DNA from: Desulfobacca sp.
GTDB lineage: Bacteria > Desulfobacterota > Desulfobaccia > Desulfobaccales > Desulfobaccaceae
Length of the DNA: 34,508 nucleotides
Direction of reading: 5' to 3'
NCBI GenBank assembly: GCA_028695935.1
Contig: JAQVHY010000018.1
Coordinates: 1 to 34,508 of the forward strand
How positions within the stretch are numbered: the stretch's first letter is position 1; every line of letters starts with the position of its first letter. Below the pieces are notes generated by a model. That model did no database searches, was not told where the DNA came from, and saw only the letters and a program-made list of their open reading frames with translations. This document shows, piece after piece, positions 1-34,508 of the stretch. The translations under genes were made by a program, and so were the position numbers.

Positions 1-1
1 C

Positions 2-799
2 TTACTCAATCTGATCGCTAACGTGCCATACAATGTGGCCGTCGGCACCGATCTGACCCAGATGGTGGGGACCGCCACCATTGCCAATCTGCGACAACGC
101 GGGTTTGGCTATGTGGATTATAAGCTGGCTCTGTTGATGTTGCTGGGCAGCGTTATTGGCGTAGAAACCGGCGCCCAGTTTTTGGAGTTTCTCAAAGCTA
201 GCGGCGCCATTGCTCTGGGAGGCTATCGGCTGGAGCTGGTGCAACTGGTAATGACCAGCGTCTACAGCATTCTTTTGGGGTGGATCGGTTCCCTGGTTTA
301 TCGCGAGGCCAAGGCCGTCCTCCGGGCCCGGACTACCTGGGTAACTCCCCCGCCACCGGAAATCCCGGTCGCTTCACGTCTCCGGTCTATCAATCTGCCG
401 CCGATGATCTCGCTGCCGGTCTCGGGAGTTGAGTCTATCTCAGTCTGGCTGATTCTCGCCGTCGGTTGGGTGGCGGGAGTGCTCACCGGCCTTTTGGGAG
501 TGAGCGGCGGGTTCCTCCGTATGCCGGCCTTGATCTATGTCTTGGGCATCCCCACCGTGGTATCCATCGGCACTAACCTGTTTGAACTGCTCGTCGCGGC
601 CATCTATGGCACCTTGACGCACAGTTTAAAAGGCAACGTGGAGTTGATATTGGTGATCATTTTATTGGTCAGTTCCACCATCGGGAGTCAACTCGGCGCG
701 GCCTTGCAGAGAAAGTTCGCCGGACCGCGCCTACAGCAAATTTTCGCCGGCCTGATCGTCCTAATTATCTTTTTGATGTTCCTGAAATTGTTCAGCTAA
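2..799 (+). CDS. TauE/SafE-family sulfite/anion permease, 5'-partial
   Basis: C-terminal part of an integral membrane permease of the TauE/SafE (DUF81) family. These proteins move small anions such as sulfite, sulfoacetate or other organosulfur compounds across the inner membrane. The reading frame is open to the first base, reading LLNLIANVPYNVAVGTDL, so the GTG at 23 is internal and the true start lies upstream. Two family repeats are visible. The first is NVAVGTDLTQMVGTATIANLRQRG, here given as its start and end only: residues from the window edge to about 30. The second is GVSGGFLRMPALIYVLGIP followed by SIGTNLFELLVAAIYGTLTH. Several hydrophobic helices follow, ending in a strongly apolar segment before the stop. 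A cytoplasmic, proline-rich loop of roughly 50 residues separates the repeats. The substrate cannot be told from sequence. A sulfur-cycle role would suit a sulfate reducer but is inference. Confidence 0.85.
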   Translation, partial: LLNLIANVPYNVAVGTDLTQMVGTATIANLRQRGFGYVDYKLALLMLLGSVIGVETGAQFLEFLKASGAIALGGYRLELVQLVMTSVYSILLGWIGSLVYREAKAVLRARTTWVTPPPPEIPVASRLRSINLPPMISLPVSGVESISVWLILAVGWVAGVLTGLLGVSGGFLRMPALIYVLGIPTVVSIGTNLFELLVAAIYGTLTHSLKGNVELILVIILLVSSTIGSQLGAALQRKFAGPRLQQIFAGLIVLIIFLMFLKLFS

Positions 800-828
800 C
801 CTGCCGCCGCCCTATCCCAAGTTAGTTG

Positions 829-972
829 CCATCCGGAAACTCCCCCGCCCCGGGGGGAGAGGGCTGGGGGAAGGGGAGCGTAGATTCCAAGATATTGAGA
901 TTATATAATATTCGTCACAGCCTCTTTAAACCTTCCTCATCAAAAAGAAGAGGAAAAAGGGGTTCCGGATGG
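829..972. repeat. Inverted-repeat (MITE/REP-like) element, copy 1
   Basis: The left end CCATCCGGAAACTCCCC (829-845) is matched by an inverted right end GGTTCCGGATGG (961-972). Inside lies a G/C-run palindrome (about 841-880), then an AT-rich stretch. A second element with nearly the same end sequence, in the opposite orientation, lies at 1812-1887. No gene is visible between 800 and 1085. The structure suggests a small non-autonomous mobile or REP-type repeat. Confidence 0.55.
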
Positions 973-1085
973 ATAGATGGATGCTAGTTATAATAAGTGG
1001 CCCTTGAACCATTATTGCTGCCTAGGGCCGGACCTAAAATTAAACAAATTTAGGCATGCTGTCGAGAGCACCAGCCCACCCAAAG

Positions 1086-1508
1086 CTAACCGGGGGAGGA
1101 ACTCTGTCCGCCCAGCTTGGCAGCTAACAGCCGGAGGGGATAATTTTTTTCAATTACTTCTTTGACTATCTTTTTTAACAGTTCAATATCCTCTTTGTTC
1201 TCCAGGAAGGCCACCCCTGGCGGCATCTGGAGATGATTTAATTCCGGGGCGGGCCAGGATTGAATTATTATCGGTAAGTTAGGATGATCCTCGTGAAGCA
1301 GTTCCAATAAGGAGAGTTCAAAGATATAGGGAGTGTCCAGATCTATTATGAGTAGATCCGGAACTTCAGTACTATTGATCATGCTCAGGACTTCCCGCCC
1401 ATCTTTGGCCACGGTGGCCTGATAACCCTCGGCAATCAGCTCGCGACGGAGAAATTGCCGCACGTAGGGATTACGGTCCGCGATCAAAATCCTGAATGTG
1501 CCGTTCAC
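1086..1508 (-). CDS. Stand-alone response-regulator receiver protein
   Basis: A 140-residue protein made of one CheY-like receiver domain with no output domain. The likely phosphoacceptor is Asp56 (LLIIDLDTP), followed by the usual Pro60. The acidic pocket is reduced: the N-terminal motif is IADRN, with one Asp instead of the typical pair. The conserved lysine near residue 104 (FLENKED) lacks the usual following proline. It is therefore a somewhat divergent receiver that may work in a phosphorelay or by protein-protein contact. It lies on the same strand as the NtrC/kinase pair at 1892-4850 but is separated by 383 bp holding a sigma-54-type promoter, so it is probably its own transcription unit and possibly a target of that regulator. 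The partner is unknown. Confidence 0.75.
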   Translation of the reverse strand: MNGTFRILIADRNPYVRQFLRRELIAEGYQATVAKDGREVLSMINSTEVPDLLIIDLDTPYIFELSLLELLHEDHPNLPIIIQSWPAPELNHLQMPPGVAFLENKEDIELLKKIVKEVIEKNYPLRLLAAKLGGQSSSPG

Positions 1509-1605
1509 CTTATCTCCCGTAGCCAGGGATCGTTTCGTCCATACCTTCCAAACTGTCTGTTACTAAAGTAGAAGGAATTAGTGATCCAGGTCTATCCAAT
1601 TTATA

Positions 1606-1621
1606 TGCAATGGTTATGCCA
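1606..1621 (-). promoter_or_regulatory. Candidate sigma-54 promoter of the receiver gene
   Basis: On the minus strand the sequence is TGGCATAACCATTGCA. It matches the RpoN consensus TGGCAC-N5-TTGCW at all positions but one, with exact spacing between the -24 GG and the -12 GC. It points at the receiver gene, with an expected start of transcription near 1595 and a leader of about 87 nt. The adjacent upstream gene encodes an NtrC-type activator. Confidence 0.6.
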
Positions 1622-1811
1622 CCTCCAGAAATTCCTGACGTCACGGGCAAACCTTAATATTAATGGACATTGGGTTCAATGGCGGTAACTGCGGAGCTGA
1701 TAAATGCGGCCTAAGCCTGCCGAAATCTTATACAGATTGTAAAGCTTGAGATGAGCGTGGCGCTATTACCCGGGGCATTTTAAATTTTGCCTCAAATACC
1801 CTAACCACTAT

Positions 1812-1887
1812 TCATCCAGAAACTCCCCCTCCCTCGGCGTGAGGGGGGGTTGGGGGAGGGGCACGGGGATAGTAGGTTTCCGGATGG
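1812..1887. repeat. Inverted-repeat (MITE/REP-like) element, copy 2
   Basis: The left end TTCATCCAGAAACTCCCC (1812-1829) and right end GGTTTCCGGATGG (1875-1887) are imperfect inverted repeats around a GC-run palindrome. Read on the minus strand, its right end GTTGCCATCCGGAAACC matches 16 of 17 bases of the left end of copy 1. It ends within five bases of the stop codon of the NtrC-type gene. The rest of 1509-1891 holds the sigma-54 promoter and no visible gene. Confidence 0.55.
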
Positions 1888-1891
1888 CAAC

Positions 1892-3337
1892 TTATTGAGA
1901 TGATTGATCGTCAGCCTTAACCAAGGTCTCTACTTTTAGGTGGTATTTATCAATTTTGGCCTGTAAAGTGGGGCGGGAGAGGCCGAGAAGCCTGGCGGCC
2001 CGGCTGCGATTGCCGCGGGTAAGGTTGAGCGCTTCGCTGACCAACACACTGGCAAAGCGGTCCACCAGGGTATCAAACTTATTTTCCCCTGAATCCGAGA
2101 CCAGCTCCTGGCGCAGCCACTTGCGGATAATTGTCAGGAACTCGGTATCCGGAACAACGCTGACGCCCTGATCGTTACCGGTCGCCTGGGACAAGTCTTC
2201 GGCGCGGATCGGATAGCCCCGGCTAAAAATCAGGGCCTTTTGGATGGCATTGGCCAGTTCGCGCACATTACCGGGCCAATGATAGGTATTGAGGAGAGCC
2301 CTGGCCTCGGCCGTTATCCCCGGATTATCCAGATCCAGTTCATGGGCAAAGCGAGCCACAAAATAATCGGCGAGCAGGAGGATATCATCCTGACGGTCAC
2401 GCAGGGCGGGTAACCATAGGGTAACAACCTTAAGGCGATAATAGAGGTCTTCCCGAAAACGCCCGGCGGCCAGGGCGGCCTCGAGATCGCGGTTGGTGGC
2501 GGCGATGATACGGACATCAACGGGAATGGTCTCGCGGCCTCCCAAGCGTTCGATGCTCTTCTCCTGGAGCAAGCGCAAGATCTTGGCTTGAATGGCAAAA
2601 GGCATGTCCCCGATTTCATCCAAAAATATGGTTCCCCCATGGGCCTGTTCGATTTTTCCGACCCGGCGGGTAACCGCCCCGGTGAAGGCGCCTTTTTCAT
2701 AGCCGAACAATTCGCTTTCCAACAAGGTCTCGGGGATGGCCACACAATTGATCACTAAAAAAGGTTTTTGTGCCCGGAGACTGTGTTGATAGATGGCTCG
2801 GGCGACCAGTTCTTTGCCGGTGCCGGACTCGCCGCGCAGGAGCACAGTGGCATCCGTCGGAGCCACCCGGCCGATGCTCTTATATACTTCCTGCATGGCT
2901 TTGCTTTTGCCAATAATCGCCTCCCCCGAAGCCCGCTCCGGCGTCATGTCAATCTCTATCTGGGAACGCATAAACCGGCCGGCATTGAGAGCCTGACTGA
3001 TCAGGGTTAAAACCTCAGGAATCTCAAAAGGTTTGAGCACATAGTCAAAGGCCCCCAATTTAGTGGCCTCGATGGCGGTTTCGGTGGTGCCGAAGGCAGT
3101 CATAATAATCACCGGGACCTTGGGCTCGAGGTCATGTATGGTTCGAAAGGCTTCCAAGCCGCTCATCCCTGGCATCCGGATATCCATGATGACCAGATCC
3201 GGGGGATTGGTCTGCACCAATTTAATGGCCGCCTCGCCGGTAGCCGCGGTCTGCACTGTATGACCCTCGGTGGTCAGCAGCTTTTCAAAGCTTTGGCGCA
3301 ATTGCGGATCATCGTCAACGATTAAGATAGTTCCCAT
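1892..3337 (-). CDS. NtrC-family sigma-54-dependent response regulator
   Basis: A 481-residue cytoplasmic transcriptional activator of three parts. The receiver (about 1-120) has Asp8-Asp10, phosphoacceptor Asp52 (VIMDIRMPG) and Lys102 (LKPFE). The AAA+ sigma-54 interaction domain (about 140-370) has the Walker A motif GESGTGKE near 169-176, the sigma-54 contact loop GAFTGA at 216-221, and Walker B in [12 protein letters not shown] Fis-type helix-turn-helix lies near the C-terminus ([17 protein letters not shown]). It should open RpoN holoenzyme promoters when phosphorylated. Its start overlaps the end of the upstream histidine kinase by 23 bp, so the two form a co-translated two-component pair. 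Its target is unknown; the sigma-54 promoter at 1606-1621 is the nearest candidate. Confidence 0.93.
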
Positions 3338-4850
3338 GCTTAAGCTTCCTGAAGGGTAAATTGATGATGAACGTTGTGCCCTGGCCTTCCTGGGAGTTCA
3401 GGTCGATCCAGCCCCCGTGCTCCTGGATAATACGCGCGGCAATGCTGAGGCCCAGCCCGGTGCCCTCTTCTTTGCTGCTGTAAAACGGTTGAAATACCTT
3501 ATCATGCATGGATTCCGGGATGCCGGGGCCATTATCGCTGACCTGAATAATCATCACCGGGCCGCTGGTTTCGACAAAATCCTCGGTCTCGGTGATGGTA
3601 ATCAGGCCTCCGTCTCCCATGGCTTCGCAGGCGTTGACTAAGAGGTTGACCAGAACTTCTTTTAACTGGTCCGGGTCGGCCCAGATTTCCGGGAGGCGCC
3701 GGGAACGGATAAGTTTAATCGTCACGTTATAGGTTTCAAGGCGGTGCTGGAGGAGCTGCAGGGCCTGGTCAACCACCTCGGAAGGGCTGACCTTCTGCAT
3801 CTTGGGCTTGGGGGGACGGGAAAATTCCAGGAAGTTGCGCACAATGGTATCTATATGGCGAATCTCCTCGGAGATTACCTCCAGGTCTTCTTGCTGGCTG
3901 GGATCGAGATTGAGCGTCCGACGCAAGGAAAATAATCGGATTTTCACCGAGGTCAGAGGATTGCGGATGCTGTGCGCCACCCCCGCGGCCAGCTTACCGA
4001 CCAGGGCCAGTTTTTCTGATTGCAGCAGATGCACCTGGCTGCGCTCCAGTTTGATCTGGGTCTGATCGACATTCTCAATCAGGCTGTGCACCCGGCGGCT
4101 CAAGGCTTTCACTTCGTCAGGCTCGGGGGGGGTAGCATCGGCCTGACCGGTTTCCGCCATCAGTTGGCGGATCGGTCCCAATATTTGTTTGACCAGAATA
4201 TAACCCAGCAGCATCCCCAAAACCGCAACCAGCGGCATCACGATCAGAGACAGGGTATTGATAAATTGCGCCTGGGCCCGACTCTCACCACGAGCCTCCT
4301 GGATGCGCTGTTCATGGATCATTTTATAGCGTTCGCAGAGGTCGCAAAGCTCCAGGAACTGTTGGCGCACCACCCAGTGGAGCTTGGCACCAGTTTCCCG
4401 TTGCCCGGCTTTGTATAACTCTATGACCTGCTGCCGGGCCGGAATATATTTCTCATAATTCACGCTGATCTGCTCCAGGATTTCCTTCATGGTTGGGTTA
4501 TAGGCAGTCTCCTGGGCAATTCTAAGCCAACCTTTAAAACTGCGCTGATAATTTGCCAGTTGCTCCAGCCAATCAGGATCACCGCTCAGGAAGTAGTAGG
4601 TCAAAAAACCTTTCTGTTCTAACAGGGCGTTACGTAATTCTTCCGCGGCCCGGTAGGAGGTCACATTTTTGTCAATCAGCGAGGTAATCAGCGAGTCGAT
4701 GGCATCGGTATGCCATACCGTCATCACTCCCCCGATCAGGGTAGTCAGTACCAACGCGGCCAGGAGTAAAAATATCCGGGCTTGCAGACCGAGATGCTTC
4801 CACCGATTGATTTTCAAGCTACCTCCACCATTGCCCTCCTTGGCGAGCAT
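3315..4850 (-). CDS. Membrane sensor histidine kinase (NtrB-type partner)
   Basis: A 511-residue sensor kinase. It has a first membrane helix at about 25-46 and a helical periplasmic domain resembling a four-helix-bundle sensor, with a CDLC cysteine pair. A second membrane helix lies at about 195-220, followed by a HAMP-like linker. The HisKA domain has phosphoacceptor His in GVAHSIRNPL, and the HATPase domain shows the N box (NLLVNACEAMGDGG), G1 (SDNGPGIPE) and G2 (EEGTGLGLS). Two starts compete. ATG at 4850 has an AGGA close by. TTG at 4817 is preceded by GGAGG with a 4-base gap and gives a more typical N-terminus (LKINRWKHLG), so the shorter form is plausible. It is paired by overlap with the NtrC-type regulator. 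The signal is unknown. Confidence 0.9.
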   Translation of the reverse strand: MLAKEGNGGGSLKINRWKHLGLQARIFLLLAALVLTTLIGGVMTVWHTDAIDSLITSLIDKNVTSYRAAEELRNALLEQKGFLTYYFLSGDPDWLEQLANYQRSFKGWLRIAQETAYNPTMKEILEQISVNYEKYIPARQQVIELYKAGQRETGAKLHWVVRQQFLELCDLCERYKMIHEQRIQEARGESRAQAQFINTLSLIVMPLVAVLGMLLGYILVKQILGPIRQLMAETGQADATPPEPDEVKALSRRVHSLIENVDQTQIKLERSQVHLLQSEKLALVGKLAAGVAHSIRNPLTSVKIRLFSLRRTLNLDPSQQEDLEVISEEIRHIDTIVRNFLEFSRPPKPKMQKVSPSEVVDQALQLLQHRLETYNVTIKLIRSRRLPEIWADPDQLKEVLVNLLVNACEAMGDGGLITITETEDFVETSGPVMIIQVSDNGPGIPESMHDKVFQPFYSSKEEGTGLGLSIAARIIQEHGGWIDLNSQEGQGTTFIINLPFRKLKHGNYLNR

Positions 4851-4906
4851 ACATCCTGGTCGCCAGGAAGAAGTGGCGAAAAAAAATCAATTTTGATGTT
4901 ATCATA

Positions 4907-4926
4907 CCAGAAATATAACATTCTGG
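4907..4926. promoter_or_regulatory. Small inverted repeat upstream of the kinase gene
   Basis: CCAGAA-N8-TTCTGG is a perfect 6-bp inverted repeat in the AT-rich leader upstream of the kinase/NtrC pair. It could be an operator, but no regulator can be assigned. Confidence 0.25.
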
Positions 4927-5040
4927 CTTGGGATAGAGTTAAAAGGATATGCAATTGACCCAAGTTAATACCATTGAGCCTCTTGCAAAAGTCATTTTTT
5001 TAGGTTGATTTTTCCGAAAAAGTAAGCTTCAGGGGCGATC

Positions 5041-5496
5041 TTGTGCTCAGGTAGCTCGGAGGAAAAAACACCGAGCAGCGCGAGGCGCCCAGGAAGCTTA
5101 AAGAAACAATATCATGGTTTACGGAGACATGACAATGACATTTATTTTGGGATAAAACAGGGCCTTATAAAAGATAACCCCACCCGGAGAATTGAGTTTC
5201 TGCCGGCAGAAAAGAAACTGAGATACATTCCTTCAAAAGAGGATGTGACGAAAGTTTTGTTGGCGGCTGATCCGGATACTCAGGATTATCTGGTAGCCAT
5301 CAAAGAATATCTGGCCCGCATGGAGGCAATCAACCGGCTGTCCTGGAACGATATGGACTTCGAGAAAAAATACGTAATGCTTTACAGCGGCGAAGCGGAA
5401 CGGGAAGCGATGCTGGTATATGAACGTGAGCCCCAAGACCAACATTCAGACAAAAGTCTTACACCGGAAAAAATAAAGGTTAGCCAACTAAGCTAA
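5041..5496 (+). pseudogene. Tyrosine recombinase (phage-type integrase) remnant
   Basis: The middle of a tyrosine recombinase can be recognised from about 5130 to 5460. FGIKQGLIKDNPTR is the end of the SAM-like core-binding domain. It is followed by RRIEFLPAEKKLRYIP and LARMEAINRLSWNDMDFEK, which corresponds to the catalytic-domain region carrying the first active-site arginine (R-x-E-I-x-x-L-x-W-x-D). The reading frame then drifts into unrelated sequence and stops at 5496. The catalytic H-x-x-R and Tyr segments are missing, and the N-terminus looks replaced. It points toward, and ends 15 bp from, the 3' end of a tRNA gene, the usual integrase position in an integrated element. I read it as the decayed end of a lost element. 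This base-poor stretch (4.9-5.2 kb) is compositionally unlike its neighbours. Confidence 0.7.
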
Positions 5497-5510
5497 CCAA
5501 TTGATATCTC

Positions 5511-5585
5511 TGGAGCCGGCAGGGGGATTTGAACCCTCGACCTGCTGATTACGAATCAGCTGCTCTACCTCTGAGCTATGCCGGC
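5511..5585 (-). tRNA. tRNA-Thr (anticodon CGT)
   Basis: A complete cloverleaf can be drawn. The acceptor stem is GCCGGCA/TGCCGGC, the D-arm contains AGCTCAGAGGTAGAGC, and the anticodon stem-loop is GCTGA-TTCGTAA-TCAGC with anticodon CGT. The T-arm has GGTTCAAATCC, followed by discriminator T and an encoded CCA at the 3' end. It reads threonine ACG codons. Confidence 0.95.
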
Positions 5586-5597
5586 TTTGACAATGGA

Positions 5598-5625
5598 ATT
5601 ATATACTTTATTTATAAACTTGCAA
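5598..5625 (-). promoter_or_regulatory. Candidate sigma-70 promoter of tRNA-Thr
   Basis: On the minus strand TTGCAA (5620-5625) and a perfect TATAAT (5598-5603) are separated by 16 bp. The -10 box ends 12 bp before the tRNA 5' end. Confidence 0.6.
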
Positions 5626-5769
5626 TGCCTGAAATCGCCGGAAAGTGCAGAAACTTGCCGGATGGGGATCGTAACACGCGATCAATATGCGCCCAGTTTT
5701 ATCCTTGCACTGCTGGGGGATGACCGACTAGTTTAAGGCGGCGGTCTTGCAAAGCGCTGACCAGAAATA

Positions 5770-5808
5770 GGCGGAAGGCGGGATGCGCTTCGCTTTCCCG
5801 CCCTACGG
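5770..5808. repeat. REP-like palindromic repeat
   Basis: A GGCGGGA arm and a TCCCGCC arm flank a loop with GCGCTTCGC, followed by CTACGG. This is the form of widespread intergenic REP-type palindromes. It sits in the 468-bp gap between tRNA-Thr and surE, where I see no gene beyond the tRNA promoter. Confidence 0.5.
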
Positions 5809-6053
5809 TGATAAAAATAAAGAATGCTCTTTTATCGTCCAGAGTTGAACTTGGGAATGAGCAGATGACTCTAAGCTGGGCTTTGACAGCCTCGGGTGGA
5901 AACTCCGCCGGCCGCTATCCTGAGGATTTGGAGTCGGGGTTGTCCCGCCGTTACTCAACGCCATAGCCCGGCAAATCTAGCAGATCAATGACTGTTGCCT
6001 GGGCCGTTATCCGGCAGCAATGATCAAAAAACTGTTTAGGTTGTTAATAATAA

Positions 6054-6842
6054 TCAATATTTACCATCTGTTGGATTAGGGCTAGGTAAGTGCAATTTAA
6101 GCTTTTGGAGTTCGTTTAGGGTGGTATAGTGGGTAAGATCGGGATGAATCGGGGTAATGGAAATATAGCCGTTCTGCAAAGCCCAATAGTCAGTACCCGG
6201 CTCCGGATCCTGGCGCTCATTGATTCCGGCCAGCCAGTAATAGATATTTTCCCGGGGATCGACCCGACGTTCAAAGCGTTCAGCCAGGCAGCTGATCTCT
6301 TGGCGGGTCAGGGCCACTCCTTTAATCGAAGCCGGCGGCCGCGCCGGGACATTGACATTAAGAGAGACGCCCGGCGGTAGGGGCAAACTTGGCAGTTGTC
6401 GGGCCATTTGGCAGGCAAATCGAGCTGCTCCGGAAAAATCGGGCTCCTTGTAGGTGTCCAGCGAAATGGCCATGGCGCGCAATCCCAAAATCGCCGCTTC
6501 ACTGGCCGCCGACACCGTTCCCGAATAGAGCACGTTAATACCCACGTTAGGGCCCAGGTTGATCCCGGAGATTACTAAATCCAGGGTGGAGGTCAGCAGT
6601 TCAGCCACCGCGATCTTGACACAATCGGCCGGGGTGCCGTTAATCGCCCACCCAAAGAAGGCCCCATTTTTGTTGACTTTTTTGATGCGCAAGGGGGTGG
6701 TCAGGCTGATGGCATGACCTACGGCGCTCTGTTCGCTCTCCGGAGCCACTACTTGTAAATTGTAATCCGCCCGTAAGGCTTGATAAAGGGCCATTAGCCC
6801 CGGGGCGTGGATCCCATCATCGTTGGTCAGTAGAATATTCAT
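6054..6842 (-). CDS. surE: 5'-nucleotidase SurE
   Basis: A stationary-phase survival protein E family enzyme, a metal-dependent 5'/3'-nucleotidase and polyphosphatase of the cytoplasm. The diagnostic N-terminus MNILLTNDDGIHAPGL carries the metal-binding Asp-Asp pair. It is followed by the VISGINLGPNVG block and YSGTVSAASEAAILG, which hold further active-site residues. The ATG at 6842 is chosen because the family always starts at this motif; the frame is open 33 codons further upstream, but that part has no family similarity. This gives 262 residues, the usual length. No clear ribosome-binding site is visible. It is transcribed divergently from miaA. Confidence 0.95.
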   Translation of the reverse strand: MNILLTNDDGIHAPGLMALYQALRADYNLQVVAPESEQSAVGHAISLTTPLRIKKVNKNGAFFGWAINGTPADCVKIAVAELLTSTLDLVISGINLGPNVGINVLYSGTVSAASEAAILGLRAMAISLDTYKEPDFSGAARFACQMARQLPSLPLPPGVSLNVNVPARPPASIKGVALTRQEISCLAERFERRVDPRENIYYWLAGINERQDPEPGTDYWALQNGYISITPIHPDLTHYTTLNELQKLKLHLPSPNPTDGKY

Positions 6843-7104
6843 GTTATAAAGTACTTGTCTTTCTGGTCTGGTCTGTTGAGGCAACTCTCGCCACGCTTCA
6901 AAGTAGCCTGTATGAGCCGGTCCTGTCAATAGGTTGAACAAGGATAAATCTCAGCCTGTTGCCAAACCGCGCAAAATTGCCGCAGGTATGAGAAAATATC
7001 GATTAATAGGGGGCAAGCAGTCGCCCGAGTCCTAGCGCATCAATTTAATTATTAAATATCGCGGGAACCGTTGTTGGCTCCTAATTAAACATGATATGGT
7101 TTTC

Positions 7105-7110
7105 TATAAT
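7105..7110 (+). promoter_or_regulatory. Possible -10 box upstream of miaA
   Basis: A perfect TATAAT lies about 95 bp upstream of miaA in the AT-rich divergent surE/miaA gap (6843-7204). I see no good -35 hexamer at 16-18 bp, so the assignment is weak. Nothing else is recognised in this gap. Confidence 0.25.
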
Positions 7111-7204
7111 TGCCTTAGTGCAGATAGGTTAGGGTTTTTCGGCAATCAAGCGTTTGCTACTGCAACGCCCTGACGGTTAACGTTTCAGAAAAAATCAAGT
7201 CAAC

Positions 7205-8122
7205 ATGAAGCTTCAGCCTGTAGCTGTTATTGTCGGGCCAACGGGAATAGGTAAAACGACGTTGGCCATCCGTCTGGCCCAGGAATTGGGGGCGGAGATT
7301 GTCAGCGCTGATTCCCTCCAGGTTTACCGGGAGATGAATATCGGTACGGCCAAACCCACCCCGGAACAGCAAGCCCAGGTCCGACATCATCTGATCGATG
7401 TGGTCAACCCGGATCAAGACTTTGACGCGGCCGAATATTGCCGCCGCGGGCGGGAGATCATTGCCGATTTACACTCCCGGGGCCTTCCGCCTCTGGTAGT
7501 CGGCGGTACTGGTCTTTACATCAAAGCTTTATTGCACGGGCTGGTTAACGAGGCCCGGCAGGATCGGGTTATCCGCCGCGGTCTGCGCCAGGAACTAACC
7601 GCGGCGGGCCTTCTCCCGCTTTATGCCCGCTTGCAGCGCCTGGACCCCCAGACCGCCGCCCGCATCCATCCTCATGATGCCTTTCGCATCCTGCGCGCCC
7701 TGGAGGTCATTACCGCCACCGGGCAATCCCTTAGCCGCTGGCACGCGGCGCACGGCTTTCAGGACCGACCCTATCGGGTGTTGAAGATCGGGCTGAGTCT
7801 GGAGCGACCAGAACTTTATCGTCGCATCAATACCCGGGTGGAAGAGATGCTCGCCCAGGGGCTGCTAAGCGAAGTTGAGGCTTTATTAAGCCGCTATGAT
7901 CCCGGTTTAAAACCATTCCAGGCCCTGGGTTATCGCCATCTCATCGCTTATTTGCGCGGTAATGAAAAGTGGGAGACGATCGTTGAGCAACTGCAACGGG
8001 ATACCAGACGTTATGCCAAGCGCCAGTTGACCTGGTTTAGGGCCGACCCCGAGATTAGATGGCTGGAGCCCGACTACTGGCCCCCGGCCAGAGAGTTGTT
8101 GAGGGGATTCTTTCAAACATAA
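7205..8122 (+). CDS. miaA: tRNA dimethylallyltransferase MiaA
   Basis: Transfers a dimethylallyl group to N6 of adenosine 37 in tRNAs that read codons starting with U. The 305-residue protein has the P-loop VIVGPTGIGKTTLA near the N-terminus, then the family signature VSADSLQVYREMNIGTAKP. These are followed by HHLIDVVNPDQDFDAAEY and VVGGTGLYIKALLHG. The C-terminal half contains the tRNA-recognition helices (ALGYRHLIAYL, KRQLTWFRADPEIRWL). Length and start fit the family. The Shine-Dalgarno signal is poor. It is followed after 90 bp by a pgsA-like gene in the same direction. Confidence 0.96.
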   Translation: MKLQPVAVIVGPTGIGKTTLAIRLAQELGAEIVSADSLQVYREMNIGTAKPTPEQQAQVRHHLIDVVNPDQDFDAAEYCRRGREIIADLHSRGLPPLVVGGTGLYIKALLHGLVNEARQDRVIRRGLRQELTAAGLLPLYARLQRLDPQTAARIHPHDAFRILRALEVITATGQSLSRWHAAHGFQDRPYRVLKIGLSLERPELYRRINTRVEEMLAQGLLSEVEALLSRYDPGLKPFQALGYRHLIAYLRGNEKWETIVEQLQRDTRRYAKRQLTWFRADPEIRWLEPDYWPPARELLRGFFQT

Positions 8123-8173
8123 TTTACGGGCTGGAATAAAAAATTTTCAGATAATTGGCTTTTTTTCTATAAA

Positions 8174-8192
8174 TTTGGTAAATTAAACCAAA
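8174..8192 (+). other. Small hairpin in the miaA-pgsA gap
   Basis: TTTGGT (8174-8179) and ACCAAA (8187-8192) form a weak hairpin followed by A-rich sequence, 20 bp before the pgsA-like start. It may be a weak terminator or leader structure; no U-tract follows it. Confidence 0.2.
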
Positions 8193-8212
8193 AAATTGGA
8201 AATTCTGCTCCA

Positions 8213-8791
8213 GTGGTAAGTAAATCCCCTAAAACCAACCCGACCCTGACCATCCCCAATCTGTTAACCATGGTCCGGATTCTTTTGACCCCGCTTATCA
8301 TTATTTTCCTGATTCAGGGCAACTATGATCGAGCTCTGATCATTTTTGTGCTGGCGGGGATCACCGATCTGGTCGATGGCTTGATTGCCCGGACTTGGCA
8401 GTTAAAGTCGCCTTTAGGGGCCTACCTGGACCCGGTAGCCGATAAGCTGTTAATCTCCTCCAGCTTTGTGACTTTAAGCGTCTTTCATAAAATTCCTCCC
8501 TGGCTGGCGGTGCTGGTGATCAGCCGGGATGTGGTAATTCTGGGCGGGGTGATGGTTCTAAAGCTGTTTGAGGTCCAGGTGCCAATCCAGCCCTCCCAGG
8601 CCAGTAAGTGGGCGACGACACTGCAAGTTTTGGCGGTCTTTCTGGTTCTCCTCCAAGAGTTCTGGCTTTTCCCGGACGTGGTGCTTACCGGTTGTTTCTG
8701 GCTCACCGCCATCCTGACTATCGCCTCCGGTCTGCATTATCTGACCCGGGGGCTGCATTATCTGGGCACTACTAGCAATACCGGGGCATAA
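8213..8791 (+). CDS. pgsA: CDP-alcohol phosphatidyltransferase (PgsA-like)
   Basis: Inner-membrane enzyme, most likely CDP-diacylglycerol-glycerol-3-phosphate 3-phosphatidyltransferase, which makes phosphatidylglycerol phosphate for phospholipid synthesis. The 192 residues contain the complete CDP-alcohol transferase motif, D-G-x2-A-R-x8-G-x3-D-x3-D, in DGLIARTWQLKSPLGAYLDP followed by VADK. The N-terminal TIPNLLTMVRILLTP is typical of PgsA, and four or five more hydrophobic helices follow. The start is GTG at 8213, needed to include the conserved N-terminal helix; the ribosome-binding site is weak. A sister activity of the family, such as phosphatidylserine or cardiolipin synthase, is possible but less likely given the N-terminus. 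It converges with livF, with only 15 bp between stop codons. Confidence 0.85.
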   Translation: MVSKSPKTNPTLTIPNLLTMVRILLTPLIIIFLIQGNYDRALIIFVLAGITDLVDGLIARTWQLKSPLGAYLDPVADKLLISSSFVTLSVFHKIPPWLAVLVISRDVVILGGVMVLKLFEVQVPIQPSQASKWATTLQVLAVFLVLLQEFWLFPDVVLTGCFWLTAILTIASGLHYLTRGLHYLGTTSNTGA

Positions 8792-8806
8792 CCCAAAGAT
8801 TTGCGT

Positions 8807-9529
8807 TTAAGGATGGGAAATCTCCTGCTCCCCCAGATAGGCTGCTTTAACCTGCGGGTGGTGGAGTAATTCAGGACCAGGGCCTTCCAAGACGATTCGT
8901 CCGGTTTCCAGGACATAACCATAGTGGGCGATCTGGAGAGCCGCAAAGGCGTTTTGCTCTACCAGCAATAGAGTGATGCCCCGGCGATGAATGTGCTTTA
9001 GAGTTTTAAATAACTCCTTTACCAGAAGAGGGGCCAGCCCCAGTGAAGGCTCGTCCAGTAGCAGTAGGCGGGGACGCGACATCAAGGCCCGGGCCAGGGC
9101 CAGCATCTGTTGCTCGCCGCCGCTCAAGGTACCCGCGGGTTGCTCTAGACGTTCTTGCAGCCGTGGAAATAATCGAAAAATCCATTCCTGGTCCTGACGC
9201 CAATCCTGGCCATCCCGCCGATGATAACCGCCGAGAAGCAGATTTTCTTTAACGTTCAGATTGGCAAAGATGCGCCGACCTTCGGGAGAAACCGCCAGCC
9301 CGAGACGCATGAGGGTATGGGTCGGACGCCCCTGGATTTCTTGGCCAGCAAATCTGATCCGCCCCTGGCGCGGCGCGATTAGCCCGGTGATAGCCCGGAT
9401 GGTGGTGGTCTTGCCAGCCCCGTTGGCGCCGATCAGGGTAACAATTTGCCCTTCCGGCACCTGAAAAGAAACCTGCTGCAAAACCGGGATGTGGCCGTAA
9501 TAGACCTCTAGCCCTTGAATCTCAAGCAC
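8807..9529 (-). CDS. livF: Branched-chain amino acid ABC transporter ATP-binding protein LivF
   Basis: A 240-residue ABC ATPase of the LivF type, which powers a Liv (HAAT) importer for branched-chain or related amino acids. It has Walker A GANGAGKTTT, the Q-loop region, signature LSGGEQQMLALARAL, Walker B LLLLDEPSLGLAP and the switch His region LLLVEQNAFAAL. The N-terminus MLEIQGLEVYYGHIPVL and the AVSPEGRRIFANLNVKENL block are characteristic of LivF rather than LivG. The start is GTG. No livG, livH, livM or livJ gene is adjacent: the DNA just upstream holds a decayed transposase instead. It is thus an orphan subunit, either serving a Liv system elsewhere or stranded by rearrangement. Motifs are intact. 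Confidence 0.9.
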   Translation of the reverse strand: MLEIQGLEVYYGHIPVLQQVSFQVPEGQIVTLIGANGAGKTTTIRAITGLIAPRQGRIRFAGQEIQGRPTHTLMRLGLAVSPEGRRIFANLNVKENLLLGGYHRRDGQDWRQDQEWIFRLFPRLQERLEQPAGTLSGGEQQMLALARALMSRPRLLLLDEPSLGLAPLLVKELFKTLKHIHRRGITLLLVEQNAFAALQIAHYGYVLETGRIVLEGPGPELLHHPQVKAAYLGEQEISHP

Positions 9530-9564
9530 CCTTAACTCGATTAATCTTCAACGCCTCTCTATGA

Positions 9565-9980
9565 TCAACCACACCTCTTCTGGGACCATACCGTTGCGAT
9601 AACCCAGGGCCGGCCGCGGCTATCTCCGCGCCACTTTAGATGTTCCCAGACCTGTTCCTCCACCCGCGAGGCCAATTCCGCAACCTTTAGCGGTGCGGAA
9701 TGATCTTCGGGCAGCTTCGGAAAAGGGGGGCCTCAGCATGGTCCCAAGATGGGGGAACAAACAAGTCCCAGGCATAAAGCCAGGACACTTCTTGCCCCAT
9801 GTAAGTCAAACTGACCCCTACCTGGCAATTTGCCACTTTCCCCAACAACCCAAAGTATTGCCGGGAGACACAAACACTGTGGCGGCTCCCTTCCTTCCGA
9901 TCGACGAAAATATGGCGCGTACGGTGCCAACTAGTCGTCAATACCGGAAAAACAAATTTCGGCAGCCATGCACCAAACAT
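9565..9980 (-). pseudogene. IS701-like DDE transposase remnant (frameshifted)
   Basis: Two overlapping frames together give a transposase-like product. The 5' part (9980 down to about 9715) reads HIFVDRKEGSRHSV, then RQYFGLLGKVANCQVGVSL and WDLFVPPSWDHAEA. This is the IS701-type catalytic core, where one expects D-D-T-G-F-P-K-K-G-x-H-S. Near 9700-9720 the frame shifts, and the other frame continues as LPEDHSAPLKVAELASRV and WEHLKWRGDSRGRPWVIA to a TGA at 9565. The N- and C-terminal thirds are missing and the catalytic motif is eroded (FVDRKEG). It is a dead insertion-sequence fragment. From 9981 to 10417 I see only AT-rich non-coding DNA. Confidence 0.6.
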
Positions 9981-10417
9981 AACAGATTTTTTATCTCCAA
10001 AGCAATTTAATTATCGGATCCGAAAAGCGCCCCGTACGGTTACTTATTTTTTACCACGACAACGAACCTATCACATTTCCACAAACTGGGGGTTAGCTAA
10101 CAGCCTAGCGGTCTCTACCTTGAGCGCCAATTTTAGAAAAAATAACCATAGCTCATATTGGCGGCATATAATAATTGTTGTTGTCATGACAATTTTAGTT
10201 TGAGCAAAAAATAATTGACTAAATAACTTAAATATGCAAAAAAAAGTTTGTCTATTAAAGTAAGATTATTATTCCTCTTCACTATTTCTGGCCATTTTGC
10301 TTTAGAAGATAAGGGGTTTCAAACGGAGAATAATTCGACTGGAACAAAGGGGCTATTTATCGGCAATTGAAGGACGCGCAGCTTGATTGCTCAAAAGCCT
10401 ATTTAAAAGGAGAACTT

Positions 10418-13400
10418 ATGAAAGTCTATAGGAGTATCGGTTCGAGATGGCCGCAGGTTCTTCTGCTGGCGGGGTGGCTGGTGGTTGGTCTTCTGGTTCA
10501 GTCCGCCTTTGCTCAAATAGACTATTACTGGGTCGGCGCTCCGGGCGTCCAGGATTGGGGCACGGCCACCAACTGGAATCCGAACGGGGTACCGAATAAT
10601 GATGACAGCGCTTTTCTGGAACAGGATGACGCCAACAATCGTACCGCGGCTTACCGCAATATCTTCCCTGCTGCCCCAAGTTTGAGCGTTATCAGAATTA
10701 ACGCCACCGGTATTGGCACAATGACCCTAAATCTGGGGCAGCCGGTTCCTGAGGGCGAGCTGCAGGCCGGAACGATTTACGTGGGGGATACCCACCAGGG
10801 GTCGGTGCACCAGACCGACGGTTCCCTCTCGGCCACGGACTACCTCTACCTGGGGAGTCAGACCGGCAGCACCGGCACCTATAACCTGGAAGGCGGCGAC
10901 CTTACCGCCAACAATCTGATGATAGGGGAATTAGGTACCGGTACCTTCACCCAGTCGGAGAACACCCCCGTCTTCACCACCGTCATGGTCACCAATGACC
11001 TAGGGTTGGGGACGGATGTAGGCGGCAGCGGGGCCTATAACCTGCAAGGGGGCACCCTGATTACCAACTATAGCTTTGTAGGTTTTGGCGGCATCGGTGC
11101 TTTCAACCAGGCGAGCGGTATGCACGTGACAGGCAATGACCTGATTCTGGGGTATGTGGCGGGCAGTGAAGGAGCCTACAATCTGGAAGGCGACGGCATC
11201 CTGACCACTTCCTATACCATTGTCGGCAATGAAGGCATCGGGACCTTCAACCAGTCCGGCGGCGGGCAATTAGTGGCCAACAGCCTGACTCTGGGGCAGT
11301 CGGCGGGCGGCCGCGGGGCCTATAACTTCACCGGCGGGGCCCTTACCACGGGCGCTGATCTGTTTGTCGGAGAGGCCGGCAACGGCGAATTCCGACAAAC
11401 CGGGGGCACCATTAACGTCACCGATCACCTGGGCGTGGCCCGCGGGGTCGGCGGCACCGGCACTTATGATATGCAAGGCGGGGACCTCACCGTCGGAGAG
11501 CTATACGTCGGTTATGAAGGGACCGGCACCTTCAATCAGACCGGGGGTACTGTCATCACCAACAATATCAACCTGGCCGACGAGCCTACCGGCCAAGCAA
11601 CCTTTAATCTGCAAGCCGGAAATCTTGCCTTTCTAGATCCAACGATCGCCCAAATCAATGTTGGCAGGCAAGGCATTGCGGTCTTCAATCAGAGTGCTGG
11701 CACCGATCTTTTTCTAAATGGCATTTTTGTCAACAGCCAGGCGGGCACCAGTATCTTCAACCAGATGGGCGGCAACACCACCCTGAACGAGCATCTGGGG
11801 GTGGGCCGTGATTTGGGGGGCCGGGGAGAGTATAATTTACAGGACGGCACCCTGAACATGGTTGATCTTTATATCGGCTATGAGGGCACCGGCACCTTCA
11901 ACCAAACCGGCGGCACCAATACCATTAACGGGGACCTCCGTCTGGCCGACCTGAACACTGGCAACGCCACTTATAATCTGTCGGGCGGCACCCTGGCGAC
12001 CAGCTATACCCTGGTAGGCATTACCGGAACCGGCACCTTCAATCAGACCGGCGGCACCCACTTTGTTAACAATCAGGTAAGAGTTGCTGAAGATCCTGGC
12101 AGCTCCGGGATCTATAACCTCCAAGGCGGCACCCTGACCGCCAACGAAATCATCCTGAATCCTGGGGGCATTTTCAATCAGACCGGCGGCACCCTGAATT
12201 TTACTTCCTTCTTTCACCAGGGCGGCGAAGTGCAGGGCTGTCTGGAAAACCGGGGTACCTACAACTATAATAGCGGTACCTTTACCGGTCGGCTGTTGAA
12301 CTACGGCACGGCCAACTTCAATGCCGATTTTACCGCCGGCAACGGCATGGCCCATTATTCCACACTTACCCTGTACGCTGGGGATAGCCTGAGTTTTAAC
12401 GGCCAGGGTCTGCTACTCGATCAGGGCGGTACCATAACCCAATGGGGCGGCAGTCTGAGCGCCACCAACGAAATTCTCGAAGACACTGGCGCTATGGGCG
12501 CCTTCGCCCAAATCGGTGGCACCCATACGGTGGCTAACACCCTAACCCTGGGTGCAAGTGCCAACGGCCGCGGCGCTTTTAATCTACAGGACGGTTTCCT
12601 GTCCACCACCAACACCATTGTGGGCCAATCCGGCGTCGGTACCTTTATCCAAGTGGGCGGCGAACACAGGGTAGCATCCACTTTGACGTTGGCAGCCAAT
12701 CCGGGCAGCGTCGGGGAGTACGATCTAGACTACGGCATCCTGAGCGCTGGGACCATCTTTTTGAATACCGGCGGCCTTTTCACCCACACTGACGGCAGCC
12801 TGGATTACGGCACCTTTAACCTGCGGGGAGGGACTTTCAGGGGTTGGTTGGATAACTTTGGCACGCTTACCGGGTTTGGGCTGATTGATGGCGATCTGAC
12901 CAATACTGGCACGGTCAACCCGGGCACTTCCACCGGTACCCTAAACGTCACGGGGTCTTACACCCAAAACGCTCTTGGTACCTATGTGGTCGAGATCGCC
13001 TCGGCGACCGATTACGATATCATCGCGGTCGATGGTACGGCACAGGTGGATGGCACCCTGCAACCGGTGCTCTTGGGCGGCTATAATCCGCCCTATAACC
13101 AGGTGTTCCCCGGCATCATCACCGCCACTGGGGGGGTCACCGGCACGTTTGCCAATATCTTATCAAACATCACCTGGAAGTTGTTATATCATCCCACCAG
13201 CATCGACCTGATGCGCTACGGCCGCGACTTTGCCAACCCTGGGGTCCCCTTGACGGCCAACCAACATAATGTTGGTATTATGCTAAACGGCGTCCGGGAT
13301 ACCGCCACCGGCGACCTGGCCCAGGTCCTGGACACCCTGACCGTCATGCCGGCCAGTGCCCTGCCCACGGCCTATCAGCAGATTTCCCCGGATAAGGCTC

Positions 13401-14437
13401 AGGCCCTACCCGCGATGAGCCTGGCAGGAGCCATGATGCACTGGCGCAGCCTGGCCAACCGCCTCACCTACCAGCGCTGGACTGGCGGTGGCGGGGCCGG
13501 GGCGCCGCGAGTTAGCGGTTCTCGGCTGGCAGGTCTGATGCTGGCTTACAACGGCGCTGATGTGGGCGGCCTGCTGTCCGCCCGGGAAAACAGGGAAGCC
13601 AATCGTCCCTGGAGTATCTACACCGATTTCTTGGGCACTTTTGGAGACCAGGATACTACGCTCAATCAGACCGGTTATGATTTTGATATTTTTGGCTTCA
13701 CCGCTGGAGTTGACTATCGCTTGCGGGATAACTTGATCTTAGGGGTAGGCACGGGTTATTATCACACTTCCACCGACTTTAATGGCTCCGGCGGCAACTC
13801 CGAGGCCGACAGTATCCCCTTCTTGGTCTATGGCACCTATTATCCCGGAAATTTCTATGTGATGGGCGCTTTCGGCTATACCCTCAACCTCTACGATATG
13901 GAACGCCGCTTCTCTTTCGGCGGCCTCCGACGGGTCGCCAAGAGCTCGGTAAACGGCAGCCAGATCAATTTCGCCACCGAGGCGGGTTACGATATCAAGG
14001 TTAAACGAGTGATTTTAACGCCCGCGGTGTCCCTGAATTACGCCAAGGCCTGGGCCGGGAGTTTTACCGAAACCGGAGCCGGGGCCTTGAACCTGACGGT
14101 CGGCAACCAGGAAGCGGAATCGCTCCAGACCGGGGTGGGAGCCCGGCTCAGTTGTCCCTTTAAGGCCGGGAAGGCCCGAGTGGTGCCGCAAGTTTCGGCT
14201 TCCTACCAGCATGAATTTTCCAATGACAGCCGGGGACTTAACGCCCGGTTGAGCCCTACCGGCGGCAACTTTTCCTATCGCACCGAATCCCCGCAACGCG
14301 ATTTTGCGGTAGTCGGCGCCGGGGTGGCAGTGGGGATCAAGCCTAACCTGTGTCTCGAGGCCAACTATAACGCCGAGGTGGGGCGCGGCAACTACACGGC
14401 CCACCAAGTCAGCGGGGTGCTGCGCTGGGAGTTCTGA
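10418..14437 (+). CDS. Autotransporter (type Va) with repetitive beta-helix passenger
   Basis: A 1339-residue secreted or surface protein. The ATG at 10418 is chosen because AAAAGGAG lies 7 bases upstream and a clear signal peptide follows (hydrophobic core LLLAGWLVVGLL, cleavage after SAFA near residue 32). A further 17 upstream codons are open but lack a start signal. The passenger (about 35-960) begins with a W-G-x-x-x-N-W-x-P-x-G-V-P module. It then has about a dozen imperfect repeats of about 48 residues built on G-x-Y-N-L-Q-G-G-x-L and G-T-F-N-Q-T-G-G, predicted to form a beta-helix. A linker (about 960-1055) precedes the C-terminal autotransporter beta-barrel (about 1060-1339), which ends in the typical aromatic residue (LRWEF). 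It probably acts as an adhesin or surface-layer component. It has no operon partners and AT-rich DNA upstream. Confidence 0.9.
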   Translation: MKVYRSIGSRWPQVLLLAGWLVVGLLVQSAFAQIDYYWVGAPGVQDWGTATNWNPNGVPNNDDSAFLEQDDANNRTAAYRNIFPAAPSLSVIRINATGIGTMTLNLGQPVPEGELQAGTIYVGDTHQGSVHQTDGSLSATDYLYLGSQTGSTGTYNLEGGDLTANNLMIGELGTGTFTQSENTPVFTTVMVTNDLGLGTDVGGSGAYNLQGGTLITNYSFVGFGGIGAFNQASGMHVTGNDLILGYVAGSEGAYNLEGDGILTTSYTIVGNEGIGTFNQSGGGQLVANSLTLGQSAGGRGAYNFTGGALTTGADLFVGEAGNGEFRQTGGTINVTDHLGVARGVGGTGTYDMQGGDLTVGELYVGYEGTGTFNQTGGTVITNNINLADEPTGQATFNLQAGNLAFLDPTIAQINVGRQGIAVFNQSAGTDLFLNGIFVNSQAGTSIFNQMGGNTTLNEHLGVGRDLGGRGEYNLQDGTLNMVDLYIGYEGTGTFNQTGGTNTINGDLRLADLNTGNATYNLSGGTLATSYTLVGITGTGTFNQTGGTHFVNNQVRVAEDPGSSGIYNLQGGTLTANEIILNPGGIFNQTGGTLNFTSFFHQGGEVQGCLENRGTYNYNSGTFTGRLLNYGTANFNADFTAGNGMAHYSTLTLYAGDSLSFNGQGLLLDQGGTITQWGGSLSATNEILEDTGAMGAFAQIGGTHTVANTLTLGASANGRGAFNLQDGFLSTTNTIVGQSGVGTFIQVGGEHRVASTLTLAANPGSVGEYDLDYGILSAGTIFLNTGGLFTHTDGSLDYGTFNLRGGTFRGWLDNFGTLTGFGLIDGDLTNTGTVNPGTSTGTLNVTGSYTQNALGTYVVEIASATDYDIIAVDGTAQVDGTLQPVLLGGYNPPYNQVFPGIITATGGVTGTFANILSNITWKLLYHPTSIDLMRYGRDFANPGVPLTANQHNVGIMLNGVRDTATGDLAQVLDTLTVMPASALPTAYQQISPDKAQALPAMSLAGAMMHWRSLANRLTYQRWTGGGGAGAPRVSGSRLAGLMLAYNGADVGGLLSARENREANRPWSIYTDFLGTFGDQDTTLNQTGYDFDIFGFTAGVDYRLRDNLILGVGTGYYHTSTDFNGSGGNSEADSIPFLVYGTYYPGNFYVMGAFGYTLNLYDMERRFSFGGLRRVAKSSVNGSQINFATEAGYDIKVKRVILTPAVSLNYAKAWAGSFTETGAGALNLTVGNQEAESLQTGVGARLSCPFKAGKARVVPQVSASYQHEFSNDSRGLNARLSPTGGNFSYRTESPQRDFAVVGAGVAVGIKPNLCLEANYNAEVGRGNYTAHQVSGVLRWEF

Positions 14438-14477
14438 GTTTCTAAAAATCAATTGGGCCACGGCCACCGGTTCCGAG

Positions 14478-14600
14478 GTGGCCAAACGCCGCGCCGCCTC
14501 CATTGTAGGTGGGATAATCACTGTCCTATTGTTGGCGCTTCTCATCTTTCCGGCCCTCTTCCTTCTGTGGAAGTGGCACTCTGAGGTTAAACCGCCGTGA
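14478..14600 (+). CDS. Possible 40-residue single-span membrane protein
   Basis: A short frame starting at GTG encodes a basic N-terminus (KRRAAS), one strongly hydrophobic helix (IVGGIITVLLLALLIFPALF) and a short hydrophilic tail (WKWHSEVKPP), the pattern of a small inner-membrane peptide. The frame is open further upstream into the end of the autotransporter gene, the start is uncertain and no good ribosome-binding site is visible. I do not recognise a family. It may be spurious. The rest of 14438-14655 shows nothing else. Confidence 0.25.
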   Translation: MAKRRAASIVGGIITVLLLALLIFPALFLLWKWHSEVKPP

Positions 14601-14655
14601 CCGATATGAATGCCAATTTCAACTATTATTTAGGCGGTTATCCCCCTTGCGGCTG

Positions 14656-15936
14656 TCAGTAGCGCGGTTCAAAATACAATCTCTTCCCCTGTAGTTCCTG
14701 TTGCTGACGGGCCGAGGCAATCTCCGCTTCACTCCAGGGTTCGACAATCAGCGACTCGGAAACCAGTTCCCATAAGTACTTGACCTCGATATCGAGATGA
14801 TATTCCTTGATCAGGCTCTTCATGATCTGGTCCCGACAGTTATGGCAGGGAGTGACTACCAGTTTAGCACCGGCTTCCCGGATCTGCTCGGCCTTTATCC
14901 GACCGTAATAGATGCGTTCTTTATCATAGGGCATGGCCCAGGCCCCGCCGCCGGCGCCGCAGCAGAACTGCTCAACCCGATTGGGATACATCTCCACCCA
15001 GTGTTCCACACATTGGGAGAGGATGTCGCGCGGCTCCTCAAAATAGCCCTGGCCAAAGGCTCGCAGCGATTTGCGGCCATAATTGCACGGATCATGGTAG
15101 GTGGCCAGTTCCGGGTGTCGGGATTTATCTACCCGAATACGGCCGGTATCAAAATAATGCTTGAGCACGTCAAAGATGCTCCAGATCCGGAAGTGCTGAC
15201 TTTCCTCTTTAAACCATGTGGCGAGACCTAACCTGGTCGCGTAGTAGGCGTGGCCTCATTCCGGCAAGAGCAGATTGGGGATTTTGAGCCGCTGCATGTT
15301 GGCGACAATCCGTCCCACCAATTCCCGCATGGATTCATCATCGCCGGAGAACAGCGCCCAATTGACCCCCTCCCAGTGCACCGCGGGCACCGTCCAGCTT
15401 TCTTTGGCGGCATAAAAGATCTTCCACCAAAACTTCAGGTCATCAGGCTCGGCAAAGGGTTCCTTGGAATTGATGGTCACCAGGAAATTGGCCCCTGCCT
15501 GGTCAATCGGCACATAAAATCCGGGAAAGCCCTCGTCTTCCAGTTCATAACCCAAGTCGTTGAGCAGAAAGAGGAAGTCTTCCTGGGGAATTCCCAGGTT
15601 ATTGCCGCGCTCCAGGTCCATAATCACACCCTTATGAATCGGGCCGGGCACCTTATCCCGGTTTCTGAGGCCGCGGGCGGTGCGTAAAATCTTTAGTAAC
15701 GGCACATTCATGGGACAGGCGGACTCGCAGCGCCCGCACAAAGTGCAGATCCAGGGGAAACGCGAGTCGATCAATTCCTGATCCATTCCATAGGCGAGCA
15801 TCCGGACGGCCTGGCGGGGGTCCAGACCATCGATGCCGGAGACCGGACAGCGGGAGGCACAGGTGCTACAGGTGTAGCAAGCATGGGGGATGCTCAGGAC
15901 GTCGGGAAGTTGTCGGGCCAGATTGATATCGGCCAT
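14656..15936 (-). CDS. Selenocysteine-containing HdrCB-type (CCG-domain) iron-sulfur subunit
   Basis: Read as one 426-residue protein with selenocysteine at residue 227, encoded by the in-frame TGA at 15256-15258. The N-terminal HdrC-like part has two 4Fe-4S motifs (Cys20/23/26/30 and 64/67/70/74). A middle domain follows (FWWKIFYAAKESW). The C-terminal HdrB/HdrD-like cysteine-rich domain has LPE-U-GHAYYATRLG, HDPC (284), FCCGAG (325-326) and CHNC (364, 367). The intact paralogue at 27531-28796 aligns throughout and has Cys in the UGA position. The frame past the TGA has no other stop until 14656, and a hairpin follows at 15221-15240. The start ATG at 15936 has GAGGAG six bases upstream; an ATG at 15954 overlaps the preceding stop as ATGA. 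Likely role: the disulfide- or thiol-active, or electron-relay, subunit of the Qmo/Hdr-like complex encoded just upstream. A nonsense mutation is the alternative. Confidence 0.85.
15221..15240 (-). promoter_or_regulatory. Candidate bacterial SECIS hairpin
   Basis: Beginning 16 nt after the UGA, the mRNA reads GCGACC-AGGUUA-GGUCUCGC. This folds into a 6-bp stem (GCGACC with GG..UCGC) with a two-base bulge on the 3' side, capped by the hexaloop AGGUUA. The loop begins about 22 nt after the UGA. Size, position and GGU-containing loop resemble the E. coli fdhF SECIS (loop AGGUCU). Bacterial SECIS elements lie in the coding region directly after the UGA and bind SelB. Confidence 0.65.
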
Positions 15937-15950
15937 AGTGTCTCCTCTGC

Positions 15951-18062
15951 TCAAGCGGTTTTCTGAAAGCGAAGGGCCTGGCGCACGGGACTCTCCTTGA
16001 TTTCCAGCAGCTTGGCTTCAAATTCCTGGGCCAGACGGGTAAATTCCTGGCTCATTCCCGGAGCCAAGCCGCGGTAAATCAGACGTTCCGGTTCCAGTCC
16101 GGCCTCACCCAAACATTCCTGCCACCATGCCACCCGCTCCCAGGCCCGAGGGCTGCCCTGGAAGGATTTGCAACTCCCCGGATGGCAGGCCAGCACCATT
16201 ACTCCATCAGCGCCGGCTTTAAACGCGGTCATGACATAGTCCAGGTCCACCTTCCCGGCGCAAGGGACCTCAATCAGTTCCAGCCCCAGGGGTACCGGCA
16301 ATTTCCGATAGGCGGCCAGCCGAGCTGCTTCCCTAGCCGAATTCCGGCAGCCCAAGGCGACGATCAGGGGGTGGTAAGCTGCCGAGACTGGGGTCGCAAA
16401 AGAAGCTAATGATCTAAGTTCAGCCTGGAATTGTTGATCGTGATAGCGGTACAGCTGAATTGCCGCCATAGGACATTCCACGGCACAAAGGCCGCAAACT
16501 TTACAGGCCAGATCGGAGAACACCGGCCGGCGGTGGACCACCGAGATAGCCCGGTGGGGACAGAGACGGTAACAGGTCAGGCAAATGGCGCACTTTTTTC
16601 GGTCTAATCTAATCCGGTCCAAGGCCGCGGGGATATGACCCGCCCCAAGTAGCCTGTATAGATAGAGGGCAGCCTCCCGGACCTCCTGGAAGCTTTCCGT
16701 CAGGCTGCTAGGCCCACGGGCCGGACCGACCGCCAGCACCCCGGTGCGGTTGGTGTAAATCGGCAGGTTATAGACGTGATCACCTTGAAAAAAACCCTGA
16801 CTGTCGGCTAGAATTCCCAGAGTTTTTTCCAGCTCCGGGGCCTCGGGCGGCGGTCGCAGGGCTTCTTCCAGGACAATCAATTGGGGCTGCACTACTAATT
16901 CCTGGTTCATGACCTCGTCGAAAAAGCGAACCGTCAGGGCCTCATCGGTCATGGCGATAACCGGCTGACTGCCGGTGACCTTAACGAAGACCACCCCGGC
17001 CTGCCGGGCCTGCTGGGAAAGCGCCTCCAGACCCTCCTCCGCCACCTTGAAGTGGTCGAGCACCACCAGGACCCGCCGTCCGTGGTTTTCCACCAATTCC
17101 AGGGCGGCCCGAAAGGCGCGGCGCTGCGACACCGGGGAGGAATTATGGGTAAATCCCAGCAGAAAAAGCACCGGGGCCGCGTCTACCGCGGTCAGCGTCG
17201 GCAATGGCGCTGAGTTATTTTCAAAGTGCAATTGGGCTTCCAGATCGGCCAGTGACCTGACCCGCTCCGCCGGCCTCAGACCCCAGGCCGCCCAATCAAC
17301 GGTCAGCTCGGGTTCCAGGGCCAGGATTACGCCGCCCACCTGATATTCTTGTTGGCCGCCGGTGGCATCTGCGACAAGCGCCCGGTACTGTCCGGCAACG
17401 CCGTCAAATTCGACGATCTGACTGGCAAACCGGATTTCAATGCCGGGATGTTGAAGCACCGCCGATAGCAACTGATCTAAGGCCTTGGCGGTTTCCCTGG
17501 TATAGCCGCGGGCGTCACGTTTATCTCCCAGTTCGGAGTGAGAAGTGACCAGCAGCACTTTGAGGCCCCAAGACGAAAGTTCGGCAGCCGCGTGAAGCGC
17601 GCTCCAGCCCTGCCCGAGTACCAATACCGTCTGGGAGACTATAACTTCCTGAAGCTGGAGGATAGTTTTATGAACGAGTCGGGCAATCGCCCGGCGCACC
17701 GCGACCTCGGCCTTCTGGTTGGTCCACTCCCGGTCCTGATCAGCCTCGAACACCATCTCCTGCCAGTCCACCAGTTCGGTCGCCTCCAGATTGAGGCCCG
17801 CCTGCGCCAGCCGTGCCGCCCAGGTGGGGGCCACAGGGGTAAGGTGGCCGCTAGCCAGCAACACGCCATCTAAGTTATATTCATCCCGGTGTCTTTTGAT
17901 TTGAGCCAGGCCCGCGGCGGTGTAAATCTGCTCTACTTCCTGAACTAGCTGGACCTGGGAGTGAGCCGCCGCTACCTTATGCATATGCTCGACGTCCACT
18001 TGGGTCTTCTGGAGGTGGCCGTCGCGATCCCAGAAAAAGCCGATCCGAACCCCGGTACTCAT
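15951..18062 (-). CDS. QmoB/HdrA-like flavin iron-sulfur protein with MvhD-type C-terminus
   Basis: A 703-residue cytoplasmic protein with QmoB architecture. An HdrA-like N-terminal half holds a nucleotide-binding motif (VLVLGQGWSALHAAAEL). Two 4Fe-4S motifs lie around 495-540 (CAICLTCYRLCP and CKVCGLCAVECP). A C-terminal MvhD/FrhD-like domain (about 560-690) has PCAGKVDLDYV and ACHPGSCKSFQGS. The dinucleotide motif is atypical (G-Q-G-W-S-A instead of G-G-G-I-A-G), and the N-terminal CHCG-type cysteines of HdrA are missing (IGFFWDRDG), so its own FAD site may be weak or changed. It starts with an ATGA overlap on the QmoA-like gene and overlaps the Sec-CCG gene's first ATG in the same way, so the three form a translationally coupled module. 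In sulfate reducers QmoABC feeds electrons to APS reductase; here the neighbours point to the methylene-THF reductase complex instead. Confidence 0.85.
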   Translation of the reverse strand: MSTGVRIGFFWDRDGHLQKTQVDVEHMHKVAAAHSQVQLVQEVEQIYTAAGLAQIKRHRDEYNLDGVLLASGHLTPVAPTWAARLAQAGLNLEATELVDWQEMVFEADQDREWTNQKAEVAVRRAIARLVHKTILQLQEVIVSQTVLVLGQGWSALHAAAELSSWGLKVLLVTSHSELGDKRDARGYTRETAKALDQLLSAVLQHPGIEIRFASQIVEFDGVAGQYRALVADATGGQQEYQVGGVILALEPELTVDWAAWGLRPAERVRSLADLEAQLHFENNSAPLPTLTAVDAAPVLFLLGFTHNSSPVSQRRAFRAALELVENHGRRVLVVLDHFKVAEEGLEALSQQARQAGVVFVKVTGSQPVIAMTDEALTVRFFDEVMNQELVVQPQLIVLEEALRPPPEAPELEKTLGILADSQGFFQGDHVYNLPIYTNRTGVLAVGPARGPSSLTESFQEVREAALYLYRLLGAGHIPAALDRIRLDRKKCAICLTCYRLCPHRAISVVHRRPVFSDLACKVCGLCAVECPMAAIQLYRYHDQQFQAELRSLASFATPVSAAYHPLIVALGCRNSAREAARLAAYRKLPVPLGLELIEVPCAGKVDLDYVMTAFKAGADGVMVLACHPGSCKSFQGSPRAWERVAWWQECLGEAGLEPERLIYRGLAPGMSQEFTRLAQEFEAKLLEIKESPVRQALRFQKTA

Positions 18063-19303
18063 GGCCAGACTCCTAAATGGCGGGCCATCCGGGCCGCGGC
18101 CTGAGCTGCCTGGGTAATGGATTCGGCAATGTCCATAGGGCCGGTTGCGGTGCCGGCGACCACCACTCCCGGGGAATCATCTTCCTCCTCAGGGACGTAG
18201 AACCCGTGCTCATTCAGTTTCAGACCCAGCATCTGACCCAAAGCCTGATTCTCCGGTCGGGGCATAATTCCCACCGACAGCACTACCAGGTCGAAGTTTT
18301 CACTGATCACCGTCCGCTGCTCCAGATCAAAATACCGCACCGCAATCTGGTCCTGGGACGCGGGAAAATAATCGCCGGGCATAGAGCGAATTAACCTGAT
18401 CCTACCGTTCACTTCCCGCCTGAACCGCTCAAAATCTTTGCCGAAGTTCTGGAGATCCATATAAAAAACCGCGACCCTGGTCTCTGGTCGGGCATGACTG
18501 AGCTTCAGTCCTAGGCGCAAGGCATAGCCGCAACACACCCGGGAGCAGAAGTTATGCTTAAGACTAAGGTCGCGGCTGCCCACACACTGCACAAAGGCGA
18601 TATCCTGGGGCGGTGGGCCGTCCGCGGGGCGCAGCACCCCGCCCTGCTCGCGCAGGCGGCGCTCCAGCTCCAGGGCGGTGATCATATTAGGATAGGCATC
18701 AAAATTGAGGTGGGCCTTTTCCCGCGGATCAAAAGGCACATACCCGGTAGCCAGCACGATGCCGTCCACCCCTAAGGTTAATTCCGCACCCTGCCGATCC
18801 AGATCAATAGCCCCTTCCGGGCAGGCCCCTTGACACCGGCGGGCCTGGTCCAAACTGTCGCATAGACACTGTTCGGGATGGATAACGTAAAATGGATGAT
18901 TCTGGGAAGATGGGCCGTGCCGGATAGCGCCCTCGGCCACGCCTAAACATTTCTCGTAACAGATGCCGCAATTGGTGCATTGGTCTGGGTCGATATAACG
19001 CGGCGCCTGATGCAGGGTGACCTGGAACCTGCCATGCTGACGGGCCACGGAGCTAAGCCGGGTCTGCAAGCTGAGGTCGATGCCCGGAGCGCGGCTAACT
19101 TCCCGCAGCCGCTGCTCGACCAGACAGTTGTTGCACTTGAGACAGCGGTCGGTAGCCTTGCAGGCCAACTGGGCGGCATGACCACCTAAAAACGGGCCCT
19201 GGTCAATGAGGAGCACATCAACCTTCAGTTTGGAAAGTTCCCAGGCCGTAGTCATCCCGGCGATGCCGCCGCCTACTACCAATACCTTTTTGGTCTTACC
19301 CAT
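18059..19303 (-). CDS. QmoA/HdrA-like FAD iron-sulfur protein
   Basis: A 414-residue HdrA-family flavoprotein of QmoA length. The N-terminal FAD motif is VLVVGGGIAGMTTAWEL, followed by a cysteine cluster (ATDRCLKCNNC). Two ferredoxin-like motifs follow: CTNCGICYEKC near 110, and a second cysteine-rich stretch, CLCDSLDQARRCQGACP, near 145-165. The HdrA-type segment IAFVQCVGSRD and FCSRVCCGYALRLGLK appears in the middle, and a second FAD-contact motif (GVVVAGTATGPMDIAESI) at the end. It probably forms the flavin core of a heteromer with the QmoB-like and Sec-CCG proteins, with which it is coupled by a 4-bp ATGA overlap. It follows metF after 39 bp, with GGAT at the expected distance. QmoA itself is the nearest named relative, but the gene context is not that of an aprBA-qmo locus, so I give no symbol. 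Confidence 0.85.
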   Translation of the reverse strand: MGKTKKVLVVGGGIAGMTTAWELSKLKVDVLLIDQGPFLGGHAAQLACKATDRCLKCNNCLVEQRLREVSRAPGIDLSLQTRLSSVARQHGRFQVTLHQAPRYIDPDQCTNCGICYEKCLGVAEGAIRHGPSSQNHPFYVIHPEQCLCDSLDQARRCQGACPEGAIDLDRQGAELTLGVDGIVLATGYVPFDPREKAHLNFDAYPNMITALELERRLREQGGVLRPADGPPPQDIAFVQCVGSRDLSLKHNFCSRVCCGYALRLGLKLSHARPETRVAVFYMDLQNFGKDFERFRREVNGRIRLIRSMPGDYFPASQDQIAVRYFDLEQRTVISENFDLVVLSVGIMPRPENQALGQMLGLKLNEHGFYVPEEEDDSPGVVVAGTATGPMDIAESITQAAQAAARMARHLGVWP

Positions 19304-19342
19304 TTAAGCATCCAAGTAAATGCTGCCCCCCAGGCCGTATTT

Positions 19343-20224
19343 TTACAATTCCACCGCCGCGATAACCTCCGGGATGATCTCCACATGATGATCTGCCCTT
19401 AGGTGGACGCCGTGAGCCAACCCTTTATCTTTGATAGCTCGGATCATTTCGATGGCCCGCTGTTTCCCGCGGGTTAGGGCTTGAGTCTCATCCAGTCCCT
19501 GGAATTCGTTCATGATCTCTGGGGGAATGAGGTTGCCCGGAGGATTATTAGTGGCCTGGCACTCTACATCGCCCTTCCCGAGCAGCCGCACTCCGACCAG
19601 CAATTTGACCTCTTGTTGCCTAATATGAGCCACAAAGGCCTCCAGCTTGTTAAGGTCGTAACCGTCCAGGGTAATAAGAAAATCCGCGCCGGCCCGGATT
19701 TTTTTCAGACACTTGATCATCTGCGGTTGGAGGGGCTGGGCCGCAGGGTTGGCCACTGCCCCCAAAAAAAACCTGGGCGCGCCGTTCAGATCATTGCCGC
19801 CCTGGACTTGGCCGTTTTCCAGCGACCGGGCCATTGTCAGCGCCTGGACCGAATCCAGATCAAACACCGGCATGGCCTCCGGGATGTTGCCAAAGCTCAG
19901 GTAATCGCCGCTGACTAATAAAATGTTCTCAATTCCCAAGGCATAGGCCCCCAGCAGCCCGGCAGCCAGGGCCAGACGGTTGCGGTCCCGGCAGTTAAAG
20001 GTACAAATAACTTCGCCCCCTTGTTCACGGGCCAGGACGCTGGCGGCCAGCGCCCCCATGGCCAGATTAGCCCCGCGATTGTCAGAGATCGCCAAGGCGT
20101 CGACGCAGTCTTTTAAGATGTTAACTTGGCGTCGCAAAGATTCAGGGTTCACGCCTGGAGGGGGTGCAAGTCCCACCGTGATCACAAATTTGCCGGACTC
20201 TAAAGCGTTCTGGAACTTACTCAT
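19343..20224 (-). CDS. metF: MetF-like methylene-tetrahydrofolate reductase, flavoprotein subunit
   Basis: A 293-residue TIM-barrel protein of the MetF family, expected to interconvert 5,10-methylene- and 5-methyl-tetrahydrofolate, the methyl-branch step of the Wood-Ljungdahl pathway. Start ATG at 20224, overlapping the metV stop by 8 bp, gives the family N-terminus MSKFQNALESGKFVIT; the frame is open 42 codons further upstream inside metV. Family blocks visible: TFNCRDRNRLAL, GIENILLVSGDYLSFG (Asp107, matching E. coli Asp120), PVFDLDSVQAL and RFFLGAVANPAAQPLQPQ. Odd: the catalytic Glu (E. coli Glu28) is Gly18 in VGLAPPPG, and the substrate Gln (E. coli Gln183 in ITQFFFD) is Leu186 in ITLDGYD. 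It pairs with MetV. Either the active site is rebuilt or the substrate is different. Confidence 0.85.
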   Translation of the reverse strand: MSKFQNALESGKFVITVGLAPPPGVNPESLRRQVNILKDCVDALAISDNRGANLAMGALAASVLAREQGGEVICTFNCRDRNRLALAAGLLGAYALGIENILLVSGDYLSFGNIPEAMPVFDLDSVQALTMARSLENGQVQGGNDLNGAPRFFLGAVANPAAQPLQPQMIKCLKKIRAGADFLITLDGYDLNKLEAFVAHIRQQEVKLLVGVRLLGKGDVECQATNNPPGNLIPPEIMNEFQGLDETQALTRGKQRAIEMIRAIKDKGLAHGVHLRADHHVEIIPEVIAAVEL

Positions 20225-20897
20225 GGGCCGAGTATCTTCTTTTATAGGCCTGGTGAATCTGAGTCGCCGGGTGCGCGGCCCGGCGGTGATCCCGGGGAGG
20301 GACAATATCTGCGATCTGAGCCAGGCGGCCGGAGGCTTCCAGCCGTTCATAAATCATCGTCCAGGCGCAGGGCTTATCCGGGTTAACTTCGCATTTACCC
20401 GCGCGGGTCCCGGCGCAGGGTCCGTTGAGCAGGCTTTTGGGGCACATGGTGATCGGGCACACCGCGCCGGTCAGCGCCAAGTAGCAGGAGCCGCACAGGC
20501 GGCAACGCTCGGTCCAGTAGCCGGGCTCTTCATTGGCGCCGATGAAGGTGGTGTCCACTCCCGGCAGCACTACCTTGTCCGGGTAGCGGTCAGACAGGAA
20601 CTGGATTCCGACCCCGCAGGCCAGGGACACCAAAACATCATAATCTTTTACCAGATGCCTGATTTCGTAAAGAAACTCGCGGTCACATTGGCGCTCCACG
20701 GTGGCTTCGCCCATAAACAAGGGTTGGCCGGCGAGTTGGGAGGCGATTTCCAACTGCGAAGCCAACAGCTTGACCTCCCGCTCGCCACCGGCCAGGCAGA
20801 CGGCGACACAGGTGCCGCAGCCGACGATCAGCACCCGCTGATAGCCTTTAAGGCTGTCCTTGATCTCGGCCAGGGGCTTGCGCTGGGCAATAATCAC
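20217..20897 (-). CDS. metV: MetV-like methylene-THF reductase partner subunit
   Basis: A 226-residue cysteine-rich protein of the MTHFR C-terminal (MetV) family, found beside MetF in acetogens and other users of the Wood-Ljungdahl pathway. It links MetF to its electron donor through zinc or iron-sulfur sites. It has VLIVGCGTCVAVCLAGG near the N-terminus, VSLACGVGIQ in the middle, and the signature CRLCGSCYLALTGAVCP, then KSLLNGPCAGTRAGKCEV and KPCAWTMIYERL. GTG at 20897 is chosen because GGAGAA lies 8 bases upstream and the family starts at VIIAQRKPLAEI. A GTG at 20957 would overlap mvhD by 35 bp without a ribosome-binding site. It lies between mvhD and metF, the arrangement expected for a MetFV-HdrABC-MvhD complex. 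Confidence 0.9.
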   Translation of the reverse strand: MIIAQRKPLAEIKDSLKGYQRVLIVGCGTCVAVCLAGGEREVKLLASQLEIASQLAGQPLFMGEATVERQCDREFLYEIRHLVKDYDVLVSLACGVGIQFLSDRYPDKVVLPGVDTTFIGANEEPGYWTERCRLCGSCYLALTGAVCPITMCPKSLLNGPCAGTRAGKCEVNPDKPCAWTMIYERLEASGRLAQIADIVPPRDHRRAAHPATQIHQAYKRRYSAHE

Positions 20898-20922
20898 GTT
20901 TTCTTCTCCATACTTTGACGCC

Positions 20923-21408
20923 TCAGGCCACTGCCCGTCTCTGATTTTCAATTCCACCGGCGGCCTGGTGTAAACGCAGGGGATTGGGCCCCAGTTTTTT
21001 AACTCGGGCTACCATTTCATTGACCCGCGCCACCCACTGGGGCGCATCCGAGGCCCCGATGTGGTACATTTCCAGTCGTTCGCCCGCAATACCGGCTTCG
21101 GCCAGCAAGGCTTTGGTATATTCCACCCGCTCGCGGGCGCGCAGATTACCCTCCCGGAAATGGCAGTCCCCCGCTTCGCAACCGCCCACCAGGATGGCAT
21201 CGACCCCGGTTTGCATGGTTTTGAGCAAATGGATGGTGTCCACCTTGCCGGTGCAGGGTAGCTTGACGATCCTCACTTCGGGCGGATATTGCAGCCGCAG
21301 GGAGCCAGCCATATCCGCCGCGGTATAGGTGCAGTAGGTGCATACCAGTGCCACAATTTTAGGCTGCCAATCGTTGTTGTTAGTAATGGCTGGGTTCATT
21401 TCCCTCAC
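20923..21408 (-). CDS. mvhD: MvhD/FrhD-family electron-transfer subunit
   Basis: A 161-residue protein of the methyl-viologen-reducing hydrogenase delta family, a 2Fe-2S carrier that passes electrons to HdrA. It has VCTYCTYTAADMAG near residue 24, KLPCTGKVDTIHLL, and the diagnostic GGCEAGDCHFREGN. The first GTG overlaps the hdrA stop as GTGA, which suggests translational coupling. An ATG nine bases further in (21399) has GAGGG three bases upstream and is an alternative. No hydrogenase genes lie nearby, so it probably links the large HdrA to MetV/MetF rather than to hydrogen. Confidence 0.92.
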   Translation of the reverse strand: MREMNPAITNNNDWQPKIVALVCTYCTYTAADMAGSLRLQYPPEVRIVKLPCTGKVDTIHLLKTMQTGVDAILVGGCEAGDCHFREGNLRARERVEYTKALLAEAGIAGERLEMYHIGASDAPQWVARVNEMVARVKKLGPNPLRLHQAAGGIENQRRAVA

Positions 21409-24400
21409 GCTACTTGGCGTTGTAAGTCATCGATCAGTTGGTCTAAAGGGCAGACCACCATGGTTTCCGCCAGGATCTGATCGTCTTTTAAATGCTGCAC
21501 TTGAATGAGCCGCCGCGGGCAGGCGCTGGCGCAGTTGCCGCAACCCTGACATTCCGCCGGATCAATCTCGATAAAGCCGTCGGCCGCGACTTTGGGCACT
21601 CCAAAGGGGCAGGTCCGGGCGCAAGTCATACAGACTACACACTTCTCCCGGTCCACGGTGGCGACCTGACCGCCGACAAACATCTTCTCCTGGGCCAGGA
21701 TAGTAGCCGCCCGACTGGCCGCGCCCTGGGCCTGGGCAATGGACTCCTCCAGAAACTTGGGACCGTGCCCCAAACCGCATAGAAAATAGCCCGAATTGGT
21801 GAAATCCAGGGGCCGGAGCTTGACGTGGGCCTCCAGCAAAAAGCCATCCTGGTCCAAGGGGAGTTTCAGGGTGCCGGCCAGGGCTTTGCTTTCCGCCCGC
21901 GGCCGCAGCGCGGCGCTTAAGACCACGGCGCTGACCGGAATCTCCAGTTCGGCGTGCATGTTCTGATCAAAGACATTGACCACCAAGGCCTCGCTGTCAG
22001 CTTTTACGGTTGGTTTCTGAGCCAGATCAAAACGGACAAACCGAACTCCCGCCTTCCGGGCCTGCTGGTAATAGAGTTCATTAAGGCCAAAGGTCCGGAT
22101 GTCGCGATAGAGCACATAAACCGCCGCCTGGGGATTCAGCTCCTTAAACTTAAGGGCATTGGTGATCGCCTGGGTACAACAGATACGGCTACAATAAGGA
22201 TGCTCCGGCTCACGTGATCCCACACACTGGATCATTACCAGGCTATCAATTTGGTTGAGACGCGCGTCGCTAGCTCCCAAAAAGCCGTGGAATTCCCGTT
22301 GGGTCCAGACCTGCGGGTGCTGGCCGTAGAGATACTCGCTAGGGCGATATTCGCTGGCCCCGGTGGCCACGATGGTGGCGCCGTGCTCCACCTCCTGTAT
22401 TTGCCCGTCAGCATTGATCCGGCTGACAAATTTTCCCAGATGTCCCCTGGTGTCGATAACTTCGGCACCGGTTAATAAGCTGATTTTAGGATGGTTTTTT
22501 ACCTGACCGATCAGCGTCTGGACAAAATTCTGGACATCTTCACCCTGAGCGTTGAAATAGAGGTGCAGGGCTTCACCTCCCAGCGTGTCGGTTTTCTCCA
22601 CCAGCGTGGTTCCGAAACCTTGATCGGCCAGGGCCAGAGCCGCACTCAGACCGGCCACCCCACCCCCGATCACCAATCCCTTCTGGGTCACGGTAACCGC
22701 GTGTTCCGGCAAGGGTTCCAGCCGCGCCGCCCGCGAGACTGACATACGCACCAGGTCTTTGGCTTTTTCGGTGGCGGCCTCCGGCTCCTGTTGATGCACC
22801 CAGGAACACTGATCCCGGATGTTGGCCATATCAAACAGGTATTTGTTGAGTCCGGCCTGACGCAGATTATCCTGGAACAGCGGTTCATGGGTGCGCGGCG
22901 AGCACGAAGCCACCACCACCCGGTTAAGCTGATATTCGTCAATGATCTCGATCATTCTGGCCTGGGAGTCGGTGGAACAGGTAAACAGGTAGTCCGTGGT
23001 ATAAACCACGTGAGGTAGGGTCTGGGCGTACTCGGCCACTGCCTTGACATCGATCACCCCGGCAATGTTAATCCCACAATGGCAGACAAAGACGCCGATG
23101 CGTGGTTCCTGCCCCTGTACCGGTCGCTCCGCGGGATAGACGATCTCCCGGGCCAGGGTACCGCGGGCCGCGGCCAGCAGACGCTGGGCCTGGCACGCGG
23201 CGCTCGAGGCCTGGGCCACGGTCTCGGGTATGTCTTTAGGGGACTGGAATACGCCGCAGGTATAAATCCCTTCTCGGGAAGTGGCAATCAGATCAAACGG
23301 CCGGGGTTGGGCAAAGGCAAAGTGGTCCAACTCCAGGTTCATTTTGCGGGCGATACTGATACTGGCCGGATGGGGCTTCAGGCCCACCGATAGAATGACC
23401 AGGTCGAAGCGCTCATCCTGGAACTGGCCGGCTTCATCCAGGTAGTGAATCTCCAGATCGTGACTAATGGGGTTCTCCGCTACCCGTGAAATCATACTGC
23501 GCACGAAGCGCACCCCGTGTTCGGTCCGGGCCCGCTCATAGTAGCGGTCGAAGCCTTTGCCATGCGCTCGCAGGTCCATGAAAAAGATGGTCGGCTCGAT
23601 CCGGGGATCATGCTCTTTGGCGATGATCGCCTGTTTAATCGCATACATGCAGCACACCGAAGAACAATAGTCCTGACCGCAGGCCGCATCGCGCGAGCCG
23701 ACGCATTGAATCCAGGCCACTTTAACCGGCTCCTTACCGTCCGAGCGGCGCTGGAGATGGCCTTGTAAAGGTCCAGAAGCCGACAGCATCCGTTCAAATT
23801 CCAGGCTGGTGATGACATTGGGATAGCGGCCGTAACCATATTCTCCTTTGCGGGAGGCGTCAAAGGGCCGGAAACCCAGGGCCAGGATCACCGCCCCGAC
23901 CTCGAGATTAATGGTCTGGGGTAACATGCCATGGTCAATGGCCCCGGCCTGGCAGGCCGCCACACATTGCATACACTCCGAACAAACGCCACAATTGAGG
24001 CAGCGGGCCGCTTCGGCCTGGGCCTGCTCGATGGTATAGCCCTGGGCCACCTCATCAAAACTGTTGCCGCAGAGTTCGGCGGGCAGGACTGGCATAGCCC
24101 GCCGGGGTTGCTTTTCCTTATCCAGCGGAATTTCCGCCCAATCAGCCAGGGCCTGAGCTTCCGCACCCAGATCCCGTCCCGCGGTTAAATCCCGACCCTG
24201 TAAATACCGGTCAATTGATTCCGCGGCCTCCAGCCCTCCGGCAATGGCGCCGATTGCCACCCAGGGACCGGTATGGACATCCCCCGCGGCAAATACTCCG
24301 GACCGGGAGGTCTGATAAGTCACCGGATCCAATTCCACAGTCCCGAAACGGGTGGTTTGAATATTAGTATCGGCTACGCCGGTCAAGTCTGCGGCCTGCC

Positions 24401-25904
24401 CCACCGCCGGCAGGATCATATCGACCTCCAAAAAAAACTCCGAGCCGGTGAGGGGAACGGGGCGGCGGCGACCCGAAGCATCAGGCGGCCCCAGTTCCAT
24501 GCGGATACAGGTCAGACCCGTCACCTTACCATCCTGGACCTCTACTTTTTCAGGCGCGGCTAAGTAGTGGATTTTGATGCCCTCGCATAGGGCCGCTTCA
24601 ATCTCCTCGGCCAGGGCCGGCATCTCCTCCCGGGAGCGGCGATAAACGATCGTGATTCTTTCCGCGCCCAGACGCCGGGCGGCGCGGGCCACATCAAAGG
24701 CGACATTGCCGCCGCCGATAATGGCTAATTTTTTGCCCAGCTCAGGTTTCTGTCCCAGGTTTAGTTGGCGCAGGAAATCAACCCCCTGGATCACCCCGGC
24801 CGCCTCCTCTCCCGGTATGCCCAGAGCGCGGCCCTGATGGCAACCTAAACCTAGAAAGACCGCCTGGTAGCCCTGATCAAAGAGGTCGTCCAGGCTGAAG
24901 TCGCGGCCCAGGGCGGTATTGGTTTTGATTTCTACCCCGAAGCGCATGATATTATCGATTTCCGCATCCAATATATGTTTGGGCAGGCGATAGTCGGGAA
25001 TCCCGACCCGCAGCATGCCGCCGGTAACCGGCAAGGCCTCGAAAATGGTCACCGGATAGCCCCGCCGAGCCAAATGATAGGCGCACGACAGCCCGGCCGG
25101 ACCGGAGCCGATGATCGCTACCCGTTCCGGTCGAGTGGTGATCTCCGGCCAAGTGATGCTGGCTAGTTCCACCTGATCGGCGGCAAAGCGCTTCAGGTTA
25201 CAGATGGCCATCGGCTCGTCTATCTCCTGGCGGCGGCAACGATATTCACAGGGATGGGGACAGATGCGACCTAACACCCCCGGCAAGGGCAGTCGTTCCA
25301 TGATCAGCCTGACGGCCTCGGCGTACTTGCCCGCCTTAATCAACTGGACATAGCCCTGGACATTGATCCTGGCCGGGCAGGCCGCCACGCAGGGAGGCCG
25401 GTCCAATTTTTCAATGGCATAAGCGGAGGGAATGGCCTGGGGGAAGTGTCGGTACGCGGCCCGGCGCGGTCCCAGTCCCTCATCAAAGGGGGCAAGTAGG
25501 GTGACCGGACAGACCTTGGCACATTCACCACAAGCGGTGCATTTATCTACATCTATAAAACGCGGCTTTAGCCCCACCTTCAGGGTAAAATAACCCGGCT
25601 CGCCCTCCAGCGACTGGACCAGCGACCCGGTAATGATATCAATGTTGGGATTGGCCGCTACCTCGATGAGCTTGGGCGAAATCATACAGGTAGAACAGTC
25701 GTTGGTCGGAAAGGTCTTGTCCAATTGGGCCATAACCCCGCCGATGGTGGTGTTGTGCTCCACCAGATAGACCTTGAATCCGCTCCGGGCCAGATCCAGG
25801 GCCGACTGCATCCCGGCAATACCGCCGCCCACTACGGCCACTGCGCCGATTTTATTAGGGGCGTTGACTGACTGGCGGGAATTAAGATTTTCTGTATTAA
25901 TCAT
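21405..25904 (-). CDS. hdrA: Giant HdrA: HdrA split by NfnB/GltD module plus second HdrA copy
   Basis: A 1499-residue flavin iron-sulfur protein, about twice to three times normal HdrA length. Order seen: HdrA FAD motif VVGGGIAGMQSALDLARSG (22-42) with HdrA cysteines NDCSTCMISPK (68-78) and a 4Fe-4S motif CTACGECAKVCP (122-132). An inserted GltD/NfnB-like NAD(P)H oxidoreductase (about 169-570) has cysteines 172-235, GSGPAGLSCAYHLARRG (267-282) and the NAD(P) motif IIGGGNVAFDVARAARRLG. The rest of the first HdrA (about 630-915) has CLNCGVCSECMQC and YCSSVCCMYAIK. A second HdrA (about 935-1405) has CHCGINIAGVID and VIGGGVAGLSAALALADQG. Two terminal ferredoxin motifs lie near 1415 and 1444. The protein should bind up to three flavins and so could bifurcate or confurcate electrons between NAD(P)H, ferredoxin and the MetFV/HdrBC sites. 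It is followed by mvhD with overlap. Confidence 0.9.
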   Translation of the reverse strand: MINTENLNSRQSVNAPNKIGAVAVVGGGIAGMQSALDLARSGFKVYLVEHNTTIGGVMAQLDKTFPTNDCSTCMISPKLIEVAANPNIDIITGSLVQSLEGEPGYFTLKVGLKPRFIDVDKCTACGECAKVCPVTLLAPFDEGLGPRRAAYRHFPQAIPSAYAIEKLDRPPCVAACPARINVQGYVQLIKAGKYAEAVRLIMERLPLPGVLGRICPHPCEYRCRRQEIDEPMAICNLKRFAADQVELASITWPEITTRPERVAIIGSGPAGLSCAYHLARRGYPVTIFEALPVTGGMLRVGIPDYRLPKHILDAEIDNIMRFGVEIKTNTALGRDFSLDDLFDQGYQAVFLGLGCHQGRALGIPGEEAAGVIQGVDFLRQLNLGQKPELGKKLAIIGGGNVAFDVARAARRLGAERITIVYRRSREEMPALAEEIEAALCEGIKIHYLAAPEKVEVQDGKVTGLTCIRMELGPPDASGRRRPVPLTGSEFFLEVDMILPAVGQAADLTGVADTNIQTTRFGTVELDPVTYQTSRSGVFAAGDVHTGPWVAIGAIAGGLEAAESIDRYLQGRDLTAGRDLGAEAQALADWAEIPLDKEKQPRRAMPVLPAELCGNSFDEVAQGYTIEQAQAEAARCLNCGVCSECMQCVAACQAGAIDHGMLPQTINLEVGAVILALGFRPFDASRKGEYGYGRYPNVITSLEFERMLSASGPLQGHLQRRSDGKEPVKVAWIQCVGSRDAACGQDYCSSVCCMYAIKQAIIAKEHDPRIEPTIFFMDLRAHGKGFDRYYERARTEHGVRFVRSMISRVAENPISHDLEIHYLDEAGQFQDERFDLVILSVGLKPHPASISIARKMNLELDHFAFAQPRPFDLIATSREGIYTCGVFQSPKDIPETVAQASSAACQAQRLLAAARGTLAREIVYPAERPVQGQEPRIGVFVCHCGINIAGVIDVKAVAEYAQTLPHVVYTTDYLFTCSTDSQARMIEIIDEYQLNRVVVASCSPRTHEPLFQDNLRQAGLNKYLFDMANIRDQCSWVHQQEPEAATEKAKDLVRMSVSRAARLEPLPEHAVTVTQKGLVIGGGVAGLSAALALADQGFGTTLVEKTDTLGGEALHLYFNAQGEDVQNFVQTLIGQVKNHPKISLLTGAEVIDTRGHLGKFVSRINADGQIQEVEHGATIVATGASEYRPSEYLYGQHPQVWTQREFHGFLGASDARLNQIDSLVMIQCVGSREPEHPYCSRICCTQAITNALKFKELNPQAAVYVLYRDIRTFGLNELYYQQARKAGVRFVRFDLAQKPTVKADSEALVVNVFDQNMHAELEIPVSAVVLSAALRPRAESKALAGTLKLPLDQDGFLLEAHVKLRPLDFTNSGYFLCGLGHGPKFLEESIAQAQGAASRAATILAQEKMFVGGQVATVDREKCVVCMTCARTCPFGVPKVAADGFIEIDPAECQGCGNCASACPRRLIQVQHLKDDQILAETMVVCPLDQLIDDLQRQVA

Positions 25905-25934
25905 GTTGATCTAATCAGCGTTTATCTCTCGGGT

Positions 25935-26792
25935 TCAGCAAGATATCAGCCCGACGCCGGCTAACAGGCGCGCCGGCGGGACAAAGTGCATGTGGCCCCA
26001 CTGCCGGGCTTGACTAAGGCCTAAGGCCAGCCCGATAAGTTCAGTAAAATAAAAGATCGGCAAGTAATACGAGCGTTCCAGCTCCCGTAGGATTTTATCC
26101 TGATACAGGTCCAGGTTGGCCTGGCACATCTGGCAGGAAACCACCATGCAGTTGGCCCCGGCTTCTACGGCTTTATCGTAGAGTCGGCCCACCAGTTTAA
26201 AGACGATATCGCGGCGGGCGATCAGGTGGCTGGCCCCACAGCAATCGGTTTTGTACGACCAGGGTTTTACCTCCACCCCTAATTTACTCAGAATACGGTC
26301 CATACTGGTAGGATTCTCGTGGTCGGGGGCCTCTGTGATCCCCGGCGGCCGGCTGGCCATACAACCGTAGTAACAGACGGCCTTAAGTCCGGGCAGGGGC
26401 TGGCTAACCCTACTGGCCAGGAGTTGGAGCAGTGGCTCCTGGGCCAGGAAATCAGCCAGATCGTAAATCTTAATGTCACCCTGGAAAGCATAATCATAAG
26501 ATTGGCGCTTATCTCCGGTGAGTGCTTGGGCCGCGGTCTTAAGCCGGTTAAAGCACAACGGACAGGGGACTACCAGATCCCGGCCCTCTTTTTCGGCCAG
26601 GGCCAGATTACGGCCCGCCAGGGCAATCGCCGCATGGTGGTTGAGGGCATGGGCCGCGGTAGCGCCGCAACAGTTCCAGTCTTCCAATTCGATGAGCTCC
26701 ACTCCCAGAGCTTTACACACCGCGGTTAGCGAGGCGGCGTAATCGCGGGCCGTGCCTTCCAGCGAACATCCGGGGTAGTAGGTGACTTGCAT
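25935..26792 (-). CDS. hdrB: HdrB-type CCG-domain subunit
   Basis: A 285-residue homologue of heterodisulfide reductase subunit B. It has two complete CCG cysteine-rich motifs: the first from YYPGCSLEG through DWNCCGATAAH to PCPLCFNRL, the second from CYYGCMASRP through TDCCGASHLI to SCQMCQANL. In HdrB these bind the unusual non-cubane 4Fe-4S clusters that reduce disulfides or act as an electron exit. ATG at 26792 is preferred because AGGA lies 6 bases upstream; GTG at 26804 overlaps the hdrC stop but has no such signal. It is located between hdrC and hdrA in the usual operon arrangement. Electron acceptor unknown. Confidence 0.92.
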   Translation of the reverse strand: MQVTYYPGCSLEGTARDYAASLTAVCKALGVELIELEDWNCCGATAAHALNHHAAIALAGRNLALAEKEGRDLVVPCPLCFNRLKTAAQALTGDKRQSYDYAFQGDIKIYDLADFLAQEPLLQLLASRVSQPLPGLKAVCYYGCMASRPPGITEAPDHENPTSMDRILSKLGVEVKPWSYKTDCCGASHLIARRDIVFKLVGRLYDKAVEAGANCMVVSCQMCQANLDLYQDKILRELERSYYLPIFYFTELIGLALGLSQARQWGHMHFVPPARLLAGVGLISC

Positions 26793-26800
26793 GGGCATCC

Positions 26801-27376
26801 TCACCCGGTGGAATTTGCCAGAATTTTCTTGATTGCGGCTCTGGCCCTAATGCCTTGGGGCGTGAGCGCCAGCCGCCCTTTGCGGAACAGGTGATAGGCC
26901 AATTCCAGGTCATCCTTGAGCTCCCGATCCTTGAGTTTGCGCCAGATTTCTCCGCTTTGGAACATATAGCGGGGCAACAGCCCGCCTTCAAAAACCCGGC
27001 CGCGGCGACCAATATCCTCCAGAAACACCCGATGAAAGGCATAGGTGCGGGGCTGGGGAATGTCAATCCCACTCTTTATTGCCTGTTCTTTCAGGTAATC
27101 CATGATGCCGGCCACATCCACCTCATTGGGGCAGCGGGTGGTGCAGGTTTCACAGGCAGAGCAGACCCAAATAGTGCTACAATTGAGGACGGCCTTTTGC
27201 TGTCCGATCTGCACCAGCCTAATTACCTGGTCGGGATAGAGATCCATGGCAAAGGTGACCGGACAGCCGTTAGTGCACTTTTTACATTGGTAACAGGCCG
27301 AAACCGCAATGCCGCTGTCCTGCTCGACCTGCGCCATAAACTGCACTTCGGGAATAAGCTTTGGGTTAGATAACAT
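26801..27376 (-). CDS. hdrC: HdrC-type 4Fe-4S subunit
   Basis: A 191-residue homologue of heterodisulfide reductase subunit C, carrying electrons from HdrA to HdrB through two cubane clusters. Two motifs are visible, ACYQCKKCTNGCP near the N-terminus and VCSACETCTTRCP about 45 residues later, followed by a helical C-terminal region (RTYAFHRVFLEDIGRRGRV). The ATG at 27376 has AGGG 8 bases upstream and gives the normal N-terminus; a GTG 13 codons upstream is the alternative. The stop lies 8 bp before the preferred hdrB start. A 154-bp gap containing an inverted repeat separates it from the preceding gene. Confidence 0.92.
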   Translation of the reverse strand: MLSNPKLIPEVQFMAQVEQDSGIAVSACYQCKKCTNGCPVTFAMDLYPDQVIRLVQIGQQKAVLNCSTIWVCSACETCTTRCPNEVDVAGIMDYLKEQAIKSGIDIPQPRTYAFHRVFLEDIGRRGRVFEGGLLPRYMFQSGEIWRKLKDRELKDDLELAYHLFRKGRLALTPQGIRARAAIKKILANSTG

Positions 27377-27428
27377 TATTAGCCCTGCTCTATGAACTGG
27401 TCGGCCACAAATCACTCGCTGTGTCTTG

Positions 27429-27470
27429 GTGTCTCTGTGGTGGATAAAAAAAATTTAACCACAGAGACAC
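27429..27470. repeat. Inverted repeat between the Cys-type HdrCB gene and hdrC
   Basis: GTGTCTCTGTGGT (27429-27441) and ACCACAGAGACAC (27458-27470) are perfect 13-bp inverted arms around a 16-base A-rich loop. Partial similarity extends outward (CTGTGTCTT / AGAGGCACAAAG). This type of sequence occurs as an interspersed intergenic repeat in many bacteria. In RNA it would be a stable hairpin inside the putative operon and could attenuate or stabilise the transcript. Confidence 0.7.
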
Positions 27471-27530
27471 AGAGGCACAAAGATGGTGGGTATTCTCATC
27501 TCCAGCTAACTGCCTGCCAACTTTTTAGTT

Positions 27531-28796
27531 TTAGCCCTCCAATATCAAGGCGTCGGCCACGACTTCCCAGAGATATTTGACTTCGATGTCGAGGTCATAA
27601 GCCTTCCTCAGGTTGCGCATGATCTGATCGCGGCAATTGGAGCAGCCGACCACCACCAGCTCCGCTCCGGTAGCTTTGATATCCTCCACCTTATAGCGGC
27701 CGTGTTCGGTCTTCTCGGCCTGGAAGGGGCCGGGCCAGTTGCCGGCTCCGGCACCGCAGCAATAAGCATTCATGCGATTATGGGGCATCTCCCGGAAGTT
27801 CTTCATGTCAAAGCAATAACTGAGGATTTCCCGCGCCTTATCAAAACAGTCATCCCCCCAATAGATTCTCGCCACCCGGCCATGTTTACAGGAGTCATGC
27901 CAGGTGAAGATCTGGTCGGCATGTACCGATTTATCTACCCGGATGCGCCCCTGTTGCAAAAAATTGAGCAGCACATCAAAGAAATAGACATAATCGTGGC
28001 CGGTTTCAGGGCCGAACTCGTGCTTGAAATACTGTTCAATGTTAAGCCGGGTCCCCATCGAAGCCCCGCCACAGTCGGGCAGGATCATGGTCTTGGCCTG
28101 CAAGCGCTTCATATTTTCCACTTTGCGCCGGGCAATTTCTTTGCTGGCCTCCCAGTTGCAAGTAAAAAGTCCCCAATCTACCGACTCCCAGTTGGTAGAG
28201 GAGGTGGTCCAATCGGCCTTAGCCGCGTAAAAAATCTTCCACCACCATTTTAAATCTTCGTAATCGGCAAAAACCTCTTTGGAATTTTCAAAGAAGAGGT
28301 ATTCCGCCCCGACTTTATCCAGGGGAATTTCAAAGCCGGGACATTCTTCTTCGGCCAATTCCTCGGCCAGATCCTGCATGGTTTCGACGTAGTCTTCGGT
28401 GGGAATGCCCATATTGTTGCCGGTCTGGAGGCACATCTCCACGCCCTTATGCAGCACCCCGGGAACCTGGTCGCGGGGCCGCAGGGCCTTGGCCCGATAC
28501 CAAATCTCCGTCAGATGCACCCCCATCGGGCAACCGGCCACACAGCGATAGCAGGCGGTGCAGATCCAGGGAAACCGGGCATCAATAAGTTCCTGCTCCA
28601 TGCCCAACAGCACCATGCGCAGGGCCTTGCGACAGTCCAGGTGTTCATCGCGGGTGCTTTCCATGCCGGTCAGCGGACACCCGCCGGAACAGGTGCCGCA
28701 GGTATAACAGACATTGACATGGGCGGCGGTAATCAGGTCGGCAAAACGGCTGTCCCGACGTTTTTGCGTAATGGTCATAAAATCCAAGGCTTCCAT
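27531..28796 (-). CDS. HdrCB-fusion (HdrD-like) iron-sulfur protein, cysteine form
   Basis: A 421-residue cytoplasmic fusion of HdrC- and HdrB-like parts. Two 4Fe-4S motifs are at Cys30/33/36/40 and Cys79/82/85/89. A middle domain has two WWWKIFYAAK-type aromatic blocks. The CCG-type region has LPDCGG (Cys242), HDSC (303), YCCGAG (346-347) and CSNC (385, 388). There is no membrane segment, unlike QmoC. It is paralogous over its whole length to the UGA-containing gene at the other end of the cluster, with Cys242 matching the selenocysteine. ATG at 28796 has GGAGAA 5 bases upstream. It is the first gene after the sigma-54-type promoter. It probably delivers or accepts electrons at a thiol/disulfide or protein partner; the substrate is unknown. 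Confidence 0.88.
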   Translation of the reverse strand: MEALDFMTITQKRRDSRFADLITAAHVNVCYTCGTCSGGCPLTGMESTRDEHLDCRKALRMVLLGMEQELIDARFPWICTACYRCVAGCPMGVHLTEIWYRAKALRPRDQVPGVLHKGVEMCLQTGNNMGIPTEDYVETMQDLAEELAEEECPGFEIPLDKVGAEYLFFENSKEVFADYEDLKWWWKIFYAAKADWTTSSTNWESVDWGLFTCNWEASKEIARRKVENMKRLQAKTMILPDCGGASMGTRLNIEQYFKHEFGPETGHDYVYFFDVLLNFLQQGRIRVDKSVHADQIFTWHDSCKHGRVARIYWGDDCFDKAREILSYCFDMKNFREMPHNRMNAYCCGAGAGNWPGPFQAEKTEHGRYKVEDIKATGAELVVVGCSNCRDQIMRNLRKAYDLDIEVKYLWEVVADALILEG

Positions 28797-28847
28797 GCAA
28801 TTCTCCTTATCTTGGCGCGTCTATGGCCGGGCTCAATGTCCCTGGTT

Positions 28848-28869
28848 GGGCGACCCGCCGGGTCGTCCC
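28848..28869. repeat. GC-rich palindrome in the operon leader
   Basis: GGG-CGACCC-GCC-GGGTCG-T-CCC folds into a 9-bp stem with a single bulge and a 3-base loop. It lies between the candidate sigma-54 promoter and the first hdr gene. The sequence has the form of a widespread REP-type intergenic repeat; in the transcript it would be a strong leader hairpin. Confidence 0.5.
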
Positions 28870-28934
28870 TAGCAAAACCTGGAGTACGACTGATAGGCGA
28901 TTTCAAGGCAACACTAGCTCTGTTATTTAACCAA

Positions 28935-28950
28935 AGCAAGGGCCGTACCA
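28935..28950 (-). promoter_or_regulatory. Candidate sigma-54 promoter of the hdr-met-qmo cluster
   Basis: On the minus strand TGGTACGGCCCTTGCT matches TGGCAC-N5-TTGCW with one change (C to T) and correct -24/-12 spacing. Transcription would start near 28923, leaving a leader of about 127 nt before the first gene. The next gene upstream on the same strand encodes an NtrC-type activator. The rest of 28797-29128 is AT-rich with no visible gene. Confidence 0.65.
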
Positions 28951-29128
28951 GGGCCAACCAAAAGATAAAACTTATTATTATTAATTAGTTATAAATTATT
29001 ATCTGATAAGGCGAGAGACTCGGCAGGTTTTAACCAGGGGGGAAGTAACTCACAGACCAGGGTGGCCATAATTTAATCACTTAATATTATTGGGATATTC
29101 ATTAATATGGGTAAGATTACCCCAGATG

Positions 29129-30508
29129 CTACCAGTTTACTCGCAGATTATATTTCTTGATCCGCTGTCCCAGGGTCTTGCGGTTGATCCCCAGGATGCG
29201 GGCCGCCTCTTGACGCTTCCCTTTGGTGCGCCGCAGAATGAACTGGATATAGCGCTTTTCCAGTTCCTCGAGGGTATGGTCTTCGTCGGAAAAGACCTGG
29301 AACTCCCCCCGGCGCTGCGAAATAAAGCTGGGCAGATGCTCCGGCAGGATAATGTCGCCATCTTCCAGGATGATGATGCGTTCAATGGTGTGCTCCAATT
29401 CCCGGACATTACCGGGCCAGGAATAGGCGCACAGCATCTTGATGGCGCGATTGGAAATGCCTTTGGTCTGGCGGTTGGTTTTCTGGCTGTATTTATTAAG
29501 GAAATGTGCAACCAGGAGCGGTATGTCCCCGGCCCGTTCCCGCAGCGGCGGCAAGTGGATGGGAATGACGCTCAGCCGATAGTACAGATCCTCCCGAAAA
29601 GAGCCGTCCTTGATGGCCTCGTTGAGATCACGATTACTGGAGGCAATGATGCGGATATCCAGTTTGGTGCGCTTCTGGCTGCCCACCTTCATGAATTCCC
29701 GTTCCTGAATCACCCTGAGCAGCTTGGCCTGGATATTTAAACTGAGATTGGTGATCTCATCAAAGAAAAAGGTCCCCTGATTGGCCAGTTCGAACAGCCC
29801 ATGTTTGGTCTGATGGGCCCCGGTAAAAGAACCTTTGACATGGCCGAACAGTTCGCTTTCGAGCAGGGTCTCTACCAGGGCCGAGCAGTCCACCGGGACG
29901 AATTCCTTATGGGCCCGGGGGCTGAGGTCGTGGATGGCGCGGGCCACCAGTTCCTTGCCGGTGCCGCTTTCGCCGGTGAGCAGCACGGTACTATCGCTGG
30001 GCGCGGCACGGCGGATTTTGGCAAACACCTTCTGCATGGCCGGGCTGTCGCCGACAATGGAGTCGATACCTTGTTCCAGGGGTTCTGCCTGGGCAGATAA
30101 ATCCGGCTGTGGTCCTTCCTTAAGGAGATTCAGGGCCTTATTCACCAGGGATTCCAATTCGTCGATCCGGAAGGGTTTCACCAGATAATCCACCGCCCCC
30201 AGTTTTATACATTCGACGGCCCCCTCGATATCGGGGTAGCCGGTGATCATAATGACCTGGGTGGCCGGATATTCCCGGCGAAGGACTTTCAGGACTGCCA
30301 TGCCATCCAGACCGGGCATCTTGATATCGAGCAGCACCACCGCGGCTGGCGCGACGGCCATCAGTTCCAGCGCCTGGCTGCCGTCGGCCGCGGTTCTGAC
30401 CTCCAGATTCTGGCTGGCTAGCACCTGGGCAATGCCGGTACGCACCACCGCTTCATCATCGACCACTAAAATCTGCGGGGCCCGGTCAAGATCAGGCATG
30501 ATCGACAT
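29129..30508 (-). CDS. NtrC-family sigma-54-dependent response regulator
   Basis: A 459-residue activator. The receiver (about 12-125) has an Asp-Asp-Glu acidic pocket, phosphoacceptor Asp61 ([10 protein letters not shown]) and Lys111. The AAA+ domain has the Walker A motif GESGTGKE near 179-186, the sigma-54 contact loop GSFTGA (226-231) and Walker [11 protein letters not shown]. The C-terminal Fis-type helix-turn-helix is [19 protein letters not shown]. It overlaps the upstream receiver-kinase gene by 17 bp and is the last gene of a three-gene signalling unit. It is transcribed toward the hdr cluster, whose candidate sigma-54 promoter lies 180 bp past its stop, so it is the obvious candidate activator. 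ATG at 30508 is listed; ATG at 30499 has AGGA better placed. Confidence 0.93.
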
Positions 30509-31991
30509 CCTGCCCGCGGGATACCGCCGGGAGAAACACCCGGAAAGTGGTACCGACGCCCGGTTGGCTCTCTACCCGGATTGACCCGCGATGCGCCTCG
30601 ATCAGGTTTTTGACAATGGCCAGACCCAGGCCGGTGCCGATCACCTGGCGGGTCTGGGGATGCTTGGCCCGGTAAAATTTATCGAAAATCTTAGGGATGT
30701 CCTCCGGTTCGATGCCGATGCCGGTGTCGCTCACCCGCACCTCCAGATAATCGCCCTGGGAAACCGCGGAAACCTTGACTTCGCCGCCATTGGGGGAATA
30801 ATTGATGGCATTGCAGAGCAGATTCATGAAGACCTCCTCCATACTGCGGCGGTCTGCCGGGATCAGGGGCAGATCCGGGGGAATCGCCAGTTGTAACATG
30901 ATCTGTTGATTAGCCGCTTTGGTCTTTAAAAGTTCCACCAACTCGACCAAGATCTCCCCTAAAGGCAGCGGCACCTGCTCCAATGGGCAGTGACCCGCCT
31001 CCATCCGGGCCACGTCCAAAAGCTCATTAATCAGATCTAACAGACCCTGGAGCTTGGCTTGCGCCCGGGTGAGCAACTCCCGTTGTTTATTGGTTAGATC
31101 CCCGGCCAGACCATCCAACATCACCGTATGCTGCATCTTGATAGCCGCCAACGGACCCCGCAATTCATGGGACACCATGCGGACAAAATCGTTTTTCAGC
31201 TCATCTAATTCTTTGAAGCCGGTGATATCATGGAAAACCGTAACCACTCCCAGTACTTGTAAATCAGGTCCATAAAAGGGGGCTGACAAGGCGCGCAGGT
31301 GGATTCGATCTATAGTTAGTTCCTGAGAGATATATCGTACATTATCTTGCTCCGGGTTGCTTAGTAAAGTGTGAAATGCCTCTTTGAGGGAGTTATCGTC
31401 CAGATAGGCGGCCAGGGGCGCGGGCTGGAGTAAGGGCGTGGACAGTCCCAGAAGCTGCATCAGCGCCGGATTAGCCAGGACCACCTCCAGATCACGATTG
31501 GTCACCAGCACCCCGTCAGCCATACAGTTGATGATGGTATGGACCCGACTCTGTTCCGTGGCCAGGGTGTAGAGATTGCGGGCCTGTTCCTCTCTTAATT
31601 CTCGGGTCTGGCGCTCCAGTCGTTGCTTTTCCAGGGCCCGCTTCACCACCAGGGTCAGGTGATCCACCCGGAAGGGTTTGGTGACGAAGTCATAAGCCCC
31701 TTTTTTCATACATTCCACGGCATTAGCCACGGTGCCATGGCCGGTGATGATGATGATCGGCACCTCCGGATAATGGTTCCCGGCCTCCTCCAGCACCTGC
31801 AAGGCATCCATCACCGGCATCTTCAGGTCGCAGAGCACCACGTTGACCGGTTCGGTGCGCAGCAATTCCAGAGCTTCCTGGCCATTGGCGGCGGTAGCCA
31901 CCCGGTAGCCTTCGGGTTGGAGAATCAGGGAACAACCATCGCGTATGACTTTCTCATCGTCGGCTACTAATACCGTGTATTGTTCGTCCAT
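30492..31991 (-). CDS. Receiver-PAS-histidine kinase hybrid
   Basis: A 499-residue soluble signalling protein. An N-terminal receiver (Asp11/Asp12, phosphoacceptor Asp55 in VVLCDLKMP, Lys105) is followed by a coiled-coil linker and a PAS domain (about 145-270). Then comes HisKA with His in MVSHELRGPLAA and HATPase with NLLCNAINYSPNGG, SDTGIGIEPED and [14 protein letters not shown] receiver ahead of a kinase suggests a middle position in a phosphorelay, controlled by another kinase and passing the signal to the NtrC-type regulator encoded next. ATG at 31991 has GGGAAGGG seven bases upstream. It follows the multi-PAS kinase gene after 52 bp. Confidence 0.92.
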   Translation of the reverse strand: MDEQYTVLVADDEKVIRDGCSLILQPEGYRVATAANGQEALELLRTEPVNVVLCDLKMPVMDALQVLEEAGNHYPEVPIIIITGHGTVANAVECMKKGAYDFVTKPFRVDHLTLVVKRALEKQRLERQTRELREEQARNLYTLATEQSRVHTIINCMADGVLVTNRDLEVVLANPALMQLLGLSTPLLQPAPLAAYLDDNSLKEAFHTLLSNPEQDNVRYISQELTIDRIHLRALSAPFYGPDLQVLGVVTVFHDITGFKELDELKNDFVRMVSHELRGPLAAIKMQHTVMLDGLAGDLTNKQRELLTRAQAKLQGLLDLINELLDVARMEAGHCPLEQVPLPLGEILVELVELLKTKAANQQIMLQLAIPPDLPLIPADRRSMEEVFMNLLCNAINYSPNGGEVKVSAVSQGDYLEVRVSDTGIGIEPEDIPKIFDKFYRAKHPQTRQVIGTGLGLAIVKNLIEAHRGSIRVESQPGVGTTFRVFLPAVSRGQDVDHA

Positions 31992-32043
31992 GGTTTACCC
32001 TTCCCCATCGGGCCAAGTTATGATTTACGGCGGACCTAATCTA

Positions 32044-34392
32044 CTAGAGGCAAAATTTTTCGGTTTCCCGGTCTCCACCCCTCATAACCTGTCCCGGATC
32101 GGTCGGTTCCGGAGAATTCAGGGGCAAATTCATGATGAAGGTGGTTCCGCCCCCGGGCGTGCTAGCTACCTCGATTGTGCCGCCATGACGCTGAATGACC
32201 CCATAGACGATCGCCAGACCTAGCCCGGTGCCTTTACCCGGCGGCTTGGTGGTAAAAAACGGATCAAAAATCTTGTCTTTGATATGGGCGGGAATGCCAC
32301 TGCCGGTATCCGTGAAACTCAGGATTACCCCATCTCGGCTACTATTTGCCTGGCTGGTAATGGTAATCCGCCCCAGGCCACCCATGGCGTCCACCGCATT
32401 CAGCAACAGGTTGGTAAAGACCTGATGCAATTGACCGGGATCCCCGATGATCTGAGGAAGTTCAGGATCCAACTGCTGGACAATTTTGACATTATGAAAT
32501 ACGGCCTGGTGTTTCACCAGCTCCACGCAGCGCTGGATGATGCTGTTGGGATCAAACAGGGTTCTTTCTCCCAGAGATTGGCGGCTGAATTCCAGCAGGC
32601 GGGTGACGATTTTCTGGCAACGCAGAGTCTGATTGATAATCTCCTCAACATTCGGACGCCCCGGCGCCGATTCGGCCATCTGCCGGAGCAATAATTCGGC
32701 GTAGATCAGAATGCCAGCCAGGGGATTATTGATCTCATGGGCCACCCCGGCGGCCAGTCGTCCCAGGGAGGCAATCTTTTCGGCCTGTATGAGCTGGGAC
32801 CGAGTCTTTTCTAATTCCTGCCGCATGCGCAGACTATCGCGCAGGTCGGAGAAAATGCCGACGCTGCCCACCTCGCGGCCCCGGTCCCGGATAATCGCGG
32901 CCGAAAAGTTGACCGGCACTTCCTCGCCATCCTTGGCCCGAAAGGTCATGCGGGTAGTTTGCAGTTTATCCGGAGGGCCGAATTTATCGCTGCGCATCCG
33001 ACGCATCATTTCGGTGGCCAATTTTTTGGGGTAAAATCGGTGCAGCACCTCGGGATGGCCGACGACCTCGGTGGCTTGATAACCCAGGATGCGCTCGGCT
33101 CCTTCATTAAAGATCAGCGGCACCCCCTTACTGTCCAATACCACAATGCCATCTACCGAACATTGGATGATGTCCTGCAAAAATTTATTGGTCTTATGCA
33201 GTTCGCGCTTGATGCGGATGGAATCGCTCAGGTCCCGGAGGTAGATATAGGTAAGGATATTTTTGCCGATCTGAGAGACCGCCATCGAGGTCTCCAAGAT
33301 ACGGCCCCGGCCGCGCAGGGTATGGGGATCGTCCAGCGAACTACAAAACTGCGCCTCCCGGCGAATATGCTTATCCACCATTGAGGTCAATTGCCGGGCG
33401 ATTTTACTATGCAAAGGGCCGAGCACTTTTCCCAGTTTATCGCCGATCAATTCATTCTTAGGACGTTTGACCAATTCTGCGGCCTTGGAGTTGGCAAACA
33501 AGATCTGCTGTTTCTCATCCACCATCAGGATGCCTTCTTTGGTCAGCTCGGTAAGCATCAGTACCTTTTTTTCGGCTTCGACCAAGGCGGTGATATCGCG
33601 GAAGGCCTCAAAGCCACCGATTACCCGCCCGCCCGGATCCGTGATGATGGAGGCTGACACCACTACCGGGATTTCCCGCCCCTGGCGATCCCGGACCACT
33701 TGCCGCAACCCCGAGATCGGTATCTTGCGTTGCATGGACTGCTTCAGCACACAGCCTTCGGTGTTACAGAGGCAGGTATTAAGGATACTGCCGCACTTCA
33801 TCCGGCCGACGACCTCTTCCCGACGGTAACCGGTGAGTTTCTCCAAAGGTTCATTAATATAAGTGATGATCAGTTCCGGATTGACCGTAAAGAAGGGGGT
33901 GGGGAAGTACTCGAGGATACTGGATAAAGTGGCCGTCTGGAGCTGGGCCGCAGGATGGGCCAACAGATCCGCCTGTAAATCGCGCAGCACAATAAAACAA
34001 CCCGCCGGCTGGTCCCCGGGGCTGCGCACCGGCGTGGCGGTGATGGTCAGAGGAACGTCTTTCCCCTCTGGCAACTTTAACGAAATGGGCACCCGATTTA
34101 AGCTTTCGCCTTTCTGTAGGCAACGCGCCACCCAGTCATAATCCTCCCAACTGATCTGTACCTGGGAGGCCAGCGTGCAGATCGGACAGGCGTCCCCCAA
34201 GCGCAGTCGGCCCCCAAAAAGCTTTTCGGCCTGGCAATTCATAAACACCACCCGGCGGCTCTGGTTGGTGACCAATACCGGATCGGGAAAATCCACCAGC
34301 AGCGGTGAGAACCACTCCGGCGGCATTTCTTTGTTGGGCAAATCCTTACGAACCTGGGGTCCGGCGGGAGTATGGCCAGGGCCGTTAGTCAT
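32044..34392 (-). CDS. Soluble multi-PAS sensor histidine kinase with cysteine motifs
   Basis: A 782-residue cytoplasmic kinase without membrane segments. About four PAS domains precede the catalytic core. The first (about 25-135) contains CPIC, and the second (about 155-275) contains a cluster of four cysteines in the pattern C-x6-C-x-C-x4-C ([15 protein letters not shown]). Two further PAS-like domains follow ([20 protein letters not shown] and [17 protein letters not shown]). The core has [12 protein letters not shown] (phospho-His), [20 protein letters not shown] and [14 protein letters not shown] at 34392 has AGGA seven bases upstream; a TTG at 34449 with a GAGG is the alternative, adding 19 residues. 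The cysteine patterns suggest redox or metal sensing, which would suit control of the redox genes downstream, but this is inference. Confidence 0.9.
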
Positions 34393-34508
34393 ATCCTGAT
34401 CCTCTTCGCCCCTGAGATAGGAAGGTATATTAATCCCTTCAGTAATCAACCACCTCTCCCGCGGTTACCGATGGTCACGGGAACGGCACTGGACCGGCTG
34501 ACAACCGG

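Follow-up and report, generated by a model that had tools for sequence, protein, structure and literature searches.

The question raised by this locus is whether the TGA that interrupts a long reverse-strand frame in the window (the whole stretch of 34,508 nucleotides of Desulfobacca sp. DNA that was analysed) is a stop, a defect or a codon for selenocysteine (Sec). Re-translation agreed with the sequence-only reading that the frame 15954-14656(-) is broken only by the TGA at 15258-15256(-), with LLLPE before it and GHAYYATRLG after it. With this TGA read as a residue, the frame gives 432 residues, the single internal TGA being codon 233 counted from TTG, and the final stop is a second TGA at 14658-14656. 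The start at TTG 15954 assumed in that reading was replaced by ATG 15936 as the likelier one, since the TTG overlaps the gene upstream and AGAGGAGA, a Shine-Dalgarno (SD) sequence, lies just 5' of the ATG. From ATG 15936 the predicted product has 426 aa and a mass near 48 kDa, with Sec as residue 227 (U227); the open frame with one internal TGA, the Pfam Fer4_8 and CCG matches and the ATG with its SD led to annotation of 14656..15936 (-) as a Sec-containing HdrCB-like (GlpC-type) iron-sulfur protein. Mechanical ORF calling gives two ORFs at the locus, 15954-15256 and 15168-14656. Standard gene callers would likewise split or truncate the gene, which makes this electron-transfer subunit easy to misread across many genomes of Desulfobacterota.

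The TGA column was compared first with the paralogue at 27531-28796 (-), which has Cys there (LPDCGG). Identity holds on both sides of the column (48% overall), and the alignment confirmed the earlier claim that the TGA falls on the paralogue's cysteine with both halves conserved. Among 59 related genomes searched, the best 24 matches each had one internal TGA, always at this column and within (L/Y)PE-TGA-GHAY, and a scan of named genomes gave 80 further loci, nearly all labelled Desulfobacterota or Deltaproteobacteria. Over all loci, in counts that include a few genomes reached twice (e.g. L011/L065, L013/L127), 98 had TGA in the column and 13 had Cys, with single cases of Thr (L117) and Gly (L122). 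The 98 TGA matches consist of 97 in the Sec-HdrCB family and one distant UGH relative. On the strength of UGA in about 97 orthologues and Cys in the paralogues, the codon at 15256..15258 (-) was assigned to Sec227.

Since the window is one of the 201 contigs of its assembly and a lone stop breaks the frame, a pseudogene or a sequencing or assembly error had to be considered. However, the same TGA recurs in about 97 orthologues, including complete chromosomes and isolates, and so is not a base error of a metagenome-assembled genome (MAG) or a fresh nonsense mutation. Selection on the two halves also argues against decay. Against the nearest relative (L010, 88% identical), the 100 codons on the 5' side of the UGA gave a dN/dS of 0.04, the 100 on its 3' side 0.09, and the 28 between the UGA and the first possible restart 0.26. 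Other pairs mostly gave 0.02-0.27, one of them (L020/L030) having 0.25 on the 5' and 0.48 on the 3' side of the UGA. With such strong purifying selection on both halves, and a hairpin maintained at the synonymous level (see below), the chance of a pseudogene or an error is practically negligible. As judged from these substitution patterns, translation continues past the UGA in the frame of the first half.

The same data bear on the possibility that the UGA is a true stop and that the N-part (HdrC-like) and the C-part (CCG) are made as two proteins, the latter from an internal GTG. Both mechanical ORFs exist, and HdrC and HdrB are often encoded by separate genes. Against this, conservation at the protein level (GHAYYATR) extends over the 28 codons from the UGA to the first restart, the Cys orthologues are single uninterrupted chains, and the hairpin signal is confined to the UGA forms, which makes a split gene very improbable.

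The UGA rows form one clade. Six Cys orthologues and the Thr/Gly pair branch inside it; the Cys paralogue of the window and its kin lie outside. By this nesting, Sec is old in the UGA clade, with no fewer than three losses. The orthologues with Thr and Gly (L117:8001-9278 and L122:3080-4216) vary in the Sec column with the rest intact, and both come from Syntrophobacterales genomes with Sec machinery. Sec or Cys at this column is, on this comparison, not strictly obligatory, and some lineages do without. In two members of the window's own genus, the best match was a Cys-type protein only. Two further observations were made in these scans. One Syntrophobacteraceae MAG (L085 and L107, the same genome) has both a Cys and a UGA copy. 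The distant UGH relative, L081:4560-5720, is a second UGH-type HdrCB (34%) with an in-frame TGA (ITE-U-GHALRALQF), situated beside MetFV genes, and its L082 counterpart has Cys.

A bacterial SECIS-like hairpin, GCGACC-AGGTTA-GGTC(TC)GC, was located at 15221..15240 (-). It begins 16 nt 3' of the UGA, and its apical loop begins 22 nt after the UGA and contains a conserved G-G: the G at +23 is present in all UGA loci and that at +24 in all but one. The locus therefore has what is looked for in bacterial selenoproteins, a SECIS hairpin with an apical-loop G directly downstream of the codon. In 97-98% of 96 UGA loci, segments of 42 nt starting 0-6 nt past the UGA folded more stably than their synonymous-codon shuffles, by 3.3-3.9 kcal/mol. 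This signal was lost by +18 nt, and the 13 non-UGA loci did not show it at the same place. RNAalifold run on all UGA loci found only two common pairs, because two registers were mixed, and splitting the loci by an Arg codon resolved them. Register A, with AGG, has pairs 18-31, 19-30, 20-29 and 21-28, and register B, with CGG, has pairs 18-32 to 22-28; the two thus co-vary through the AGG/CGG Arg codons. The window locus is of register A (GCGACC-AGGTTA-GGTC). Stem A or B can form in all 96 usable UGA loci, compared with 5% (at most 10%) after synonymous shuffling. In the isolated 42-nt RNA including the UGA, the minimum-energy fold is a different one, and the SECIS hairpin is favoured once the UGA, which would be held by the ribosome, is left out of the folded RNA. 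Even with a permissive threshold, Rfam gave nothing known for the locus apart from a snoRNA match due to chance; the case for a SECIS thus rests on the covariation tests. The two-register SECIS provides a clean search pattern for the Sec-HdrCB (GlpC/UGH) family.

The source genome contains all four components that the sequence-only reading had proposed to look for: tRNA-Sec (selC, 79 bits), SelB (385 bits), SelD (369 bits) and SelA (601 bits). SelD of this genome itself has an in-frame TGA. Among 26 further genomes, tRNA-Sec was above the cut-off in 23 and SelA in 25, with at least one of the two in every genome, though the tRNA-Sec hits scoring around 50 bits could belong to other tRNAs. No SelA match was found in the analysed genome sequence of Desulfosediminicola flagellatus (L104), in which tRNA-Sec is present; many selenoproteins have reportedly been published for this species. 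Sec machinery is likewise present in most genomes whose protein has Cys, Thr or Gly at the column. The replacement of Sec thus did not come simply from loss of Sec decoding, and the earlier expectation that Cys forms would mark non-selenium species was not borne out. An open frame alone is silent on which residue is inserted, and UGA could in principle stand for a different amino acid, such as Trp, by reassignment or readthrough. However, TGA is the stop in seven of the ten genes of the cluster described below, the Sec gene included, which shows that UGA is not reassigned; where the column is not UGA it is usually Cys, and the Sec machinery is complete. Insertion of another residue is accordingly given only a very small chance. 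Together, the UGA/Cys column, the SECIS-like hairpin, purifying selection past the UGA, and tRNA-Sec with selA, selB and selD uphold the earlier proposal of a selenoprotein. We are highly confident that TGA 15258-15256 encodes selenocysteine and that the gene is intact and belongs to a family already known, the Fe-S oxidoreductase-like (GlpC, UGH-motif) proteins.

The protein had been proposed as a new selenoprotein, and in this respect the sequence-only reading has to be corrected: its family is that of the Fe-S oxidoreductase-like/GlpC proteins with the UGH motif, described in 2006. In that survey, Sec-GlpC was found in D. psychrophila, D. vulgaris and S. fumaroxidans, in an operon glpC-hdrA-frhD-frhG-frhA (PMC1794560), and DP1009 of D. 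psychrophila is given in a 2007 study (PMC1914089). A 2026 review lists an 'Fe-S oxidoreductase-like protein', PTHR43551, with the motif UGH (Table 1, PMC13188914), the function of this family being still uncharacterised according to the same source (PMC13188914). All nearest relatives of the window protein have E-U-GHAY. The orthologue in Desulfosediminicola flagellatus, 66% identical, is followed by HdrA, FlpD, an Oxidored_q6 protein and an NiFe(Se) hydrogenase; FlpD and the hydrogenase each have an in-frame TGA. It thus heads the gene order of the published operon, which the window copy does not. The UGH motif together with this orthologue places the window protein in the known family, with which it further shares the occurrence in Desulfobacterota (Deltaproteobacteria) and the Fer4 and CCG domains. 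The difference lies in the setting, as the window gene follows QmoA/QmoB-like HdrA halves and MetFV-HdrABC-MvhD, and frhG and frhA do not adjoin it. This setting, the failure of every NCBIfam model to reach its cut-off, and a match to the published GlpC family made by motif and operon could suggest a selenoprotein of a new family, apart from the described ones. Yet the UGH motif is identical, identity to proteins heading glpC-hdrA-frhD type operons is 64-66%, and the UGA rows are a single clade, so that we consider a new family improbable.

Membership in the known family does not make the protein a true GlpC (glycerol-3-phosphate dehydrogenase subunit C): the models TIGR03379 and NF008369 gave 31 and 52 bits against cut-offs of 280 and 278, and the name GlpC is loose for the Sec-HdrCB family. 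The best NCBIfam scores were those of HmcF, TmcB and DsrK (192, 169 and 149 bits), with which the domain order is shared, but these are far under the cut-offs of 750, 735 and 400, and the window contains a soluble Hdr cluster, not an Hmc, Tmc or Dsr operon. By description, the protein also resembles HdrD4/HdrF2 of Desulfobacterium autotrophicum, which have Sec in Hdr-type proteins fusing HdrC- and HdrB-like domains (PMC2702500); HdrF2 differs in having membrane helices (PMC2702500).

Two [4Fe-4S] motifs, C20/23/26/30 and C64/67/70/74, were assigned to the HdrC-like part (15715..15879, (-)) from Pfam Fer4_8, invariant Cys and matching HdrC structures. A complete C-terminal CCG site of the non-cubane type, C284, C325-C326, C364 and C367 (14836..15087, (-)), was assigned from PF02754 (42.5 bits), invariant columns and an HdrB-like fold. 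Two complete five-Cys CCG motifs, as expected of HdrB/HdrD, were not found in the protein; there is one CCG match, and the N-terminal site is reduced to Sec. The AlphaFold2 model has a mean pLDDT of 90.7. Among PDB structures it is closest to mycobacterial EtfD, LutA and methanogen HdrB, and its N-part matches HdrC. Profile alignment with EtfD puts Sec227 on the first Cys of a CxxC in the N-terminal CCG lobe, the other ligands of which are missing, and a profile match of the family to the window's HdrB covers the second CCG domain only, with low probability. The methanogen HdrB/HdrC structures (5odc, 7bkb, 8rvu) share the two-lobed fold of the C-part, the complete second CCG site and the HdrC-like N-part. 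In contrast to these, the window protein has lost the first CCG site but for Sec227 and has the HdrC and HdrB parts on one chain.

In HdrB, two clusters face each other across the substrate. Since Sec occupies the N-terminal CCG site, it would lie near the remaining cluster, and we infer that it is probably a redox-active selenolate facing the non-cubane cluster, which may join in thiol/disulfide-type chemistry. The recoding signal, the domains and their conservation are evident from sequence. In the mechanism proposed, SelB with Sec-tRNA would read the UGA, helped by the hairpin starting 16 nt downstream. The product would have two cubane clusters in its HdrC-like part and a two-lobed HdrB-like part with one complete CCG site, Sec taking the place of the only Cys left of the other, N-terminal site. 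The selenolate, beside the non-cubane cluster, would trade electrons with a disulfide- or persulfide-type partner, and the HdrA-type subunits of the cluster would supply electrons to, or take them from, the methylenetetrahydrofolate reductase (MTHFR, MetFV) reaction and NAD(P)H/ferredoxin. This electron-transfer role, with Sec at the non-cubane cluster, HdrA-type subunits and MetFV, is put forward tentatively, its probability being somewhat short of even.

The Sec gene is the last of ten genes running in one direction with overlaps or short gaps. In order, these are the Cys-containing HdrCB paralogue (27531..28796, (-); LPD-C-GG, from Pfam, alignment and tree), HdrC (26801..27415, (-); PF13183, TIGR03290), HdrB with two CCG domains (25935..26804, (-); PF02754 twice), a large HdrA of 1499 aa with an NAD(P)H-glutamate-synthase-like module (21405..25904, (-); profile matches), MvhD/FlpD in a Cys form (20923..21408, (-); PF02662), a MetV-like protein of the MTHFR C-terminal domain family (20217..20957, (-); PF12225), MetF, methylenetetrahydrofolate reductase (19343..20350, (-); PF02219), a QmoA-like FAD/Fe-S protein corresponding to the N-terminal half of HdrA (18059..19303, (-); profile matches), the C-terminal half of HdrA fused to MvhD, QmoB-like (15951..18062, (-); PF02662, partial HdrA2 match), and Sec-HdrCB. 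The full order is kept in one relative with a complete, one-contig genome, the Sec protein being 88% and the HdrA halves 73 and 60% identical, and similar MetFV-linked positions are seen in L052, L081, L082, L103 and L105.

A MetFV-HdrABC link is known in Moorella and has been proposed for seep sulfate reducers (PMC10553843). As in the Moorella type, metF, metV, hdrABC and mvhD stand together here, but the window adds two HdrCB proteins (one Sec, one Cys), a large NAD(P)H-type HdrA and split HdrA halves. The addition of Sec-HdrCB to a MetFV-HdrABC cluster is the less usual part, the family itself being already known. From this neighbourhood it could be speculated that the Sec-Hdr module is the electron-accepting or -donating end of an MTHFR complex (MetFV-HdrABC-MvhD with the HdrA-like halves), in which Sec replaces the lost non-cubane cluster opposite the remaining one and makes the methyl branch of the Wood-Ljungdahl pathway selenium-dependent. 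We regard this as rather unlikely; the MetFV neighbourhood would in that case link selenium to the folate branch of carbon metabolism, a testable idea.

The cluster adjoins a gene of the opposite strand for a 1356-aa protein with a C-terminal autotransporter beta-domain (10367-14437 (+)). Directly upstream of the Hdr/MetFV cluster, 29129-34449 (-) encodes two histidine kinases and a sigma-54 response regulator, an arrangement partly conserved in L131, and these may be regulators of the cluster.

Follow-up and report, generated by a model that had tools for sequence, protein, structure and literature searches.

The gene cluster and its setting

The window, meaning the whole stretch of 34,508 nt analysed here, is contig C68 of a Desulfobacca sp. 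genome (3.17 Mb, 99% complete). Ten genes, all on the minus strand, run from position 28796 to position 14656 in the order hdrCB1, hdrC, hdrB, hdrL, mvhD, metV, metF, QmoA-like, QmoB-like and hdrCB2 (Table 1). The original prediction had described ten same-strand genes in this order, with these domains and with start/stop overlaps; all of this was confirmed, the overlaps being certain at three junctions, each of four bases (hdrC/hdrB, 26801-26804; hdrL/mvhD, 21405-21408; QmoA-like/QmoB-like, 18059-18062). An overlap between the QmoB-like gene and hdrCB2 exists only with TTG 15954 as the hdrCB2 start; ATG 15936, which is preceded by GAGGAGA, is likelier, and MetF probably starts at 20224 rather than 20350. 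Purifying selection was seen in all nine genes tested between the window and D. acetoxidans. The 115-bp gap between hdrCB1 and hdrC (27416-27530) contains an inverted repeat of the CCACAGAGACAC type, and a 1356-aa autotransporter with a C-terminal barrel (10367-14437, plus strand) is convergent to the cluster.

Table 1. Features of the cluster and its upstream region, in window coordinates.
Feature	Position	Strand	Basis
PAS histidine kinase	32044..34449	-	80-83% identity, syntenic in D. acetoxidans
Sensor histidine kinase, N-terminal receiver-like region	30492..31991	-	84% identity, syntenic in D. acetoxidans
NtrC-type sigma54-dependent response regulator, adjoining the operon	29129..30508	-	88% identity, same place in D. 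acetoxidans
Sigma54-type promoter TGGTACGGCCCTTGCT, ~140 bp 5′ of hdrCB1	28935..28950	-	sole match in window; same place in D. acetoxidans
HdrCB1, HdrC-HdrB fusion, Cys form, 421 aa	27531..28796	-	HmcF 171 bits, DsrK 132 bits; 89-92% identity with D. acetoxidans
HdrC, likely start ATG 27376	26801..27415	-	HdrC/QmoC-type Fe-S models
HdrB, two complete CCG motifs	25935..26804	-	two CCG stretches; invariant Cys sets
HdrL, 1499 aa, HdrA with inserted GltD/NfnB-like NAD(P)H domain and second HdrA half	21405..25904	-	E356/K409 retained in N-half only
MvhD	20923..21408	-	FlpD 151 bits
MetV	20217..20957	-	PF12225 123 bits
MetF, likely start 20224, catalytic Glu replaced by Gly	19343..20350	-	MTHFR 62 bits; alignment column E to G
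QmoA-like flavoprotein, 414 aa	18059..19303	-	HdrA2 283 bits; clade distinct from true QmoA
QmoB-like flavoprotein, C-terminal MvhD domain, 703 aa	15951..18062	-	HdrA2 and FlpD matches; 61% to D. acetoxidans, next <=38%
HdrCB2, putative HdrC-HdrB selenoprotein (HmcF/TmcB/DsrK-like), TGA read-through	14656..15954	-	likely start ATG 15936
Putative selenocysteine codon TGA, motif E-U-G-H	15256..15258	-	in-frame TGA in 16 distinct loci; Cys in few homologues
SECIS-like hairpin, 15 nt past TGA	15221..15240	-	family-wide stability far above synonymous-codon null; absent in Cys homologues

Utilizing a strict -24/-12 consensus, a single putative sigma54 promoter was found in the window (28950-28935), where 0.03 matches were expected. 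A loose pattern (TGGCN7TTGC) gave matches at chance level and missed this site, and the stricter consensus was used instead. A second histidine kinase/NtrC-type pair (1892-4850, minus strand) lies at a position unrelated to the cluster.

As predicted, no aprBA, qmoC or hydrogenase genes were found near the cluster; the true aprA and qmoC of this genome sit on contig C141. Together with dsrA (563 bits) and the Wood-Ljungdahl marker CdhC on contig C39, these mark the host, judging by gene content, as a sulfate reducer with a Wood-Ljungdahl pathway. Its relative in the same family, D. acetoxidans, oxidises acetate via that pathway.

An in-frame TGA in hdrCB2

The two predicted HdrCB fusions are both present, but the 3′ one, hdrCB2, is read as two ORFs (232 and 170 aa; 15954-15256 and 15168-14656) lying in one frame and split by a TGA at 15258-15256. 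This codon aligns with a cysteine in HdrCB1, and translation through it raises the match to HmcF to 192 bits, from 80 and 89 bits for the halves alone. Across many families, 16 distinct loci carry the TGA within an E-U-G-H motif, while cysteine at this position is confined to HdrCB1-type paralogues and two other homologues. Both tRNA-Sec and SelB are encoded in the genome. Since the fold of a single sequence is insufficient, the SECIS element was judged by a family-wide synonymous-codon test. A hairpin follows the TGA in each Sec locus, with a summed stability of -150.6 kcal/mol compared to -75.7 ± 9.1 kcal/mol for synonymous-codon shuffles (0 of 500 as low), and the Cys homologues tested (n = 4) had no excess of stability. 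The window hairpin taken alone is not significant, either in the synonymous-codon test (p = 0.19) or as a single-sequence fold. A frameshift or pseudogene at 15954-14656 was ruled out, since the halves share a frame, the TGA is kept in 16 loci and purifying selection acts strongly on the sequence 3′ of it (dN 0.069, dS 0.82, dN/dS ~0.08; dN 0.053, dS 0.93, dN/dS ~0.06 before the TGA). The TGA is therefore best explained as selenocysteine, and annotation that stops at it splits a conserved subunit into two.

The best models for HdrCB2 are HmcF, TmcB and DsrK; since its scores (192, 169 and 149 bits) are under the curated cut-offs (750, 735 and 400 bits), it is a relative of these CCG proteins and not a member. 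Alignment of HdrCB with HdrB by hhalign was limited to the C-terminal CCG domain. The selenocysteine may be a cluster ligand or an active-site residue. The U-G-H motif, which HdrCB2 shares, marks a known family of Fe-S oxidoreductase-like selenoproteins (GlpC/PTHR43551; PMC13188914); the operon described for that family contains hdrA-frhD-frhG-frhA hydrogenase genes (PMC1794560), whereas here the neighbours are metVF and the QmoAB-like pair. An HdrCB-type Sec protein, HdrD4, is reported from Desulfobacterium autotrophicum (PMC2702500), and CCG proteins such as HmcF, TmcB and DsrK are predicted partners of DsrC (PMC10553843).

The MetVF-Hdr core and its linkage to a Qmo-like pair

The adjacent, same-strand genes hdrC, hdrB, hdrA (hdrL), mvhD, metV and metF constitute an Hdr-type methylene-THF reductase (MTHFR) gene set, and by gene content the six types match the layout known from Moorella thermoacetica and Sporomusa ovata (PMC9430772), as the original prediction had proposed for Moorella. 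The predicted HdrA gene is present, corrected to a 1499-aa HdrA-GltD-HdrA fusion, HdrL; the Moorella HdrA has 1487 aa, and in both proteins a GltD domain interrupts the N-terminal TrxR half (PMC9430772). To this layout the window adds the QmoAB-like pair, two HdrCB fusions and a Sec subunit. In Sporomusa, pull-downs connect MetVF with HdrA, HdrB and MvhD, yet Hdr proteins fail to co-purify with MetVF, and bifurcation was not measured (PMC9430772). D. autotrophicum likewise has an HdrA/glutamate-synthase fusion followed by MvhD, and a Sec-containing HdrD (HdrCB) protein; in the part of PMC2702500 available, however, its HdrL adjoins MvhD, dsr or fdh genes rather than metVF and a QmoAB-like pair. 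Seep-SRB1g has HdrABC beside metF, and Hdr genes similarly lie near Wood-Ljungdahl genes in sulfate reducers, with no mention of a QmoAB-like or Sec-HdrCB part in the available portion of PMC10553843. No published description of MetVF joined to a QmoAB-like pair was found in a literature search that covered few subscription papers; the MetVF-Hdr half is thus already known, and its linkage to the QmoAB-like pair and Sec-HdrCB apparently undescribed.

In its GltD domain, HdrL shares 75% identity with the genome's own HdrL paralogue (C22) but 50% with its D. acetoxidans orthologue; for the HdrA parts on either side, identity to the orthologue is 80-85%. This pattern indicates a domain swap or gene conversion. 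On C22 (locus L103), the genome carries a second HdrC-HdrB-HdrL-MvhD-MetV set with no adjoining metF.

The predicted Qmo-like flavin module was upheld as to its layout. As in QmoABC, flavoproteins of QmoA and QmoB size (HdrA plus MvhD) lie in tandem, but qmoC and aprBA are missing, a CCG protein replaces the membrane subunit and the K409 equivalent is Arg. In a quick, midpoint-rooted tree the 45 QmoA-like rows group together with support 100; the 16 rows of aprBA-linked QmoA group separately (support 99), and HdrA likewise falls outside the QmoA-like clade. Since the clade is separate from true QmoA, the name Qmo denotes layout here, not membership. A pair of this layout also works outside the aprBA-qmoC setting.

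Synteny across Desulfobacterota, proposed earlier as a check, was examined in 37 phylum-sample genomes, picked from the best QmoB-like matches among 345. The module occurs with metVF in most of them, MetV adjoining it in 24 of the 37 compared to ~2% per genome expected; about a third have it without metVF. The pattern named beforehand as refuting, qmo-like genes that in relatives usually lack metVF, was therefore not seen. Because the order is conserved in many families and MetV adjacency so far exceeds expectation, the arrangement is beyond chance. Three states were seen. The full cluster with HdrL occurs in families f1, f2, f10 and f16 and in named Desulfarculaceae, Syntrophobacterales and Desulfomonile MAGs; within the window's family, the version seen here is confined to the window genome and D. 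acetoxidans, G080 being of the f2 type. MetV(F) with the QmoAB-like genes but without HdrL, in some cases with Sec-HdrCB, was found in G036, G333, L109 and L117 (the contigs of the latter two being short). A stand-alone QmoAB-like-HdrCB(Sec) trio was found in G132, G295, G254, G232, G210, G275 and the named MAG L114. In L168 and L173, an Olavius symbiont among the carriers, the order is HdrA-MvhD-HdrA-MvhD-HdrCB(Sec)-MetV-MetF, so that the Sec CCG protein adjoins MetVF with no QmoAB-like genes, and in L119, a MAG labelled Bacillota, the genes are reordered as MetV-MetF-QmoA-like-QmoB-like-HdrCB-HdrL-MvhD.

The products most likely assemble into a single soluble complex for electron transfer, or into two that are tightly regulated together. 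A looser arrangement, in which a MetVF-Hdr complex shares its operon with a QmoAB-like-HdrCB(Sec) disulfide reductase that works independently, and both are regulated together because they serve acetate oxidation, would agree with the stand-alone trios and with MetVF-Hdr sets lacking QmoAB, which are common (L088, L104, L130). Since the trio stands alone in some genomes, its role may be unconnected with C1 chemistry. The genomes with MetV(F) and QmoAB-like genes but no HdrL suggest, however, that the pair associates with MetVF directly and not only with the Hdr unit, and full independence of the two units is possible but unlikely.

MetF, flavin sites and a possible route for electrons

The catalytic glutamate of MetF (Glu28 in E. 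coli) is glycine in the window and in D. acetoxidans, in contrast to the Moorella/Sporomusa-type system, and is conserved in all nine other MetF proteins aligned. In E. coli MTHFR, Glu28Gln retains ~0.01% of kcat (PMC11094777). Methyl-THF oxidation by the window MetF is thus doubtful, since this residue is missing, although the host and its acetate-oxidising relative fit the setting originally proposed. No solved structural relative of MetV or MetF was found at the thresholds applied. Just beyond the regulator and kinase genes, D. acetoxidans carries a further cluster, HdrA-MvhD-HdrA-MvhD-MetV-MetF, in which MetF retains the glutamate. The end of the window contig overlaps by 16 bases the start of C159, which carries the same cluster, again with a normal glutamate in MetF; from this overlap and the D. 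acetoxidans arrangement we infer that the C159 cluster neighbours the window operon on its upstream side. MTHFR catalysis by MetF of the Desulfobacca lineage may accordingly have been lost or changed, and the step left to the upstream MetVF.

Carried further, the complex of this lineage would no longer be an MTHFR at all, its MetVF being structural or an electron relay and the neighbouring HdrA-MvhD-MetVF cluster supplying the true enzyme. The replacement in both species, with the remainder of MetF under persisting selection (dN 0.186, dS 0.98, dN/dS ~0.19), and the nearby MetVF with a normal glutamate are consistent with such a change of function. Nevertheless, MetF retains its barrel and the Asp that binds folate (SGD), and the glutamate loss may be compensated; we regard this reading as improbable.

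Residues E356 and K409 of HdrA serve to separate bifurcating from other flavins (PMC9430772, PMC12054007). In the HdrL N-half, 23 of 24 loci have both equivalents; in the C-half the positions vary across loci and read HT in the window, whereas the Moorella HdrA C-half keeps both residues. QmoA-like proteins have the glutamate, with Arg at the lysine position in every cluster locus checked, and the QmoB-like sequence is missing the CC-motif stretch that carries the lysine. Retention in the HdrL N-half and Arg in QmoA-like point to one bifurcation site, in the HdrL N-half beside the NAD(P)H domain. With the lysine absent and the clade distinct from true QmoA, the QmoAB-like pair probably serves to pass electrons on, not as a further bifurcating module. 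The originally predicted model, in which both HdrL and the pair bifurcate and methyl-THF oxidation drives two acceptors of different potential, draws on the joining of MetVF to two flavin modules and on the genome's true QmoA and QmoB, which by eye retain E and K, but the Arg, the missing QmoB-like stretch and the MetF substitution make it very improbable. Coupling of the oxidation to two acceptors, taken by itself, is possible.

Methyl-THF oxidation is uphill only to NAD(P)H or ferredoxin and would be downhill to menaquinone or a DsrC disulfide, so the problem of an uphill oxidation, from which that model set out, depends on the acceptor. The potential of the oxidation is -200 mV (PMC9430772). 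Our best explanation, to which we give somewhat less than even confidence, is that a single operon under sigma54 control encodes a soluble complex in which a MetVF-Hdr core is joined by a QmoAB-like relay to Sec HdrCB, with one bifurcating flavin in HdrL. Gene content, synteny, the Sec codon together with its hairpin and machinery, purifying selection, the promoter sequence and the pattern of key residues are direct observations; we infer the single complex, the bifurcation, DsrC as partner and the direction of flow. The core would be the Hdr-type methylene-THF reductase set (HdrCB-HdrA/GltD-MvhD-MetVF), and the QmoAB-like pair would relay electrons between MetVF/HdrL and the DsrK/HmcF-like Sec HdrCB2, which most likely would trade them with a carrier of the thiol/disulfide type, for instance DsrC. 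The N-half flavin of HdrL, by the NAD(P)H domain, would be the sole candidate for bifurcation; electrons of the C1 step (~-200 mV) would be split there, uphill to NAD(P)+ and downhill to the disulfide side, or the reverse.

The cluster supplies concrete partners for the re-oxidation of methyl-THF in acetate-oxidising sulfate reducers. A new class of methylene-THF reductase in sulfate reducers, in which MetVF passes electrons through a non-bifurcating QmoAB-like relay to a Sec CCG protein that reduces DsrC trisulfide, is rather unlikely on present indications. Were it true, the methyl branch of acetate oxidation would feed sulfite reduction directly in the cytoplasm, bypassing the quinone pool, and NAD(P)H or ferredoxin would be formed at HdrL. 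Since the cluster is also present in the cultured acetate specialist D. acetoxidans, this re-oxidation step is accessible to experiment.
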